From positions 1-64,000 of the forward strand of contig CAMUYR010000015.1 of the NCBI GenBank assembly GCA_947164965.1: 64,000 nucleotides of DNA, given 5' to 3'. Each line of letters begins with the position of its first letter. The first letter of the stretch is position 1. Below the pieces are notes generated by a model. That model was given only the letters and a program-made list of their open reading frames with translations, did not search any database and was not told the origin of the DNA. Positions 1 through 64,000 of the stretch are shown in pieces. Made by a program: the position numbers and the translations under genes. The stretch comes from an uncultured Prevotella sp. (lineage in GTDB: Bacteria > Bacteroidota > Bacteroidia > Bacteroidales > Bacteroidaceae).

Positions 1-1
1 C

Positions 2-682
2 ATCGTCGACGAGGGTGTCGAGGTGATGTCGTTCCACTGGGAGGCCGACTTCGAACTCAGCGGCCGTTCTACGCTTGCCATCCGTCCGTTGGTATGGAAG
101 AATGGCTGGCCTGTAGCTGGTGACAACTTCAAAGGCGGCACCTTCGAAATTGAGTCAGAGCGTCGTGGCTATGCCTTAGAGCTTGCCGTCGACTTTGTGC
201 GCATGAAGCAGGAGCGTCAGGGGTGGTTCAATCGCAACCAGATGCAGCAGCCCGTCAAGCCTATTCCCAACCAGACGCTGGCAGAGGTTATCGGTACTTG
301 GCCAGAGGGCGCCATTGCCGCTCGTATTGGCGACTATATGCATCGTCCCCATCAGCGCTGGACCATCACACCAGTCAATGAGGCTGGCGGCTATCTCAGC
401 AATCCTTACTTTAAGATTACGATTGAGGGTACAGAGCGTGCACTTGCAGCCACAGCCAATTGCGAGGTTACCACCGTTCCTGCCTACACAGGTGCCAGCG
501 AACAGCTTTGGCGTATAGAGCAGTTGACGGACGGCACCTACCGCATCATGCCAAAGACCATTCCTGGTCAGGAGGGTATCAACAAGAAGTACTGCCTCTA
601 TTCCGCAGCCGACTCTACACCAACGCTTGCCGAATACGACTTCAAGAGCGACAACTCCAAGTGGAACTTCCGCAATCGTTAA
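2..682 (+). CDS. C-terminal part of a GH43-like arabinan/xylan-degrading enzyme with ricin-type module (partial)
   Basis: The frame is open from base 2, so the 5' end lies outside the window. The first ~40 residues (SFHWEADFELSGRSTLAIRP, then LVWKNGWPVAG) resemble the end of the five-blade propeller of GH43 arabinan endo-arabinosidases, where a G-x-x-TL-x-IRPL-x-W-x-x-GWP stretch is usual. Residues ~85-225 have repeated small Gly/Trp-containing units (RWTITPV, LWRIEQLTDGTYRI, NKKYCLYSAAD, SKWNFRNR) typical of a ricin-B-like beta-trefoil that binds carbohydrate. It ends with TAA followed by a strong terminator. Function is inferred from the C-terminal part only; the catalytic residues are not in view. 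Confidence 0.7.
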   Translation: MVDEGVEVMSFHWEADFELSGRSTLAIRPLVWKNGWPVAGDNFKGGTFEIESERRGYALELAVDFVRMKQERQGWFNRNQMQQPVKPIPNQTLAEVIGTWPEGAIAARIGDYMHRPHQRWTITPVNEAGGYLSNPYFKITIEGTERALAATANCEVTTVPAYTGASEQLWRIEQLTDGTYRIMPKTIPGQEGINKKYCLYSAADSTPTLAEYDFKSDNSKWNFRNR

Positions 683-704
683 GAGATAGCAATCATTAAT
701 AGTT

Positions 705-733
705 AAAGGTGCACTATCAGAGTGCACCTTTTT
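705..733 (+). terminator. Rho-independent terminator after the GH43-like gene
   Basis: An 11-bp perfect stem AAAGGTGCACT / AGTGCACCTTT with a 5-nt loop (ATCAG) is followed by a run of five T on the + strand. It sits 22 bp after the stop codon. It also lies just beyond the end of the convergent gene at 747, but the T-run is weaker in that direction. Confidence 0.85.
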
Positions 734-746
734 AATAGTATGTTTT

Positions 747-1877
747 TTACAGAAAACGTTGTCTGAACCAAAGGGCGAAAACGGGGTCTGTCAGATAGAG
801 TTGGCGCATTTCTGAATAAATGAGGTCGCGCTCAACGAGAGCATCACGAAGCCGAACCAGATTGGAGGGGCTGCCCAAATCAAATAGGGTACGGACCTTT
901 TTCTCATTGTAGCCTGTGTGTATACCAGATACGATAGCACGCAGCAAATTCATCTGATAACCAGAAAGCGGTTCTATTTGTTGCATGTAAAGAGCTTCAT
1001 TAGTACTTATAAGTTCTTTAATGGCTAATGGCAAAAGTTCCTCAGTAGCCGTTTCTCCTTGTCGTGTATGATTAAGTACGATGGAAGCAAGATGCTGTAC
1101 ATATGACGGATAATGGTCGACAGTCTCACAGATTTTCGAAACCATCTGTTCAGAGATATAACGCCCGGCACTCTCAAAATGGCTTACGATATACTCTGTC
1201 CAATCAGATGTTGGAATCTTCTGTAGCCACATCAGGTCACCAAACTGATAGAATGGCATGCTGCGATCAAGGAATATCTTGCTCATCACGTGCCGCTTGC
1301 TGCCAAATAAACAATAGGATGTATAGTGCTGATGTTGCCATACAGATCGTAGCTTAGCCTGTACTGATTTCGTGTCCTCGAATTCACCTACCTGCTGAAA
1401 CTCATCAATGCAGACGACTATATGACGGTCTTTGCGTTTGGCAATTATCTCAACCATATTTAGAACATCCTCTGGACTATGCGTTTCAGGGGTAATGCCA
1501 AGAGAAACGCTGATTTCTGAGGTCGGATCAATTGGAATATTTATTCTTGGTGTGAGTCGAGCTAAGAAGTCCTTTGCTTCATCCATCCACAACTGAACTT
1601 TTGAGGCTGTCTGTTTCAGAACTGCAGCAGCTAAAACATTGTAGAAATCGTATTCGCTTTTACAGCCGAAGATATCCATACGAACTGTGATAATTTCGCT
1701 TCTTTCTAACTGTCTACATACATGATCCACTAACGATGTCTTGCCCCAACGACGAGGTGAGATGAGGATAGAGTTGATACCATTCTCAAAATTTAATTTC
1801 AGACGGCGTGTTTCTTCCTCTCGCCCTGTGAAATTGTAGTCTGTAACGGCTACTCCATAAACAAAACTCTTCTCCAT
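747..1877 (-). CDS. AAA-type ATPase (archaeal-type ATP-binding protein family)
   Basis: This is a P-loop ATPase of about 376 residues. The Walker A region reads SPRRWGKTSL near residue 42-51 and Walker B reads HIVVCIDEFQQ about 110 residues later. A winged-helix-like C-terminus ends VFALWFRQRFL, a pattern of the Bacteroidota 'AAA family ATPase/archaeal ATPase' proteins of unknown cellular role. The frame stays open to 1973, but I chose the ATG at 1877 (MEKSFVYG). It is the start typical of the family, a good -7 box lies just upstream at 1897-1904, and the extra N-terminal residues would be translated from the promoter and its palindromes. It is a single-gene unit. These ATPases are often scattered in variable regions, consistent with the repeat-rich flank. 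Confidence 0.8.
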   Translation of the reverse strand: MEKSFVYGVAVTDYNFTGREEETRRLKLNFENGINSILISPRRWGKTSLVDHVCRQLERSEIITVRMDIFGCKSEYDFYNVLAAAVLKQTASKVQLWMDEAKDFLARLTPRINIPIDPTSEISVSLGITPETHSPEDVLNMVEIIAKRKDRHIVVCIDEFQQVGEFEDTKSVQAKLRSVWQHQHYTSYCLFGSKRHVMSKIFLDRSMPFYQFGDLMWLQKIPTSDWTEYIVSHFESAGRYISEQMVSKICETVDHYPSYVQHLASIVLNHTRQGETATEELLPLAIKELISTNEALYMQQIEPLSGYQMNLLRAIVSGIHTGYNEKKVRTLFDLGSPSNLVRLRDALVERDLIYSEMRQLYLTDPVFALWFRQRFL

Positions 1878-1896
1878 AACTTCTTGAATTTGTGGG

Positions 1897-1927
1897 CAAA
1901 GATAATAAAAAGAAAGCAATTTCACAA
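1897..1927 (-). promoter_or_regulatory. Bacteroidota promoter of the AAA ATPase gene
   Basis: On the minus strand TATCTTTG (1904-1897) matches the -7 consensus TAnnTTTG, and TTG (1927-1925) lies 20 nt upstream as a -33 element. The palindromes at 1921-1950 overlap the -33 element. Confidence 0.7.
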
Positions 1928-1950
1928 ACTTGTGAATCACAAATTTGTGA
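1921..1950. promoter_or_regulatory. Two tandem palindromes, candidate operator
   Basis: TTCACAAACTTGTGAA (1921-1936) and TCACAAATTTGTGA (1937-1950) are abutting palindromes sharing the CACAAA-TTTGTG arms, with centres about 15 bp apart. The first overlaps the -33 element of the AAA ATPase promoter, so a dimeric repressor bound here would block it. The binding protein is unknown. Confidence 0.5.
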
Positions 1951-2035
1951 AATTTAAGTTTTTTTATTCCCAAAGAGATTGATTTTCAGTAAGTTGCGAT
2001 TTGACAAATTCCTCCTCAGGTCAATCGAAAAATAA

Positions 2036-2111
2036 CTTAAGGTTATTGCTGAATAAGCGTTCCTTATTGGAAAAGAACCTTGGGTTATTGATTGACAACC
2101 TTCCCTTACTG
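2036..2111. repeat. 21-bp-period degenerate tandem repeat
   Basis: TTATTG recurs at 2043, 2064 and 2085 and as TTACTG at 2106, an exact 21-bp spacing, with related flanks (CCTTATTG, GGGTTATTG, CCCTTACTG). No convincing ORF covers it. Confidence 0.6.
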
Positions 2112-2124
2112 AAAAATTTTATTT

Positions 2125-2220
2125 TTGCAAATTATCTGCCATACTGCCACCAGTCCTCTGAATCGCCTTTGTACAAAGGGGTTGTCGGGTGGTGGCAGAT
2201 TTGCAAATTATGGCAGATAA
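2125..2220. repeat. Inverted-repeat element (possible small mobile element or structured RNA)
   Basis: The left arm TTATCTGCCATACTGCCACC (2132-2151) is matched in reverse complement by the right arm at 2191-2220 (GGTGGCAG ... TATGGCAGATAA). The centre carries the 14-bp palindrome CCTTTGTACAAAGG (2166-2179). TTGCAAATTAT occurs as a direct repeat at 2126 and 2201. The right end runs straight into the 22-bp array. Confidence 0.6.
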
Positions 2221-2394
2221 GGCTTCTTTTGGTCGTTTTAAAGGCTAATATGTGGTATTCTGAAGGCTTTTTTGCCTCGTTCTGAAGGCTGTTTTTGGTC
2301 ATTCTGAAGGCTACTACGGGTTGTTCCAAAGCCTTCTTAGGGTCATTCTAAAGGCTCCTTTGGGTCGTGCTAAAGGCTACAATGGGGCATAGTG
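2209..2394. repeat. 22-bp tandem repeat array, 8 units
   Basis: AAGGCT (once AAGCCT) occurs at 2219, 2241, 2263, 2285, 2307, 2329, 2351 and 2373, an exact 22-bp period. The best shared unit is GGTCATTCTGAAGGCT plus 6 variable bases. Since 22 is not a multiple of three and stops occur, it is non-coding. The rest of the gap 1951-2536 shows nothing else beyond the neighbouring repeats. Confidence 0.85.
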
Positions 2395-2536
2395 AGCTTT
2401 ACCATCAGGCAAAGGAAGCTTCAGGATGGGGTATTAAGTATGTTTATTACCAAAACCAAATCATTATGAAAAACTATTAACTAGTAACAAAAACAAACTC
2501 CGTGAAGTCGTTTTCTTTATAAAAACGCAAAATAAT

Positions 2537-2567
2537 TTGCAGAACTGCAAAGAATATTGTATATTTG
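2537..2567 (+). promoter_or_regulatory. Promoter of higBA
   Basis: TTG at 2537-2539 and TATATTTG at 2560-2567 are spaced by 20 nt and match the Bacteroidota -33/-7 elements. The start codon of the toxin gene follows at 2586. Confidence 0.75.
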
Positions 2568-2585
2568 CACCCAAATAGCATAAAG

Positions 2586-2879
2586 ATGATAATAGCAAAC
2601 AAGGAAATATTGGATGCATTTGTGCAGAAACATGCGCAGGCCGCAGGTCCACTGAACAGTTGGGTGGAGAAGGTGAAAGGCGCAACATGGCACAATCATG
2701 CCGAATTGAAGAAGATGTTTCCATCAGCAGACTATGTAAAGAACGGACGCTATGTCTTCAACATCGGTGGGAATAATTATAGGGTAGTTGCTGTAGTCAT
2801 CTTTATTGGTGGTGTGATGAACATTCGATTTGTGGGAACTCATCCGGAATATGACAAAATTGACAGTACAACAATATAA
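2586..2879 (+). CDS. higB: HigB-like toxin of a type II toxin-antitoxin system
   Basis: A 97-residue RelE/HigB-type protein, in this family a ribosome-dependent mRNA endonuclease. The sequence MIIANKEILDAF, then a WHNHAELKKMFPSADYV stretch, and the strand pair RYVFNIGGNNYRVVAVV and GVMNIRFVGTHPEYDKID match the HigB group. The ATG at 2586 is chosen over an upstream TTG because that codon lies inside the -7 box. The antitoxin follows 15 bp downstream, the toxin-first order characteristic of higBA. The locus lies in a repeat-rich region, as expected for a mobile stabilisation module. Confidence 0.85.
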   Translation: MIIANKEILDAFVQKHAQAAGPLNSWVEKVKGATWHNHAELKKMFPSADYVKNGRYVFNIGGNNYRVVAVVIFIGGVMNIRFVGTHPEYDKIDSTTI

Positions 2880-2894
2880 AAGAAAGGAGTCGAT

Positions 2895-3290
2895 ATGAAT
2901 AAGAAGCTGACAACAAGACAGGAGTATGACGAGACAAAGGCTGTGGTTGAAGCCTTAATCGCTGAAGCTACGGAGAAAGGCATGCTTGAACCTGAAATGG
3001 ACAATGAGTACACTCGTCAGATCTCGGATTTGAGTAAGCAGATGGCTCAGTATGAGGATGAATACATGGATATTCTGCCTCTTCGCGAGAAGTCGCCGTT
3101 AATCAAGTCGATTGAGGACTACTTCTATGCTCGTAATATGAAACAGAAAGATGGTGCAAAACTTCTTGGCATCAACGAGTCTGTTTTCAGTCAGATACTG
3201 AGTGGAAAGAGGCGTATCACTATGCCTATAGCTAAACGTCTGCACTCCAAATTGGGTATCAATGCTGACATGATACTCGAATTTGCTTGA
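2895..3290 (+). CDS. higA: HigA-like antitoxin, helix-turn-helix
   Basis: A 131-residue partner of the upstream toxin. An N-terminal helical part (residues ~1-70) would hold the toxin. A Cro/C1-type helix-turn-helix sits at ~80-125 (KQKDGAKLLGINESVFSQIL, then SGKRRITMPIAKRLHSKLGI). An unusually good Shine-Dalgarno (AAAGGAG) lies 8 nt before the ATG, rare in Bacteroidota, and may help keep antitoxin in excess. By family precedent it would repress the promoter at 2537-2567. Confidence 0.88.
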   Translation: MNKKLTTRQEYDETKAVVEALIAEATEKGMLEPEMDNEYTRQISDLSKQMAQYEDEYMDILPLREKSPLIKSIEDYFYARNMKQKDGAKLLGINESVFSQILSGKRRITMPIAKRLHSKLGINADMILEFA

Positions 3291-3348
3291 TTAAAAAGAT
3301 TTGCCATTTGTATGTTTATACACATATAGATTGGACGTATTAAACGGG

Positions 3349-3414
3349 GAGTTTGAAGTAAGCAAACTAGGAGTTTAGTTACGGCAAACTTGTAGTTTAG
3401 TTACGGCAAACTCT
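3349..3414. repeat. 22-bp tandem repeat, 3 units
   Basis: Three consecutive 22-bp units start at 3349, 3371 and 3393, each of the form (G/T)AGTTT...AAACTnn. Each unit contains an AGTTT/AAACT dyad, and units 2 and 3 share AGTTTAGTTACGGCAAACT. Confidence 0.75.
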
Positions 3415-3476
3415 GAAGGGGTTTAGAAATCGGGTATTTATGCATTGTTCGCATGAATATACAGTAATGCAATAAA

Positions 3477-3550
3477 ATTGCTACCATTAATGGTAACAAT
3501 TGCTAGATTTAATGGTAGCAATTGCTACTATTAATGGAAACTATTATCAG
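3477..3550. repeat. 22-bp tandem repeat, 3-4 palindromic units
   Basis: ATTGCT starts units at 3477, 3499 and 3521, with a decayed ATTATC at 3543, an exact 22-bp period. Unit 1 is a nearly perfect palindrome (TTGCTACCAT-TA-ATGGTAACAA). It is unrelated in sequence to the array at 3349. Confidence 0.75.
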
Positions 3551-3851
3551 ATTCGAAAAAACAGAGTGTTTCATAAATGTCCCTCCCTTCCTCCCGTAAC
3601 CCATCGCAAATGCCGATAAATAAAGGGCTGATGGCACGGGAGGGATATTGCTCATCCCTCCCGTCTCCCTCCCTTTTTTATCAAAACAGCCTCCCATCAA
3701 AAAATGTCAACCTCGTTGGGAATAGTGAGGGTATGGGACCCAAAAAGGGAGGGTAATGGGAGGGAGAAAAGCTATCCCTCCCGTGCTTTAAATGCCCTGT
3801 ACATAAGGGTTTGAAGCCTGTTACGGGAGGAAGGGAGGGATATTTTCGAAT
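3551..3851. repeat. 301-bp G-rich inverted-repeat element (MITE-like, G-quadruplex-prone)
   Basis: The ends are ATTCGAAAA (3551-3559) and TTTTCGAAT (3843-3851). Inside come matched arms: CCCTCCCTTCCTCCCGTAAC (3581-3600) with GTTACGGGAGGAAGGGAGGG (3820-3839), then GCACGGGAGGGATA (3635-3648) with TATCCCTCCCGTGC. Four-tract G-runs suitable for quadruplexes occur on both strands: GGGAGGGTAATGGGAGGG at 3747-3764, and CCCTCCCGTCTCCCTCCC at 3656-3673 for the minus strand. No transposase and no clear target duplication were seen. The rest of the gap 3291-3928 holds the two 22-bp arrays and the esterase promoter. Confidence 0.65.
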
Positions 3852-3915
3852 GCACGAAAATAATAAAAAAGGTGAAAAGGGTGGGGCGAAAGGGCTAACA
3901 GAAAAGAAAAAGCAT

Positions 3916-3923
3916 TATCTTTG
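3916..3923 (+). promoter_or_regulatory. -7 box immediately before the CE2 esterase
   Basis: TATCTTTG ends 5 nt before the ATG at 3929, so the expected transcription start falls on or next to the A of the ATG. No TTG is seen at -33. Confidence 0.55.
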
Positions 3924-3928
3924 CATGC

Positions 3929-5059
3929 ATGAAACGGTTTTTATTACTTTCCATTGCGGCCCTGATGTCGATAGGCATGCAGGCCATTGTCACAGTTCCA
4001 TTGAAGGGAACAGTTGTTAAACCTACCGACCAGCGTATTCTCTATACGGGTCGTGTCAGTTTTACGAACCCTGAGCGTCCTGCCTGGAATTTTCCTGGCG
4101 TACAGATCATCGCTGCTTTCGAGGGAACGTCGCTGAGGATGATGGCCAAGCCTCGTAGCGGATACTTTATGGCGCAAATAGACCAGGCGGAGCCTTTTAA
4201 GGTGGCTTTCTGTGGTGAGCGCGACTCTGTGGTGACTTTGGCAACAGCGCTGCCATACGGTCGCCACACGGTTCGTCTGATGTATGTTATCGAGGGTTAC
4301 GAGTTTTATCCTGAGTTCTGGGGTTTTGTGCTCGACAAGGGTTGCTCGCTGGCTGATCCTCCTGCCCTGCCATCGAGAAAGATTGAGTTTATTGGCAACT
4401 CTATCACTTGCGGTTATGGCAACGAGGGACTGAAGAAGGAGGAGCATTTCGACTATGCCACAGAGAACCATTATTACTCATACGCCTCGATAGCTGCCCG
4501 CAGTCTGGAGGCCCAGCATTGGGTGGTGGCCCGTAGTGGTATTGGTGCTTATCGCAACTATAACGGTCCGAAGACGGGTAATCCTGAATCGCACATGCCT
4601 GTGCAATATGAATATGTGGGCTATGCCTGGAAACCGGAACTGCGCAGCGAAGCCTCATTCCTGAAGGAGAAATGGGATTTCAACCGCTATCAGCCCGATG
4701 TGGTTTGTATCAATCTTGGCACCAACGACCTCTCGACGAACAACTACGACCTGAAGTTGCTGAAGAAGGGCTACCAGAAGCTCTTGAAGATGGTTCGCCA
4801 GCATAATCCGAAGGCGAAAATCGTCTTCCTGACGGGTTCCATGCTTTACAATCAGGAGTTGCAACAAGCCAAGCAACTGCTGGACGAGGTGGCTACTGAG
4901 GCTCAGAAAGCAGGTGATAAGGAGGTGTATCGTTTCGACATGAGCCCCATTGCAGGCAACGAATGGTACGGCAACGACTGGCACCCCAATGTCTATCAGG
5001 ATGAGAAGATGGCAGCAGAGTTGACAGCTTATCTGCGCACTCTGATGCAGTGGTTCTGA
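3929..5059 (+). CDS. CE2-family acetyl-xylan esterase (SGNH hydrolase), secreted
   Basis: A 376-residue protein with a signal peptide (MKRFLLLSIAALMSIGMQA). Residues ~22-145 form a beta-rich N-terminal domain and ~150-376 an SGNH/GDSL hydrolase. The nucleophile block is FIGNSITCGYG (Ser158), the LGTND block follows, and the acid-base block is NDWHPN (His352). This two-domain order is that of carbohydrate esterase family 2, which removes acetyl groups from xylan and other plant polysaccharides. It stands alone and converges with dusB (6 bp between stops). It fits with the xylan locus 11 kb away but is not linked to it. Confidence 0.85.
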   Translation: MKRFLLLSIAALMSIGMQAIVTVPLKGTVVKPTDQRILYTGRVSFTNPERPAWNFPGVQIIAAFEGTSLRMMAKPRSGYFMAQIDQAEPFKVAFCGERDSVVTLATALPYGRHTVRLMYVIEGYEFYPEFWGFVLDKGCSLADPPALPSRKIEFIGNSITCGYGNEGLKKEEHFDYATENHYYSYASIAARSLEAQHWVVARSGIGAYRNYNGPKTGNPESHMPVQYEYVGYAWKPELRSEASFLKEKWDFNRYQPDVVCINLGTNDLSTNNYDLKLLKKGYQKLLKMVRQHNPKAKIVFLTGSMLYNQELQQAKQLLDEVATEAQKAGDKEVYRFDMSPIAGNEWYGNDWHPNVYQDEKMAAELTAYLRTLMQWF

Positions 5060-5065
5060 TTGTGA

Positions 5066-6037
5066 TTATCGCAATTGTTCGCGACAACGCTCAAGGATGG
5101 CCAACAGGTCATCCTTTTTTTCTGCGCGAAGCATTGCTATTCGTGTCTCGCGGAAGTTGGGAATGCCTTTGAATACAGGCGATGCAGCCAGATGGCGGCG
5201 TGTGTGCAGAATGCCACGATACTCGTCGATACGCTCAACGTTGATGCGCAGCTGTTCTTCCAGCACATCAATCTTCTCGTCCAATGTCAGCTCGTTGCGA
5301 CTGAATATCCAAGGGCAGCCAAAGGTGGCGCGTCCAATCATAACGGCATCGACACCAAAGGCATCAAAAGCCCTATCGGCATCGTCTAAGGATTTGATGT
5401 CGCCATTGCCGATAATAGGAATATGTATCCGTGGATTGTGCTTTACTTCGCCAATCAGTGTCCAGTCAGCCTCGCCAGTGTACATCTGACTGCGTGTGCG
5501 TCCATGAATGGTCAAGGCCTTGATGCCGCAATCCTGCAGCTGTTCTGCCAGTGTCGTGATGATGAGTTGTTCGTGGTTCCATCCCAGTCGTGTCTTAGCT
5601 GTGACGGGCAGACTGACGGCATCCACCACCTTTTGCGTTATCTCCAGCATCTTTGGGATGTTTTGCAGCATGCCGGCACCAGCGCCTTTGCCTGCCACTT
5701 TTTTGACAGGACAGCCGAAGTTCAGGTCGATGAGGTCTGGGCCAGCCTGCTCAACGATTTTAGCAGCCTCCACCATTGCGTCGATGTCGCGTCCATATAT
5801 CTGTATGCCAACGGGACGTTCCTCGTCGCTGATCGTCAGCTTTTTCACCGTCGACTTGATATCACGTATCAATGCTTCTGCACTCACGAATTCTGTGTAC
5901 ACCATAGCCGCCCCGAACCGCTTGCACAGCATTCGGAAACCAATGTCTGTCACATCCTCCATGGGAGCCAGGAATATCGGACGCTCACCCAGTTCAATAT
6001 TACCAATTTTAGTATGTAAGTTCTTTTCTTCAAACAT
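5066..6037 (-). CDS. dusB: tRNA-dihydrouridine synthase, DusB-type
   Basis: A 323-residue flavoenzyme that reduces uridines in the tRNA D-loop. The TIM-barrel start carries FLAPMEDVTDIGFR. The catalytic cysteine is Cys109 in NFGCPVKKV, followed by GAGAG. FMN/phosphate-binding segments are IIGNGDI and IGRATFGCPWIF. It lies 8 bp downstream of the small membrane-protein gene, and sufB, the membrane protein and dusB appear to form one leftward transcript from the promoter at 7954-7984. Confidence 0.95.
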   Translation of the reverse strand: MFEEKNLHTKIGNIELGERPIFLAPMEDVTDIGFRMLCKRFGAAMVYTEFVSAEALIRDIKSTVKKLTISDEERPVGIQIYGRDIDAMVEAAKIVEQAGPDLIDLNFGCPVKKVAGKGAGAGMLQNIPKMLEITQKVVDAVSLPVTAKTRLGWNHEQLIITTLAEQLQDCGIKALTIHGRTRSQMYTGEADWTLIGEVKHNPRIHIPIIGNGDIKSLDDADRAFDAFGVDAVMIGRATFGCPWIFSRNELTLDEKIDVLEEQLRINVERIDEYRGILHTRRHLAASPVFKGIPNFRETRIAMLRAEKKDDLLAILERCREQLR

Positions 6038-6045
6038 ACTATATT

Positions 6046-6480
6046 TTATTTAATCAGAGAAGCTTGTATTTTTTCAAAAATTTCCTTCGCCCTATTACGG
6101 TCATTTCCAACATGAAGCCATATAAAAGGTGTATCATCCAGTGTAGTTCGAAGTACAATTTGATAATCATCTACATTATAAGGAGTAGATGCGTTATTGC
6201 AAGTAGCATCTTTAATGGCATTACGAGGAACTTTTCTGCCCATAACAACCCAAAAATCTTTGTCTTGATATATCATGACAACGGCTTCTGCCTCTTCTAT
6301 CCTAGTTGCATCTAACACGATTAGCTCGTTAGGCTCACCGTATTCATCAAGTAACACTTGTACTTTCTTCGTGTCGCTACGATTATCAAGTACCTTGTTC
6401 AATTGCTTTTGCTTCATAAAAGCATATACGAACCAAACAAGGGTGAAAATTCCAAGACAAATGACTATAATCTGATTCAT
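6046..6480 (-). CDS. Small single-pass membrane protein of unknown function
   Basis: A 144-residue protein with one N-terminal membrane helix (residues ~3-22, [18 protein letters not shown]). A soluble domain of ~110 residues follows with no motif I recognise. Its start codon overlaps the stop of sufB by 4 nt (ATGA), so it is translationally coupled. It is visibly more A+T-rich than sufB and dusB. It occupies the place where sufC would be expected, which suggests insertion or rearrangement. A function in Fe-S assembly cannot be claimed from sequence. Confidence 0.8.
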
Positions 6481-7934
6481 CCCACAGTTCCTTCTAATGA
6501 TACCGATAATAGTTTCTGGGCCTCGACAGCAAATTCCATTGGCAGCTTTTGCAATACCTCCTTGGCATAGCCGTTGACGATGAGTCCTACGGCCTGCTCT
6601 GTAGGAATGCCTCGCTGGTTGCAGTAAAAGAGCTGGTCTTCAGAGATTTTTGAGGTAGTAGCCTCGTGCTCGAATACGGCAGTGTCGTTGTGAACATCCA
6701 TATACGGGAAAGTGTGGGCACCACAATCAGAGCCCAAAAGCAGCGAGTCGCACGACGAGTAGTTGCGGGCATTATCTGCAGATGTTGCTGCACGAACAAG
6801 TCCGCGATACGAGTTCTGAGAGTGACCAGCCGAGATACCCTTAGAAATAATGGTACTCTTGGTGTTCTTACCAATATGAATCATCTTGGTACCCGTGTCG
6901 GCCTCCTGATAGTTGTTGGTGACAGCAACGGAATAGAATTCAGCCACAGAATTGTCGCCTCGTAAGATACAAGAGGGATACTTCCAAGTAATAGCCGAGC
7001 CCGTTTCTACCTGCGTCCATGAGAGCTTCGAGTCAACGCCACGCAGATCGCCACGTTTGGTAACGAGATTCAGCACGCCGCCCTTGCCGTTCTCGTCGCC
7101 AGGATACCAGTTCTGAACGGTTGAGTATTTCACTTCAGCACGATTCATCACGATAATCTCTACGATAGCCGCATGCAGCTGGTTTTCATCGCGCATGGGG
7201 GCTGTACAACCCTCAAGATAGCTGACGTAGGCATCGTCGTCGGCAATAATGAGGGTGCGCTCAAACTGACCTGTATTCCTAGCATTGATGCGGAAATACG
7301 AGCTGAGCTCCATAGGGCAACGAACGCCTTTGGGGATATAAACAAACGAGCCGTCGCTGAAGACAGCTGAGTTTAAGGCTGCAAAGAAGTTATCGCGATA
7401 AGGCACCACAGTACCCAGATACTGACGCACCAAGTCGCCATGTTCCTTGATAGCCTCGCCGATGGAGCAGAAGATGACGCCCTTTTCACGCAGCTTCTCC
7501 TTAAAGGTTGTCTTGACGCTCACCGAATCCATGATGGCATCGACGGCAGTATTGCCTGATAGTGCCAGGCGCTCCTCGAGGGGAATGCCCAGTTTATCGA
7601 AGGTTTTCTCCAGCTCAGGATCGACACCCGACGGGGAGCCGTCAGGAACGGTAGCTTTCTTTGCCGTTGGGTCGGCATAATAGCTAATAGCCTGATAATC
7701 TATCTCAGGCACATGCACATGTCCCCATTTGGGTTCCGTCTGCTCGCGCCAGTAACGGAACGCCTTCAAGCGGAACTCGAGCATCCACTCGGGTTCTCCT
7801 TTTTTCGCAGAGATGAGCCGAACGACATCCTCGTTCAGTCCTTTTTCTATAATTTCAGTATGTACATCAGTTGTAAAGCCGAACTCGTATTTCTGTTCAG
7901 CCACTTGGCGTACAAATTGGTTCTTCTCTCCCAT
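6477..7934 (-). CDS. sufB: Fe-S cluster assembly protein SufB
   Basis: A 485-residue SufB, the scaffold of the SUF Fe-S assembly complex that works with SufC (ATPase) and SufD. The N-terminus (EYGFTT-like [19 protein letters not shown]) and the beta-helix core are typical, as are [38 protein letters not shown] and the C-terminal SSCDSLLLG and [16 protein letters not shown] with the conserved Glu/His. Length is normal. sufC and sufD are not adjacent here: the next gene is a small membrane protein, then dusB. A promoter lies at 7954-7984. Confidence 0.96.
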
Positions 7935-7953
7935 TAGAATTTTATTTTGGCTG

Positions 7954-7984
7954 CAAAATTACAAAAAGTTAATAGAAAAGCCAA
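7954..7984 (-). promoter_or_regulatory. Promoter of sufB operon
   Basis: On the minus strand TAATTTTG (7961-7954) is the -7 box and TTG (7984-7982) the -33 element, with 20 nt between. The sufB ATG is at 7934. Confidence 0.7.
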
Positions 7985-8000
7985 ATTAATAGGTGGAAAA

Positions 8001-9779
8001 TTAAATGTTGTGACCTGTATACAGCTGGTAGTATTTGCCTTTCAGCGCTAATAGCTCTTCGTGGTTGCCTTGTTCGATGATGCGTCCATGATCCAAGACG
8101 ATAATCTGATCGGCATTACGGACAGTAGACAGGCGATGGGCAATAACAAAAGTGGTGCGGCCCTGCATGATGGTGTCCATTCCGCGTTGTACCAGTTGTT
8201 CCGTGCGGGTATCAATGCTCGATGTGGCCTCGTCGAGAATCAGCACAGGCGGGTTGGCAACAGCAGCACGGGCAATAGCCAGCAACTGCCGTTCTCCCTG
8301 ACTCAGATTGCCGCCATCTGCATGCAACAGCGTCTGATAACCATTGGGCAGACGGCGGATGAAATCGTCGGCCCCCACCTGGCGGGCAGCCTGCATACAC
8401 TCCTCATCGCTGGCGTCGAGCTTACCATAGCGGATATTGTCGATGACGGTTCCTGTAAAGAGATGCGTCTCCTGTAACACGATACTCATGCCCTTGCGTA
8501 GCGACTTCTTGGAAATATCTGTAATGGGCACGCCGTCGTAAAGAATGCTGCCACCTTGTATCTCATAGAAGCGGTTGATGAGGTTGATGATGGTGGTCTT
8601 GCCTGCACCAGTACCTCCCACGAAGGCTATCTTCTGTCCAGGATTGGTGTTGATGTCGATATCGAAGAGCACCTGCTTCTCAGGGATATAGCCGAAGTCG
8701 ACATCCTTAAAATCTACATCGCCCTTAGGATCCGTCAGTTCTGTTTGTCCGTTGTCCACTTCTGGCTCGGCATCACCTAAGGCAAATACGCGCTCAGCAC
8801 CAACCGAGGCATTCAACACGCTGTTAATCTGCTGGCTGACCTGTGCGATGGGACGTGTAAAGTTCTTGTTGAGTTGCAGGAAAGCAACGACGGTACCAAG
8901 GGTCATCGACAGGGGATAGCTGAAAAATGAAAAATGGTTGAGGGCGAGGATAGCACCCACAACAGCAAGCGAGACAAATCCGAAGTTGCTGATGCCACCA
9001 TTGACGGGCATCACGATATTGGCAATACGGTTGGCATGACAGGCTGAACTGCGCAGTTGCTCGTTCAGATTCTCAAAGTCGCTGATGGCCTGCTGTTCAT
9101 GACAGAATACTTTCACCACCTTTTGGCCTGTCATCATCTCCTCGATGAATCCGTTGACACTTGCCAAGCGTTGCTGTTGCGTACGGAAGAAGCCACGCGA
9201 GCGCTTACCAAGTTGGGTGGTAGTAATCGCCATAGCCACAGCCATGAGGACGCTTACCAATGTCAGTGGAATACTGAGCACCACCATCGACGTAAAGGTG
9301 GCCACAATGGTGATAATCGACGAGAAGACCTGCGCCATTGCTGTAGAAATCATCTGGCGCAGCGAGTCGACATCGTTGGTATATACCGACATGATATCAC
9401 CATGCGACCGTTGGTCGAAATAGCTGATGGGCAACTGTTGCATCTTCTCGAAGATGGTCTTGCGGAGTCGGAGCATCGTACCCTGGCTGATGTGAATCAT
9501 CAATCGGTTGTAGGTATAGGCGCAGATGGTGCCGAAGAATAGGATGATGCCAAGCTTAAACAAGGTCTGAGCCAGCGACTGGTACTCAGGATTGGCCACC
9601 TGAGTGAGTGGTACGATATAATCGTCTATCAGAGTTTTCGTGAAGAGCGAGGAGACCAGTGAGGTCAGCGACGATATGAAGACACAGGCTAAGACAACCA
9701 GTATTGACCAACGGTAATGCTGGAAGACGAAGGAGAACATACGCAACAGCACATCGCGTTTCACTTCTCCCTTAGGCAT
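8001..9779 (-). CDS. ABC exporter subunit, TMD-NBD fusion (catalytic half of a heterodimer)
   Basis: A half-transporter of ~592 residues with six membrane helices in the first ~330 residues and a C-terminal ATPase domain. Walker A is GGTGAGKTT, the signature is NLSQGERQ (deviating from LSGGQ), Walker B is PVLILDEATSS with catalytic Glu, and the switch is IAHR. The ATG at 9779 is chosen: it overlaps the stop of the upstream half-transporter by 8 nt (ATGCCTAA), whereas the longer frame from 9812 would run 41 bp into it. With its partner it forms a heterodimeric exporter for lipids, drugs or peptides; the substrate is unknown. Confidence 0.92.
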   Translation of the reverse strand: MPKGEVKRDVLLRMFSFVFQHYRWSILVVLACVFISSLTSLVSSLFTKTLIDDYIVPLTQVANPEYQSLAQTLFKLGIILFFGTICAYTYNRLMIHISQGTMLRLRKTIFEKMQQLPISYFDQRSHGDIMSVYTNDVDSLRQMISTAMAQVFSSIITIVATFTSMVVLSIPLTLVSVLMAVAMAITTTQLGKRSRGFFRTQQQRLASVNGFIEEMMTGQKVVKVFCHEQQAISDFENLNEQLRSSACHANRIANIVMPVNGGISNFGFVSLAVVGAILALNHFSFFSYPLSMTLGTVVAFLQLNKNFTRPIAQVSQQINSVLNASVGAERVFALGDAEPEVDNGQTELTDPKGDVDFKDVDFGYIPEKQVLFDIDINTNPGQKIAFVGGTGAGKTTIINLINRFYEIQGGSILYDGVPITDISKKSLRKGMSIVLQETHLFTGTVIDNIRYGKLDASDEECMQAARQVGADDFIRRLPNGYQTLLHADGGNLSQGERQLLAIARAAVANPPVLILDEATSSIDTRTEQLVQRGMDTIMQGRTTFVIAHRLSTVRNADQIIVLDHGRIIEQGNHEELLALKGKYYQLYTGHNI

Positions 9780-11538
9780 CGAAGTCGCCGACGTTCTCGT
9801 TCTGAATTGCATATATTTCCTGATAGAGTTGGTTTGTCTTCAGTAGGTTCTCGTGGGTGTCGAAACCTGTTACCACACCATTGTCCATGACGAGGATGCG
9901 GTCACAGTCCTTCACGCTGAGGATGCGCTGGGCGATGATGATTTTGGTCATCTCAGGCAGCTGGTTGTGGATCGCCTCGCGGATCTTGGCATCTGTTGCT
10001 GTGTCGCAGGCTGAGGTGGAGTCGTCGAGCACCAGGATCTTAGGCTGACGAAGCAGGGCACGAGCAATACAAAGGCGTTGCTTCTGGCCACCGCTGACAT
10101 TCGTGCCACCTTGTTCTATGCGAGTATCATAACCATCGGGCATCGCGCTGACGAAGTCGTCGGCCTGAGCCATACGGCATGCTGTGCGGCATTCCTCTAG
10201 GGTGGCATCTGGCTTGCCCCAGCGCAGGTTGTCTATCACGCTGCCCTCAAACAGAATGTTCTGTTGGAGCACCACAGAGACGGCTGTGCGTAAGGCTGTC
10301 AGGTCATAGTCCTTTACAGGGTGTCCGCCTACCCATATCTCACCTTGTCTGGGGTCGTAGAGTCGACAGATGAGGTTGACGAGCGACGACTTACCAGAAC
10401 CAGTACCGCCAATCACACCGATGGTTTCGCCACTCTTGATGTCGAAGGTGATATTGTAGAGGGCAGAACGCTTGTGTTGAGGCTGTACGTTGGATGCCGG
10501 CTGGTCTTTGAATGAATAATCAAAGCGAACGCCACGAAACTCGATGCTACCATTGGGCACTTCCTTGATGCCATTCTCAGGATTCACGATGTCAGGCTCT
10601 TCCTCGATAATCTCCGCCACACGTTTTGCTGAGGCAGCACTCTGGGTGAGCATCACAAAAGCCATCGAGAGCATCATCAGCGACATCAGGATAGAGATGA
10701 TATAGCTGAAGAGCGAAGTCAACTCACCTGTGGTCAGCGTGCCTTCTACGATGTAGTGGGCACCCATCCATGACAGGGCGATGATACAGCCATAAACCAC
10801 CATATTCATGATAGGGTGGTTCCAGGCCATCAGGCTCTCTGCCTTTACATATAGCTTATAGAGATTGTCTGCCGCACGGGCAAATTTCGCGTTCTCATAG
10901 TCCTCGCGAACAAAAGCCTTGACCAGTCTGATTCCCGTGATGTTCTCCTGTACGCTTTGGTTCAGGGCATCGTACCTTTCAAATACCTGCTGGAACAGTT
11001 TGGCTACTCTTGTAATAATATGGTAAAGCGAGAAGCTCAGGATGACTAAGGCCACGAGGAAGATGAGTGACAGACGGGCGTCGATGACAAGACACATCAG
11101 GATAGACAGCAGCAATTTGAAGGGTGCTCTGACGCTGATGCCCAGAATCTGGTGGAACGCACTCTGCAACGTGTTGACATCCGTCGTCATGCGGGTGATC
11201 AGGCCTGATGTGGCATATTTGTCGATATCAGAAAAAGCCATCCGCTGGATGTTGCGATACATCGCTGATCGCAGATTGGCAGCAAAGCCCGTAGAGGCGT
11301 ATGCCGAGTAGCGGCCACCCATGAATCCGAAAAACAGGCTCAAAAAAGCCATGGCCAACATCACCAAACCATAGCGATACACATTCTCCATGTCGCCCGC
11401 ATTGATACCCTTGTCAATCAGCGAGGCTGTGACATAGGGTATCAGTACGTCCATCAGCACTTCAAATGCTGTGAATGCAGGCGTCAGCAGAGCTGCTGTC
11501 CTGTATTGCTTGATTTGTTGACAGAGCGTCTTAAGCAC
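9772..11538 (-). CDS. ABC exporter subunit, TMD-NBD fusion (degenerate half of a heterodimer)
   Basis: A 588-residue half-transporter with N-terminal membrane domain and C-terminal ATPase. Walker A (GGTGSGKSS) and the signature NVSGGQKQR are canonical. Walker B reads ILVLDDSTSACD, with Asp where the catalytic Glu should be, and the switch motif is IIAQR, Gln instead of His. Its partner has the opposite pattern (Glu and His intact, weak signature). This is the known arrangement of heterodimeric exporters such as TmrAB or TM287/288, with one degenerate and one active ATP site. It lies 11 bp after infB and probably shares its transcript. Confidence 0.92.
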   Translation of the reverse strand: MLKTLCQQIKQYRTAALLTPAFTAFEVLMDVLIPYVTASLIDKGINAGDMENVYRYGLVMLAMAFLSLFFGFMGGRYSAYASTGFAANLRSAMYRNIQRMAFSDIDKYATSGLITRMTTDVNTLQSAFHQILGISVRAPFKLLLSILMCLVIDARLSLIFLVALVILSFSLYHIITRVAKLFQQVFERYDALNQSVQENITGIRLVKAFVREDYENAKFARAADNLYKLYVKAESLMAWNHPIMNMVVYGCIIALSWMGAHYIVEGTLTTGELTSLFSYIISILMSLMMLSMAFVMLTQSAASAKRVAEIIEEEPDIVNPENGIKEVPNGSIEFRGVRFDYSFKDQPASNVQPQHKRSALYNITFDIKSGETIGVIGGTGSGKSSLVNLICRLYDPRQGEIWVGGHPVKDYDLTALRTAVSVVLQQNILFEGSVIDNLRWGKPDATLEECRTACRMAQADDFVSAMPDGYDTRIEQGGTNVSGGQKQRLCIARALLRQPKILVLDDSTSACDTATDAKIREAIHNQLPEMTKIIIAQRILSVKDCDRILVMDNGVVTGFDTHENLLKTNQLYQEIYAIQNENVGDFDA

Positions 11539-11549
11539 ACAGAGGGGAG

Positions 11550-14336
11550 TTACAGTTTCTGTTCTACCTCAATCTCCGTGAAGGTCTCAATGATATCGCC
11601 GACCTGAATGTCGTTGAAGTTGACGAGCGAGATACCGCACTCCAAGCCTGTTGCCACTTCCTTGGCATCGTCCTTGTAGCGCTTCAGAGCATCGATAGGA
11701 GCGGTGTGAATCACGATACCATCGCGAATGACACGAGCCTTATCCTTGTTATGTACCTTACCATCGGTCACCAGACCACCGGCAACGGTACCAACCTTCG
11801 ATATCTTGAATACCTGCTTCACTTCAATCTCACCAGAGACAATCTCCTTCTTCACCTTGTCAAGCATACCCTGCATGGTCTGCTTCACATCGTCGATAGC
11901 ATCGTAGATGATAGAATAGGTATTGATCTCAACACCCTCACGCTCTGCAGCACGGCGGGCATCGGCAGAAGGACGGACCTGGAAGCCGATGATGATAGCC
12001 TCTGATGCGCTGGCCAGCATGACATCGTTCTCTGAAATCTGACCTACAGCCTTCGAGATGACGTTGACCTGTACCTTCTCTGTAGACAACTTGATGAACG
12101 AATCGGAGAGAGCCTCGATAGAACCGTCGGTATCACCTTTCACGATGATGTTGAGCTCGTGGAACTCACCCAAAGCAATACGATGAGAGAGTTCATCGAG
12201 ACCAAGTTTGGTAGTGGTACGCAGGCTCTGCTCACGCTGCAGCTGGATACGCTTATTAGCGATTTCACGAGCCTCCTGCTCACTCTCCATCACGTGGAAC
12301 GAGTCACCAGCTGTTGGAGCACCATTCAAACCAAGAATGATAGCAGGCTCAGCAGGTCCTGCCTCTTCTATGCGTTGGTTACGTTCGTTGAACATAGCCT
12401 TGACACGCCCCCAAGCGGTACCAGCGATAACCACGTCGCCAATCTTCAGCGTACCATTCGATACGAGGACGGTAGACACATAGCCACGACCCTTATCGAG
12501 CGAACTCTCGATGATAGAACCTGTAGCCTTGCGGTTTGGATTAGCCTTCAGGTCGAGCATCTCAGCTTCGAGCAGTACCTTCTCCAACAGTTCATAAACA
12601 CCAACACCCTTCTTGGCCGAGATTTCCTGACACTGGTACTTACCGCCCCAGTCCTCCACCAAGAGGTTCATGTTGGCCAAGTCCTCACGAATCTTATCGG
12701 GGTTGGCACCTGGCTTATCTATCTTGTTGATAGCGAACACCATAGGAACGTTAGCAGCCTGAGCGTGAGCGATAGCCTCCTTGGTGGTAGGCATCACGGA
12801 GTCGTCAGCTGCAACGATGATGATGGCGATATCCGTCACTTGAGCACCACGGGCACGCATAGCTGTAAAGGCTTCGTGACCAGGAGTATCAAGGAAGGTG
12901 ATACTATGACCGTCTTTCAGCTTCACATTATAAGCACCAATGTGCTGGGTGATACCACCAGCCTCACCAGCAATCACGTTGGTGTTGCGGATATGGTCGA
13001 GCAATGAGGTCTTACCATGATCGACGTGACCCATCACCGTCACAATAGGAGCACGTGTAACGAGATCGTTCTCGTCATCTTCCTCCTCGGTGATGGCGTT
13101 CTGTACTTCAGCACTTACATACTCTGTGGTGAATCCGAACTCGTCGGCTACGATGTTGATGGTCTCAGCATCCAGACGCTGGTTGATAGACACCATGATA
13201 CCGATGCTCATACAGGTTCCGATAACCTGATTGACGCCAACGTTCATCATGGTGGCCAGCTCCGATACGGTAACAAACTCCGTCAGCTTCAGCACCTTGC
13301 TCTCAGCAGCCTCGGCAGCCATCTCCTCGTTCATGCGCTCTGCAACTGCATCACGCTTCTCCTTACGATATTTGGCACCTTTCTTGTTCTGATTGGTCTT
13401 TGAGGTCAGACGAGCCAGTGTCTCTTTGACCTGACGTGCTACCTCCTCATCGTCAACCTCCAAGGGCTTGACAGGACGGTTCTTCTTATTCTTCTTGCCA
13501 CCCTGCTGTTGCTGCTGGTCGTTTCTGTTCTTCTTGTTGTTCTGATTCTGTTGCTGGTTGGCCTGTTTGGCAGCGGCTTCAATATCTACCTTGCCCTGAC
13601 GGATGCGCTCACGCTTCTTGCGCTCACCAGCAGCCTTCTCTTCACGCTCCTTACGACGCTCTTCCTTCGATTTTTTCTTAGGACGCGTGCTTTGGTTCAG
13701 TGTAGAGAGGTCTATCTTACCCAAGACGTTCAGCTGGGGTGCATTCTGAGCAATCTTGGCGTCACCAGGAGTCTTAGCCAATGTGGGGCGTTCCTCTTCT
13801 ACAACCTCCTCCTCATCGTCTTCTTCTACCTCCTCTTCGACAGCAACGTCAGCAACGGGTTCTGTCACGGGTGCAACAACCTCAGGCTCTTCAGCCACAA
13901 CCTCCTGAACGGACTCTTCTTGAACAGGTTCTGGCTCCTGACTCTCGGCAGCAGTCACGGGCTCAGTTTCGGGTTCTGCCACTTCGGCAGGTGCAGGCTT
14001 CGCTTTGCCGATATTATCCAAGTCGATCTTACCCACAGGCTTAAACTGCGGGCGCTGCTCGAGCAGATCTTCGGCTTTCGTCACCTTGGGTTCCACCGGC
14101 TTCTCCGGCTTTTTCTCTTTTACCTTCTTGGTGAAGAGCAATTCGGCTTTCGTCTTGACATCCTTGTCACCACTAAACTCATTGACAAGCGCCTGATATT
14201 GCTCGTCAGAAATCTTAGTGTTGGTTGTCACGTCGTCCTTAACCTCACCAAGGTCGCTTTTCTTTTTCAGGAAATCAACTGCCGTTTGAAGTCCTATATT
14301 CAGTTCTGATAAAACTTTATTTAATCTTACTCCCAT
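11550..14336 (-). CDS. infB: Translation initiation factor IF-2
   Basis: A 928-residue GTPase that brings initiator tRNA to the 30S subunit. An N-terminal IF2_N helix domain is followed by a long low-complexity linker, first acidic ([17 protein letters not shown]) then basic and Gln/Asn-rich ([23 protein letters not shown]). A second IF2_N comes before the G domain with [17 protein letters not shown] and NKIDKPGAN, then domains II to IV. It follows nusA after a 32-bp spacer made of 7-bp repeats, in the classic rimP-nusA-infB order. Confidence 0.98.
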
Positions 14337-14368
14337 TAACTCTTAACTCTTAATTCTTAATTCTTAAC
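14337..14368 (-). repeat. 7-bp tandem repeat filling the nusA-infB gap
   Basis: TCTTAAC/T repeats at 14341, 14348, 14355 and 14362 (minus-strand sense RTTAAGA), exactly 7 bp apart. They fill the whole spacer and run into the infB start codon (GTTAATG). Confidence 0.75.
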
Positions 14369-15625
14369 TTACTCAAACTCTGCACGGAGTACTTCGAGTA
14401 CGTGATCGACGGTCTCCTCTTCCAAGTCGGCCTTCTCGATCAGCATCTCGCGAGGAGCATTCAACACAGCCTTGGCTGTATCCAGACCAATAGCCTTGAT
14501 AGAGTCAATGATCCACTGGTCGATCTCGTCAGCGAACTCATCCAGATAGATATCCTCGTCGGCATCAGCCTCGTTAACAACACGGAATACGTCGATGGTA
14601 TACTCAGTAAGCATAGAAGCCAACTTGATATTCAGACCACCCTTACCAATAGCCAGCGAAACCTCCTCAGGCTGCAGATAAACCTCTGCCTTGTGTTCCT
14701 CTGGGTTGAGCGTAATGCTGGTTACCTTAGCAGGAGCCAGAGCGCGCTGGATAAAGAGCTGCATGTTGTTGGAGAAGTTGATGACATCAATATTCTCGTT
14801 GCACATCTCGCGAACGATACCATGAACACGACTACCCTTTACACCAACACAAGCGCCTACTGGATCGATGCGATCGTCGTAGCTCTCGACAGCAACCTTG
14901 GCACGCTCACCAGGCATGCGGGCAATGCGACGAATGGTAATCAGACCATCCTGAATCTCAGGAACCTCAGCCTCGAGCATACGCTCCAGGAACAGAGGAC
15001 TGGTGCGAGAAAGGATGATGCGAGGGTTGTTGTTTTCGTTCTGTACCTCTTTAACAATGGCACGTACAGTCTCACCCTTGTGATAGTTGTCAGAAGGAAT
15101 CTGCTCTCCCTTGGGAAGATGGAGCTCATTACCCTCGTCGTCAATCAGCAGCACCTCGCGCTTCCACATCTGATAAACCTCAGCGCTGACAATCTGACCA
15201 ACCTTATCCTTATACTTCTGATAGAGAGAGTCGTGCTCCAGCTCCAGAATCTTTGAAGCTAGTGTCTGACGCAGGTTCAGGATGGCACGGCGACCAAACT
15301 TCTGGAAGTTAACCTCCTCAGAAACCTCCTCACCAATCTCATAGTCAGGTTCAATCTTCTGGGCCTCAGAGAGTGCTATCTCCTTGTTCTCATCCTGTAC
15401 TTCACCATCAGCTACCACAATACGGTTGCGATGAATCTCAAAGTCACCCTTGTCAGGGTTGACAATCACGTCAAAGTTCTCGTCCGAACCAAACAGCTTG
15501 GCGATGACATTGCGGAAGCTCTCCTCAAGTACGCTCACCAGGGTGGTACGATCGATGTTCTTAGTCTCTTTAAACTCCTGAAAGGTCTCAATCATTGAGG
15601 GGCCTTTCTCATTTTTTACTGCCAT
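14369..15625 (-). CDS. nusA: Transcription termination/antitermination factor NusA
   Basis: A 418-residue protein binding RNA polymerase and nascent RNA. It has an N-terminal NusA domain (MIETFQEFKETKNIDRTTLVSVLEE region), an S1 domain around residues 130-200, and two KH domains (VGVKGSRVHGIVREM, AIGKGGLNIKLASML). A short acidic C-terminal segment replaces the long repeats of Proteobacteria, normal for Bacteroidota. It sits between rimP (31-bp gap) and infB. A terminator-like hairpin lies in the operon leader. Confidence 0.97.
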   Translation of the reverse strand: MAVKNEKGPSMIETFQEFKETKNIDRTTLVSVLEESFRNVIAKLFGSDENFDVIVNPDKGDFEIHRNRIVVADGEVQDENKEIALSEAQKIEPDYEIGEEVSEEVNFQKFGRRAILNLRQTLASKILELEHDSLYQKYKDKVGQIVSAEVYQMWKREVLLIDDEGNELHLPKGEQIPSDNYHKGETVRAIVKEVQNENNNPRIILSRTSPLFLERMLEAEVPEIQDGLITIRRIARMPGERAKVAVESYDDRIDPVGACVGVKGSRVHGIVREMCNENIDVINFSNNMQLFIQRALAPAKVTSITLNPEEHKAEVYLQPEEVSLAIGKGGLNIKLASMLTEYTIDVFRVVNEADADEDIYLDEFADEIDQWIIDSIKAIGLDTAKAVLNAPREMLIEKADLEEETVDHVLEVLRAEFE

Positions 15626-15656
15626 AAACTTTATCTTTTATTTTTTAGTTATCATC

Positions 15657-16130
15657 TTATTTGAAGGCGAGCAGATATTTGCAATACTTCACCTCGCTGA
15701 TGTTAAAGGTCTTGTCAACCTCCACCAAAACAGGGCGCTTCTTGCCTTCCACATGCTGCTTCTCCTTTGCTGTAATGCAAAACTGCAGTCCGTCATCACT
15801 CACGCTTTTCATAATGCCCTGCACCTTCTGTCCATTCTGTTTCAGAACTTCTACTTCCTTGCCTACGTGGTTACGATATTGCTGCACAACTTTAAAGGGC
15901 TGTCCGATACCTGCCGAACCAACCTCCAATTCATATTCTCCTAACTCGTCGCCTAACTTTTCCTGAAGGAAGCGGCTCAAGTCAGCACAATCCTCAATCC
16001 AAACACCATCTGCATGGTCAATCTCAATCACGATACGGTCATCAGCAGTCATTTCAACGTCTACCAGATAGTATTCGTTGTTGGCCAGCCACTCTTCTAC
16101 CGCAGTTTTAATGACATTCTTGTCTATCAT
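15657..16130 (-). CDS. rimP: Ribosome maturation factor RimP
   Basis: A 157-residue two-domain protein for 30S assembly. The N-terminal domain has the characteristic EIDHADGVWIEDCADLSR and the SAGIGQPFK motif (family consensus SPG-x-x-RPL). The C-terminal Sm-like domain begins HVGKEVEVLKQNGQK. It is the first gene of the rimP-nusA-infB operon, 66 bp downstream of the -7 box. Confidence 0.95.
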   Translation of the reverse strand: MIDKNVIKTAVEEWLANNEYYLVDVEMTADDRIVIEIDHADGVWIEDCADLSRFLQEKLGDELGEYELEVGSAGIGQPFKVVQQYRNHVGKEVEVLKQNGQKVQGIMKSVSDDGLQFCITAKEKQHVEGKKRPVLVEVDKTFNISEVKYCKYLLAFK

Positions 16131-16153
16131 ACATTATTTGTTAGTTAAAACAA

Positions 16154-16183
16154 GAATGAGAGGCTTCGTAAAGCCCCTCATTC
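16154..16183 (-). promoter_or_regulatory. Leader hairpin before rimP-nusA-infB (possible attenuator)
   Basis: On the minus strand GAATGAGGGGCTT and AAGCCTCTCATTC pair over 13 bp (one G-U) around a TACG loop, followed by TTGTTTTAAC. It lies between the -7 box (16197-16204) and the rimP ATG (16130). It could terminate read-through from the esterase gene or attenuate the operon. Confidence 0.6.
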
Positions 16184-16196
16184 CTCTGAACGGCTG

Positions 16197-16204
16197 CAAA
16201 GGTA
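16197..16204 (-). promoter_or_regulatory. -7 box of rimP-nusA-infB
   Basis: TACCTTTG on the minus strand matches TAnnTTTG. It lies just upstream of the leader hairpin. Confidence 0.65.
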
Positions 16205-16270
16205 CGCATTTTATTTGAATCCTGCAAATATTTTGCGTACTTTTCGTTCAATCAGGCAAATAAATCTCTT

Positions 16271-18253
16271 TTATGGTTGGTTTATCTTCAGTTCAAACGA
16301 CGACATCGGCAGTCCTGTTAGGCTACGTACATTAGCCTTTTTGGGGTCATCTTTCCACGCATAGCGGATAGTGCGAGGGATGAAGGAGAAGTTGAAATGA
16401 TGGAGTGTAATAACGTTCCCCTTGCCTATAGCATCTACATTATGGAATATATTATCGTCGCCTGACACCTCGAAAGTATAAAGTTCACCTTCTTGTATGG
16501 GTTGATCTAGTGTGAGCTGGATGGCGAGAGGCGAGTAGGTAGTGTGGATTGAAACCACCTCTGGCGACAGTTTCACCTTATTATTATATATAAGGCGATC
16601 GAAACAGAGTCCGATGCGTTCTGCTACCTCCTTCTTGCGAAGTGGATGGATGTCTACCGTCTCTCCCAGATCGTTGATAACAGCCAGTTCTGCTCTGTCG
16701 TCAGCCTTAGCCACAATACGCTGGGCTTCACGCAGTTGTGCCCAACCACTGCTGACGGGTTGTTCAGGATAGACGATAGGTCTTGGGAATCCTGTCTGTT
16801 GGCGTCCGTCGTGATTAGCCAGTTGTACGATACAGAAAGGCATCTGCTGGTCCTGCCAGCGATTACGCCAGCATCCCATCATCTTTTTCAGATAGTCGGC
16901 ATAAGGTGCGGGATTACCTGTATTCGATTCGCCCTGATACCATACGACACCATTGATGGCGAAAGGCGCCAATGGGTAAACGACAGCATTATAAAGGGTG
17001 GTAGGCAGGTTCTGCAGAGAGACATCGCCATTGGGACATGATGGCATCTCTGCTCCCACATGCATCTTCCACTGGTCGCTGAGAGGAATCACATCCTTTG
17101 GCATGGGATTCTGTGAGAAGCGATCATCGCCAAAAGCTATCAGATAGGGCTTTTCAGGAATAAAGTGTACAGCACCGTATTTGTTGATGAATCGGATGGC
17201 AATCACATTGTCCCCCTCTTGGAGAAGCCCTTCTGGAATATCATAGCGACGAGGAGGGTACTGGTAGTAGGTATGGCCAATCTCCTTACCATTCAGGTAG
17301 GTGATATCTTGATCGAAGAGTGTGCCCAGCAATAGGCGAGCAGGTTTACCTGCGTGTTCCTTATTAATATATATATGCTGACGGAGCCATACAGAACCAA
17401 CACCACGCCAGCTCCAGTTGTTCTGATTGATGGTCTGCCAATCGGAATCCTGATAGGATGGAAGGGGATAAGTCAATGTGCCGTCAATCTTATTGAGCAG
17501 CTCCTCCCATCGCTTGTTGGCCTCGTTGTTTGCCTGCATTTGGGCCTTTATATAGTTGTCGTTTTGGTAGAATGCTACTTTTTTAATCTGCATGGGATAG
17601 TCTGTCATGAGTGAATCGGCACTGATCCAAGCCTCAATGGGTGTTCCTCCCCAGCTGTTGACAATAATACCCTGTGCCACCTTGTTCTTCTCCCACATCC
17701 GCTTACCTAGGAAGGAGCCGACAGCAGAGAAATACCAGGCATTCTGCTTGGTGAGTGGCTTCCAGTTGATATTTGTAGGACGGATATCGTTTTGTACACC
17801 ATGCGTGTTAGTTTCGTTCTGAACTCTGAACAAGCGAACCTGTGGACAATCGAAATGGTCGATTTCATCGACATATTGAGGATAGACACGTTCGATGGTG
17901 ACATCAATATTCGATTGGCCAGACAACAGCCAGACATCGCCAACCATCACATCAGTCATTTCTATCACATCTCCTTTCTCACCTCTCACCTGCAAGGTGT
18001 AAGGACCGCCAGCCTTTGTTTTTGGCAAATCAATGCGCCACATTCCTTTATCATTAGCTGTGGTTTCATATTGTTTCTTTTGCCAAAGGATGGTCAGTTT
18101 TTCGTTGGCATCAGCTTTTCCCCAAACGGGAATAGGCTTCCCACGCTGTAATACCATACCTGATTGGAACAGTTGAGGAAGTTGTACCTTAGCTTCTGTC
18201 ATCAATGAAAACAGGGTGACAGCAAGGAGAGAAAGAATGGTTCGTTTCATCAT
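16271..18253 (-). CDS. Sialate O-acetylesterase-like / acetyl-xylan esterase, secreted
   Basis: About 661 residues. The start MMKRTILSLLAVTLFSLM gives a good signal peptide, and the frame upstream of 18253 is ignored because it contains the promoter. The N-terminal SGNH-type esterase block DVWLLSGQSNIDVTI carries the nucleophile Ser. A galactose-binding-like jelly roll is inserted around residues 255-380 (WLRQHIYINKEHAG). The second half includes VVWYQGESNTG and the late DIHPLRKKEVAERI acid-base region. It diverges from the symporter-xylanase operon, so deacetylation of xylan side groups is the likely job. True sialate substrate specificity is not implied. Confidence 0.85.
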   Translation of the reverse strand: MMKRTILSLLAVTLFSLMTEAKVQLPQLFQSGMVLQRGKPIPVWGKADANEKLTILWQKKQYETTANDKGMWRIDLPKTKAGGPYTLQVRGEKGDVIEMTDVMVGDVWLLSGQSNIDVTIERVYPQYVDEIDHFDCPQVRLFRVQNETNTHGVQNDIRPTNINWKPLTKQNAWYFSAVGSFLGKRMWEKNKVAQGIIVNSWGGTPIEAWISADSLMTDYPMQIKKVAFYQNDNYIKAQMQANNEANKRWEELLNKIDGTLTYPLPSYQDSDWQTINQNNWSWRGVGSVWLRQHIYINKEHAGKPARLLLGTLFDQDITYLNGKEIGHTYYQYPPRRYDIPEGLLQEGDNVIAIRFINKYGAVHFIPEKPYLIAFGDDRFSQNPMPKDVIPLSDQWKMHVGAEMPSCPNGDVSLQNLPTTLYNAVVYPLAPFAINGVVWYQGESNTGNPAPYADYLKKMMGCWRNRWQDQQMPFCIVQLANHDGRQQTGFPRPIVYPEQPVSSGWAQLREAQRIVAKADDRAELAVINDLGETVDIHPLRKKEVAERIGLCFDRLIYNNKVKLSPEVVSIHTTYSPLAIQLTLDQPIQEGELYTFEVSGDDNIFHNVDAIGKGNVITLHHFNFSFIPRTIRYAWKDDPKKANVRSLTGLPMSSFELKINQP

Positions 18254-18274
18254 ATAATAGTTTTTAATGTTGTG

Positions 18275-18282
18275 CAAAAATA
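18275..18282 (-). promoter_or_regulatory. -7 box of the acetylesterase
   Basis: TATTTTTG on the minus strand, 22 nt before the ATG at 18253. A TTG lies about 22 nt further upstream, slightly long spacing. Confidence 0.5.
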
Positions 18283-18389
18283 AAGAAAAAGATTGATGGA
18301 GAGGCAAAAAATCGTCTCATTATTGTATGATGAAACAAAATACAATAGTATTTGTAACACTAGGAAATGTCAATTTCAACAGAATCTGC

Positions 18390-18397
18390 TATCTTTG
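18390..18397 (+). promoter_or_regulatory. -7 box of the xylan-use operon
   Basis: TATCTTTG 31 nt before the symporter ATG at 18428. No TTG at the expected -33 position, which may mean an activator is needed. Confidence 0.6.
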
Positions 18398-18427
18398 CAT
18401 GCAAAATTCATAACATATAAATATAAC

Positions 18428-19825
18428 ATGACACCTAATGAAACGCAAGGAGCGAAAGGCTTCTACAAACTCTCTTGGTTGCAACGAATTGGATTCGGTT
18501 CTGGCGACCTGGCACAAAATCTTATTTTTCAGGTAATTTGCACCTACCTGCTGTTCTTTTATACAGATATCTATGGACTGACGCCTTCTGCTGTGGCTGT
18601 CATGTTCCTGGTGGGTAATGTTGCCAATGTGATTTGGGACCCTATAGTAGGTACCTTGATTGATAAGAGCAACCCACGTTATGGCAAATACCGTTCGTAT
18701 CTGCTTTATGTAGGTATTCCATTGTCAGGATTCGCTATTCTCTGTTTCTACAATGGTTTTGCACCATCGCTGATTTATGCATATGTGACCTATGTGTCAA
18801 TGCAGTTGCTCTATACGTTTATTAACGTGCCTTATGGAGCGCTGAACTCATCGTTGACTCGCGATACAGACGAAATCACCATTCTTACCTCAGTGCGTAT
18901 GTTTATGGCGAACCTTGGTGGTCTGGCTGTGAACTCTGGTCTGCCTTTGTTCATTGCTCTGATAGCTGGTGCACCATCTGATAGTCTTCCTAAAGATCCC
19001 TCAGCTTGGTTCACAACGATGACCATCTACGCTATCGTAGGCTTCTGTCTCCTTCTCTTCTGCTTTACACAGTGTAAGGAGCGTGTGGTGATGGATGCAA
19101 AGGCTACAGAAGACGTGAAGGTCAGCGACCTTTGGATGGAATTCCTTCGTAACCGTCCCTTGCGTGTGCTTGCCTTCTTCTTCATCACAGCTTTCGCTAT
19201 GATGTCAGTAGGAAATGCAGCTGGTGCATATTTCATTAACAGCAATCTGCACGGCTCAGCTCAGGAGCTATCTATCTTTATGGCTTTGGGTTCTCTGCCT
19301 GCTTTCTTGTTCATGCCTCTTGTTCTTTGGTTCAAGCGTATGGTTGGCAAGAAGAACATGTTCTATCTGTTCCTTGGTGCTGCCATCATCGGTATGGCTA
19401 TGCTCTATGGTATTTCCAAGATGGAGAGCCCCAGCATGATGATGATTTATGTGGCTCAGTTTATTAAGAGCACAGGTGTTATTGTTGCTACTGGTTATAT
19501 GTGGGCATTGGTTCCTGAGGTTATTTCCTATGGTGAGTACACCACAGGTCGTCGTATCTCTGGTATCGTGAATGCGCTGACAGGCTTGTTCTTCAAGGCA
19601 GGTATGACCTTCGGAAGTATTGTTGGACCAGCCGTTCTCGCTTATGTAGGTTACAATAGCAACACCATCGATCAGACTCCATTTGCTGAAGAAGGTATCC
19701 TGTGGCTCGTCTGCGTCATCCCAGCTATGCTGTTAGGTCTGGCTATGTTTATCATCTCACGCTACGAGTTGACTGACGAGGTGATTGACGATATCAACAA
19801 GAAGATCGAGGCACGTAACAAATAA
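18428..19825 (+). CDS. GPH-family (glycoside-pentoside-hexuronide) sugar:cation symporter
   Basis: A 465-residue inner-membrane transporter of the MFS superfamily with about 12 hydrophobic segments. Typical GPH signatures are the N-terminal KLSWLQRIGFGSGDLAQNLI, the loop DPIVGTLIDKSNPRYGKYR, and PEVISYGEYTTGRRISGIV in the second half. It would import xylo-oligosaccharides released by the xylanase. The ATG at 18428 fits family starts and the -7 box. The xylanase follows 11 bp downstream. I recall the same order (symporter, GH10, GH43) from the Prevotella bryantii xylanase cluster. Confidence 0.92.
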   Translation: MTPNETQGAKGFYKLSWLQRIGFGSGDLAQNLIFQVICTYLLFFYTDIYGLTPSAVAVMFLVGNVANVIWDPIVGTLIDKSNPRYGKYRSYLLYVGIPLSGFAILCFYNGFAPSLIYAYVTYVSMQLLYTFINVPYGALNSSLTRDTDEITILTSVRMFMANLGGLAVNSGLPLFIALIAGAPSDSLPKDPSAWFTTMTIYAIVGFCLLLFCFTQCKERVVMDAKATEDVKVSDLWMEFLRNRPLRVLAFFFITAFAMMSVGNAAGAYFINSNLHGSAQELSIFMALGSLPAFLFMPLVLWFKRMVGKKNMFYLFLGAAIIGMAMLYGISKMESPSMMMIYVAQFIKSTGVIVATGYMWALVPEVISYGEYTTGRRISGIVNALTGLFFKAGMTFGSIVGPAVLAYVGYNSNTIDQTPFAEEGILWLVCVIPAMLLGLAMFIISRYELTDEVIDDINKKIEARNK

Positions 19826-19836
19826 ATGTTTCATCA

Positions 19837-21039
19837 ATGCGTAGACTTATAGCATTCATATTTGCTACAGGCCTGGTTGCCTTAATGCAGGCACAGTCGT
19901 TGGCAGAAGCCTATCGCGACTATTGGTACACGGGTGTCAGTGTAAACCAGTGGCAGGTTGAGGCTGACGATAGTGGCCAGAACAAGCACGACGTGACGGG
20001 CTTTATCTCTGGTGACCAGACCAAGGATTGGGACATCATTGCCAGCAACTTCAATTTTGTGGTGGCTGAGAACTGTATGAAGTGTGAGGTTATTCATCCG
20101 CAAGAGGGTGTATATGATTTCACGCTTGCCGACCAGTTTGTCAATAGGGCCAAAGCTGCAGGGATGAAAGTGCTTGGTCATTGTCTCATCTGGCATTCGC
20201 AGTGTGCTCCTTGGTTCCACTTCGACAAGAATGGTAAACTCGTATCGAAAGAAGTGCTTAAGAAGCGCATGCGCGAACATATTTATACTATCGTGAGCCA
20301 TTTCAAAGGTCGTGTGGATGCTTGGGATGTGGTAAACGAAGGGTTTGAGGATGATGGAACCCCACGCAAGAGCCTGTTCTGGCAGATATTGGGTACCGAC
20401 TATATTCCTTTGGCGTTCCAGTATGCTCACGAGGCTGATCCCAATGTGGAACTGTATTATAACGACTTCTCGATGAATAAGCCAACGAAGGTGGAGGGTG
20501 TTTGTCGCTTCTTCCGTCCGCTCATCGCGCAGGGACTGCCCATTACAGCTATTGGTATGCAGGGACACATGATTCTGGAGGATAATGTCGACAACAGTAT
20601 TATCAAACAGTACGACCATAGCATTCAGACGATTGCAGCTACTGGTGTCAAGACATTCTTCTCAGAACTAGACCTCTCAGCACTGCCTAATCCTTATGGA
20701 TTCTCAGGTGCCAATATTAGCGATAAGTTTGCCTATCGTCCTGAGATGGATCCCTTTACAAAAGGGCTCACAGCAGAGAAGGAAAAGGAAATAGGCGATT
20801 TCTGGGTAGACTTTTATAAGATGCTGATCACTCATCGTAAGGACATCATGCGTGTCAACTTCTGGTGTCTGAACGATGGCAACTCGTGGCGTAATGACTT
20901 CCCTATCAAGGGACGCACGGACTATGCGACGCTCTTTGATCGCCAGAACCAGCCTAAGTCGTTTATTCCAAGACTTATCGAACTGGTGAAGCCCCAGCAA
21001 CCAGTAGTTCCTGCCAAAGGAAAAAAGAAGAAAAAGTAA
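19837..21039 (+). CDS. GH10 endo-1,4-beta-xylanase, secreted
   Basis: A 400-residue enzyme with a signal peptide (MRRLIAFIFATGLVALMQAQ) and one GH10 TIM barrel. The acid/base is Glu168 in DAWDVVNEG and the nucleophile Glu277 in FFSELDLSAL. The substrate-binding HCLIWHSQCAPWF block is also present. There is no carbohydrate-binding module; the C-terminus is a basic tail (KGKKKKK). It probably acts in the periplasm or at the surface on xylan chains whose products enter through the upstream symporter. Confidence 0.95.
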   Translation: MRRLIAFIFATGLVALMQAQSLAEAYRDYWYTGVSVNQWQVEADDSGQNKHDVTGFISGDQTKDWDIIASNFNFVVAENCMKCEVIHPQEGVYDFTLADQFVNRAKAAGMKVLGHCLIWHSQCAPWFHFDKNGKLVSKEVLKKRMREHIYTIVSHFKGRVDAWDVVNEGFEDDGTPRKSLFWQILGTDYIPLAFQYAHEADPNVELYYNDFSMNKPTKVEGVCRFFRPLIAQGLPITAIGMQGHMILEDNVDNSIIKQYDHSIQTIAATGVKTFFSELDLSALPNPYGFSGANISDKFAYRPEMDPFTKGLTAEKEKEIGDFWVDFYKMLITHRKDIMRVNFWCLNDGNSWRNDFPIKGRTDYATLFDRQNQPKSFIPRLIELVKPQQPVVPAKGKKKKK

Positions 21040-21061
21040 TAAATTGTAATTCAAGAATATT

Positions 21062-22093
21062 ATGAAACCAAAGTATTTATTCCCCAGCGACTATATGGCT
21101 GACCCTTCAGCCAACGTGTTTAATGGCAGATTGTATATCTATCCCTCTCACGACTGGGATGCTGGCGAGTGTTTCGACGACGATGGCGGACACTTCCAGA
21201 TGAAGGACTACCACGTGCTCTCGTGGGATGATGTTGAAAATGACGATGCTACAGATCATGGTGTGATTCTCGATGTCAAGGATGTGCCCTGGGCAGAGAA
21301 GCAGATGTGGGATAACGACTGCGTAGAGAAGGATGGCAAATACTATCTCATCTTCTCCGCTAAGGCCTACGATGGCGTGTTCCGTCTGGGTGTAGCTGTT
21401 GCTGACAAGCCAGAAGGTCCGTTCAAACCTATGGAAAAGCCTATTCGTGGCTCGTTCTCTATCGACCCCTGCGTATTTAAGGACGATGATGGCCAGGTGT
21501 ACTGCTACTTTGGTGGACTCTGGGGCGGACAGCTCCAGTGGTGGCATCCGCTGCCCAATGGCTTGGCTCCTATCTTTGGCAAGTATGGTGACCAGAACGG
21601 ACTCATCGACCTGGGTGCAGCTCCTGACCATCAGGGTGAGCTCTTTACAACTGCCGATGCGCCAGCTATCAACAGCTGCGTAGTTCGCATGAGCGACGAT
21701 GTGCAGCAGTTTGCTGAGGCTCCTCGTGGCGTTGTGGTTCTCGACGAGAATGGCGAGCCCATGAAGGCTGGCGATCCTCACCGTTTCTTCGAGGCCTCTT
21801 GGATGCACAAATATAACGGCAAGTATTATTTCTCTTACTCTACAGGCGATAGCCACTACCTCTGCTACGCTATTGGCGACAACCCCTACGGACCATTCCG
21901 CTATCAGGGTGTTATCCTCGAGCCAGTAGTAGGTTGGACCACTCATCACAGCATCGTAGAGTATAAGGGTCAGTGGTATCTCTGCTATCACGACTGTGTG
22001 CCCTCCAATGATATCACCCATCTGCGTTCGCTGAAGATCCAGCGTTTGTTCTACAACGAGGATGGAACGATACAAACAGTAATTAATGAATAA
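21062..22093 (+). CDS. GH43 beta-xylosidase/arabinofuranosidase, cytoplasmic
   Basis: A 343-residue five-bladed propeller enzyme. The catalytic base is Asp14 in DYMADPSANVF, the pKa-modulating Asp is Asp135 in SFSIDPCVFKDDDG, and the acid is Glu244 in FFEASWMHKYNGKYYF. There is no signal peptide, so it should cleave imported xylo-oligosaccharides in the cytoplasm. The gene's last 8 bp overlap the start of the sigma-factor gene (ATGAATAA). Confidence 0.93.
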   Translation: MKPKYLFPSDYMADPSANVFNGRLYIYPSHDWDAGECFDDDGGHFQMKDYHVLSWDDVENDDATDHGVILDVKDVPWAEKQMWDNDCVEKDGKYYLIFSAKAYDGVFRLGVAVADKPEGPFKPMEKPIRGSFSIDPCVFKDDDGQVYCYFGGLWGGQLQWWHPLPNGLAPIFGKYGDQNGLIDLGAAPDHQGELFTTADAPAINSCVVRMSDDVQQFAEAPRGVVVLDENGEPMKAGDPHRFFEASWMHKYNGKYYFSYSTGDSHYLCYAIGDNPYGPFRYQGVILEPVVGWTTHHSIVEYKGQWYLCYHDCVPSNDITHLRSLKIQRLFYNEDGTIQTVINE

Positions 22094-22583
22094 CAACCAA
22101 CTATTATCAAACTATTATTCAGAGCATCGCGATGAGATGGTAAATTTCATCGCGGTGCGTATTAATGATGTCGACGAAGCACAAGATATGGTACAGGATA
22201 TTTTCCTGCGCCTGCTTCGTGGACATTCACTTATCAGCCCCCAGACCCTGCCTTGTCTGGTCTACACGATGGCCCGTCACAGCGTTGCTGACTATTTCCG
22301 TCGTCGTCGTGTCTATGAAGAATACGAACACCATATCACGAAAAGCGCCGATTCCATCGGGGAAATGGAATCGCTCATCAATGCCCGTCAGCTGATGGAA
22401 CGTATGGAACGCTCTTTGGCTCGACTTCCCAAAGCATGTTGCGAAATCTATCGCCTTCACGTCTACGATGGTATGAAGGTCAACGAGATAGCCAAGCAAC
22501 TGTCACTTCCCTATAAGCAAGTAGAAAACCGTCTTGGACAGGCTCGCAAGTCAGTACGCCAACAGCTGAAAGCGTGCGTCTGA
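22086..22583 (+). CDS. ECF-type RNA polymerase sigma factor
   Basis: A 165-residue sigma-70 family protein. The region 2 segment is DVDEAQDMVQDIFLRLLRG, followed by a YTMARHSVADYFRRRR stretch. Region 4 is RLPKACCEIYRLHVYDGMK and VNEIAKQLSLPYKQVENRLG. It is translationally coupled to the GH43 gene. No FecR-type anti-sigma or SusC/D pair follows, unlike many polysaccharide loci, so how it is controlled is open. It may drive this operon or unlinked loci. Confidence 0.9.
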   Translation: MNNNQLLSNYYSEHRDEMVNFIAVRINDVDEAQDMVQDIFLRLLRGHSLISPQTLPCLVYTMARHSVADYFRRRRVYEEYEHHITKSADSIGEMESLINARQLMERMERSLARLPKACCEIYRLHVYDGMKVNEIAKQLSLPYKQVENRLGQARKSVRQQLKACV

Positions 22584-22642
22584 ATCTATGTGGCTCAATA
22601 TTGTAAAGTATTCTGCCTTTCATTGTGCAACTTGTCTTCTTT

Positions 22643-22950
22643 CATCTAAGCATTTTGTTTAATATTTGCTTTTACCATCACCTTCTCATCTAAACTTTTG
22701 ATTACCAATCAATTAATGGGTGATGATAAATGCTATTTACCATTACCTATCCGTCACTAAACTTGATCTTTACCCTAAGTAAACCGCAGTTTTACCCTAA
22801 GTAAACCGTTAAGCCATTGATAATAAAGCAGTTCGCCTATAGTAACATTAATTGGAACTATTAGTACCATTGTTGGAAACTCTTAGTAACATATGTTGGA
22901 ACTGACAGTTCCACATAATGTTACGATACGAAACTATTAATCCTTTTAAT
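22643..22950. repeat. Decayed 22-bp-period repeat field in the gap before the beta-helix gene
   Basis: Clear units: TACCCTAAGTAAACCG at 22771 and 22793; AGTAACAT / AGTACCAT / AGTAACAT / AGTTCCAC at 22841, 22863, 22885 and 22907. CATCTAA at 22643 and 22687 is spaced by 44 bp. Several units hold small dyads (TTTAC-N5-GTAAA; GGAACT-GAC-AGTTCC). The rest of 22584-23133 contains only the promoter at 23059-23089. Confidence 0.7.
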
Positions 22951-23058
22951 TTCAATCATTAATATTTCTGTCAAAAAACAAGAAATAGTGATGGTAAGAT
23001 GATGGTTGAAACAGCTTACCATCACATCATACCACCGATTATTTTTCTTCCAAATGTC

Positions 23059-23089
23059 TTGGTACTTTCATTTTTTTTGTTTATCTTTG
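23059..23089 (+). promoter_or_regulatory. Promoter of the beta-helix/BspA operon
   Basis: TTG at 23059-23061 and TATCTTTG at 23082-23089 with exactly 20 nt between. The ATG is at 23134. Confidence 0.75.
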
Positions 23090-23133
23090 CCCACAAAGAA
23101 GAATAAATTACTAAACAACTAAAAGCAATTATT

Positions 23134-24087
23134 ATGATGAAGAAACTATTAATCTTTGCCCTTGCTGCCCTTTGCAGTACGGCACAAGCAACAATTCTGA
23201 GAGTAAGTAACCGCACTAATTCTGGCGCACCGTACAGCAGTATTTCCGACGCAATTCGCGCTGCAGAAGAAGGAGATACCATTATGGTCGATGGCAGTAA
23301 CACGTCGTATGGAGACATTACCATTACCAACCGTGTGGTGCTGATAGGTCCGGGCTATCTGCTCAACGAGAATGGTGCGATTGCTGAGGGTTCGCCTTCC
23401 GCTATACTGGGTACTGTTTCAAGTAATTACAATCAGGCTGCAGGTAGTATCATTATGGGATTCGACATCAAAGACATGGTCAACCTCAGCCAACCCAATA
23501 TGGTAGTTACACGCTGCAGACTGGCTACCGACTTAAGAATTGCCACCAGCGCCAGCAACTGTGTCGTACACCAGAACTACTTTGTTGGTGGCAGAGTGAT
23601 GTGCCTCTCGACATCCTCTACGTCATGGGCTCCCAATGCGCAGATTACCAATAATATTTTTACCCGCAGATCTGATGATTATGGCGTTATCTATCGTTTT
23701 TCTGATTCACATATTGCCTATAATACGATGGTGGGAACCACAACCAATATTAACTATGGTCAAGAAACTTATCTGACGGGATGCACCGTAGAGAACAATA
23801 TATTTTTTAGAATCAACAACATCTCTGGAAACAGTTACTCCAACAACCTTGTGTTGGCAGAAGGGATTGGCGAAGTTTTTGCAGATGCAACTACCGACAA
23901 AGCTGTTAAGGAGATTTCTGAGGGAAGAGCTGAAGAGTTCGCAGGCAAAGGTGCCTTTGCAGGCAATGATCCTTACGTTATTTCCGGAATCCCAGCAGGT
24001 CCATACATCAACGACATCGAGATGCCGACCTCTGTGGAGAAGGGACAGACACTCAGAGTTAATATTAAGTTAGGTGTACAGCAATGA
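23134..24087 (+). CDS. Secreted right-handed beta-helix protein
   Basis: A 317-residue protein with a signal peptide (MKKLLIFALAALCSTAQA). Residues ~35-250 show short repeats with regularly spaced Asn and hydrophobic residues (ITITNRVVLIGPGYL, CVVHQNYFVGG, AQITNNIFTRR, SHIAYNTMVG, CTVENNIFFRINN), as in pectate-lyase-like parallel beta-helices. No lyase or hydrolase active site is evident, so an adhesin or inactive binding role is possible. The downstream BspA-like gene overlaps by 4 nt (ATGA), so the two are made together. A second ATG three bases on is an equal start. Confidence 0.8.
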   Translation: MMKKLLIFALAALCSTAQATILRVSNRTNSGAPYSSISDAIRAAEEGDTIMVDGSNTSYGDITITNRVVLIGPGYLLNENGAIAEGSPSAILGTVSSNYNQAAGSIIMGFDIKDMVNLSQPNMVVTRCRLATDLRIATSASNCVVHQNYFVGGRVMCLSTSSTSWAPNAQITNNIFTRRSDDYGVIYRFSDSHIAYNTMVGTTTNINYGQETYLTGCTVENNIFFRINNISGNSYSNNLVLAEGIGEVFADATTDKAVKEISEGRAEEFAGKGAFAGNDPYVISGIPAGPYINDIEMPTSVEKGQTLRVNIKLGVQQ

Positions 24088-27000
24088 GAAAGGTTAGACT
24101 ATGGCTTGCCCTTGTGGCCACACTCTTGGCAACATCGGCAGGGGCCCAGTCGAACCTGACGGTAACAGCTGCGGAATATTTCTTCGACAGCGACCCAGGC
24201 TACGGCCAGGCTACAGTAATAAATAATGTGAGTGGGGGCGAGTTGGAAATCGCCATTCCCACCAGCAATCTCAGTGTGGGAGCTCATACACTCTGCCTGC
24301 GTACGTTAGGCAGCAATGGCATTTGGTCCACCACAATGACTAAGCCCATCTTTGTGATGAGTACAGGCAACGAAGTGGCTCGTGTAGAATACTTCTTTGA
24401 CAACGATCCTGGCTACGGCAAGGGTTCTGTCTTGGCTACTTCTGGCTCACCAGATGTAACTATCGAAATCAGCACTGCTGACATTGCCCCTGGTGCCCAC
24501 ATGCTCTATCTGCGTTCGCAGGACACTAATGGTAATTGGTCGTCAGTAATGGCTCACCCCATCTATGTGTTTACCGTATTGCCTGTGGCAGCACTTGAAT
24601 TCTTCATCGACGACAACGATCCAGGCGAAGGTAAGGCAATATCTGTACCTGTGGCTACAGCGACAGCAGCCACCGCCATCTTCGACATCGACACTTCTGA
24701 ACTTACTCCTGGCGAGCACACCCTGAACATCCGTGCTATGGGTATCGACAGCGTATGGACAGCAGTCAGCACTCGTAGATTTATGGTTGAGGGAGCTGCA
24801 GAGCCAGAGCCGTATGCTGTATTGACAGAGAATACAGCTACTGATGGAACAGCAACACCTGCTCCTAACCGTGCAGCAACAGAAAAGAGACATACCCTTA
24901 CCTTCTATTATGATGATAAGAAGGCTGACAGGAATGGTATGAGTGTTGGACCTTTTGATAATTATAGAGATCGGGGCTGGTATTCGCAATGCGAGAATAT
25001 TACTACGGTAGTATTTGATGCCTCTTTTGCCAACTGCTCAACGATTACCAGTACAGGTAACTGGTTCAATGGCTGCACTAATCTGACTACTATTACAGGC
25101 ATCAGTAACCTGAAGACGGAAACCATAACAGATATGCACTCTATGTTTGCAGATTGTAGCAGTCTGACCAGTTTAGATTTAAGCGGCTTCAATACTGCTA
25201 ATGTGACAGATATGGATGGCATGTTCTATGGTTGCAAAGGTTTGACAAGTCTCGACCTGAGTGGTTTCATGACTGACAAGGTGACGAATATGAGTGACAT
25301 GTTTGTTGCTTGCGAAGGTCTGACGAGTCTTAACGTGAGTGGTTTCAAGACAGACAACGTAACAAATATGAGTGGCATGTTCCGTGGCTGTAGTGGTTTG
25401 ACAAGTCTTGATTTGAGCAGCTTTAGGACTGACAACGTAATCTTTGTAGATTATATGTTTGCAGAGTGTAGCAGTTTGACGAGTCTAGACTTGAGCGCCT
25501 TCAATACTGCCAAGGTTGAGAATAGCATGGAGGCAATGTTCCGTAACTGTAGCAGTTTGACGAGTCTTGATTTGAGCGGTTTCAATACATCTAATATGCT
25601 GAATTTGAGTTCAATGTTCGATCGTTGTAGCAGTTTGGCGGAGCTTGACTTGAGTAACTTCAATACCGCCAAAGTGACGAGTATGACTCAGATGTTCGAA
25701 GGCTGTTCTAAGTTAGTTACGATATATGTTGGAGACGACTGGAGCACAAACTCATTGCAATCAGGACTTAGAATGTTCTATCAATGTGAAAGTCTTGTAG
25801 GTGGTATGGGTACTGTCTACGATCCTTCTCATATCGACCAAGCCTATGCACACATTGATGGAGGCACTTCGAATCCAGGATACTTAACGGATAAGAATGC
25901 GACGACAACAAACTTCTTTGCACATATTACCGTTAGGGGCGAAGGTGAGGTGAGTTCAGGTTTGATAACGGTGAGAGATTCTGGCGAGGTAGAGATAGAG
26001 CCAGGAAGGCCATTCCAGATGTTCTTCTATCCAGATTCTGCTTATTATTTGGGTTCGTTAATAGTTAACGGTGACGATATGACTCAGGGAGTTTTGCCTG
26101 CCACAGCATCTGGTGCTGCATCATTCACGATGCAGAATGTGACCAGCAATCTTGATATTATCGTTGAGTTTATGCCTGAAACGCCAGTAGTAGCAGATCC
26201 AGAACCATATGCAGTGTTGAGCGACAACAATACTGTGCTGACGTTCTACTATGATGAGAAGAAGGCTGAAAGGGATGGTATGAGTGTTGGACCGTTTACA
26301 GAAACTTATGAGAATGGTATAATCGTGGGTGTCAGCTCTGGGTGGTACAATGAGAGAGAATCAATAACAAAGGTTGTCTTTGAGGAATCTTTTGCAAACT
26401 ACACTTCATTGACAAGTACAAGATCGTGGTTCTATGGATGTCGCAACTTGGCAGCTATTACGGGACTGCAATATCTTAAAACCGACAATGTGACGGATAT
26501 GTACAGCATGTTTGATGGCTGTTCCAGCCTAAAGAGCATTGATGTCAGCGGTTTTAATACGGAGAACGTGACGCAAATGTGGTGGATGTTTAATGGCTGT
26601 TCTAGCCTGACGAGCCTTGACTTGAGCCACTTCAATACTGCTAATGTGAAGTCTATGAGTGCGATGTTCAGTGGCTGTTCTAGTCTAACAAGTCTCGATT
26701 TGAGTAGCTTCAACACCACAAACGTGACAAGCATGAACTGGATGTTCGACGGTTGCCAATCTCTGATTACACTCAATCTAAGCAACTTCAACACTGCTAA
26801 TCTGGCAGGAACGAATATGGACGACATCTTCGTTAACTGTGGTTCACTGGCTAGCATCGTGGCAGGCAATGCCACCATCTCTGAAGGGGAGTATGCAAAG
26901 GTGAAGAATCCCAATCTGCTGGTTTATGTCAACAATGAATCTCTGGCTCCATCTAATATCACGAATGTCGTAGTAAATGGATTTGCCAAGAATATCGTGC

Positions 27001-27755
27001 TGACAGATACGAAAGAGGGTAATAACAACTGGTTCTGTCCGCAGACATTTACTGCTGAGATGGTGAACTACACTCGCGAGTTCCGCCAGGAGACGACGGT
27101 GGGAGTGAGCAGAGGATGGGAGGCAATAGCTCTGCCTTTCGACGTGCAGAACATTACTCACGAGAAGTGGGGTGCGATAGCTCCGTTTAACAACACTCAG
27201 AGTTCGAAGCACTTCTGGTTGCGTCAATTGGGAGAGAATGGTTTGTTCTCAGCAACTAAGATAGAGGCTAACGTACCTTATGTTATCAGTATGCCTAACG
27301 ATGTAGCCACCTATCCTGAAGAGTTCTTGTTGGCAGGTCGTGTGACGTTCTCATCAGAGAATGTGACGATACCTGCGACAGAACCAAAAGTCATGTCTTT
27401 GGCTGACAGCAGTATTGTTATGATGCCAGCCTTCCTGCGTGTAGACAGGTCGCCAAGTGTTTGGGCTATTAACATTGGTGAGGTTCGTGGACAATACTAC
27501 GAGGGTAGCGTCTTTGAGCGCGAATATCGTCAGGTGCGTCCCTTCGAGGCCTATACCGTACATCGTGGTCAATCGCCAGCTCCAAGATTTGTACCAATCA
27601 ATAGCATGATGGGCGAAACGACAGGTATTGAGGAGGTTGAAGATGCTGCGCTGAATGCTGAAAGCTATTATGACCTCAATGGTAGGAAGCTGCAAGGCAA
27701 GCCTAATGCCAAGGGTGTTTATATTACGAATGGCAGAAAGGTCGTGATTAAGTAA
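24084..27755 (+). CDS. BspA-like DUF285 repeat surface protein with type IX-like C-terminal tail
   Basis: A 1223-residue exported protein (signal MRKVRLWLALVATLLATSAGA). Residues ~25-235 hold three ~65-residue modules, each with YFFD-x-DPGYG or a variant. Then come two blocks of DUF285 repeats (~330-565 and ~790-930), each repeat reading like CSSLTSLDLSGFNTANVTDM with 24-25 residue spacing. The blocks are separated by a stretch with an InlB-like fold (TVRGEGEVSS). The end (YYDLNGRKLQGKP, KGVYITNGRKVVIK) looks like the sorting tail common in Prevotella exported proteins. BspA proteins mediate adhesion; the ligand here is unknown. The internal repeats may vary in number. Confidence 0.88.
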   Translation: MRKVRLWLALVATLLATSAGAQSNLTVTAAEYFFDSDPGYGQATVINNVSGGELEIAIPTSNLSVGAHTLCLRTLGSNGIWSTTMTKPIFVMSTGNEVARVEYFFDNDPGYGKGSVLATSGSPDVTIEISTADIAPGAHMLYLRSQDTNGNWSSVMAHPIYVFTVLPVAALEFFIDDNDPGEGKAISVPVATATAATAIFDIDTSELTPGEHTLNIRAMGIDSVWTAVSTRRFMVEGAAEPEPYAVLTENTATDGTATPAPNRAATEKRHTLTFYYDDKKADRNGMSVGPFDNYRDRGWYSQCENITTVVFDASFANCSTITSTGNWFNGCTNLTTITGISNLKTETITDMHSMFADCSSLTSLDLSGFNTANVTDMDGMFYGCKGLTSLDLSGFMTDKVTNMSDMFVACEGLTSLNVSGFKTDNVTNMSGMFRGCSGLTSLDLSSFRTDNVIFVDYMFAECSSLTSLDLSAFNTAKVENSMEAMFRNCSSLTSLDLSGFNTSNMLNLSSMFDRCSSLAELDLSNFNTAKVTSMTQMFEGCSKLVTIYVGDDWSTNSLQSGLRMFYQCESLVGGMGTVYDPSHIDQAYAHIDGGTSNPGYLTDKNATTTNFFAHITVRGEGEVSSGLITVRDSGEVEIEPGRPFQMFFYPDSAYYLGSLIVNGDDMTQGVLPATASGAASFTMQNVTSNLDIIVEFMPETPVVADPEPYAVLSDNNTVLTFYYDEKKAERDGMSVGPFTETYENGIIVGVSSGWYNERESITKVVFEESFANYTSLTSTRSWFYGCRNLAAITGLQYLKTDNVTDMYSMFDGCSSLKSIDVSGFNTENVTQMWWMFNGCSSLTSLDLSHFNTANVKSMSAMFSGCSSLTSLDLSSFNTTNVTSMNWMFDGCQSLITLNLSNFNTANLAGTNMDDIFVNCGSLASIVAGNATISEGEYAKVKNPNLLVYVNNESLAPSNITNVVVNGFAKNIVLTDTKEGNNNWFCPQTFTAEMVNYTREFRQETTVGVSRGWEAIALPFDVQNITHEKWGAIAPFNNTQSSKHFWLRQLGENGLFSATKIEANVPYVISMPNDVATYPEEFLLAGRVTFSSENVTIPATEPKVMSLADSSIVMMPAFLRVDRSPSVWAINIGEVRGQYYEGSVFEREYRQVRPFEAYTVHRGQSPAPRFVPINSMMGETTGIEEVEDAALNAESYYDLNGRKLQGKPNAKGVYITNGRKVVIK

Positions 27756-27758
27756 AAA

Positions 27759-28973
27759 TCACAGAATCAACTGTTGGATGTGGTCTGGCGCAAAGAGTTG
27801 CTGGGCCACATCTTGTATTTGCGAGGCTGTGATGGCATCGATTTGCTGAAGTACCATCTCGATGTCACGCTCTTTGCCTTGATGCAGGAAATTCTTAGCG
27901 AAATCGAGGGCAAACTGTTCACGATTATCACAGGCGATGGTGAGCTGACCCTTCAGTTGGCGTTTTGCTGCAGACAACAGTCGCTCAGAAAGCTGATGTT
28001 GCATCATGCGATCTAATTCGTGGTTCACTAATCTGATGCAGCGTTTGACATCGTGATGGTCGCAACCAAAATAGACGCACCAGATACCTGTATCGCTATA
28101 GCAGGCCATAGAGCTCTCGACAGTATATACCAATCCGTATTTCTCACGCAGCGACAAATTAAGTTTGGCATTCATGCCAGGACCTCCTAAGATGTTGTTA
28201 AGGAGATAAAGCGGCATTCGTCGTGGGTCGTCAAAACTGAAAGTACGACATCCCAACATGACATGTGCCTGATGGTGAGATGATGTAAGAGGGGAGACAG
28301 AAGATGGCTGAAGAGTGATGCCTAATGTAGGAAGCAGACTAACTTCAGCGAGGGGAATACTTTTCTCCAGCATCTTTACCAATCTGCCAAAGTCGATGTC
28401 GCCATAGGCAAAGAAGATGGCATTGTCAGGACGATAGTATCGACGGGTAAAGTGTTGTGCATAACTGGACGTATAGCTCTGCACTTGGGCTTTGGTGCCT
28501 AATATGTTATGTCCCAAGGGATGGCCTTGGAAGATTTTGTTTTCAAACTCATCGTAGATAAGTTCTGCAGGCGAATCATTATAACTATCGATTTCATCGC
28601 AGATAACGTCTACTTCGTGTCTGATTTCGTCATCAGGATACTGACTGCAGAAAACAATATCGCAAAGCAGGTCGACAGCCTTGGAGAGATGCTCTTTCAA
28701 GATAGCTGCATAGAAGACGGTATCCTCTTTATTAGTAAAAGCATTCAAATCACCACCAACACTTTCCAGACAGTTGAGGATTTGAAGTGCTGAACGTCGT
28801 TGTGTACCTTTGAAGCTGACATGTTCGCAGAAGTGCGCCAACCCCTCTTCGCCATCAGCTTCCTGACGTGTTCCAGCATTGATGCCAATGCCACAATAGA
28901 CCACTGGCGATAGTGACGGAAGATGGATGACACGCAGTCCATTGGGTAGTGTTGTAATATTGTATTTTGTCAT
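27759..28973 (-). CDS. M16-family zinc peptidase (insulinase-like)
   Basis: About 404 residues starting MTKYNITTLPNGLRVIH. The inverted zinc motif HxxEH is His47-Phe-Cys-Glu50-His51, with the third ligand Glu in the DVICDEIDSYND region about 75 residues on. A second inactive M16 domain includes GGPGMNAKLNLSLREKYGLVY. One active plus one inactive half is the usual ~400-residue bacterial type. The frame runs to 29102, but the ATG at 28973 is preferred because the -7 box lies just before it. The stop lies 4 bp from that of the convergent BspA gene. Confidence 0.93.
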   Translation of the reverse strand: MTKYNITTLPNGLRVIHLPSLSPVVYCGIGINAGTRQEADGEEGLAHFCEHVSFKGTQRRSALQILNCLESVGGDLNAFTNKEDTVFYAAILKEHLSKAVDLLCDIVFCSQYPDDEIRHEVDVICDEIDSYNDSPAELIYDEFENKIFQGHPLGHNILGTKAQVQSYTSSYAQHFTRRYYRPDNAIFFAYGDIDFGRLVKMLEKSIPLAEVSLLPTLGITLQPSSVSPLTSSHHQAHVMLGCRTFSFDDPRRMPLYLLNNILGGPGMNAKLNLSLREKYGLVYTVESSMACYSDTGIWCVYFGCDHHDVKRCIRLVNHELDRMMQHQLSERLLSAAKRQLKGQLTIACDNREQFALDFAKNFLHQGKERDIEMVLQQIDAITASQIQDVAQQLFAPDHIQQLIL

Positions 28974-28982
28974 ATTCGGCTG

Positions 28983-28990
28983 CAAAGGTA
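28983..28990 (-). promoter_or_regulatory. -7 box of the M16 peptidase
   Basis: TACCTTTG on the minus strand, 9 nt before the ATG at 28973, so the leader must be very short. Confidence 0.6.
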
Positions 28991-28992
28991 CA

Positions 28993-29034
28993 AAATAAAT
29001 AAGAAATGAGAATTGGGAATTAAGAATTAATTTG
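28993..29034 (+). repeat. 7-bp tandem repeat between divergent promoters
   Basis: TAAGAAA, TGAGAAT, TGGGAAT, TAAGAAT and TAATTTG start at 29000, 29007, 29014, 29021 and 29028, exactly 7 bp apart. They lie between the -7 boxes of the M16 and PfkB genes and supply the TTG of the latter. Confidence 0.7.
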
Positions 29035-29042
29035 TATCTTTG
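29013..29042 (+). promoter_or_regulatory. Promoter of pfkB-type kinase and fprA
   Basis: TTG at 29013-29015 (TTGGG) and TATCTTTG at 29035-29042, 19 nt apart; ATG at 29062. Confidence 0.65.
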
Positions 29043-29061
29043 CAAGCAAAAACATAAAACA

Positions 29062-30030
29062 ATGCGAAAAGTTATAGGAATTGGTGAAACAGTGCTCGAC
29101 ATTATCTTTCGTGATAATCAGCCTATTCATGCCCTGCCTGGTGGTTCAACCTTCAATGCCATCATCTCGCTGAGCAGAGCAGGTGTGAATACTACGTTTA
29201 TCAGCGAGACAGGCAATGACAGGGTGGGAAAGATGATTATCAACTTTCTGGAAGAGAATGGTTGTCAGTCTGATAATGTCTATGTTTATCCTGAGTCGAA
29301 ATCACCTTTGTCGTTGGCATTTCTTAATGAAAAGAACGATGCCGACTATGTCTTTTATAAGGACCATCCCCACGACAGGCTTGATTTCTCTTTCCCTGAC
29401 GTACAGCCTGACGATATCGTGCTGTTTGGCTCGTATTATGCACTGAACCCCGTTATTCGTCCTCAGGTAAAGGGTTTTTTGGACTATGCTCGTGAACGTG
29501 GAGCAATTCTTTATTATGATGTCAACTTCCGTGCTTCCCATCAGCATGAGGTACTAAAGATTACTCCCAACCTGTTGGAGAATTTTGAGTTGGCAGACAT
29601 CGTGCGTGGTTCATCGGAAGACTTTGAGATTCTATTCAAGAAGAAAGATGCAGAACAGGTGTATCGTTCTCAAATCATGTTCTATACCAAGAAGTTTATT
29701 TATACGCAGGCTTCAGACCCCATTCAGCTGTTTGCTGACAATGGGATGAAGAAACAATATCCAATAGAAAAGATGGAAACCAGTAGTACTGTTGGCGCTG
29801 GTGACAACTTCAATGCTGGTTTCATTTATGGATTGCTGCTGAACGGCATCACTCGTGAACAATTGGAACAAGGATTAAACGAAGAACAATGGGACAGCAT
29901 TGTTGAGCAAGGCAAGAAATTCTCAATGGAGGTATGTCGCAGTCTCTACAATTATGTATCGCCCGAGTTTGGTAAACAGCAGAAAGAGGCTCTGGAAGAA
30001 GCATTAGCACAAGCAGAAAACGAACTCTAA
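29062..30030 (+). CDS. PfkB-family carbohydrate kinase (fructokinase-like)
   Basis: A 322-residue ribokinase-fold enzyme. The N-terminal GIGETVLDIIF and LPGGSTFNAIISLSRAG blocks bind the sugar. The catalytic base is Asp248 in TVGAGDNFNAGF, the anion-hole signature. Fructose or a related sugar is the likely substrate, but specificity cannot be read. The start at 29062 follows a good promoter. The flavoprotein gene is 15 bp downstream and probably co-transcribed, though with no obvious functional link. Confidence 0.92.
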   Translation: MRKVIGIGETVLDIIFRDNQPIHALPGGSTFNAIISLSRAGVNTTFISETGNDRVGKMIINFLEENGCQSDNVYVYPESKSPLSLAFLNEKNDADYVFYKDHPHDRLDFSFPDVQPDDIVLFGSYYALNPVIRPQVKGFLDYARERGAILYYDVNFRASHQHEVLKITPNLLENFELADIVRGSSEDFEILFKKKDAEQVYRSQIMFYTKKFIYTQASDPIQLFADNGMKKQYPIEKMETSSTVGAGDNFNAGFIYGLLLNGITREQLEQGLNEEQWDSIVEQGKKFSMEVCRSLYNYVSPEFGKQQKEALEEALAQAENEL

Positions 30031-30045
30031 AACAATAATACAACT

Positions 30046-31227
30046 ATGCAGAAAATTACTGAAAACATTTATTATGTTGGTGTCAACGATCGTAATAAGT
30101 CGTTGTTCGAAGGTCTTTGGCCATTACCTAATGGCGTTAGTTATAACTCTTACCTCATCGACGATGAGAAGGTGTGTCTGATTGATACAGTTGAAGTGGA
30201 CTTTTTCACCCAATTCATCGAACATATTCATGAGGTGATTGGCGATAGGAAAATCGACTATATGGTGATAAACCATATGGAACCAGACCACAGTGGCAGC
30301 ATTGCTCTGATTAAGAAGTACTATCCTGAAATTCAGATTGTTGGCAACAAGAAGACTTTCCAGATGATGGAGGGATTCTATGGTATCACAGATGGAACCA
30401 TCGAGGTGAAGAATGGTGATACTTTGGCATTAGGCAAGCAAACATTGAACTTTGTGCTGACGCCTATGGTTCACTGGCCAGAGACGATGGTGACCCTGTG
30501 TGGCACAACACTCTTCAGTGGCGATGCCTTTGGTTGCTTTGGCGCCCTAAACGGGGGAGTGATTGACGAGCAAATCAATTGTGACACCTTCTGGCTTGAG
30601 ATGGTTCGCTACTATTCTAACATTGTAGGTAAGTATGGCACCCCTGTGCAAAATGCGCTGAAGAAGCTGGCTGATGTCAAGTTAGACTATATTTGTGCCA
30701 CCCACGGCCCAGTATGGCACCAATATATAAATAAGGTGGTAGCAGAATATGATCGTATGTCAAAGTATGAGACAGAGCCAGGACTGGTTATCTGTTATGG
30801 TACCATGTATGGCAATACAGAGCGTGCAGCAGAGGTGATAGCACATGCTGCCTCAGAAGCTGGTGCGAAGAATATTGTGATGTATAATGTTTCGAAGACT
30901 CACCACTCTTATATTATTCGTGATGTGTTCCGCTATAAGGGTCTGATTGTTGGTGCACCAACATACAATACAGCTCTGTATCATGAGATGGATGTGCTAC
31001 TGTCTGAACTTGCAGGCAAGGACATCAAGAACCACTTGTTAGGATGGTTTGGCTCTTTCGGCTGGGCTTCTAAGGCTGTTGCAGAGATTCAGAAATGGAA
31101 TGACGAACACCTGCACTACGAGGCAGTGGGTGAGCCAGTAGAAATCAAGCAAAGCCTGACGCCAGAGACAAAGGCACAATGCGAGGCCTTAGGCAAAGCA
31201 ATGGCAGCACGCCTAAAGGAGCTGTAA
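30046..31227 (+). CDS. FprA-type A flavoprotein (flavodiiron O2/NO reductase)
   Basis: A 393-residue flavodiiron protein. An N-terminal metallo-beta-lactamase-like domain carries the diiron ligands in NHMEPDHSG (His77, Glu79, Asp81, His82), the HWPETM region, GDAFG and the THGPVWH block. A C-terminal flavodoxin domain starts CYGTMYGNTERAAEVI. These enzymes reduce oxygen or nitric oxide to protect anaerobes, using electrons from rubredoxin or a flavin reductase. Its 3' end overlaps the convergent S41 protease gene by 15 bp. Confidence 0.94.
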   Translation: MQKITENIYYVGVNDRNKSLFEGLWPLPNGVSYNSYLIDDEKVCLIDTVEVDFFTQFIEHIHEVIGDRKIDYMVINHMEPDHSGSIALIKKYYPEIQIVGNKKTFQMMEGFYGITDGTIEVKNGDTLALGKQTLNFVLTPMVHWPETMVTLCGTTLFSGDAFGCFGALNGGVIDEQINCDTFWLEMVRYYSNIVGKYGTPVQNALKKLADVKLDYICATHGPVWHQYINKVVAEYDRMSKYETEPGLVICYGTMYGNTERAAEVIAHAASEAGAKNIVMYNVSKTHHSYIIRDVFRYKGLIVGAPTYNTALYHEMDVLLSELAGKDIKNHLLGWFGSFGWASKAVAEIQKWNDEHLHYEAVGEPVEIKQSLTPETKAQCEALGKAMAARLKEL

Positions 31228-32787
31228 GGCTCGCTGCAGGGCATCGTCAGCTTCGCTCATGATTGAGAAATACTCATTCATATCCCAAAGGTCGCGAGCT
31301 ATCAGTGCCTTCAGTTGCAGGCGAAGATAAGGTAATGTGCGTTCCAGTTCTTCATCGTTCTTGGGACGCACGTTCTTTTTATCGCCTTCAGCTATGATGC
31401 CATCAATCATAGATTGAGGTATTTCAAAGTGCTGGCGATAGTCGTCAAAGGTCTGATATTGTTGCTTTAAGGCCTTTCGATATTCGTCGACATAATGCAG
31501 GGTGGTATTGATAATTATTGATTTTGCAGCCAGTTCTCGATGGAATCGAGTATATTTTGTGGTGTCAAGAGGTACAAATTCGTCAGGCATAATGCCTCCA
31601 CCACCATAGACAACACGATGTTTCTTGAGTGTATAATACTTCAGCGAGTCAGCAAAGTGGACGCTGTCAGCACTCATCAGCTCGCCACTCTTCAGACGAT
31701 TATACACATCCATATTATAATCCTTCTGCTTTCCCTTCTCGTAAGGCTTTTGGATGCAGCGTCCAGATGGCGTGTAATAGTGGGCTATAGTAAGGCGGAT
31801 CATAGAACCATCAGGCAGGTCGATAGGACGTTGTACTAATCCTTTTCCAAAGGTGCGACGTCCCACAACCAATCCTCTATCGTGGTCTTGAATAGCGCCA
31901 GACACAATCTCTGCAGCAGAAGCTGTGTAGCTGTCAACCAAAACAATGACTTTTCCCTTTTCAAAGAGTCCACCACTCTTAGCCTTATATTCACTACGTG
32001 GGGCATTACGTCCATTGGTATAGACAATCAGATCGTCCTTTTCCAGGAATTCATCAGCCACTTCGACAGCAGCATGCAGATAGCCGCCTCCGTTCTCTTG
32101 CAAGTCAAGGATGAGCGACTTCATACCTTGTTTCTTCAAGTTCTTCAAACTCTCGCATAGCTCATCGTGAGTAGTGGCACTGAAGTTGCCTATTCGAATA
32201 TAGCCAACATTCTTACGAATCATGAATGTGGCATCTATCGATTTCATAGGAATCTTGTCGCGAACGATAACAAAAGATAAGGTATCGCTGATGCCACGAC
32301 GAACAACACCAAGATTCACTTTGGTTCCTTTGGGACCACGCAGTCGCTTCATGATTTCCTCTTTCGACATCTTAACACCCGCAATTGCTGTGTCATTGAC
32401 AGATACAATACGATCGCCAGCCATGATGCCCTTCTTTTCTGAAGGACCTCCGCTGACAGGCTGGATGACCAGCAGCGTGTCTTCCACCATATTGAACTGC
32501 ACGCCAATGCCTTCGAAGTTGCCCTGAAGAGGCTCGTTCATTTCTTTAACCTCCTTAGGTGTGGAATAAGTAGAGTGGGGGTCCAGTTTTTCAAGCATAC
32601 CCTTAATACCATCTTCCACCAGTTTCTTTTCGTCGACACTGTCTACATAAAGGTTTGAGATAGCTACCTCTGCAATCTGCAACTTACGCAGTGGAGACTC
32701 ATCGCCCAAATTGATGCGAAGCTGGGCATTGGCATTTATAGAGAGAAAGAGCAGCAATATAAGCGCTGTCATCATGTTTTTATTCAT
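31213..32787 (-). CDS. S41 C-terminal-processing peptidase (CtpA-like), exported
   Basis: About 524 residues with a signal peptide ([21 protein letters not shown]). A PDZ domain spans ~90-170 ([27 protein letters not shown]). The protease core follows, with the nucleophile Ser in [15 protein letters not shown] and the lysine in [10 protein letters not shown]. It cleaves C-termini of periplasmic proteins. Starts at 32787 or 32793 both overlap the parE stop; 32787 gives an 8-nt ATGAATAA overlap. It is the last gene of the GNAT-parE-S41 group. Confidence 0.94.
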
Positions 32788-34714
32788 ATTCATAATCTTC
32801 TGGCTTGTCTTCCTCAATGACGAGGTTATCAATGATGAAGTTCTGGCGCTCCATCGTGTTTTTACCCATATAGTATTCCAACAGTTTCTGTACCTGGTCG
32901 TTCTTATGAAGGGTTACTTGCTCCAAACGCATATCAGGGCCGATGAAACCAGCAAATTCTTCAGGAGATATTTCACCAAGTCCTTTAAATCGCGTAATCT
33001 CTGGGTCTGGTCCTAACTCTTGGATGGCCTTCAGGCGTTCCTCCTCACTATAGCAGTAACGAGTCACGAAATCACCTTTCTTGCCATCCTCGCGCATTTC
33101 CTTGTTTTTAATCTTCGTACGCTTGTTGCGAACACGGAAAAGAGGAGTCTGCAACACATAGACGTGTCCCTTCTTGATGAGTTCAGGGAAGAACTGAAGG
33201 AAGAAGGTAATGATGAGCAGACGGATATGCATGCCATCGACATCGGCATCCGTAGCAACAATCACCTTATTATATCTCAGCGTATCGAGACCTTCTTCGA
33301 TGTCGAGAGCAGCCTGCAGAAGATTGAACTCCTCATTCTCGTAAACCACTTTCTTCGTCAGACCAAAGCTGTTCAGAGGTTTACCACGAAGCGAGAAGAC
33401 GGCTTGTGTATTGACATCACGACTCTTAGTGATGCTTCCGCTGGCAGAATCACCCTCCGTAATAAAGATGCATGATTCTTCTTTACGATCATTCTTCACG
33501 TCAGAGAAATGGATACGACAGTCACGAAGCTTGCGATTGTGCAGATTGGCCTTCTTGGCACGTTCACGAGCAAGCTTGGTGACACCAGCCATTGCTTTGC
33601 GCTCACGTTCTGACTCTTTGATCTTGCCTTCAATGACCTCAGCTACATCCTGATGGATATGCAGATAATTGTCGACCTGTTGTTTGATGAAGTCGCCTAC
33701 ATATTTATTAATAGTATCTCCATCTGGCGACATCACAGTCGAACCCAGCTTGATTTTCGTCTGGCTTTCGAAGACAGGTTCTTCCACATTAATAGCGATG
33801 GCTGCAACAATACCTGTTCGAATGTCGCCATACTCATATTTGCCAAAGAATTCCTTGATGGTCTTGGCGATATGCTCCTTAAAGGCACTCTGGTGGGTTC
33901 CACCTTGGGTGGTATGCTGGCCATTGACGAATGAATAGTATTCCTCACCATACTGATTAGCATGGGTAAAGGCCACCTCGATGTCGTCACCCTGCAAATG
34001 GATGATAGGATAGAGGGCATCGTTGGTCATGCGGTCTTTCAGCAAATCCTGTAATCCATGACGTGAAAGGATGCGTCGACCATTATACATGATAGTTAAG
34101 CCAGTATTCAGATAGGTATAGTTGCGAAGCATGTTTTCCACGATTTCATCGTGAAACTGATAGTTCTGGAACTTCGTATTGTCTGGCTCGAAATAGATAT
34201 AGGTACCATTCTCGTCCTGCGAAGGCTCTGTCACGTCAGAAATCAGTTTGCCACACTCAAAGACTGCTTTGCGAACCTTTCCTTCACGATAGCTGCGCAC
34301 CTCGAAATGCGAACTCAGAGCATTGACAGCCTTCACACCCACACCATTCAAGCCAATAGACTTTTTAAAAGCCTTGGAGTCGAACTTACCGCTGGTATTC
34401 AGGATGCTGACACTCTCGATGAGCTTGCCTTGGGGAATGCCTCGACCATAGTCACGAACAGAGATGCGGAGATTGTCCTCCACATTGACTTCGATACGAT
34501 CGCCTGCCCGCATCTTGAATTCATCGATAGAATTGTCGAAAACTTCCTTCAACAAGACGTAAATACCATCTTCTGCTGAGGTGCCGTCGCCCAGACGTCC
34601 GATGTACATACCAGGACGTAAGCGGATATGATCCAGGCCAGATAGGGTTTGAATGTTGTCGTCGTCATATTTGACGACTTCTTCTTGGGGGATTATGTTA
34701 TTCTCTTCACTCAT
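32780..34714 (-). CDS. parE: DNA topoisomerase IV subunit B (GyrB/ParE type)
   Basis: A 644-residue type IIA topoisomerase ATPase subunit. The GHKL ATPase blocks are [21 protein letters not shown] and [14 protein letters not shown], the transducer contains [14 protein letters not shown], and the TOPRIM part contains [11 protein letters not shown] and [13 protein letters not shown] call it ParE rather than GyrB from its moderate length and Bacteroidota sequence type. The partner parC is not in the window. The start overlaps the GNAT stop by 4 nt (ATGA). Confidence 0.9.
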
Positions 34715-35865
34715 AAGCTTTTCTTATAGCATCTTCTGCGTTTATGTTGTATGTGTTCCAGGTACTGCCATTGGCTCTGCACCTTCTCATTGGTTTCCAT
34801 TTCCACGTTGGTTTCGCCCCATTTAAAGCCGAACTTCTGGTATTTGGGAATGAGGTCGTAGAACAGCAAGGCATTGGCGCCCTTCTGCTGATACTCTGGC
34901 AGGATGCCAATGAGCATCAGGTCAAGGCACTCAGCCTTATGGAACTTCAGCGCCTTCAGACAATGCCACCAGCCAAAGGGCCAGAGGCGTCCGTTCTTAC
35001 ACTTCTGCAGGGCTCGCGTCATGTTGGTAATCGAGATACCCACACCAATAACCTCGTGGTTGGGAGTGTTCCAGTCTTCTATCAAGCAGAGCATCTCCAT
35101 ATCGAGCATGGGGAAGTACATCTTCAGATATTCGTCTATCTGACGTTCCGTCATCTGTGAATAGCCATAGAGATGGCCGAACGACTTATTGACGACATCG
35201 AGCACCTTGCGACCATACTGCTCTTTGCCAAACACCTGACTGCGCTTAGGATGCATGGGATGCAGATTATACCGTTTCATCACCATCTCGGCCACCTTTT
35301 TATACTTTTCTGGCAGTCCGTCCTTGGGAACAATAAGCTTGTATTCCACATAGTCGTTATCCTTGACGAAGCCTCCCATCTGCTCGATGTGCTGAGGGTA
35401 GTAAGGATAATTATAGATAGTGGCCATTGTTCCTAACTGGTCGAAACCTTCAATAAGCATACCTTCTGGGTCCATATCCGTAAAGCCCAAGGGACCTACG
35501 ATTTCTGTCATCCCCTTTTGTCTGCCCCAATCTTCTACTGCGCCTAGCAAAGCACGGCTCACTTCGATATCATCGACGAAGTCTATCCATCCAAAACGAA
35601 CGGTCTGACTTTCCCATCGCTCGTTAGCCCTGTGGTTGATGATGCCTGCAATGCGTCCTACCACCTTATCGCCCTGATAGGCCAGAAAGTATTCTGCCTC
35701 GCAAAACTCGAAGGCTGCATTTTTATCCTTACTCAACGTGTGTTTTTCGTCAGTATACAGGTTGGGTGCATCGTAGGCATTACCACGATACAGGTCGTAG
35801 TGGAACTGGATGAAAGCATCGAGTTCTTTCTTGTTGCTAACTTTCCGAATCTCTATTGATGGCAT
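34711..35865 (-). CDS. GNAT-family N-acetyltransferase-like protein
   Basis: A 384-residue protein starting [18 protein letters not shown]. It has two GNAT-like halves. The N-terminal half includes [26 protein letters not shown], and the C-terminal half has [25 protein letters not shown], resembling the acetyl-CoA loop Q-x-x-G-x-A. It belongs to a conserved Bacteroidota family without a known substrate. The upstream part of the frame is excluded because the -7 box (35889-35896) lies in it. It is first in the operon with parE and the S41 protease. Confidence 0.85.
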
Positions 35866-35888
35866 ATTCTTTAATGCTTTAATTCTTG

Positions 35889-35896
35889 CAAAGGTA
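35889..35896 (-). promoter_or_regulatory. -7 box of GNAT-parE-S41
   Basis: TACCTTTG on the minus strand, 23 nt before the ATG at 35865. Confidence 0.6.
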
Positions 35897-35924
35897 GCTA
35901 AAAAAGGGGAGAATCCCAAACAAT

Positions 35925-37163
35925 TTAACCAATTTTACGGCAAATGAACAACTTATGGGCCCCAGAAGTCAGTGTTGAGGCAAAGATATAGACGTCGCCA
36001 CCATCTTTTAAACGCAGCTTTTTGCGCAGCTGTTCTGCACTCAAAGGGAAGTTTCTGACAGCAATATTGGCTTGCTGGATGGCTTCCAAGCTTTGGCGAA
36101 GCTCCTGCTTGTTCATCGATGAAATAGATAATACTTGAAACTTTCTGCCAGGAAAATCGCCGATTTCAACGGAAGAAAGGAAGAGGTGGGAGTTCAAAGA
36201 AATCTGCTCTACAGGGAACCTTTCTTCTATCTCCTTAAAGCATCCCGCCTTCATAATACTGGCATTCGGCTCGTAAAGATAAAGGGGAGTGTCAGAGAGC
36301 AGGGAGCTTGAAGAATATTCCCAGCGTGGGAATATTTTATTCCCAGCGTGGGAATTATTTGTTCCCAGCGTGGGAATAATTTCGAAGCTACTATCCCCAT
36401 TGACGCAAACAAGTCGCAGGCTTTCTGTTTGCTTCTTGCTGATGACCAACAACAGCTCTTTGCACTCGTTGTCAACGCTGATGATATGTACTTCGTTGAC
36501 AAAGGCAATAGGCTCTTGGCTATTAGCTCTTAGCTGTTGGATATCACCCACCGCCTTGCGCCAATCCAACATAGGCGACAGCTTCAGTATGACTCGATCA
36601 GCTTTCTCCATCAGTAGAGGCATCAGTTCTAATACGTTGGGCGAGCAGTCCCCAATGCCATAAGTGCGCCCTCCGTGTTCATTTCTGCGGGCAGGGTCAA
36701 GATAGGCTAAGTCGGCGTGGGGCATTGTTGCCAAGTAAGTTGCTGTATCACAGCAACAGACGGAACATGTTAAGGATAATTGGTGGAAATTGTGCGATGA
36801 AATGGCACAAAGTGCTTCGTTTTGCTCGATGTATTGGCGATGCTGAAAGCCTTGCGACATCCAGTAGAAATCAATACCAAAGCCACCTGTCAGATCAACC
36901 ATTCTGTCACCCTTGCCAGCAATTCTGGCTTTATAACGGGCTGTCTGTTCAGAGGAACATTGCTCCATATTGAGATGAGGAGGATAAATAATGCTCTCGA
37001 CCTCAGCCCACGAAGGTAATTTCCGTCGTGCTGTCTGCCTGCCGGCAATCTGCTGAAGAGCCATTGTCAGGTCTACTTCGGCATCCTTAACTCCTTGCAA
37101 GGCCAGTTTTCGCACATCGTCATCAACGTGCTGGCGAATAAAATCCTGCGTTTTCTCATTCAT
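35925..37163 (-). CDS. Class I SAM-dependent methyltransferase with THUMP-like C-terminal domain
   Basis: About 412 residues. A helical N-terminal part precedes a Rossmann methyltransferase core: motif I is MVDLTGGFGIDFYWMS and the LAYLDPARR block is motif IV-like. The C-terminal ~90 residues (FPLSAEQLRKKLRLKDGGD) are THUMP-like, suggesting an RNA substrate. The target is unknown. Two repeat arrays lie inside the gene: four 7-bp units (36513-36540) and three 22-bp units (36317-36382) translated in three different frames. The insert around protein residues ~265-285 looks like tolerated filler. ATG 37163 is preferred because the promoter would start RNA near 37167. Confidence 0.85.
   Translation of the reverse strand: MNEKTQDFIRQHVDDDVRKLALQGVKDAEVDLTMALQQIAGRQTARRKLPSWAEVESIIYPPHLNMEQCSSEQTARYKARIAGKGDRMVDLTGGFGIDFYWMSQGFQHRQYIEQNEALCAISSHNFHQLSLTCSVCCCDTATYLATMPHADLAYLDPARRNEHGGRTYGIGDCSPNVLELMPLLMEKADRVILKLSPMLDWRKAVGDIQQLRANSQEPIAFVNEVHIISVDNECKELLLVISKKQTESLRLVCVNGDSSFEIIPTLGTNNSHAGNKIFPRWEYSSSSLLSDTPLYLYEPNASIMKAGCFKEIEERFPVEQISLNSHLFLSSVEIGDFPGRKFQVLSISSMNKQELRQSLEAIQQANIAVRNFPLSAEQLRKKLRLKDGGDVYIFASTLTSGAHKLFICRKIG
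36317..36382. repeat. 22-bp palindromic repeat x3 inside a coding region
   Basis: (A/G)TTCCCAGCGTGGGAAT plus 5-6 A/T bases starts at 36317, 36339 and 36361. Each unit holds the dyad TTCCCA-GCG-TGGGAA. Three units total 66 bp, which preserves the frame, and the protein reads IPTLG, NSHAG and FPRWE from the same DNA in three frames. Confidence 0.9.
36513..36540. repeat. 7-bp repeat x4 inside the methyltransferase gene
   Basis: CTCTTGG, CTATTAG, CTCTTAG and CTGTTGG start at 36513, 36520, 36527 and 36534, exactly 7 bp apart. On the coding strand they give LRANSQ-type residues. Confidence 0.65.
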
Positions 37164-37173
37164 TAACATGCTG

Positions 37174-37181
37174 CAAAGTTA
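37174..37181 (-). promoter_or_regulatory. -7 box of the methyltransferase gene
   Basis: TAACTTTG on the minus strand lies only 4 nt before the ATG at 37169 and 10 nt before the ATG at 37163, so the mRNA leader is near zero. Confidence 0.55.
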
Positions 37182-37223
37182 ATAAAAAACGATTAAATCC
37201 TTTCGTATTTCATTGATTTTCGT

Positions 37224-37231
37224 TACCTTTG
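37224..37231 (+). promoter_or_regulatory. -7 box of the dapB-lepB operon
   Basis: TACCTTTG, 23 nt before the dapB ATG (37255). Confidence 0.6.
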
Positions 37232-37254
37232 CAGCGTATTAATACATTATTATT

Positions 37255-37971
37255 ATGAAAATAGCTTTAATAGGCTACGGCAAGATGGGTAAAATGATAG
37301 AGCAGATAGCCTTGAGTCGTGGTCATGAGATTGTGAGTATTATCGACATCGACAATCAGGAGGACTTCGATTCAGAGGCCTTTAAGAGTGCTGATGTTGC
37401 GATAGAGTTTACGGCTCCGCAGGCTGCATACGGCAACTATCTGCGGGCTTTCAAACATGGTGTAAAGGTTGTTTCTGGCTCTACTGGTTGGATGAAAGAA
37501 CATGGTGATGACGTGAAGCGCATGTGTTCAGAAGAGGGAAAGACGCTGTTTTGGGCATCAAACTTCTCCATAGGTGTGGCTATCTTCAGTGCTGTCAACA
37601 AGTATCTGGCTAAGATTATGAACCAGTTCCCACAATACGATGTGGAGATGGAAGAGACACACCATGTGCATAAACTCGACCATCCCAGTGGTACAGCGAT
37701 TACTTTGGCAGAAGGCATACTGGATAATATTGAGCGTAAAGAAGCGTGGGCAGAGGATACAACAGATCCCAAACTGCTGCGCATCGACCATATCCGTCGT
37801 GGTGAGGTGGCTGGTATTCATACCGTTCGCTACGATTCTGAGGCAGACATCATCACCATTACCCACGATGCTCACTCTCGTCAGGGCTTTGCCTTAGGAG
37901 CAGTACTTGCTGCAGAGTACACTAAGGAGCATCAGGGACTGTTGACGATATCAGATATGTTTAAATTCTAA
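37255..37971 (+). CDS. dapB: 4-hydroxy-tetrahydrodipicolinate reductase
   Basis: A 238-residue enzyme of lysine and diaminopimelate synthesis. The N-terminal NAD(P) fold begins MKIALIGYGKMGKMIE, and the substrate motif MEETHHVHKLDHPSGTA carries the catalytic His pair and Lys. The C-terminal strand has DAHSRQGFALGAVLAAE. It is first in the dapB-lepB-S26-WbqC group, an arrangement I recall from other Bacteroidota. Confidence 0.97.
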   Translation: MKIALIGYGKMGKMIEQIALSRGHEIVSIIDIDNQEDFDSEAFKSADVAIEFTAPQAAYGNYLRAFKHGVKVVSGSTGWMKEHGDDVKRMCSEEGKTLFWASNFSIGVAIFSAVNKYLAKIMNQFPQYDVEMEETHHVHKLDHPSGTAITLAEGILDNIERKEAWAEDTTDPKLLRIDHIRRGEVAGIHTVRYDSEADIITITHDAHSRQGFALGAVLAAEYTKEHQGLLTISDMFKF

Positions 37972-37975
37972 GAAC

Positions 37976-39406
37976 ATGGAGAAAAAGAAAAAGCTGAATA
38001 TGAAAGTGCAGTGGGCAAAGTTCATCTGCGTATTAATACTTTACCTGTTGTTCCTCTATTGGGTAGGCTCATGGTGGGGATTGCTCGTCATTCCTTTCAT
38101 CTACGACGTCTATATCACGAAGAAAATCAAGTGGCAGTGGTGGAAAGATTCTGAAGGTCCTGTCAAATGGGTGATGTCGTGGGTCGATGCTTTGGTGTTT
38201 GCCTTAGTGGCTGTCTACTTCATCAACCTGTTCTTCTTCCAGAATTACGTCATTCCATCGAGTTCGTTAGAGAAGTCGTTGCTGACTGGCGACTACCTAT
38301 TCGTATCGAAGGTGAGCTATGGTCCTCGTATTCCTGAGACACCATTGACGATGCCTCTGACACAGCATACGATGCCCCTGTTTCAGTGTAAGTCATATAT
38401 AGAATGGCCTCATTGGGACTATCGCAGAGTGAAAGGCTTGGGTCAGGTAGAGTTGAACGATATCGTCGTCTTCAACTTCCCTGCTGGCGACACCATTTGC
38501 TCAGCACCTCAGTATCAGGCTTACGACTACTATCAGATGTGCTATCAGATAGGTTACCAGACTTATCCCCAGCGTCCTAATCCTGATTCTCTGACACAGG
38601 AACAGCTGCCTCTCTATTTCAATACCATCTATCAGACAGGTAAACAGACGATTGCGCAGAATCCTCAGGAATATGGATTGGTGGATACCCGTCCAACGGA
38701 CCGCAGAGAGAACTACGTGAAGCGTTGTGTAGGATTGCCAGGACAAACTCTGCAGATTAAAGACCATATCGTATATCTCGACGGAAAGGCCAATAAAGAG
38801 CCGGATAATGTGCAGTATACCTATCATGTTAAGTTGAAACAACGACTCAATGACGACATCATGAAAGAGTTGGGCATCACGATGGAAGATATGATGAGCC
38901 TTAACACTCAGGGTTACATGCCTTTGACTAATCACGCTGTTGAAGAGTTGAAGAAGCAGAAGGACTTGGTAGAAAGCATCGAGCTGAATAGAGACAGTAG
39001 CGAGTTGGATATCTATCCTTTGAATGGCAACATGCACTGGACTCGCGATAACTACGGTCCCATCTGGATTCCGAAGAAGGGCGAGAGCATCGACCTGACG
39101 CTAAAGAATCTGCCCATCTACGAGCGTCCTATCCGCACCTATGAAGGTAACAAGCTGGAGGTGAAGGACGGCAAGATATACATCAACGACAAGGAGACTA
39201 CCAAGTATACCTTCAAGATGGACTACTATTGGATGCAGGGCGATAACCGCCACAATTCGTTGGATTCACGTTATTGGGGCTTTGTGCCAGAAGACCATAT
39301 CGTGGGCAAGCCAATCTTTATCTGGTGGAGTTCAGATCCTGATCGTAGCGGATTCTCAGGCATCCGTTGGAATCGTCTGTTCCGCTTTGTAGATAATATC
39401 AAGTAA
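37976..39406 (+). CDS. lepB: Signal peptidase I (large Bacteroidota type)
   Basis: A 476-residue S26 serine peptidase that removes signal peptides at the periplasmic face. There are two N-terminal hydrophobic segments (~15-48 and ~70-90). The catalytic Ser is Ser97 in VIPSSSLEKSL and the Lys base is Lys249 in ENYVKRCVGLPGQ. The late box YYWMQGDNRHNSLDSRYWG is conserved. It is longer than E. coli LepB because of insertions around 120-240 and 265-400, as usual for this phylum. It starts 5 bp after dapB. Confidence 0.95.
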   Translation: MEKKKKLNMKVQWAKFICVLILYLLFLYWVGSWWGLLVIPFIYDVYITKKIKWQWWKDSEGPVKWVMSWVDALVFALVAVYFINLFFFQNYVIPSSSLEKSLLTGDYLFVSKVSYGPRIPETPLTMPLTQHTMPLFQCKSYIEWPHWDYRRVKGLGQVELNDIVVFNFPAGDTICSAPQYQAYDYYQMCYQIGYQTYPQRPNPDSLTQEQLPLYFNTIYQTGKQTIAQNPQEYGLVDTRPTDRRENYVKRCVGLPGQTLQIKDHIVYLDGKANKEPDNVQYTYHVKLKQRLNDDIMKELGITMEDMMSLNTQGYMPLTNHAVEELKKQKDLVESIELNRDSSELDIYPLNGNMHWTRDNYGPIWIPKKGESIDLTLKNLPIYERPIRTYEGNKLEVKDGKIYINDKETTKYTFKMDYYWMQGDNRHNSLDSRYWGFVPEDHIVGKPIFIWWSSDPDRSGFSGIRWNRLFRFVDNIK

Positions 39407-39416
39407 AAGGTTAAAT

Positions 39417-39917
39417 ATGGCAAACTGGCTGAAGTACGTGATAGCCTTTGTATCAGCATTTGCTTTGATGCTGGCTGTTCGTACTTTGGCACTTTCCATT
39501 CATACCATCAATGGTACAGGGCTTTCTCCCATCTTCCAGGATGGCGACAGGCTGCTTATCAATCGATGCAGCTACGGACTTCGCATAGCGGGTAATGGGC
39601 TTCTGCCATATAGTCGTCTGATGCGACAACCTGTTAAAAAAGGCGATATAGTTGCTTTCACAGCGCCATGCGATTCTATTACAGGAATATGCATTGCCCG
39701 TTGTACTGCTGTCCCAGGTGACACTATCAGTACCTTAGATGGTCCTTTGTTGGTTCCTGGTCTGAAGACGTGTGCCAAGACAGACTATTACTGGTTGGAA
39801 TCCATCAATCGCCTAAATCCTGCAGACTCGCGCCATTTAGGGTTTATCCCAGAGAGTAGCATTATTGGTAAGGTGATGACAGTAATATATAATAGAAATG
39901 ATCTGAGACTACCATGA
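39417..39917 (+). CDS. S26 signal-peptidase-like protein lacking catalytic residues
   Basis: A 166-residue paralogue of the preceding LepB with one N-terminal membrane helix. Aligned by eye, the nucleophile position is Gly35 (TINGTGLSPIF against VIPSSSLEKSL in LepB). The Lys-base position is Ala94 (CIARCTAVPGD against YVKRCVGLPGQ). The structural box YYWLESINRLNPADSRHLG is kept. So the fold is likely present but peptidase activity is not expected. It may partner LepB or bind signal sequences. WbqC overlaps its end by 4 nt. Confidence 0.85.
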   Translation: MANWLKYVIAFVSAFALMLAVRTLALSIHTINGTGLSPIFQDGDRLLINRCSYGLRIAGNGLLPYSRLMRQPVKKGDIVAFTAPCDSITGICIARCTAVPGDTISTLDGPLLVPGLKTCAKTDYYWLESINRLNPADSRHLGFIPESSIIGKVMTVIYNRNDLRLP

Positions 39918-40519
39918 TGACAGCACTCTTACAGACAACATACTTTGGACCTATTCAATGGTATCAGAAGCTCTATCGTTTCGACAACTGTATGATAGAG
40001 CAGTATGATTCTTATCAGAAACAGACCTATCGCAATCGCTGTGTCATAGCTACAGCAAATGGTTTGCAAGCCCTGACGGTACCAGTAGAACATACAGACG
40101 ATACTAAGATGTTGACGAAGGATTTGCGCATTAGTGACCACAACCAGTGGCGTCGCATCCATTGGAATGCCTTGCAGAGTGCCTATAGCGAGAGTCCTTT
40201 CTTCGATTATTATGCAGACGATTTGCATCCTTTCTTCGAGCAGAAGTACGATTATCTGGTCGATTTCAATGAAGTTATTCGTCAGAAAGTGTGTGAACTC
40301 ATAGATTTCCATCCCCAAGTAGAATATACAAAGGATTATGTGATAGAGCATCCTCATGACTATCGTGAGGTTATTCATGCCAAGCACCCTCTGCCTGACC
40401 CAGACTTTCAGCCTAAAACATATTGGCAGGTGTTTCAACAGAAGCATGGCTTTCAGCAAAACCTTTCAATTCTCGACCTTTTGTTTTGCATGGGTCCTGA
40501 ATCTATATACTACCTTTAA
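39914..40519 (+). CDS. WbqC-like family protein
   Basis: A 201-residue protein matching the WbqC family: ALLQTTYFGPIQWYQKLYRFD near the start, YRNRCVIATANGLQALTVPV, and ISDHNQWRRIHWNALQSAYSESPFF. WbqC-like proteins are tied to surface polysaccharide (O-antigen) gene sets, but no reaction is assigned. Translation is coupled to the S26 paralogue (ATGA at 39914). The histidine-kinase gene starts 17 bp downstream and may be co-transcribed. Confidence 0.9.
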   Translation: MMTALLQTTYFGPIQWYQKLYRFDNCMIEQYDSYQKQTYRNRCVIATANGLQALTVPVEHTDDTKMLTKDLRISDHNQWRRIHWNALQSAYSESPFFDYYADDLHPFFEQKYDYLVDFNEVIRQKVCELIDFHPQVEYTKDYVIEHPHDYREVIHAKHPLPDPDFQPKTYWQVFQQKHGFQQNLSILDLLFCMGPESIYYL

Positions 40520-40536
40520 ACAATAATAAAAATCAA

Positions 40537-42582
40537 ATGAAAAAGATTCTTGTATTACTAGTATTCACTCTTGTTCAGGCAATAACCTTTGCAGTTGATA
40601 TTGACTCATTGCGAAAGGTAATTCCAGATATGGAAGACAGTGAGAAGTCGGAGGCCTACAAACAGTTGCTGGCTGCTGTAGAGGAAAAAGGTAAGGTTAA
40701 AGAGATTTTGGAGTGTCTTGACGAGTGGATAGCCTTTGAAGAAACACAGAATAATTTCGAAGCACAGGCCAATCTGAGATGGAACAAGATAGTTACGATG
40801 ACGAATCATGCTGCTGATAGTATTCTGTTGGCTGAGGCTCCTGTGCAGATGACGTGGTTTATGCACCACGGGGAATGGGAGCGCTATTATGATACCTGGG
40901 ACAGCAAGACCAATATATATCTTTATACAGGACGTGTCCAGACTGCTCTTCGTGAGGCTCAGACAATTCTTGATGATGCCAATTCCAGACAAAACAATTT
41001 TGGACGAGCCATAGCTTATCAGCTAATGGGTATTATCTACGAGAGTATTGGTCAGTATGACCAAGCTGTAGATGTGTTCAAGCAATGTTTGGGACAGTTA
41101 ATAGACAGTTATCGAGATGCAGAAGTGTTGACGAACGCCTATGATTATCTCTGTCAGACCCTTGGAGAGAAGAAGGACTTTAAACAGCAGTTGTCTTACA
41201 CCAAAGAGTGGGAAGACAATATCAGGGAGCGCATGGTGAAACATAAGAAATCACGCAAGCAATTGCTTGGTACTTGGATTGCCTGCAAATGTAATCGTGC
41301 CTCAGCCTTGACAGGCATGAAACGTTTTGATGATGCCGAGAATGATCTGCGAGAGGCAGAACAGATGGCCTTAGAACACAATACTCCATTGGCAAACTAT
41401 AGAATTTGTCTGGTTAGAGCTAAGCATGCATTAGCGCAAGGAAAGGCGAAGGACGCTCTTCTCTATTGTGATAGCCTGCAACATATGAACCTTAAAGCGG
41501 GTGGCGATATTCCATTGTTACGTGCTGATATTCTTACTAGCATGGGAAAGGGTCAGGAAGCTGCTGCTATTTATCGTAGCCTTTATTTGGGTAAAGACTC
41601 TACTTTTACTCGAGAAATGCGCATGCAGTTAGACGAACTGAATACGCTCTATAGAGTTGATGAATTGGAGATTCAAAGCAAGCTCCAGCGCTCACGCTAT
41701 CTCATGGGCATTGGTGCACTAGTAGTTCTGGCTTTGTTGCTCTTTATCTTCTATAGTCATAGGGCTGCAGCAAAGTTGGAGATAGAACACGAGAAACTGG
41801 TAGATAGCAACGAACGTCTTGAACAGAGCTATAAGGAACTGAAAGTAGCCAATGCTAAGGCTGAGGAATCGTCGAGAATGAAGACTAACTTTATTCAGCA
41901 GATATCTCACGAGATACGAACACCACTGAATGTTCTCTCTGGTTTTACACAAGTGATTACTACGCCAGATGTGACATTGGACAATGACACTAAGGCAGAT
42001 GTCAGTATGCGTATTACTGAGAACACAAGGCGTATAACAGAATTAGTCAACAAGATGTTGGCAATGAGTGATGCCAATAGTCGTACAGTAATAGAACGTT
42101 CAGATTATGTGCCTGCCATTCAGATTGCAGCACAGGCGGCAGATACTTCTCGTATATCGCAGAATGATGATATCGTCTTTGATATGCAGATTGCTCCAGA
42201 GGTAGAAAACATCCAACTGCGCACCAATCTGCAACAGGCAATACAGGCTTTAGTCATGTTGCTTGACAATGCTCAGAAATTCCTGCACGAGAAACATCCA
42301 TTGGCAAAATTAGCCAAACGAGGAACGGTGAGGCTGTTTGTCCAAAAGAATTCGCAGATGATTGAATATGTGGTGGAAGATACTGGTATTGGTATTGCTA
42401 AAGAGGAGGCTGAGCATATCTTTGACGAATTCGTACAACTGAATGAGTTCTATGATGGCACAGGAATCGGACTTCCTATAGCCCGTTCCATTGCTCGTCG
42501 TATGGGAGGTGAGGTCATTCTCGATACTTCATACAACTCAGGGGGGTCCCGCTTTATCTTTAGTCTTCCTATGGACGCGTAA
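40537..42582 (+). CDS. TPR-containing membrane sensor histidine kinase
   Basis: A 681-residue kinase with a signal peptide (MKKILVLLVFTLVQAITFA). The periplasmic helical TPR region spans ~40-370 (IYESIGQYDQAVDVFKQC, MKRFDDAENDLREAEQM). One membrane helix lies at ~389-407, followed by a coiled coil. HisKA has phospho-acceptor His458 in ISHEIRTPLN, and HATPase_c has LLDNAQKF, VEDTGIGIAKEE and GTGIGLPIARSI. No receiver or response regulator is adjacent, so the output partner is elsewhere. The sensed signal is unknown. Confidence 0.93.
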   Translation: MKKILVLLVFTLVQAITFAVDIDSLRKVIPDMEDSEKSEAYKQLLAAVEEKGKVKEILECLDEWIAFEETQNNFEAQANLRWNKIVTMTNHAADSILLAEAPVQMTWFMHHGEWERYYDTWDSKTNIYLYTGRVQTALREAQTILDDANSRQNNFGRAIAYQLMGIIYESIGQYDQAVDVFKQCLGQLIDSYRDAEVLTNAYDYLCQTLGEKKDFKQQLSYTKEWEDNIRERMVKHKKSRKQLLGTWIACKCNRASALTGMKRFDDAENDLREAEQMALEHNTPLANYRICLVRAKHALAQGKAKDALLYCDSLQHMNLKAGGDIPLLRADILTSMGKGQEAAAIYRSLYLGKDSTFTREMRMQLDELNTLYRVDELEIQSKLQRSRYLMGIGALVVLALLLFIFYSHRAAAKLEIEHEKLVDSNERLEQSYKELKVANAKAEESSRMKTNFIQQISHEIRTPLNVLSGFTQVITTPDVTLDNDTKADVSMRITENTRRITELVNKMLAMSDANSRTVIERSDYVPAIQIAAQAADTSRISQNDDIVFDMQIAPEVENIQLRTNLQQAIQALVMLLDNAQKFLHEKHPLAKLAKRGTVRLFVQKNSQMIEYVVEDTGIGIAKEEAEHIFDEFVQLNEFYDGTGIGLPIARSIARRMGGEVILDTSYNSGGSRFIFSLPMDA

Positions 42583-42604
42583 TTAGGAAATGACAGGATG
42601 ATTC

Positions 42605-43729
42605 CTATTGTTCTGGGAATTGTTGGTATATTCTCAGCCCATAGGAGTTGCTACAGGCAAAAACATATTCCATAATATCAGCTGTATCATGTTCGAAGTC
42701 AGCCCAAGCCTGTGCATGCAACCAGAAGGTCAGTTCCAGACAACATCCCCCTTGCGAGGCCTCTGCCTGTCGAACTAACGGATTCTTCTCACCAATCACT
42801 TTGGGATTGGCTTTCAGCCATTGCTCCAAGTGATGGCGGAACTTCGTGATATTAGCTACGCCTTCTTCATCCAACACGATAGAACGGAAATCGAAATAAA
42901 CCTTGCGTGTCTGTTTCCTACCTTCATTCTGTTCCATGCCAACCCAATTCTGAAAAGAGCCATCAACCAGTGTTTGGGGTGTCACAGTGATGATAGTATT
43001 ATCAAAATTGCGAACTTTCACGGTTGTCAGACTGATTTCTTCTACTCGTCCATTAGCTCCTGCAGAAGGTACTGTAATCCAGTCACCAATATGTACCATA
43101 TCGTTGGTTGTCAGTCGAATGCCAGCTACCAGTCCTTTAATGGTATCCTGAAATGCCAACATCAGAATGGCTGATGCAGCACCAAGACCTGCAAATAACT
43201 TAGATGGGTCTTTATTGAGAATAATGGCAATAACCACAATGACTGCAATAAAGATAATGATAATCTTGATGACACCACACAATGAATTAATATATTGTTG
43301 ACGAGCTGAGCGTTGCTGAGTAGTACCCTTGCTTGCTTCCAATTGTTTTAATGAGTTGGTAAACACAATGACAGTACGAACAGACATCAAAGTGATGTAA
43401 ATAGCTGTCACTCTGGCTAAAACTTCCCTTGCAGTTGGGAAATCGAAGAAAGTCCAAGGTAGTAATTGCCAGATAACAATAGCAGGCACAATACGACTTG
43501 CTGATACCAGTACCCGTTCATTAAACATAACATCGTCCCATGTCGCTTCTGTCTTGGCTGTCAACTTCAGAATAACGGGTATTAATAGCTTCCTGCAAAG
43601 CAAACCAGACAGGAAGGCTAACGCAAAAACCACTACCGCTAAAATAGTATGAGTGATGAAGTTAACAGTATCCCCTGTGATGCCACATGCTGTTACCAAT
43701 TGCTCAACGTATACCTGAATTTTCTCCAT
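42605..43729 (-). CDS. MscS-family mechanosensitive ion channel
   Basis: A 374-residue inner-membrane channel starting MEKIQVYVEQ. Hydrophobic segments occur at ~20-45, ~75-100, ~105-125 and ~155-185. The pore helix is KLFAGLGAASAILMLAFQDTIKG, the TM3 Gly/Ala pattern of MscS, followed by the beta domain VHIGDWITVPSAGANGRVEEI. It should release solutes on hypo-osmotic shock. The longer frame from 43792 is rejected because a good promoter lies at 43762-43792. Confidence 0.93.
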   Translation of the reverse strand: MEKIQVYVEQLVTACGITGDTVNFITHTILAVVVFALAFLSGLLCRKLLIPVILKLTAKTEATWDDVMFNERVLVSASRIVPAIVIWQLLPWTFFDFPTAREVLARVTAIYITLMSVRTVIVFTNSLKQLEASKGTTQQRSARQQYINSLCGVIKIIIIFIAVIVVIAIILNKDPSKLFAGLGAASAILMLAFQDTIKGLVAGIRLTTNDMVHIGDWITVPSAGANGRVEEISLTTVKVRNFDNTIITVTPQTLVDGSFQNWVGMEQNEGRKQTRKVYFDFRSIVLDEEGVANITKFRHHLEQWLKANPKVIGEKNPLVRQAEASQGGCCLELTFWLHAQAWADFEHDTADIMEYVFACSNSYGLRIYQQFPEQ

Positions 43730-43761
43730 AATTTGTATGTTTGTTCGTTCATTATCATGTG

Positions 43762-43792
43762 CAAAAGTACAAAGAATCATGCATTTCTGCAA
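43762..43792 (-). promoter_or_regulatory. Promoter of mscS-like gene
   Basis: On the minus strand TACTTTTG (43769-43762) and TTG (43792-43790), separated by 20 nt. Confidence 0.65.
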
Positions 43793-43822
43793 ATATCTTT
43801 CTTTTTTTCTCTATAAATATGT

Positions 43823-43830
43823 TACCTTTG
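43823..43830 (+). promoter_or_regulatory. -7 box of the yfiH-like gene
   Basis: TACCTTTG, 32 nt before the ATG at 43863. Confidence 0.6.
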
Positions 43831-43862
43831 TGCTCAAATACAGCGTCAAATATTTCTTTTAT

Positions 43863-44642
43863 ATGAAACGACCCCAATTGGATGAATATCAATTAGGTAA
43901 GGATGTGATAGCGTTTAGCAGTACTCGACAAGAAGGCTATAGCATTGGTCCTTATGCGGCATTTAATATCAACATCTATTGTGGTGATGACGATAAAGCC
44001 ATTCGAACGAATCGTGAAGCATTGTGCCAATGGTTAGGTATTACTGATGATCATTTGCTGATGCCTCATCAGGTTCATTTAACAGAGATGGTACAGATAG
44101 ATGACAATCTGATGCAACTTACGGTCCAGAAACGATTGGAAGAAATGGAGGGGAAAGATGCTATCATGACGAACCTAAAAGGCGTTTGTATTGGCGTATC
44201 TACTGCAGATTGTATCCCAGTGTTGCTATATGATCCTCGGCAACAAGCCATTTGTGCTATTCATGCTGGTTGGCGAGGAACGGTAAATAGGATAGTCGAA
44301 AAGTCTATTCAAAAAATGAAACAAGTCTATGGTTCACGTCCTTCTGATCTTGTAGCGCAGATAGGACCTGGTATCAGTTTAGAGAGTTTTGAAGTAGGTG
44401 ATGAAGTGTATGATGCCTTTGAACAAGCAGGATTTGATATGCAAGCCATTAGTCGAAAGGAAGCTAAATGGCATATTAACTTGCCTGTATGTAACCGTCT
44501 GCAACTCTTACAAATGGGAGTTGAAGAATCACATATTCAAGTCTCACCTTTTTGTACGTTTATTCAACACGAGCGTTATTTCTCTGCTCGTCGACTTGGC
44601 ATACGCTCGGGCAGAATATTTACTGGTATCATGTTGAAATAG
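43863..44642 (+). CDS. pgeF: YfiH/laccase-domain protein (peptidoglycan editing factor PgeF family)
   Basis: A 259-residue Cu-oxidase_4 family protein. Metal/active-site motifs are PHQVHLTEM, VSTADCIPVLLYDP, AIHAGWRGTVNRIV and the late CTFIQHERYFSARR. In other bacteria the family is reported to correct misincorporated amino acids in peptidoglycan precursors, and to have purine-nucleoside activity. The ATG at 43863 is preferred over the longer frame because the -7 box is upstream of it. Single-gene unit converging with DUF3108. Confidence 0.9.
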   Translation: MKRPQLDEYQLGKDVIAFSSTRQEGYSIGPYAAFNINIYCGDDDKAIRTNREALCQWLGITDDHLLMPHQVHLTEMVQIDDNLMQLTVQKRLEEMEGKDAIMTNLKGVCIGVSTADCIPVLLYDPRQQAICAIHAGWRGTVNRIVEKSIQKMKQVYGSRPSDLVAQIGPGISLESFEVGDEVYDAFEQAGFDMQAISRKEAKWHINLPVCNRLQLLQMGVEESHIQVSPFCTFIQHERYFSARRLGIRSGRIFTGIMLK

Positions 44643-44667
44643 AACGCAATTCCGTCCAAGTTTCGTA

Positions 44668-45507
44668 TTATTCCACCTTTGACTCCATAGGGTTGCGCAG
44701 TCCCTTGTAACCTGTCAGATAAGCTTTGGCAGAACCAAAACTCAAAAACATGTCCAGACGAACAGGCAGGTGGTTCTTATCGTCTGTGATGTAGAAACGT
44801 ATCAGTTCGTGGTTCTGTCCGTTTTCTCTTTCAATAAATGAAAATACGAGACAACGATATTTGGCAGATCCGTTTTTCATCTTCAATGTTGTTTTACCTG
44901 TATATTTGAGCCACGAGTTTGCTAAGTTCTTAGCATCGCTAATAGGCATGGGGATATTCTCGCCCTCTTTCAGTTTGGAGGCATCGAAATTGCGAGCACG
45001 TAGAAAGATACTCATCATGTCGTAGATACAATCTTTGTATTCTGCCTCTTTCCAAATCTGTTCACCATCTGCATCAATGCGATGCATCTTCAGATGGCAA
45101 TTACTTTTCGGATAGGTATACCACAGTTCATCCACATAATATCGTTTGCCTTCCAAAGCACCTTTACGGAAATATAGAGGTGCCAAATCTGTGTTGGTAT
45201 AGCAAAGTAGGGTGTCACGCATGATAAACACATTGTCTAATTGCTGATTGCCACGTGTGATGAGGCTGGAACGGAAGGCATCCTGACCTTTGTAACGTGA
45301 TTTGACTGTAGACATGCTGGCTGTACCAACCTTGACCCATACGAATTTCCAATTAAAGTAGAGGTCATAGCTTAAAAATTCGCCAGACTTGAAGGCAAAG
45401 TTTTCAATGCCACATTGAGCATTGGCTCGAAGGGGCAATAATGTGAGGAGTCCAACGAGCAAAGTGCTCTTGATAAGACTACTCATGAGGTTCTTTATCT
45501 TACTCAT
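44668..45507 (-). CDS. DUF3108 domain exported protein
   Basis: A 279-residue protein with signal peptide (STLLVGLLTLLPLRANAQ). The DUF3108 body begins FKSGEFLSYDLYFNWKFVWVKVG. Function is unknown; the fold is related to outer-membrane-associated beta proteins. It is the third gene of a leftward run GH3 protein, Ig-like lipoprotein, DUF3108, 38 bp after the second. Confidence 0.88.
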   Translation of the reverse strand: MSKIKNLMSSLIKSTLLVGLLTLLPLRANAQCGIENFAFKSGEFLSYDLYFNWKFVWVKVGTASMSTVKSRYKGQDAFRSSLITRGNQQLDNVFIMRDTLLCYTNTDLAPLYFRKGALEGKRYYVDELWYTYPKSNCHLKMHRIDADGEQIWKEAEYKDCIYDMMSIFLRARNFDASKLKEGENIPMPISDAKNLANSWLKYTGKTTLKMKNGSAKYRCLVFSFIERENGQNHELIRFYITDDKNHLPVRLDMFLSFGSAKAYLTGYKGLRNPMESKVE

Positions 45508-45545
45508 AGTTCTATTCTCTTTAAGTTTATTTCAATGTTTGTATA

Positions 45546-47492
45546 TTATTTAACCACTTGTTTCTTAACATATTCAATACCTAGCTTTTGAGCTCGGTCA
45601 ACATTACGATTTTGTAGTTTTTTCTTCTCTTTGTCTGCCTTTTGCTTTGTGATAGCACCTGGCTTTTGTTTGAATCGCTTGCGTCCAGTAAGGTTCCATG
45701 ACTTGGAAATATCCCACTTTGCCTTGGCCTCCACACTTTCGTAATAGTAATAAACATCTTCTGGTTGGATATCTTGATCGTAGACGCCCGTGTCCCAAAC
45801 GCCATTACCATTCCGATCGGCAATGGCACGGAAATAATAGACAGCGGGGGTCACATAAAGGAATTTAGCTTGTCCGTTAGCAGTCATTTTCACTTCTTTT
45901 ACAACATTATCACTCTTGTCAAGCAACTGTACAATGACAGAAGTATCGCTGATACCACTAAGTTGTAAGGTGATTGTTGCATATTCGTCGAGACTTTTCA
46001 CTTTGATACCTTGTTTGAAGGCATTTGATACCAACCCATGAAGATCGACAAAAGCAGCAGAGTCCACTTCGAAGCTATACTCAGTATTTGGACGCCAGTC
46101 GGCTTTCACTTCGAAGGTTCTCATAACAGAGTCTCGTTGAATCATTTCGAAAGGTGCTTGATACCACAAAGAGTCTATTTGAGAATAGAGATGGATACTG
46201 GCCGTGTCGTATCGTTGTAGTGGTATAGGCATTTCTATCGTGAGCCGACTATCAGGATTCATCGACGATGGGATTTTATAATTGGGCATTAATGCTTTAG
46301 CAGGATAGATGCTGTCGTAAGGCTCATCTCGCTTCTTTAGCTTTTCCTGTTCCTTCTGCCATGTTTCTATCTCCTTCTGCAATTCTTTCTGTCGCTTGGC
46401 ATAAGGTGTTTTGGCAATCACATCTATAGTGTCAGTCTGCATGACGAGTTGACCTAATGTGTCTGTCATCATATAGTCGACGGCAAATGACAAAGTGTCC
46501 TGATTGACAAGTGTGGTGTCTCGTAACCAGTAGGTGATGGTGTCTCGTTTCTGAGTAGCTTCCACAACAAAGGCAGAGTCGGCATCGAAATTAAAACCAT
46601 GAATGACAGGTAAATGCTCATTACCATAGCTGAAATAGAAGGTAATGCGATCGGCATTAATACGCTCAGGCTGTTTTATCAGATAGCGATCTGTCTGTGG
46701 CTCTTGGAACGCCAGCATCAGTACATCGTCAGGATAGAAATGGGTATAAGGCACTTGAAGGATGTTGTCTATGTGCAAAGAGTCACGCCATACGGTATCC
46801 TGTCGTGTGTCAGGACCAGCAGAAGGCTTAAATGTTTCATGAGAGTAGGCAATTATTTCGCTTTTTTGTGAAAACTTATAATCACCATCTGCATCTTGAA
46901 GGGCATAGACACGATATTCACCAGGTGCCACTCCCTTGATAACAAAGCGCCCTGTACCATCTGTTCGTGAAATGCGAAGCAGTGGTTTCGTGCGGAAGGC
47001 AGAGTCTGCCAGATCTGCATACACACCCACACTAATGCCTTTAATGGGTTCAAGATTTTTTGCATCTAACACATAGCCGGCAACTTCAAAGGTGTCTATC
47101 TGCTCTCCAGTAGAGAAAACATAAGTATAGTTGCCTAAAGGATTATTCTCATTGTTGTCCGAAATGGCATCGCTGAAGTCGACAGTATATGTGGTATTGG
47201 GAATCAGTGAGTCTTGCAGTTCCACGATAATCTTTTTGCCAGAAGCTTTAATCTCGGGCACCTCTAGTTGGGGTGGTGATACGATGACATTCTGAGAAGC
47301 ATCAGCCAATTTGATATACTCATCAAACAGGAGGACTATCTTCTTGTTTTTCACATTGGTCGAGAATTCAGCAGGCATACTACTCACCAATTTGGGCGGG
47401 TCATCATCATACCAGCCCCCATCGGGTGAACCCATACGTGCACAGCTCATAAACATGCACAAGGCAAGGACAATATAGAGTAGTTTCTTCAT
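45546..47492 (-). CDS. Ig-like domain lipoprotein
   Basis: A 648-residue protein with lipoprotein signal (MKKLLYIVLALCMFMSCARM, Cys17). A Big_5/SbsA Ig-like domain follows at ~30-130 (PPKLVSSMPAEFSTNVKNKK, NTTYTVDFSDAISDNNEN), then a carboxypeptidase-like beta sandwich at ~135-215 (GTGRFVIKGVAPGEYRVYAL). The remainder has beta-rich repeats and a Lys-rich end. It is probably anchored in the outer or inner membrane; role unknown. It overlaps the GH3 stop by 4 nt (ATGA). Confidence 0.88.
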   Translation of the reverse strand: MKKLLYIVLALCMFMSCARMGSPDGGWYDDDPPKLVSSMPAEFSTNVKNKKIVLLFDEYIKLADASQNVIVSPPQLEVPEIKASGKKIIVELQDSLIPNTTYTVDFSDAISDNNENNPLGNYTYVFSTGEQIDTFEVAGYVLDAKNLEPIKGISVGVYADLADSAFRTKPLLRISRTDGTGRFVIKGVAPGEYRVYALQDADGDYKFSQKSEIIAYSHETFKPSAGPDTRQDTVWRDSLHIDNILQVPYTHFYPDDVLMLAFQEPQTDRYLIKQPERINADRITFYFSYGNEHLPVIHGFNFDADSAFVVEATQKRDTITYWLRDTTLVNQDTLSFAVDYMMTDTLGQLVMQTDTIDVIAKTPYAKRQKELQKEIETWQKEQEKLKKRDEPYDSIYPAKALMPNYKIPSSMNPDSRLTIEMPIPLQRYDTASIHLYSQIDSLWYQAPFEMIQRDSVMRTFEVKADWRPNTEYSFEVDSAAFVDLHGLVSNAFKQGIKVKSLDEYATITLQLSGISDTSVIVQLLDKSDNVVKEVKMTANGQAKFLYVTPAVYYFRAIADRNGNGVWDTGVYDQDIQPEDVYYYYESVEAKAKWDISKSWNLTGRKRFKQKPGAITKQKADKEKKKLQNRNVDRAQKLGIEYVKKQVVK

Positions 47493-48997
47493 GATTTGTT
47501 GAGAGTCAATAGTTGGTCAATATGTTCACGTGTGTTACACAGACGAGGCACTTTGTGCTGTCCGCCTAATTTCCCACGTAACTTGAGCCAATCGTTAAAC
47601 AATCCTTTGCGAGCCTTGATAATCTCCAGATGTTGTAAGGTGATATCTTTATAGCGTTTTGCTTCGTAATCACTATTTAGAGTCTGCAAGTGCTGGTCGA
47701 GTAGGGTGGCAAACATCTGTAAGTCAGCAGGTTCTTGCGAGAACTCAATGAGCCATTGATGACGGCATTTGGCATTGGCATCCATAAATACAGGAGCAGC
47801 TGTGTATTCCAATACTTCAGCACCAGTCTGTTCACAAGCATAAGCCAATCCCTTTTCTGCATTGTCAACGATAAGTTCTTCGCCAAAGGCATTGATGAAA
47901 CTCTTGGTGCGACCACTAATCACAAACTTATAAGGATTGGTTGAAGTGAAACGAATGGTATCACCAATCATATAACGCCACAATCCGCATGATGTGCTTA
48001 TCAGCATGGCGTAGTTCTTATCCTTTTCAACTCCCCACAAAGGAACAATATGATGTTCCTCGGTATCGCTAGAGAGCTCTTGGAACTCATAAAACACACC
48101 ATAGTCCAACATGAGCAGCATAGCTTTATCGGTAGGGTCATCCTGTAGGCCAAAGAAACCTTCGCTGGCATTGTAAGTCTCCATATAGTGCATGTTGGGT
48201 GAAGTTATCAGCTGCTCGTATTGATTACGATATGGCGTAAAGGCAACACCACCATGAAAAAACACTTCGAGATTGGGCCAAATCTCTTCAAGATGGGTTT
48301 TACCTGTAATTTCCATCATGCAGTTGAGAACAGAGAGCATCCATGATGGGACGCCAGAGATGTTGGTCACGTTCTTGTTCATGGCCTCCCGAGCTATCCG
48401 TTCGCGTTTGATTTCAAAGTCAGAAAGTAGGGCTGTCTCTTTCTTTGGAACTCTCACAAGGTTGACAAGAGGATTGATATTCTCTATAAGGATAGCACTT
48501 AGGTCACCAACTAAAGAGCCAGGAAGATTGTAATTTGAAGCATGGCTACCACCTAAAATCAATCCTTTGCCATCAAACATCGCTGACTTGGGGTTGTTTC
48601 TAAGATAGAGTGCCACAGAATCGAATCCACCAGCATAGTGAATTTTCTGCAATCCCTCGTTGCTAACGGGAATAAATTTCGATTTATCATTGGTTGTACC
48701 ACTCGACTTAGCATACCATTTTACACGCCCAGGCCATAAAATATTGCTCTCCCCATGACGCATGCGATCAATCTGCCCTTTCAGCTCCTCGTAACTATTG
48801 ATAGGGTTCTGTTTAACAAAATCCTCATAGCTACGAGTGGTGGCAAAGCCATGTGCTTGGCCATATTCCGTGTCGCGTGCAGCGCTAATTAAGTGTTGCA
48901 GGACAACTTTTTGTAACTGTTCGCCTTGTGTTTGGTGCTTCTCCAATTCACGCATACGACCAGTGAATATATGTCTTACAAATCCAGTAATATTCAT
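47489..48997 (-). CDS. GH3 auxin-responsive-promoter-family protein (acyl-adenylating type)
   Basis: A 502-residue member of the GH3 family, ANL-superfamily adenylate-forming enzymes that in plants join amino acids to jasmonate or auxin. The ATP-binding motif is YAKSSGTTNDKSKFIPVS, with FHGGVAFTPYRNQYE, YNASEGFFGLQDDP and GRTKSFINAFGEEL further on. Bacterial substrates are not established. It is co-transcribed with the Ig-like lipoprotein and DUF3108. Confidence 0.9.
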   Translation of the reverse strand: MNITGFVRHIFTGRMRELEKHQTQGEQLQKVVLQHLISAARDTEYGQAHGFATTRSYEDFVKQNPINSYEELKGQIDRMRHGESNILWPGRVKWYAKSSGTTNDKSKFIPVSNEGLQKIHYAGGFDSVALYLRNNPKSAMFDGKGLILGGSHASNYNLPGSLVGDLSAILIENINPLVNLVRVPKKETALLSDFEIKRERIAREAMNKNVTNISGVPSWMLSVLNCMMEITGKTHLEEIWPNLEVFFHGGVAFTPYRNQYEQLITSPNMHYMETYNASEGFFGLQDDPTDKAMLLMLDYGVFYEFQELSSDTEEHHIVPLWGVEKDKNYAMLISTSCGLWRYMIGDTIRFTSTNPYKFVISGRTKSFINAFGEELIVDNAEKGLAYACEQTGAEVLEYTAAPVFMDANAKCRHQWLIEFSQEPADLQMFATLLDQHLQTLNSDYEAKRYKDITLQHLEIIKARKGLFNDWLKLRGKLGGQHKVPRLCNTREHIDQLLTLNKS

Positions 48998-49019
48998 TTT
49001 TAAATAATGATACAGTGTG

Positions 49020-49027
49020 CAAAGGTA
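49020..49027 (-). promoter_or_regulatory. -7 box of the GH3-Ig-DUF3108 operon
   Basis: TACCTTTG on the minus strand, 22 nt before the ATG at 48997. Confidence 0.6.
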
Positions 49028-49152
49028 AACATAAACTTTCGTAACGGAGGAAAAAATTACGTTTTTTTTGTATAATCAAAGTAAAAATCGATACAATGAG
49101 CTACTTTATGTAAAAAAACGTCAATGTACTAGTATATTTTTAGCCAAGAAGT

Positions 49153-49183
49153 TTGGTCAATTCAAGATTATATTGTAACTTTG
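49153..49183 (+). promoter_or_regulatory. Promoter of the type VI secretion operon
   Basis: TTG at 49153-49155 and TAACTTTG at 49176-49183, 20 nt apart. The expected start near 49190 leaves a ~30-nt leader to the tssH ATG at 49219. Confidence 0.75.
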
Positions 49184-49218
49184 CCCCAAATAAACTCTTA
49201 AAAAATTCAGATAAAACT

Positions 49219-51447
49219 ATGGATATTCGAACAATTGCGAACTCTTTTGCAGAAGAATATTGTAGTGATGCAATTTATCCTGCGCATCTTTTCAAGGCCG
49301 TTCTACATAAAGAAATGGGACTTGTTCACTTTTTAGAGGTAGAATTGAATAAGGACTATTATTATTTGCAAGACTGGGCAGATGTACAGATGCAACTTGC
49401 GCCACGAGCAGTAAAACCCATGCGCGACTTGGATTATTCGGACGAGTCGGTGGCTGTATTGGAAGAAGCAGATAACTATAAGATGAAATTTGATCTCGAA
49501 GAGACAAGTGCTGTTTGTATCTTGGCTTCGTTGGTAACACCTGGTGTTGGCTTTTCTTTCGATCAGTTAAAGACATTACCACTGACTCCACAAGATATCA
49601 GCAATAAGATGGGGGGTGGAGTCAGTGTAGAGGCACCTGATATGGGAGGTGCAGATTTGAAAAATGGCATTCCAGCCCGTGGTGGAAAGGGTTCGTTGGC
49701 TAAGTATTGTATAGACAAGACAGCTGTTGCTCGCTCTGGTAACATTGATAATGTTGTAGGATTTGAGGATGAAATAGCAGTTATTTACGAGATATTGGGC
49801 CGAAAGACTAAGGCCAATTTGTTGATTACCGGTGAAGCTGGTGTTGGTAAGACTTCGCTTATCAATGGTTTTGTGTGCCGCTTGGCTACCGATGATGTCC
49901 CTAATTTCCTGAGTGGTGCATATGCTTACGAGTTAGATATGGCTGCTTTGGGCAGTGATGCACAGTACAAGGGAGAAATAGAAGACCGGTTTAAGAATGT
50001 TATCAGCGAAGTGGAGGCCCAACAGAATGCTGTGCTTATCATAGAGAAAATAGATAAGCTCTTTGATAAGCAAGGTACGCTTTTCGGCTGCTCTACATTA
50101 CTTAAGAATGAGTTGTCAAAGGGCCGTTTACAACTGCTTTGCACATCGAGTATTGATGGTTTCACCAAGAATATTGAAACAGACAAAGAAATGGTCTCTA
50201 ATATTGAGAAGATTTCTGTCGACGAGCCCGATGCTGCACACACATTGGAAATACTGAAAGGTGTTATACCTGCTTATGAGGAATACCATCACCTAACCGT
50301 AGACGAGGAAGTGCTTAACGAGTCCATTCGTTTAGCTAAGCGTTATCTTACCGAAAAGTGTTTGCCGGCATCGGCTATTGATCTGTTGGACCGTACGATG
50401 TCGCATGTTAAGATTGAAAAAGAAGACAAGATGCTTGAGGAGGGGGCCGAAACCATAGCACTTACCAGTGAAGATTTGAGTGCTGCCGTCGCACGTCAAA
50501 CAGGCATACCTCTCGGTAAGGTGCAGACTGGTGAACGTGAGCGGTTGATGGGTGGTGAAGAGACACTGAAGAAGCGTGTCGTAGGACAAGACCACGCTGT
50601 GAAGAAAGTTTTAGATGCTGTTTATGAAGCGCGTTCTGGCCTGAGCAAAAAAGGACAGCCCATGGGCTCATTCTTCTTTCTGGGTCCGACGGGTACTGGT
50701 AAGACAGAACTCTCTAAGGCACTGGCTGAGTTCTTGTTTGGTGACGAGAGTGCATTGTTGCGCTTCGATATGTCGGAATTCAAGGAAGAGCACTCCGTAG
50801 CGTTGCTCTATGGAGCGCCTCCGGGATATGTTGGCTATGAAGAAGGTGGTCTGTTAGTGAATAAAATACGCCAAAACCCTTACTCTGTTGTCCTCTTTGA
50901 TGAAATCGAGAAGGCACACAAGTCCGTTTTCGACCTATTTCTTCAAATATTGGACGAAGGCAAACTGCACGACCGTCTGGGTCGCGTCGGTGATTTCTCG
51001 AACGCACTTATTCTCTTTACTTCTAATATAGGTGCAAAGGATATAGTAGCAAAATTCAATAGTGGCGAAATTCCAGAAAACAACGAGTTAATGGATATTA
51101 TGCAAGGATTCTTCCGCCCAGAGTTTTTGGCGCGACTAACAGAAATAGTACCATTCTCGCCGATTACAGATAAGACAGTTACTGCTATCTTCGACATCCA
51201 TCTGAAAGGACTTTTGAAGTTACTTGCCGAACAAGATATCACGTTGGAGTTGACACCAGAGGCTCGTCAGGCCATTGCATTGCGTGGTTACAATCAACAA
51301 TATGGTGCCCGTCCTGTGTTAGGTGTCATCCGCAAGGAACTGCGACACCCAATTTCGAAGATGATGATTGCTGGTAAGATAAAGTCAGGTGATCATATTA
51401 TCGTTAGTGTTGACAAAGAGGGTAATGCTGTGATAGAAACGGAATAA
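49219..51447 (+). CDS. tssH: TssH/ClpV-type AAA+ ATPase of a type VI secretion system
   Basis: A 742-residue Clp/Hsp100 protein that disassembles contracted sheaths. The N-terminal helical domain spans ~1-145. NBD1 spans ~165-400 with Walker A GEAGVGKTS (205-213), but its Walker B reads VLIIEKIDKLF, so the usual Asp-Glu is Glu-Lys. NBD2 has Walker A GPTGTGKTE (489-497) and intact Walker B VVLFDEIEKA. The protein lacks the long coiled-coil middle domain of ClpB. The ATG at 49219 follows the promoter; the longer frame starts at the -33 element. First gene of the locus. Confidence 0.93.
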   Translation: MDIRTIANSFAEEYCSDAIYPAHLFKAVLHKEMGLVHFLEVELNKDYYYLQDWADVQMQLAPRAVKPMRDLDYSDESVAVLEEADNYKMKFDLEETSAVCILASLVTPGVGFSFDQLKTLPLTPQDISNKMGGGVSVEAPDMGGADLKNGIPARGGKGSLAKYCIDKTAVARSGNIDNVVGFEDEIAVIYEILGRKTKANLLITGEAGVGKTSLINGFVCRLATDDVPNFLSGAYAYELDMAALGSDAQYKGEIEDRFKNVISEVEAQQNAVLIIEKIDKLFDKQGTLFGCSTLLKNELSKGRLQLLCTSSIDGFTKNIETDKEMVSNIEKISVDEPDAAHTLEILKGVIPAYEEYHHLTVDEEVLNESIRLAKRYLTEKCLPASAIDLLDRTMSHVKIEKEDKMLEEGAETIALTSEDLSAAVARQTGIPLGKVQTGERERLMGGEETLKKRVVGQDHAVKKVLDAVYEARSGLSKKGQPMGSFFFLGPTGTGKTELSKALAEFLFGDESALLRFDMSEFKEEHSVALLYGAPPGYVGYEEGGLLVNKIRQNPYSVVLFDEIEKAHKSVFDLFLQILDEGKLHDRLGRVGDFSNALILFTSNIGAKDIVAKFNSGEIPENNELMDIMQGFFRPEFLARLTEIVPFSPITDKTVTAIFDIHLKGLLKLLAEQDITLELTPEARQAIALRGYNQQYGARPVLGVIRKELRHPISKMMIAGKIKSGDHIIVSVDKEGNAVIETE

Positions 51448-51485
51448 TATAAATAAGTTATTAACATTTTAAAAACATTACAACT

Positions 51486-51950
51486 ATGGCAATGAAAGAA
51501 AATTTCATTTCGATGGCTCCCGATGAAGAGAGCAGTGCAAAAGTTAGTTTGATTGATCAGAACAAAACATTGATGATTGATCAGTATACTTCTGATGTTG
51601 AGGCTGGTGCCCCGGAATTTGTAGAAGACATTCAGAATATCAATGATGCTTTTGAACACTTTAAGCCGAAGGTTGGTGTCACCTTTACTGATGAGGAAGG
51701 TGGTGCTGTAGAAGAGACACTTAAGTTTGGTGAGTTACGTGATTTCGAAGCAGGTGGCGGCAAGGGTCGTCTTGTAGAGAACAGTCAGTTCCTCTCTGGA
51801 GTTAAGATGAAGATAGAAACCAATACTAAGATTCGCAAGAGTATTGAGCAAAACCGCAAATTACGTGATATCTTAAAAGAGGCAGGTAGCCGTGAAGAAC
51901 TGAAGGAAATGCTTCAGTCTATGCTTGACGAGCTTAAGGCCGCAGAGTGA
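51486..51950 (+). CDS. tssB: TssB-like small sheath protein
   Basis: A 154-residue protein matching the Bacteroidota TssB/VipA type. It contains VGVTFTDEEGGAVEETLKFGELRDFEAGG, and the C-terminal helix KIRKSIEQNRKLRDILKEAG leads into an acidic tail. It pairs with TssC to form the contractile sheath. It lies 38 bp after tssH and 35 bp before tssC. Confidence 0.88.
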   Translation: MAMKENFISMAPDEESSAKVSLIDQNKTLMIDQYTSDVEAGAPEFVEDIQNINDAFEHFKPKVGVTFTDEEGGAVEETLKFGELRDFEAGGGKGRLVENSQFLSGVKMKIETNTKIRKSIEQNRKLRDILKEAGSREELKEMLQSMLDELKAAE

Positions 51951-51985
51951 TAACTTGATAATGAATAACAAAAAAAGGAAATATT

Positions 51986-53344
51986 ATGGCAGATACAGAA
52001 ATGAAAAAGGCTCAGGTAGCTGAACAGGCAGGTGCAGAGCTACAGGAAAAAGGAAAAGACGTCAGTAAATTATTATCGTCTTTCGGTGGCTTTAATGCCA
52101 TTCGTGGTTTTATGCCCGATGCAGACAATATGAATCCTGCTCGTAAGGCAGCTAAGGATGTTTTTCTGAAAGACAAGCGTTTTAAAGATAAGAGAGAGAA
52201 TCTGACCCGTGAGATTACCCGTTGGTTAGAGTTACTCGACGATAGCAGCATCGAAAGTGCTACCGGCTATGCAGACGCTTGTAAAAAGGACGAGGAAAAA
52301 TATACAGGTGTGCTGAAACAGGGTATCACCGATGCCTTATACGCTACAAAGGATTTGGAACGCTCCTATCGCGAACTTGACTCATTCTTCAAGACCTGTG
52401 GTACGGATAAGGTTAAGAATCTGCGCATTATCAACGTGCTGAAGGAAGACATCGCAGATGCTGATTCTGGCTTCGCTCAGGAAGTAGAGGATATCTTGCG
52501 TAATGGTTTCGATCGCCTGAGTTTGAAGGATGCCTATAGCCTGGTTTGTATTCCAGGTGCCGTGCTTAATGATAAAGTAGACTTGTTGCAATGGGCTAAA
52601 ATGGCCTTTAAATATAAGGTAATGTTGCTTACTGACCATGCTGACGAGTACTCATTCGATGATTTGCAGGCGAATACCGAGGGATATCGAGATAGTGACC
52701 AGGAACTGATGAACGTTGTAATGTGTGCCAACTGGATAGTGGGTCGTGAGGCAGAGAAGATGTCAGCAGACGAAGAGGATGCTGCAGCGTTCTACATTGC
52801 TCCATCAGCAGCTCTTTGTGGAAAGTTATATAATGAGACAGCAAATATGGCACAAGGTGCTGGTGGTAAGAAGTATGGTACACTTGACGGCGTTAAGGGT
52901 GTTAAGAGCGACCTTCTGAAATCAGAGATCGCATCACTGATGGACAATCAGGTTATCCCTATGGTCTACAGCGAGGGACGTGTAATGGCATTCAATAATA
53001 CCACTCTTTATAACGGCGATCTTGATGCAATGAAGGAATATCCTATCGTTCGCGTATTCGACTGGGTTAAGAAGGTGCTTATGAACTTTGTTCACGAAGT
53101 TGCTCTTGAGAATTGGGATCCATACAACAGCCCCAAGAATCTGAAAGCAAAAATTCAGGAGTTCCTGAATCAGTATAAGGGTTATGGCAATCTGTTCCAG
53201 AACTATGAGATTGGCGAACCTCGCATGGATCCTGTGACTAAGCGTGTCACTTGTGACATCACACTAACTCCATTCTATGCAGCAAAGAACTTCGTTATCA
53301 AGGTGGCTGCTGACAAGAAAGATAAGGAAGCAGCTATGGAATAA
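51986..53344 (+). CDS. tssC: TssC-like large sheath protein
   Basis: A 452-residue sheath protein. Its C-terminus (FVHEVALENWDPYNSPKNLK, then IGEPRMDPVTKRVTCDITLTPFYAAKNFVIKV) matches the conserved TssC end. The N-terminal helical part is divergent, as in the Bacteroidota subtype. With TssB it would contract to drive the Hcp tube. A structured 206-bp gap with a new promoter follows, separating it from hcp. Confidence 0.9.
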   Translation: MADTEMKKAQVAEQAGAELQEKGKDVSKLLSSFGGFNAIRGFMPDADNMNPARKAAKDVFLKDKRFKDKRENLTREITRWLELLDDSSIESATGYADACKKDEEKYTGVLKQGITDALYATKDLERSYRELDSFFKTCGTDKVKNLRIINVLKEDIADADSGFAQEVEDILRNGFDRLSLKDAYSLVCIPGAVLNDKVDLLQWAKMAFKYKVMLLTDHADEYSFDDLQANTEGYRDSDQELMNVVMCANWIVGREAEKMSADEEDAAAFYIAPSAALCGKLYNETANMAQGAGGKKYGTLDGVKGVKSDLLKSEIASLMDNQVIPMVYSEGRVMAFNNTTLYNGDLDAMKEYPIVRVFDWVKKVLMNFVHEVALENWDPYNSPKNLKAKIQEFLNQYKGYGNLFQNYEIGEPRMDPVTKRVTCDITLTPFYAAKNFVIKVAADKKDKEAAME

Positions 53345-53348
53345 CCAC

Positions 53349-53408
53349 TTATGGACAATAATCGGGGGTGATTCCCCGGTTTGTCCATAAAAAAGATTAT
53401 TGTCCATA
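53349..53408 (+). promoter_or_regulatory. Mutually exclusive hairpins between tssC and hcp
   Basis: TATGGACAATAATC (53350-53363) can pair over 10 bp with TTGTCCATAA (53381-53390), with CGGGG/CCCCG inside. Alternatively it pairs perfectly over 14 bp with GATTATTGTCCATA (53395-53408). The two pairings compete. The first has A rather than T after it, so a simple terminator on the + strand is not supported. Confidence 0.6.
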
Positions 53409-53436
53409 TAAAACAATAACAAAAACAGAAAAAAAG

Positions 53437-53467
53437 TTGGAGAGAGCCAAATTATGGACTAATTTTG
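53437..53467 (+). promoter_or_regulatory. Internal promoter for hcp genes
   Basis: TTG at 53437-53439 and TAATTTTG at 53460-53467, 20 nt apart, with a ~77-nt leader to the ATG at 53551. This would allow the tube protein to be made in excess. Confidence 0.65.
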
Positions 53468-53550
53468 CTCCCAGAAACCTGACAACAGTAACGCACTGGC
53501 AAGGTAAAACGAACATTATTATTACATTTTATAAAGAAAGGAAACAAATT

Positions 53551-53943
53551 ATGGCAAAGACTCCAGTATCGATGACAATCGACGGTTACAAAGAGAGAGA
53601 AGTTCTGATGGTGACTTACGAGTTTAATCAGGCAACAGACGTAGAAGGACAGATGGCAGGCATCCCACGCGGTGGCAAGATTACAGTTCGCGTAAAAGCT
53701 CTGAACGACGGAACACCTGATCTGCTGGCATGGATGACGGAACGCAGTCTTCCGAAGAACGGCGAGATCAAGTTCCTTGAGACCAAGACGAACAAGGAGA
53801 TGAAGAGCATCAAGTTCACCAACGGCTACTGCGTTGACTTCGAAGAGAAGTGGGAGGACAAGATGGGACACTTTGAAGAGATCACTATCACCTGCAAGAA
53901 GATTGAGTTCGGCAATGTGGTTTACGAGAACGACTGGGCATGA
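53551..53943 (+). CDS. tssD: Hcp/TssD-like tube protein 1
   Basis: A 130-residue protein of the Bacteroidota TssD type. VLMVTYEFNQATDVEGQMAG, PRGGKITVRVKALND, LLAWMTERSLPKNGEIKF and a C-terminal EKWEDKMGHFEEITITCKKI are seen. It should form hexameric rings of the inner tube. The ATG at 53551 is used; the upstream part of the open frame covers the promoter. A close paralogue follows after a 66-bp gap made of 7-bp repeats. Confidence 0.9.
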   Translation: MAKTPVSMTIDGYKEREVLMVTYEFNQATDVEGQMAGIPRGGKITVRVKALNDGTPDLLAWMTERSLPKNGEIKFLETKTNKEMKSIKFTNGYCVDFEEKWEDKMGHFEEITITCKKIEFGNVVYENDWA

Positions 53944-53992
53944 TGAAAAATGAAAGATGAGAAGTGAGAATTAGGAGTTAAGAATTAAAATA
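53944..53992 (+). repeat. 7-bp tandem repeat between the two hcp genes
   Basis: TGAAAAA, TGAAAGA, TGAGAAG, TGAGAAT, TAGGAGT, TAAGAAT and TAAAATA start every 7 bp from 53944 to 53986. Confidence 0.7.
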
Positions 53993-54009
53993 TAGAAAGG
54001 AAAGATATT

Positions 54010-54408
54010 ATGGCAGAGAATGTAACACCAGTAACCCTGGAAATAAAAGATTTCGCACCACGTGAGGTAATGATGGTTGACTATAAGTTTGAACAGGCTA
54101 CCGATAAGGAGGGACAGATTTCAGGTATTCCCCGTGGTGGCAAGGTGACAATACGCGTGAAGGCCATGAACGATGGCAACAACGAACTGATAGCATGGAT
54201 GCTCGATCCTACGAGCCCTCGTGACTTCTCAGTGAAGTTTGTGAACACGGTAGACGGCGCAGCCATGAAGGAACTGAAGGGTACCAACTGCTACTGCGTG
54301 AACTACGTGGAGAAGTGGGAAGACGGACAGCAGCACTTCGAGGAAATTGAGATCGTGTGCCAGAAACTCGAGAATGGTCCTGTGTTATACGACAATCCTT
54401 GGAAGTAA
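54010..54408 (+). CDS. tssD: Hcp/TssD-like tube protein 2
   Basis: A 132-residue paralogue of the preceding gene, sharing VMMVDYKFEQATDKEGQISG, IPRGGKVTIRVKAMNDG, LIAWMLDPTSPRDFSVKF and VEKWEDGQQHFEEIEIVCQKL. The loop between residues ~65 and 95 differs, so the two may form mixed tubes, or carry different cargo inside the ring. Two hairpins with short T-tracts follow, probably ending an abundant hcp mRNA. Confidence 0.9.
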   Translation: MAENVTPVTLEIKDFAPREVMMVDYKFEQATDKEGQISGIPRGGKVTIRVKAMNDGNNELIAWMLDPTSPRDFSVKFVNTVDGAAMKELKGTNCYCVNYVEKWEDGQQHFEEIEIVCQKLENGPVLYDNPWK

Positions 54409-54421
54409 TTATTTCTGCATA

Positions 54422-54450
54422 GGACAGCCTAAAAGGGCTGTCCATGCGGT
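54422..54450 (+). terminator. Hairpin after hcp2
   Basis: GGACAGCC (54422-54429) pairs with GGCTGTCC (54436-54443) around a 6-nt loop. The following tract (ATGCGGTTTT) is only weakly T-rich. Confidence 0.5.
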
Positions 54451-54484
54451 TTTAAATGAATAGAGTAATTATATATAAATATGT

Positions 54485-54512
54485 TTACGTGCGCATGCGC
54501 GTATCTTTTTGT
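54485..54512 (+). terminator. Second hairpin after hcp2, alternating purine-pyrimidine, T-tract
   Basis: TACGTGC and GCGCGTA pair around GCAT and are followed by TCTTTTTG. The 19 bases from 54486 alternate strictly pyrimidine-purine and contain the perfect palindrome GCGCATGCGC. This is terminator-like, with Z-DNA-prone sequence. Confidence 0.6.
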
Positions 54513-54532
54513 ATTATAGCTAATTAAATAAT

Positions 54533-54925
54533 ATGGGACAGTTTGTTTGCCAGGGCGCTATGTTACAGTGCACATTTGGAATGACTCCGTCGACTTTCTC
54601 AGTTCTTGACCCCATGCGCCCTAAATGTATGAATATGGCTATCGGTAACATCATGGACAATAAGCCCATGGTTAACATTGCCCCTTTTGGTATGTGCCAG
54701 TCTATGGCGAACCCTACAGTAGCATCAGCTACTGCAGCAGCGATGGGTGTGCTGACACCCATGCCTTGTATGCCAGTAATCGCAGCTCCGTGGACTCCCG
54801 GAGCTCAAGTAAAGATGTCAAACTTTCCTGCTCTTTTGGACAATGCGAAATGTATGTGCAATTGGGGCGGACAGATATCAGTCATTATGCCAGGAGCAAT
54901 AGCTCCGATGACATCAGGAAAATAG
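54533..54925 (+). CDS. DUF4280 PAAR-like spike protein
   Basis: A 130-residue Cys-, Met- and Pro-rich protein with the DUF4280 pattern: FVCQGAMLQCTFGMTPSTF, NIMDNKPMVNIAPFGMC, and TPGAQVKMSNFPALLDNAKC then CMCNWGGQISVIMPG. DUF4280 proteins are regarded as PAAR-like tips that sit on the VgrG spike and may bind metal through their cysteines. No VgrG or fused toxin is in view. It lies 7 bp before the PEGA gene. Confidence 0.88.
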   Translation: MGQFVCQGAMLQCTFGMTPSTFSVLDPMRPKCMNMAIGNIMDNKPMVNIAPFGMCQSMANPTVASATAAAMGVLTPMPCMPVIAAPWTPGAQVKMSNFPALLDNAKCMCNWGGQISVIMPGAIAPMTSGK

Positions 54926-54932
54926 TAAGATT

Positions 54933-56252
54933 ATGAGAGGGTGGCTGATAGTATTGCTGATGGTCTGTATGGTGTCTTCTTTGGAAGCCCAGCAGATGGA
55001 AGTCAATGGATTCAAGCGACTAAGGCGCCCTATTTGGAATCGTTCAAAGGTAGCTGTCGATAAGCAACGAGCCATCATCGATCTTTATACCGACGAGAAA
55101 GGTTTTACTTTTACTGCTAATGGCAAGGAAGCTGCTGAAGCTACGGAGGGTAAAGGCGTTATCACTGTAAAGGTTCCCAATAAGACACGCCATATCACGG
55201 TAAAACATCCACAGTATGGCACACTCACATGGCGTGTTCCTGTGAAACATCTGAAGCGCAAGAAGCACTATCGTGCCACATTGTTAGCTCAGAATCCAAT
55301 TAAAGAATATAAGCCAGAGCAACAATGGGTAGTAATGGACATAGAACCGAAAAGTGCCATCGTAAGGATGGACTCGACGGTAACGCTGATTAATGAAGGA
55401 CAATATGCGGAGATGCAGTCAATGGGATGGCATACCTATCGCGTTGAGGCTCCATTTTATGAGGCACTGACGGACTCATTCTTGTTGACGGATACTGCGA
55501 AGGTAAATATCAAGGTTAAGCTACAACCCGCTTACTCGTATGTGGTGGTGAATACACCTTGGGAGAATGGTGAGATTTATATCGATGGGCTATTCATATC
55601 AAAGGGAGAAGGTACTAGTCGCCGATTGCAGGAAGGGCAGCATCGTCTTTCAGTATTCATGTACGAAACGTGCATTTATGATCAGTCGTTCATCATTGGA
55701 CGGGCAGAGAAACAGGTCATTACGTTAACGAAGAATGATTTCGAACCGCAACCGCATAAAAAAGAAAAAATGTTTTCTTCTCTCAGTACACAGTCGCCAA
55801 TAGTAGCTCCTTGGGTTGCGTCAGTGCAAGCGCCAGTGACATTAAAGGCACCAGATTGCGATATTGAGATATGGGTTGACCGTGAATATGTAGGAACAGG
55901 GCAATGGAGTGGTATGTTAGCTCAGGGATATCACATTGTCAACACGAGGAAGGATAGTATAGAGTCGAAGAGCACTGAGTTGTGGATTGTAGATAGCACC
56001 CCCCAGCAGTTAGATCTTGCCGTTCCACAGATAAGCATGGCAATGCTTAACATACACAGCAATGTGACAGGTGCTGAGATCTTTATTAATGATGTGCTTG
56101 TTGGAAGTACACCGAGTATTATCCCTCAACTGCCAGCAGACAGGCTATATACTGTAAGCCTGCGGAAAGAGGGATATAAGAGTACTAAGAAATCCGTCAG
56201 ACCTCGTGGCAATGAGTTGACGGACTTAAATATAAAAATGAAACAAAAATAA
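54933..56252 (+). CDS. Exported PEGA-domain protein
   Basis: A 439-residue protein with a signal peptide (GWLIVLLMVCMVSSLEA). Beta-rich repeats follow, the clearest a C-terminal PEGA domain (LNIHSNVTGAEIFINDVLVG, YTVSLRKEGYKSTKKSVRPRG), with an earlier related unit at ~205-265 (VVVNTPWENGEIYIDGLFI). PEGA domains are surface or envelope modules. Placed between the spike and E1-like genes, it could belong to the trans-envelope part of this system. The E1 gene follows 3 bp after the stop. Confidence 0.82.
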   Translation: MRGWLIVLLMVCMVSSLEAQQMEVNGFKRLRRPIWNRSKVAVDKQRAIIDLYTDEKGFTFTANGKEAAEATEGKGVITVKVPNKTRHITVKHPQYGTLTWRVPVKHLKRKKHYRATLLAQNPIKEYKPEQQWVVMDIEPKSAIVRMDSTVTLINEGQYAEMQSMGWHTYRVEAPFYEALTDSFLLTDTAKVNIKVKLQPAYSYVVVNTPWENGEIYIDGLFISKGEGTSRRLQEGQHRLSVFMYETCIYDQSFIIGRAEKQVITLTKNDFEPQPHKKEKMFSSLSTQSPIVAPWVASVQAPVTLKAPDCDIEIWVDREYVGTGQWSGMLAQGYHIVNTRKDSIESKSTELWIVDSTPQQLDLAVPQISMAMLNIHSNVTGAEIFINDVLVGSTPSIIPQLPADRLYTVSLRKEGYKSTKKSVRPRGNELTDLNIKMKQK

Positions 56253-56255
56253 GAT

Positions 56256-57428
56256 ATGTGCAGTAGGATGAGTAAAGAAACGTCAGATATTCTTACCCAG
56301 TTATCCTGGTTTCGTAGGGATAAAGTCTCTGCTGCCTGTGTAATGGTGATAGGATGTGGTGCCTTAGGTAATGAGGTGTTAAAGAATTTGGCACAGTTTG
56401 GCTTACAACATCTTGTTATTGTTGATTTTGACTCTGTAGAGCCATCGAACCTGACACGGTCGGTGTTTTTTACTATTGACGATGCTATTAACAAACGGCG
56501 GAAGGTCGATGCGATAGCAGAACGACTGAAAGCCATGAATCCTGCAATGGAGTTGAAAACCATCTGTGGCGATGTGGCCTACGATGTGGGATTGGGCTTA
56601 GTTCGTAGTATGGACGTGGTAATAGGTTGTGTAGACAGCCGTTGGGCCCGTTATAGTATAAATAGACTCTGTATGCGGGCAGGAGTGCCGTGGGTAGACG
56701 GTGGCATTGACGGATTAGAAGGTACTGTCCGGGTGTTTCGCCCTGGGGAAAATTGTTATGCCTGCAACTTAGGACCAGAGGGTTTGAAGGATCTTAAAAA
56801 ACGTATGCCTTGTGCTGGCATCATACGTCGTAATGAGGCATCAGGACGTGCTGCCACCACACCAGTCATTGCCTCTATTATTGGTGCTATTGAAGTACAG
56901 GAAGCATTGAAGTTAATACATCGTGAGCAATTGGAAGCAGGTGAATTGACTTCATTGTGTGGTAAGATGTTTTGTTATGAGGGGCAGCACTTGTCGACCA
57001 AAACAGTAGATTTTAAAGCCTATGACGACGACTGCCCTGTTCATGACTTGTGGCAACCAATCGTACAGACAGAAATAACTGTGGAGAGTACTGTGGCCGA
57101 TGTGTTGCAACAGCTACACAAATTGTTGGATGACGATCACCTACAGATATGTCTCAACGATTGTTTCGTTGATTGGGTGGAGTCTCGTGCAGATGGACAA
57201 CAGATACAGGTCATGAAACCTGGAAGGGACGTGGCCGAACAAATAGAACGACATCCGGGATTGAAAGGTGCACTGCAAGGAGCACTTTATCAACATGAAT
57301 ACAGGGTGTTAGACGATAGCTTCCCATATCAGGAACTGACGTTAGCTCAAGTGGGAATACCCGTCTGGGATATATTGCAAATAATCACTGCACGCGGGAA
57401 TGTGTATGTTGAAATGAAGAAAGAATGA
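56256..57428 (+). CDS. E1-like ubiquitin-activating enzyme (ThiF/MoeB/HesA fold) inside a T6SS locus
   Basis: 390 residues. The Rossmann ATP site has GCGALG (33-38), IVDFDSVEPSNLTRS (55-69) with the Asp/Asn/Arg adenylation residues, and Asp127. A Cys pair (167/170, CYAC) plus Cys260/His263 (CPVH) look like the structural zinc site, with His replacing one Cys. Cys186 in RMPCAGIIRR is placed like the catalytic Cys that takes the activated protein as thioester. The C-terminal ~120 residues are an extra domain ending GIPVWDILQII. No rhodanese or thiamine/molybdopterin genes are near. It overlaps the next baseplate gene by 4 nt, so it is made with the secretion machine. Confidence 0.9.
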   Translation: MCSRMSKETSDILTQLSWFRRDKVSAACVMVIGCGALGNEVLKNLAQFGLQHLVIVDFDSVEPSNLTRSVFFTIDDAINKRRKVDAIAERLKAMNPAMELKTICGDVAYDVGLGLVRSMDVVIGCVDSRWARYSINRLCMRAGVPWVDGGIDGLEGTVRVFRPGENCYACNLGPEGLKDLKKRMPCAGIIRRNEASGRAATTPVIASIIGAIEVQEALKLIHREQLEAGELTSLCGKMFCYEGQHLSTKTVDFKAYDDDCPVHDLWQPIVQTEITVESTVADVLQQLHKLLDDDHLQICLNDCFVDWVESRADGQQIQVMKPGRDVAEQIERHPGLKGALQGALYQHEYRVLDDSFPYQELTLAQVGIPVWDILQIITARGNVYVEMKKE

Positions 57429-58216
57429 AAAAGGTAAGCCAAAACCTCTCTGAGGTCAGTGCAGAGATGCTGATTAATTACCTCTTTCCTGAGGTGAAGG
57501 AGCGATGGAATGTACATAATATGGGTACTTTCTACCGCAACTACAACCGTGACGTGATAAACTATGACGAGGAGAGTGCCGAGATAGAGGTGGCACGCGA
57601 TGGCTTTATCAAGTTGCTGCCGCAAGGCCTTCTTTTTAGCACACAAGGTAAGGGTCGTGGTGAACTTAGGAAAGCGATTAGCGGACAGAATGCCAAGATG
57701 CGGCTGTTACGTGACATGTTCCAGCCTTTTGACACCTTTGCCTTTCGTCGCCGTTTGGCTATCGAACGGCAGGTGTCACAATTGCTTGATACCAAGCTGC
57801 AATACCTGCTGTCGACTTATTTCCATTATGATTTGGCGGCAGAGCAGAACTCGTACGTACGTGAGGTGGCAGTATTGTTACCATTTGTCAGTAGAATGCG
57901 CGGTGACTTCCTGTTTGTTCGTAACTTGTTAGTGTCGCTCTTTGACTGTGAAGTACTATGCAACCAGGGGCGTTATAGCCATACAGATAACACGCGTAGC
58001 TGGATATCGCTGATGCAGTACGAGTTACTTATTGACGACCTGACTAGTGAGCAGTATAATGCACTGCGAACAGACATAAAACCATTAGCACAGTTTATTA
58101 CAGAGTGGTTTATTCCTGCTGATGTATACTGTGAGATATCCATCAAATGGCACCAGCATCAGCCGCTGACGGGTGAAAACTTGACGCTGGACTATAATTC
58201 AGAACTGAATAAATAA
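57425..58216 (+). CDS. tssG: Probable TssG-like baseplate protein
   Basis: A 263-residue soluble protein whose start overlaps the E1 stop (ATGA). MLINYLFPEVKERWNVHNMG near the start, RDGFIKLLPQGLLFS, a FRRRLAIERQ helix, and an end that reads ENLTLDYNSEL (compare the LGWNTWL end of classical TssG) fit a divergent TssG. Position next to TssK, TssE and TssF supports this. I do not see motifs strong enough to exclude another baseplate role. Confidence 0.6.
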   Translation: MKKVSQNLSEVSAEMLINYLFPEVKERWNVHNMGTFYRNYNRDVINYDEESAEIEVARDGFIKLLPQGLLFSTQGKGRGELRKAISGQNAKMRLLRDMFQPFDTFAFRRRLAIERQVSQLLDTKLQYLLSTYFHYDLAAEQNSYVREVAVLLPFVSRMRGDFLFVRNLLVSLFDCEVLCNQGRYSHTDNTRSWISLMQYELLIDDLTSEQYNALRTDIKPLAQFITEWFIPADVYCEISIKWHQHQPLTGENLTLDYNSELNK

Positions 58217-58223
58217 CAACGAT

Positions 58224-59363
58224 ATGAATATCAATGCGAGAATCGACTGGAAACCGGGCATGGAACTTACCGCCCAGACTTTCCTTGACATGGACGCCAA
58301 TCTTGACTTCCGGCAACAGATGGCAATACGTGCTGCACTGGGCGACCATTGTATCGGCCTGTTACCAGACATGCCTTTCAGTTGTTCAGGTACGTTCTAT
58401 ACCAATAAGTTTGAGATAGAACGTCTGCAATGTGCTGCGTTGTTGCCGTCTGGAAGAATAGTACAGGCAGACGAGGCCGTCAGCATTACGATTCCGATGC
58501 TCTATGGCGATGCCTACTATCTTACAATAGGGCTGGGAGAAGGAATGAGAACCTTTGAAAAAGAAGGAGTACGCTATGTACAGCCCAAAGTTGCTTTCTC
58601 TATACAGTCATTGCAGGAAGTTCAGCAGAATGACGTGTTGCCTATCGTTCGCTTTACGGTCGACAAGGGCGTATTTGCAGTTGATAAAGACTTTGTTCCA
58701 CCTTGTCTGCTCTTGTCGGGTAACACGATTTTTAATGATCTTCATCGGCATTATGTCGAGTTGTTGATGTCATTAGCCCAACATGCAAACCAGAAAGAGG
58801 GTGATGGCAAACGGGCGATGCAGCGCTACCTATTTGTTCTGAAATCATTCGATATGTCAGGGCGTGTGGCAGACTTCGTCAGTATAACTCAAGAGATAGC
58901 CCAAGCCATAGACTACTTTATCATGACACCTTATACAGATCATCCTGTAGAGATTCCTCAACCTGTGCAGGTCGATGTTATGCTTTGGCTGCGCTGGTTT
59001 GAGAATTATTTGTCTGGAGCGGTTTCTGTGCTTGATGGGGTAGAGCTTGAGGACGACTCAATAGACTATGAGACTTTGCTTGCTCAGGCCAAGAAGGAAC
59101 TTTATGAACAGCTGAATCCAGAACTTTATGCCAAGCTTTTGGAACAGATTAAGACAGAGCTTCGCGATGAGTTGAGCGACAAGTTGACGGCTGCACTCAC
59201 TGATTATATGGAAAATACGATGAAGCCAGATCTTGGACGTATACTCAGTGCAGAATTGTATGAGAAATTATATGAGAAACTATATACAGAACTCTTCGAA
59301 AACCTGTTCAATGCTCTATATGTTCCTGAACCGGAAGAGAAAGAATTTATTCCTATTATATAA
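58224..59363 (+). CDS. tssK: TssK-like baseplate protein
   Basis: A 379-residue protein. The N-terminus IDWKPGMELTAQTFLDMDANLDFRQQMA corresponds to the TssK start (W-x-x-G-M-x-L-x-x-Q-x-F). It is followed by a beta shell (FYTNKFEIERLQCAALLPSG) and a helical middle (AQAIDYFIMTPYTDHPVEI). The last ~95 residues are an unusual amphipathic repeat (ELYEQLNPELYAKLLEQI, SAELYEKLYEKLYTELFENLF). TssK links baseplate to membrane complex, so this tail may be an adaptor. Confidence 0.82.
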   Translation: MNINARIDWKPGMELTAQTFLDMDANLDFRQQMAIRAALGDHCIGLLPDMPFSCSGTFYTNKFEIERLQCAALLPSGRIVQADEAVSITIPMLYGDAYYLTIGLGEGMRTFEKEGVRYVQPKVAFSIQSLQEVQQNDVLPIVRFTVDKGVFAVDKDFVPPCLLLSGNTIFNDLHRHYVELLMSLAQHANQKEGDGKRAMQRYLFVLKSFDMSGRVADFVSITQEIAQAIDYFIMTPYTDHPVEIPQPVQVDVMLWLRWFENYLSGAVSVLDGVELEDDSIDYETLLAQAKKELYEQLNPELYAKLLEQIKTELRDELSDKLTAALTDYMENTMKPDLGRILSAELYEKLYEKLYTELFENLFNALYVPEPEEKEFIPII

Positions 59364-59374
59364 TATGTAGCCAC

Positions 59375-59824
59375 ATGAACGGACTGATTGCACCTATAGA
59401 CATTACCAAGAACGGATTGCGACGAGGCAATAGCATTAAGGAGTCTATTGACACTTTCTTAGAAGTGCTTCTCAACTCGGTATGTGGTGAGACTGCCATA
59501 GACCCGCAGTTTGGTTTCGTGTTCAACAATATGCGCTTTGAGATTTTCAACGAACGCGATGGTGTTATCCTAAACTCGCAGGAGGAAGACGACAAACAGA
59601 ATGACTTGTATTCAAAAAAAATCTCAGGTAATTCGCGTAACCTCAATACCTTCGCTATTGATTTGAAGGCGGTTGTCGAGAAGTATGAACCACGATTGGA
59701 GGACATTACCACCAGTATGTCTTATGTACGTGGTGAGCGTAGGGTCTACATTACTGTTGTTGGTGTGATTACTGAAACCAAGGAGAAGTACCAGTATGAT
59801 ACTATTCTCAAAATCTGGAACTAA
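59375..59824 (+). CDS. tssE: TssE/GPW-gp25-like baseplate protein
   Basis: A 149-residue gp25-fold protein. An N-terminal helical stretch KESIDTFLEVLLNSVCGETAIDPQFG fits the family's glycine turn. A C-terminal strand pair YEPRLEDITTSMSYVRGERR, then VYITVVGVI, carries the E-P-R-L motif of TssE/gp25. It starts the sheath on the baseplate. TssF follows 6 bp downstream. Confidence 0.88.
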   Translation: MNGLIAPIDITKNGLRRGNSIKESIDTFLEVLLNSVCGETAIDPQFGFVFNNMRFEIFNERDGVILNSQEEDDKQNDLYSKKISGNSRNLNTFAIDLKAVVEKYEPRLEDITTSMSYVRGERRVYITVVGVITETKEKYQYDTILKIWN

Positions 59825-59830
59825 CAGACT

Positions 59831-61561
59831 ATGAAACAAAAGATATACGAGACACGGCAGAGAGCAGAAGAATTGCTGGATGAGGCTATCAGCATATGGC
59901 GACAAAGTGACCATAGTGACCAATTGGAAGGTTTGGAGCATGATCCAATCTTTGCTTTGCTGATGACAGCATTAGCTTATCAGGCCAACGAGTCGGATAG
60001 TGATATAGAGCGCCTGCGTCAAGATGTGCTTGACGAGTATGCTCGTTTGATGACTCCTTATGAGTCTGGTCGTGCCATTCCTGCTACAGCAGTGGTGGAG
60101 ACAGCATTACAAAAGGGTATTCCTGAAATGATACTCAGTGAGAACAAAACCTTTACGTTAAAAGACACCAATTACAAGTTTATGCCGCTGCTGCGGTCGA
60201 GGGTCATTAACGCCACTGTAGATTCCATTATCCGTTTAGATGGTCGTCGATGGAAATTGACATTGCAGTTTCAGGAACCAGTCAACAACTTGTCTGGTAT
60301 AACCTTTGCCATTAAAGACAGCCGTTTCCATGATGTCAAAGTATCTATTGATGGTAAACTGTTACCATTAGTGAAGCCTTGGCACTATGCGAATATGCCC
60401 TTGCAGCATTGTTTCTCTGTCGACGCGCTATTATATAATAATGCTCAGATGTACCAGGCCTCTATGACAGGCCTTGACCTGTACACTCGACAGAACATAG
60501 CCCTCTTCTATATAAAGGAGCACAACCCGAAGCAGTTTTTTAAGGTGGATATGGAGAGCATAGAGTTGGTATTCGATTTCACAGGCATTCCCGATGACTT
60601 TGTTTTCGACAAGAATGTCTTCTCCCTGAATACCGTATTGTTGGTCAACGCTCAATTGAATGTTGCCACCATTTCCTCGACAGAGCCTATTGTCCGAGTG
60701 GTTGGATATAGCGAGTCTGAAGCCGCCAAGACTAGTGGCCAACAATTGATGCATCTGATACCTCCTTCTAAAGAACAACTCTTTGGCAAGACACCAATTG
60801 AAGTGCGGCGTGTTGCTGCCGATCGTTTCAATCGAGCAACGCTAGTCAGGTTAGTGAACAGTCTTATGACAAAGTTTAATAGTGATTATTATGCTTTCAT
60901 GAACCTGAAGGATGTTAACATCCAGACATTGGTCAGCCAGTTGCAGGAGGCGTTTTCAAAACTTATTGCCACCACTCGAGATGAGAAACAGCAGAACACC
61001 TCTGGTGTCTATCTGATGCTCAACAGGAAGGTGTTGCTATCTAAGACACCAGTCAGTCTTGACGTCGGATATCTCACAACTGACGGCGAGGCTGTCAATG
61101 AAGATCTGCTTCCCGGTAGCGTCTTTACACCACCTGTCGGATTTGAATCATCTTCTATTCGCCAGATAGCAGTCCCTACGACTGGCTTTGATGAAGTTAA
61201 CGACGCTGAGAGCATCAAGAGTACTATGCGATATTATATGGTTACCAACGACCGTATTGTAACTCCTGCTGACATGAAGATATTCTGCTATACAGAATTG
61301 ATGAACCGTTACTCTATTATTCCGGACATGGTACGTAGCATCAGTGTCAAGCACTTGTTACACAATGACCGTACAGAGACGGGTTATGCCATTCATGTGG
61401 ATATTAACCTGCAGGAAAATCTTTTCATCAAGCGTAGCTTTGCCGACAAGATAAACCAGGCCGAGACGCTCCTTCAGAAGATGATGGAAGTCAGAAGCAC
61501 AGGTATCTATCCAATACTGGTAACTATACAAATTACGGAAGAATCAACAGAAAAAGCATAA
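59831..61561 (+). CDS. tssF: TssF-like baseplate protein
   Basis: A 576-residue protein. The start has a helical ARLMTPYE segment after DPIFALLMTALAYQANESDSDIERL, the TssF hallmark, followed by IPATAVVE. The middle part is beta-rich (FTGIPDDFVFDKNVFSLNTV). The C-terminal half shows TPADMKIFCYTELMNRYS, as in gp6-type wedge proteins. It forms the baseplate wedge with TssG and TssE. Length is close to the family's ~600. Confidence 0.88.
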   Translation: MKQKIYETRQRAEELLDEAISIWRQSDHSDQLEGLEHDPIFALLMTALAYQANESDSDIERLRQDVLDEYARLMTPYESGRAIPATAVVETALQKGIPEMILSENKTFTLKDTNYKFMPLLRSRVINATVDSIIRLDGRRWKLTLQFQEPVNNLSGITFAIKDSRFHDVKVSIDGKLLPLVKPWHYANMPLQHCFSVDALLYNNAQMYQASMTGLDLYTRQNIALFYIKEHNPKQFFKVDMESIELVFDFTGIPDDFVFDKNVFSLNTVLLVNAQLNVATISSTEPIVRVVGYSESEAAKTSGQQLMHLIPPSKEQLFGKTPIEVRRVAADRFNRATLVRLVNSLMTKFNSDYYAFMNLKDVNIQTLVSQLQEAFSKLIATTRDEKQQNTSGVYLMLNRKVLLSKTPVSLDVGYLTTDGEAVNEDLLPGSVFTPPVGFESSSIRQIAVPTTGFDEVNDAESIKSTMRYYMVTNDRIVTPADMKIFCYTELMNRYSIIPDMVRSISVKHLLHNDRTETGYAIHVDINLQENLFIKRSFADKINQAETLLQKMMEVRSTGIYPILVTIQITEESTEKA

Positions 61562-61570
61562 CAATACAAT

Positions 61571-61894
61571 ATGGAAGATAAAGATTTCTTGTTAGACATC
61601 GTCTATAAAAACAAAACAGTCAAGTTCAGGGTGGTCAACCCGGAGTCTCCCTTAGAGATTTTGATGACCAACTTGCGCCATGCCATCGGTAATGATGGTA
61701 AACTCATCTTCGACTTCCCTTCGATAGACCAGACGGGAGCACCACTCGACTACTTCTTTGGCAAGGAAGATCCTGAGGTGCATGAAATCAGAGTGTTACG
61801 TCCGCGTATTGGTCGTTCAGACCAGACACTGCTTGACTATCATGTTCAAAACGGCGATACACTCTACTTAGTGGCTGACCCATTTCCAGGATGA
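61571..61894 (+). CDS. Ubiquitin-like beta-grasp protein with free C-terminal Gly
   Basis: 107 residues. The order is strand FLLDIVY, strand TVKFRVV, helix LEILMTNLRHAIG, strand KLIFDF, and the closing LLDYHVQNGDTLYLVADPFPG (like the L-x-D-Y-x-I-x-x-G-x-x-L-x-L end of ubiquitins), which gives a beta-grasp. The protein ends exactly at Pro-Phe-Pro-Gly, so no protease is needed to expose the Gly. There is no transmembrane segment or signal. Its TGA overlaps the ATG of the E2-like gene. It may instead be a T6SS scaffold of YukD type, but the E1 and E2 in the same operon argue for conjugation. Confidence 0.82.
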   Translation: MEDKDFLLDIVYKNKTVKFRVVNPESPLEILMTNLRHAIGNDGKLIFDFPSIDQTGAPLDYFFGKEDPEVHEIRVLRPRIGRSDQTLLDYHVQNGDTLYLVADPFPG

Positions 61895-62448
61895 ACGGAC
61901 GGAGCAAGAGACTGCAGAATGAGTGGCAGACGTTAGAGCACGGGCTTGATGGTCGTAAGGATATCAGTTGCCGTGTGTTGGCTACCAACGAAGAGGGGTT
62001 GCCAAACAGCTATTGTGTGGACTATCATATACATAGCATCTGTGGTGTTACCAATGTAGAACAGCTTGGTATCGAAGGTGTTGTGAACGAACCACTTTTT
62101 GCTGACCACTTCCAAATGCAAATTTCGTTACCTGTGAACTATCCACAGGTGGATGCTGCTCCAGTCTTCAATTTCCTGACTTGCGATGAGCAGGGCAACG
62201 ACATACCGCACCCGTGGCATCCCAATATCCGTTACTTCGGTGCTTTTGCAGGCAGGGTATGCATCAATATGGCAGATACCTATTCCAGTCTGTTGTGGGC
62301 CATACAGCGTATCGGTGCTTATTTGCGCTATGAGGTCTATCATGCTACGATAGAGCCCCCCTATCCAGAAGACTTGCAGGTAGCCGCTTGGGTACGTAAT
62401 CAAGGAGAGCCAAACGCATGGATATATTTAAACAATAAGAATAAATAA
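61891..62448 (+). CDS. E2-like ubiquitin-conjugating enzyme
   Basis: 185 residues. An N-terminal helix RLQNEWQTLE leads to the strands. The proline turn SLPVNYPQVDAAPVFNF corresponds to the E2 'LP-x-x-YP...P-x-x-F' block. Then comes HPWHPNIRYFG with a His-Pro-Asn triad (110-112) and GRVCINM with the candidate catalytic Cys124, 12 residues after Asn112. A following WAIQRIGAYLRYE helix and the PYPEDLQVAAWV end fit the E2 C-terminal helices. Translation is coupled to the beta-grasp gene. It is larger than minimal E2s because of an insertion around 36-65. Loss of activity cannot be excluded, but all key residues are present. Confidence 0.82.
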   Translation: MNGRSKRLQNEWQTLEHGLDGRKDISCRVLATNEEGLPNSYCVDYHIHSICGVTNVEQLGIEGVVNEPLFADHFQMQISLPVNYPQVDAAPVFNFLTCDEQGNDIPHPWHPNIRYFGAFAGRVCINMADTYSSLLWAIQRIGAYLRYEVYHATIEPPYPEDLQVAAWVRNQGEPNAWIYLNNKNK

Positions 62449-62454
62449 CGAGAT

Positions 62455-63618
62455 ATGAACATAAGATATAGAGCATTGTTGCTGTTGACATGTTGCCTGT
62501 CGGTCATCATGCTATACGGCAAAATGGTGAAGCCTATCACGGTGGCACAGGGTCAACCGTATACTGACCACATTGCGTTGGCAAATGACGCTACAGATAA
62601 AGATATCATGGTGAAGTTCCAGTTTAATGAGGATGCTAATACGCTGACGGTCAGTGTCATCTCCTATCGTACCCTTTTCGTCTTTTGGGACGATACTCGT
62701 TATAAGAATGTTGTCAAGCGTCGCTGGATACATACCGACCGATTACCCTATGTTGCCACCTGCGAGGATGGTCAGCGTTTTCGCCTGACAAAGGAACTTT
62801 GCAATTCTCTTCCCAAGCCCAATAAGAAATATATCTTTAAGAAATGGATGACTTATGAGGGATTGCAGCCACAGGAGAAGGAAATCATGATGGTCAATAG
62901 TTATCTCGAGCAAGTTTTTGACATACAGAACAAGCGCAGCAATGTGGCAATTCATCTGCACGATGTTATGTTGCTCGATTTGGTCAAGCAAAAAGGTATC
63001 AAATCGGAATACCAAATCAGTTTTGGAAAGGATCTTGATACAGAATATCAGATTACTATTCAGCGCAATCCGTGTTTCGGACTTGAGAAGGAGACAGAAA
63101 CGGCTCAGAAGGCTTTTGAAGCTGTTACGAAGAGCTATAAGTTGTTGAAAAAGAACTATGCTAAGGGTACCGTCAGTTCGCAAGAGAGCAAGAAAGCTTT
63201 CGACGAGCTCAAGGCAACGCTGACAGCTCAGTATCAGCATAACAATGACAGCAGTGCATGCCCAGTTATTCAGGACTATATCAATCAATATAACCTGAAA
63301 GTCGATTCATTGACAAGCATGAAGGTACAAGTCGAAACACCTGCAGAGGTGGCAGAGAAAGTCATGGGTGCTAAAGGCAATGAGGCCAATGAAGCCAATG
63401 GAAAGATTGTGTTGGCTAATGCTCGTCAGATTGATAGCAAGGTGTCTCGCTGGCTTACCAGTCGTAATGCTTCTGAACGTGCCGATCTTGTCAGGGAATG
63501 CCAAAACATCATCCGAGATACTAAACAGATCATTATTACGCTTCCGCAGGCAAAATGGTCTGAAACGATAAAAATATTCCGTCAGGCAGAACAGTACTTT
63601 AACAAGACATGCAGATAA
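62455..63618 (+). CDS. Exported protein of the T6SS locus, function unknown
   Basis: A 387-residue protein with a signal peptide (ALLLLTCCLSVIMLYG). Residues ~40-125 are beta-rich with a WDDTRYKNVVKRRW stretch, and ~200-385 are mostly helical and charged (KAFEAVTKSYKLLKKNYAKG, VSSQESKKAFDELKATL). I recognise no motif. By place it could be one of the Bacteroidota-specific envelope components (TssN-TssR group), but which one is not clear. It starts 6 bp after the E2 gene. Confidence 0.75.
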   Translation: MNIRYRALLLLTCCLSVIMLYGKMVKPITVAQGQPYTDHIALANDATDKDIMVKFQFNEDANTLTVSVISYRTLFVFWDDTRYKNVVKRRWIHTDRLPYVATCEDGQRFRLTKELCNSLPKPNKKYIFKKWMTYEGLQPQEKEIMMVNSYLEQVFDIQNKRSNVAIHLHDVMLLDLVKQKGIKSEYQISFGKDLDTEYQITIQRNPCFGLEKETETAQKAFEAVTKSYKLLKKNYAKGTVSSQESKKAFDELKATLTAQYQHNNDSSACPVIQDYINQYNLKVDSLTSMKVQVETPAEVAEKVMGAKGNEANEANGKIVLANARQIDSKVSRWLTSRNASERADLVRECQNIIRDTKQIIITLPQAKWSETIKIFRQAEQYFNKTCR

Positions 63619-64000
63619 AGCGACATATATTATATTGGCTGTTATGTCTGCTACCGTTAGCAACATTAGCGCAAACTTCGGATCCTAATGCCGAAGTGAC
63701 GCCTGAGGCGTTGCATCAGGAGATAGGGGCGCGTATGATGCATTATGCCGATGAACTGAGCGAGTTGGCCATTGTGGGCAACATTCAAGTGACGTTCTAC
63801 GAATCGTCTCCGTTGTCTGTTGGATATGTCAATGTACTGAGGAATAAGGTGAATCTGTTGGACGAACGATATAATTCCATTAATGTCCGATGGACCACCT
63901 TCATACAGGCTATGCAGATGGATATTGCCGATGACGATGAACTGATGGCTATTATGAGTAATGTGGAACAGTTGAAGCAGGGAGTTGCTGATACGATAGC
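63609..64000 (+). CDS. Exported protein, cut by the window end
   Basis: The ATG at 63609 overlaps the previous stop by 10 nt. The product begins with a signal peptide (RHILYWLLCLLPLATLAQ) and continues for 130 residues with YADELSELAIVGNIQVTFYE and DDELMAIMSNVEQLKQGVAD. It looks like another periplasmic component of the locus. The rest, and any VgrG, membrane complex or effector genes, lie beyond the window. Confidence 0.7.
   Translation, partial: MQIKRHILYWLLCLLPLATLAQTSDPNAEVTPEALHQEIGARMMHYADELSELAIVGNIQVTFYESSPLSVGYVNVLRNKVNLLDERYNSINVRWTTFIQAMQMDIADDDELMAIMSNVEQLKQGVADTI

Follow-up and report, generated by a model that had tools for sequence, protein, structure and literature searches.

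In bacteria, ubiquitin-like pathways have been known mainly for their part in antiphage defence, in tagging for proteolysis, and in sulfur transfer. Prokaryotic operons in which a RING protein is encoded together with E1, E2, and a ubiquitin-like protein (Ubl) are said to have been described by Burroughs and co-workers in 2011. For the Bil system, the available portion of PMC12948488 reports tagging of the phage central tail fibre. For the type VI secretion systems (T6SS) of subtype iii in Bacteroidota, the part of PMC10781749 at hand states that tssN and tssP are nearly ubiquitous, and that tssN is systematically located between tssK and tssG. The same part describes a fixed membrane hub in TssN-type systems, which carries a ubiquitin-like domain and docks TssK, and it names TssN and EccD as cases where beta-grasp domains are scaffolds in secretion machines (PMC10781749).

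Here we consider a T6SS gene cluster in the window, i.e., the whole stretch of 64,000 nucleotides that was analysed, in which E1-like, E2-like, and predicted ubiquitin-like genes are interleaved with tssG, tssK, tssE, and tssF (Table 1). The enzymes are of known kinds, and their use in a T6SS is unreported in the literature searched: among the matches listed from the open-licence literature, no paper describes an E1/E2 cascade in connection with a T6SS or with an extracellular contractile injection system (eCIS).

Table 1. Genes of the T6SS cluster, with the evidence for each assignment
Feature	Position	Strand	Evidence or remark
ClpV/TssH AAA+ ATPase	49153..51447	+	AAA_2, ClpB_D2-small
TssB sheath subunit	51486..51950	+	precedes TssC; homologues precede TssC in clade-B loci
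TssC sheath subunit	51986..53344	+	PF17541 TssC 3.1e-100
Hcp (TssD) copy 1	53548..53943	+	PF17642 5.1e-30
Hcp (TssD) copy 2	54010..54408	+	PF17642 3.2e-22
PAAR-like tip protein (DUF4280)	54533..54925	+	PF14107 5.2e-30
PEGA-domain protein	54933..56252	+	PF08308 2e-20
E1-like Ubl-activating enzyme	56256..57428	+	ThiF 2.9e-48
TssG baseplate	57425..58216	+	position; homologues adjoin E1 wherever both genes available
TssK baseplate	58224..59363	+	T6SS_VasE 2e-5, above cut-off; TIGR03353 1.2e-7, below cut-off
TssE baseplate (gp25)	59375..59824	+	GPW_gp25 1.4e-6, above cut-off
TssF baseplate	59831..61561	+	position; homologues at 29/36 loci
Ubiquitin-like beta-grasp protein (Ubl)	61571..61894	+	C-terminal Gly; AF2; beta-grasp neighbours
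E2-like conjugating enzyme	61891..62448	+	UQ_con 1.8e-4; E2-25K 3.7e-5 by profile
X387, unassigned family	62455..63618	+	hydrophobic N-terminus (by eye); downstream of E2 in clade A
Y, partial in window	63609..64000, gene continues to contig position 64496	+	
vWA-TM-RING-multiTM-FHA membrane protein, candidate E3	contig 64514-66910 (L035:4514-6910)		next gene after Y

Results

The Gene Cluster

Pfam searches are without match for TssB and TssF and without significant match for X387. The PAAR-like tip protein has, in addition, a weak match to T6SS_IglG (2.4e-8, below cut-off), and the PEGA-domain protein is present at 23 of 36 loci. Protein Y has, by eye, a hydrophobic N-terminus and one hydrophobic segment close to its C-terminus. 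A protein of the X387 or X34a class occurs at all 36 loci; homology between X387/Y of one clade of loci (A) and X34a/X34b of the other (B) was looked for and none was found.

Putative Activating and Conjugating Enzymes

The putative E1 consists of a ThiF domain with catalytic Cys186 and a conserved C-terminal extension, and has a presumed zinc site of the CxxC/CxxH kind made up of C167, C170, C260, and H263. When residues are counted over the loci where the gene is available, with L055 left out as a duplicate contig of L005, the key residues of the nucleotide site, the presumed zinc site, and C186 are unvarying in 34 of 34 E1s, with the single exception of R68 (33 of 34). In the putative E2, which has an HPN motif at 110-112 and catalytic Cys124, the residues H110, P111, N112, and C124 are unvarying at 36 of 36 loci. 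Judged by sequence, the cluster is therefore predicted to encode an E1 with the ThiF fold, nucleotide-site residues, and catalytic Cys that a cascade requires. The trio of E1, beta-grasp, and E2 genes that a first-pass annotation had pointed out among the baseplate genes is genuine and retains its catalytic residues, and the identity then proposed for the E2, a family member with HPN and catalytic Cys, stands on the profile match together with the invariant active site.

The top NCBIfam match of the E1 is adenyl_thiF (2.3e-37), yet at 128 bits it stays below that model's cut-off of 275. This match and the single terminal Gly of the Ubl are what one would expect if E1 and Ubl formed a sulfur-carrier module of the ThiF-ThiS kind, engaged in cofactor or thiol chemistry, but such a module would leave the HPN-Cys E2, the RING-like membrane protein, and the JAB protein of clade B without a role in sulfur transfer, and we find it scarcely credible.

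The Predicted Ubiquitin-Like Protein

The Ubl is a protein of 107 amino acids with one predicted beta-grasp domain, and its final residue is Gly at all 36 loci, a single C-terminal Gly as encoded. Its assignment from sequence is weak (0.059). The AF2 model has a pLDDT of 83, with three of the five AF2 models at only 46-50. A Foldseek search with the model gives nothing at E<=1e-3; beta-grasp proteins are among its structural neighbours, including 6fnn_C, the Ub of the archaeal Caldiarchaeum cascade, and 8tyz_B, the Ubl of a bacterial E1-E2-Ubl complex, which we take to be a Bil protein. Matches at 1e-19 to polyubiquitin PDB entries are sums over repeats; single natural ubiquitins score E about 0.4 and were not taken as proof. 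With moderate confidence, the protein is modelled as a beta-grasp modifier with a free C-terminal Gly. The Phe-Pro-Gly remnant that was proposed earlier as a check by mass spectrometry would not form with trypsin, because the last Lys or Arg is 25 residues away from the C-terminus.

The Ubl model is also similar to EccD, and this, together with the scaffolding beta-grasp domains of TssN and EccD (PMC10781749, in the part available), would suit a reading where E1, E2, and Ubl are structural leftovers that contribute to the machine as scaffolding, without catalysis. A scaffold has, however, no need of the catalytic Cys, the HPN motif, the nucleotide-site residues, and the free Gly, all of them invariant in the T6SS-type loci, and this reading appears very unlikely.

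The Candidate Ligase

The fourth member of the set lies about 0.5 kb beyond the end of the window. It is a predicted membrane protein and candidate E3, in which a vWA domain is followed by a transmembrane segment, a RING-like finger (about 420-464), six further long helices, and an FHA domain. The RING-like ligand pattern is kept in 29 of 29 membrane proteins, with a last ligand pair wider than the canonical Cys-x2-Cys, and RING models of Pfam match, below curated cut-offs in the member shown. In the structure comparison of this protein, matches with an rmsd over 30 were ignored. The interpretation in the first-pass annotation is supported in part. As far as Ubl conjugation near the baseplate is concerned, it is well supported by these sequences, and the predicted RING protein adds weight to it; the tag itself might be a checkpoint, a cargo label, or a cap.

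Two homologies were considered and rejected: the RING protein as a TssN homologue (hhalign probability 2%) and the Ubl as a TssN homologue (0.6%).

Recurrence of the Set

The set is found again in 35 further distinct loci, which fall into two clades with differing gene order and have T6SS genes beside each of them. The trio is not confined to a single locus, an outcome that had been named earlier as a refutation. In both clades E1 abuts TssG. In clade A, Ubl-E2 is located between TssF and X387, and in clade B it is, at most loci, directly downstream of VgrG/PAAR genes. A kinase gene and a PP2C gene flank one clade-B locus. A phylum-wide E2 scan was positive in 3 of 395 genomes, the present one included, and the set is therefore rare outside the more densely sampled families.

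Clade B adds a membrane JAB/JAMM protein at seven of seven loci. Profile searches recover a JAB in all five of the seven clade-B genomes that were searched, which serve as positive controls, and in none of seven clade-A genomes. The latter include the present genome, where the profile search found none; the first-pass annotation had likewise noted no JAB-type deconjugase in the window.

The Membrane Complex

The search for a membrane complex covered TssN, TssO, and TssR. Thirteen of 14 set-bearing genomes have no TssN above cut-off, no TssO, and no TssR, with positive controls in five of five, and none of the three is found in the present genome. Sub-cut-off TssN matches on other contigs in two of the 13, G636 (3.3e-5) and G759 (9.2e-4), were not counted as TssN, and the fourteenth genome has TssN, TssO, and TssR on a different contig from the set. 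Conversely, ten of ten tssN loci examined are without the set. The exclusion thus holds between loci; counted by genome, mutual exclusion of TssN and the set is not significant (p 0.42).

One may ask if the set is an antiphage conjugation system, similar to Bil or CBASS, which has hitched into the T6SS locus and is directed at phage rather than at the T6SS. Sets of E1, E2, Ubl, and JAB are known in bacterial defence, and the tail-fibre tagging reported for Bil in part of PMC12948488 may be relevant, the T6SS being tail-like. Against this, each of the 35 distinct loci has tss genes adjoining or interleaved with the set, in one or the other of two gene orders, and the set coincides with a missing standard membrane complex. 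PADLOC returns, at E<=0.01, only E1-E2 models, which match the E1, and none for Ubl, E2, RING, or JAB, and a scan of IMG/VR viral contigs gave eight pattern matches, none of them a relative. An antiphage function is, on this evidence, decidedly unlikely.

A Second Family and eCIS

In a second family, a related cassette is present in ten genomes. An eCIS is on the cassette contig in five of the ten, and a T6SS is beside the cassette in one; for three cassettes no injection system was seen on the contig, and for a fourth (G793) the eCIS is on another contig. In genome G214, L063 and L052 have sheath, gp19 tube, CIS_tube, baseplate injector, gp25, and eCIS_core all present. Of 31 eCIS genomes in this family, 24 are without the cassette. 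In the second-family vWA proteins the first zinc pair is lost in five of nine examined, and the pattern found no such region in the other four. Two of nine E1s are without most of the presumed zinc site, and Gln replaces the catalytic Cys in one of ten E2s (G814).

Several second-family cassettes are near PAAR and eCIS_core cargo-type genes. Taken together with the VgrG/PAAR neighbourhood in clade B, this could mean that cargo, such as Hcp, the PAAR-like tip, or an effector, receives the Ubl in place of the docking apparatus, and that the tag marks it for loading or signals its secretion. The clade-A position of Ubl-E2 and the adjacency of E1 and TssG in both clades speak against a cargo label, and a RING-like finger within a multi-pass vWA membrane protein fits docking better. 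We therefore consider tagging of cargo unlikely.

Discussion

We regard it as probable, from sequence comparison, that E1, E2, Ubl, and the predicted RING membrane protein form a cascade dedicated to the T6SS, which would tag a component of the machine at the inner-membrane dock. In such a cascade, E1 would adenylate the C-terminal Gly of the Ubl and form a thioester with it on Cys186, and the Ubl would then be handed over to Cys124 of E2. Through its RING, the membrane protein would draw E2~Ubl to the face of the inner membrane on which the baseplate docks, and the Ubl would be linked to a lysine, either in a baseplate or tail protein or in the membrane assembly. The conjugated Ubl might then take the place of the contact between TssN hub and TssK, and so be a licence for docking or firing. 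Binding of phospho-Thr by the FHA domain could gate the tagging (cf. the kinase and PP2C genes that flank one of the clade-B loci), and in clade B the JAB protein would undo it.

A wider proposal, plausible but short of probable, is that these loci represent a distinct T6SS subtype, where a vWA-RING-FHA ubiquitin-ligase hub replaces the TssN-centred complex and marks baseplate or dock covalently, thereby giving the licence to assemble or to fire. Such a subtype would belong to a wider Ubl pathway that serves both T6SS and eCIS, as one of its branches, and that JAB can reverse in some lineages. The idea that TssN is replaced derives from position, topology, and the absence of TssN, not from homology. 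A Ubl pathway that is part of an injection machine would mean that E1-E2-RING cascades, which JAB reverses in some lineages, are able to control macromolecular machines in bacteria. This would be a eukaryote-style control step in a directly testable four-gene system, and a possible answer to what anchors those Bacteroidota T6SSs for which the known membrane complex was not detected.

Comparison with Known Systems

The Bil operons (BilABCD; PMC11354881, PMC12948488, as far as these sources were available) share Ubl, E2, and E1 with the present loci, and JAB with clade B only. They differ in that BilA has two Ub-like domains and this Ubl one, in that the present loci add a RING-like membrane protein and belong to an injection machine, and in that no JAB was found in clade A. 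The Caldiarchaeum cascade, as described in part of PMC5654768, likewise has E1, E2, and Ub, along with a small RING; here the RING-like finger is within a predicted membrane protein, the locus is that of a T6SS, and the Ubl has one terminal Gly. The PRTRC ThiF-type sets also have a ThiF-family E1, but the present E1 matches TIGR03736 with 37.4 bits, far below the cut-off of 144.75.

The tails of phages Lambda and T1 are non-contractile. Their Ub-like tail-assembly protein TAPI, found with the JAB-containing TAPK, resembles the present Ubl in its beta-grasp, its conserved C-terminal Gly, and its place among tail-assembly genes, but the available part of PMC1779556 describes no E1 or E2, in contrast to the E1-E2 set here. 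With T6SS subtype iii, finally, the locus shares sheath, tube, ClpV, and baseplate set, including Pfam matches for TssC and TssD. It differs in having nothing between tssK and tssG and in having, instead of TssN, TssO, and TssR, the E1, Ubl, and E2 genes together with the predicted vWA-RING-FHA membrane protein.

The ubiquitin-like trio and its T6SS neighbours

The first-pass annotation had described an E1-like gene overlapping tssG and a beta-grasp (Ubl) gene overlapping an E2-like gene, and both positions and overlaps are borne out by the gene coordinates. In Pfam, E1 matches ThiF (2.9e-48) and E2 matches UQ_con (1.8e-4), while the ubiquitin match of the Ubl is just 0.059. A profile search of PDB upheld the E2 assignment, returning E2-25K (3.7e-5) with the HPN motif and Cys aligned. 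Of the neighbours, tssK and tssE exceed the Pfam cut-offs, tssG and tssF receive no name from Pfam, and TssC, Hcp and a ClpV-like ATPase, all upstream of the trio, have Pfam matches. Three proteins that accompany the window-type machine, one with a PEGA domain and two that Pfam assigns to no family, could contribute to its membrane or periplasmic portion. Upstream of the T6SS genes lies a GH3-family protein, with all three GH3 domains above cut-off.

Recurrence in two clades

A scan of genome contigs with E2 as query gave 23 loci, with titles naming Prevotella, Prevotellaceae, Bacteroidaceae or Bacteroidales (a ruminant host in 7), where the order E1-G-K-E-F-Ubl-E2-X387-Y is kept as far as the contigs extend. 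Adding the loci from a genome search brings the total to 36, of which 35 are distinct. Ubl and E2 occur in 36/36, E1 and TssG in 34/36, TssK in 33/36 and JAB in 7/36, the two loci without E1 being those where the contig begins further along. The RING protein, a predicted membrane protein and candidate E3, is labelled in 34/36, and in the remaining two it shares a frame with Y, a natural fusion suggesting that the two proteins act together. In the family sample, E2 was found in 14 of 399 genomes, always in a T6SS locus. The trio's linkage to T6SS, for which the annotation had proposed a survey, extends well beyond the window.

The window type (clade A) usually has the order PAAR-PEGA-E1-G-K-E-F-Ubl-E2-X387-Y-RING, and clade B the order ClpV-B-C-Hcp-VgrG-PAAR-Ubl-E2-X34a-X34b-JAB-RING-E1-G-K, with E and F after K in the two loci traced that far. 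E1 adjoins TssG in both. Between the clades, E1 and E2 are about 40% identical and TssG/TssK just 20-24%. Long clade-B proteins with an Hcp match, one of which (L034) has repeated stretches, are possibly extended Hcp carriers.

Conservation of catalytic residues

If E1, E2 and Ubl served as a scaffold, their catalytic residues could vary. In the non-redundant T6SS-type set, window included, E1 G33, D59, K83, D127, C167, C170, C186, C260 and H263 are kept in 34/34 (R68 in 33/34), E2 H110, P111, N112 and C124 in 36/36, and Gly is the final Ubl residue in 36/36. The JAB has a weak single-protein Pfam score (0.0039); its JAMM motif (Glu, His, His, Ser, Asp) is present in 12/12 aligned proteins (7 clade B, 5 from a second family, which belongs to the same class), the split or weak JABs of loci L088, L090 and L094 being left out. 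This invariance speaks against a scaffold.

A related cassette in a second family

In the second family, a related E2 occurs in 10/120 genomes, in most of them surrounded by E1, Ubl, JAB and a vWA protein. Four (G214, G308, G886, G899) have an eCIS (sheath, tube, spike, gp25) on the cassette contig within about 50 kb; in G214 the eCIS was identified by Pfam (eCIS_core at 4.9e-17 among the matches), and PAAR and eCIS_core genes lie between eCIS and cassette. G871 has a partial eCIS at the end of the cassette contig, and in G902 the cassette is followed by a T6SS (weak TssK; clear TssB, TssC, Hcp, VgrG and ClpV). G793 has CIS_tube on another contig, the cassette contig of G814 is only 3.5 kb, and those of G820 and G873 (about 24 kb) show no injection system. 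CIS_tube is found in 7/10 cassette genomes versus 24/110 others (p 0.003).

The catalytic Cys of E1 is kept in 9/9, the presumed Zn site being mostly gone in two, and the E2 HPN and Cys in 9/10 genomes (G820 counted across a cut); in G814, Gln replaces the Cys and HPN is present. Unlike T6SS-type Ubls, which end at Gly, five of the eight Ubls read here carry 2-4 residues beyond it (three have Gly last). JAB-like genes lie near all five, so maturation of the Ubl could be a further role of JAB here. Five vWA proteins have DPIT, DPVT or DPVY where the RING-like region would have its first Cys pair, a substitution reminiscent of a U-box; in four, the search pattern was not found. Genes of one uncharacterised family turn up repeatedly next to cassette, eCIS or T6SS.

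Coordinates of features in the window and related loci
Location	Feature
Window 56256-57428; 61571-61894; 61891-62448	E1; Ubl; E2
Window 54933-56252	PEGA-domain protein
Window 62455-63618; 63609-64000	Two proteins without Pfam family
Window 47489-48997, minus strand	GH3-family protein
L004:5666-8974; L018:11710-14907	Y-RING fusions, 1066-1103 aa
L070:4252-5772; 7558-8424	Ser/Thr kinase and PP2C phosphatase genes, downstream of clade-B T6SS
L034:2822-5101; L032:14082-15977	Long clade-B proteins with Hcp match, 632-760 aa
L063:1105-8087; L052:5679-15225 (G214)	eCIS genes (sheath, gp19 tube, CIS_tube, injector, gp25) and E1-Ubl-E2-JAB-vWA cassette, one contig
L053:9353-9634; L083:19260-19538; L085:12115-12396; L087:19453-19740; L091:646-936	Second-family Ubls with residues past Gly (e.g. 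...GGK, ...GKKMK)
L096:546-2105	G814 E2, 520-aa frame
L052:12883-15225; L053; L084; L085; L089	vWA proteins with DPIT, DPVT or DPVY
L063:13412-14848; L083:16429-17562; L085:14048-15418; L091:8209-9690; L101:13808-15352; L104:16258-17727	Recurrent second-family gene family
G636 C28:27569-28054; G759 C8:681355-681837	Frames of 662-698 aa, sub-cut-off match to TssN N-terminal half, away from T6SS locus

The membrane complex

TssN is above cut-off in 15/399 genomes of the window's family and in 1/14 cascade genomes (G614, on a contig other than the cascade's); two further cascade genomes have matches below cut-off on other contigs. TssR and TssO were found in 0/13 of the other cascade genomes, with TssN-type controls positive in 5/5. 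Conversely, 10/10 tssN neighbourhoods, each covering at most 20 kb (16 tssN places in all), gave no match for E1, Ubl, E2 or RING. At genome level the exclusion between cascade and TssN is not significant (p 0.42), because both are rare. No sequence homology between RING protein and TssN was detected, so the former is at most a functional substitute.

Proposed mechanism

Gene content, linkage, residue conservation and domain layout of the set are established directly. From these we propose that E1 would activate the Ubl, that E2 would carry it, and that the RING protein would aid its discharge at the baseplate's docking site on the inner membrane. In TssN-type T6SS, the contact with TssK is made by a hub that carries a ubiquitin-like domain (PMC10781749); by analogy, a conjugated Ubl may supply the docking contact and make docking conditional. 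The main rival is that the Ubl labels cargo. For conditional docking, a phospho-input is suggested by the FHA domain together with the Ser/Thr kinase and PP2C genes next to one clade-B T6SS (L070), where the FHA-like domain is at the C-terminal end of the RING protein. Since the T6SS-type Ubl already ends at Gly as encoded, the clade-B JAB would act in deconjugation; in clade A the modification is perhaps irreversible, or another protease may be used.

Comparison with known systems

Every enzyme type in the set is already known from bacteria. Searches of an open-licence library turned up no report that links T6SS or eCIS with a cascade of this kind, but this does not show that none has been published. 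The window-type system departs from Bil in two defining points. In T6SSiii, TssN and TssP are reported to be nearly ubiquitous and tssK and tssG systematically flank tssN (PMC10781749), whereas TssN, TssO and TssR were not found in the window's genome. We file the window-type system as a T6SS lineage carrying an onboard ubiquitin-like cascade.
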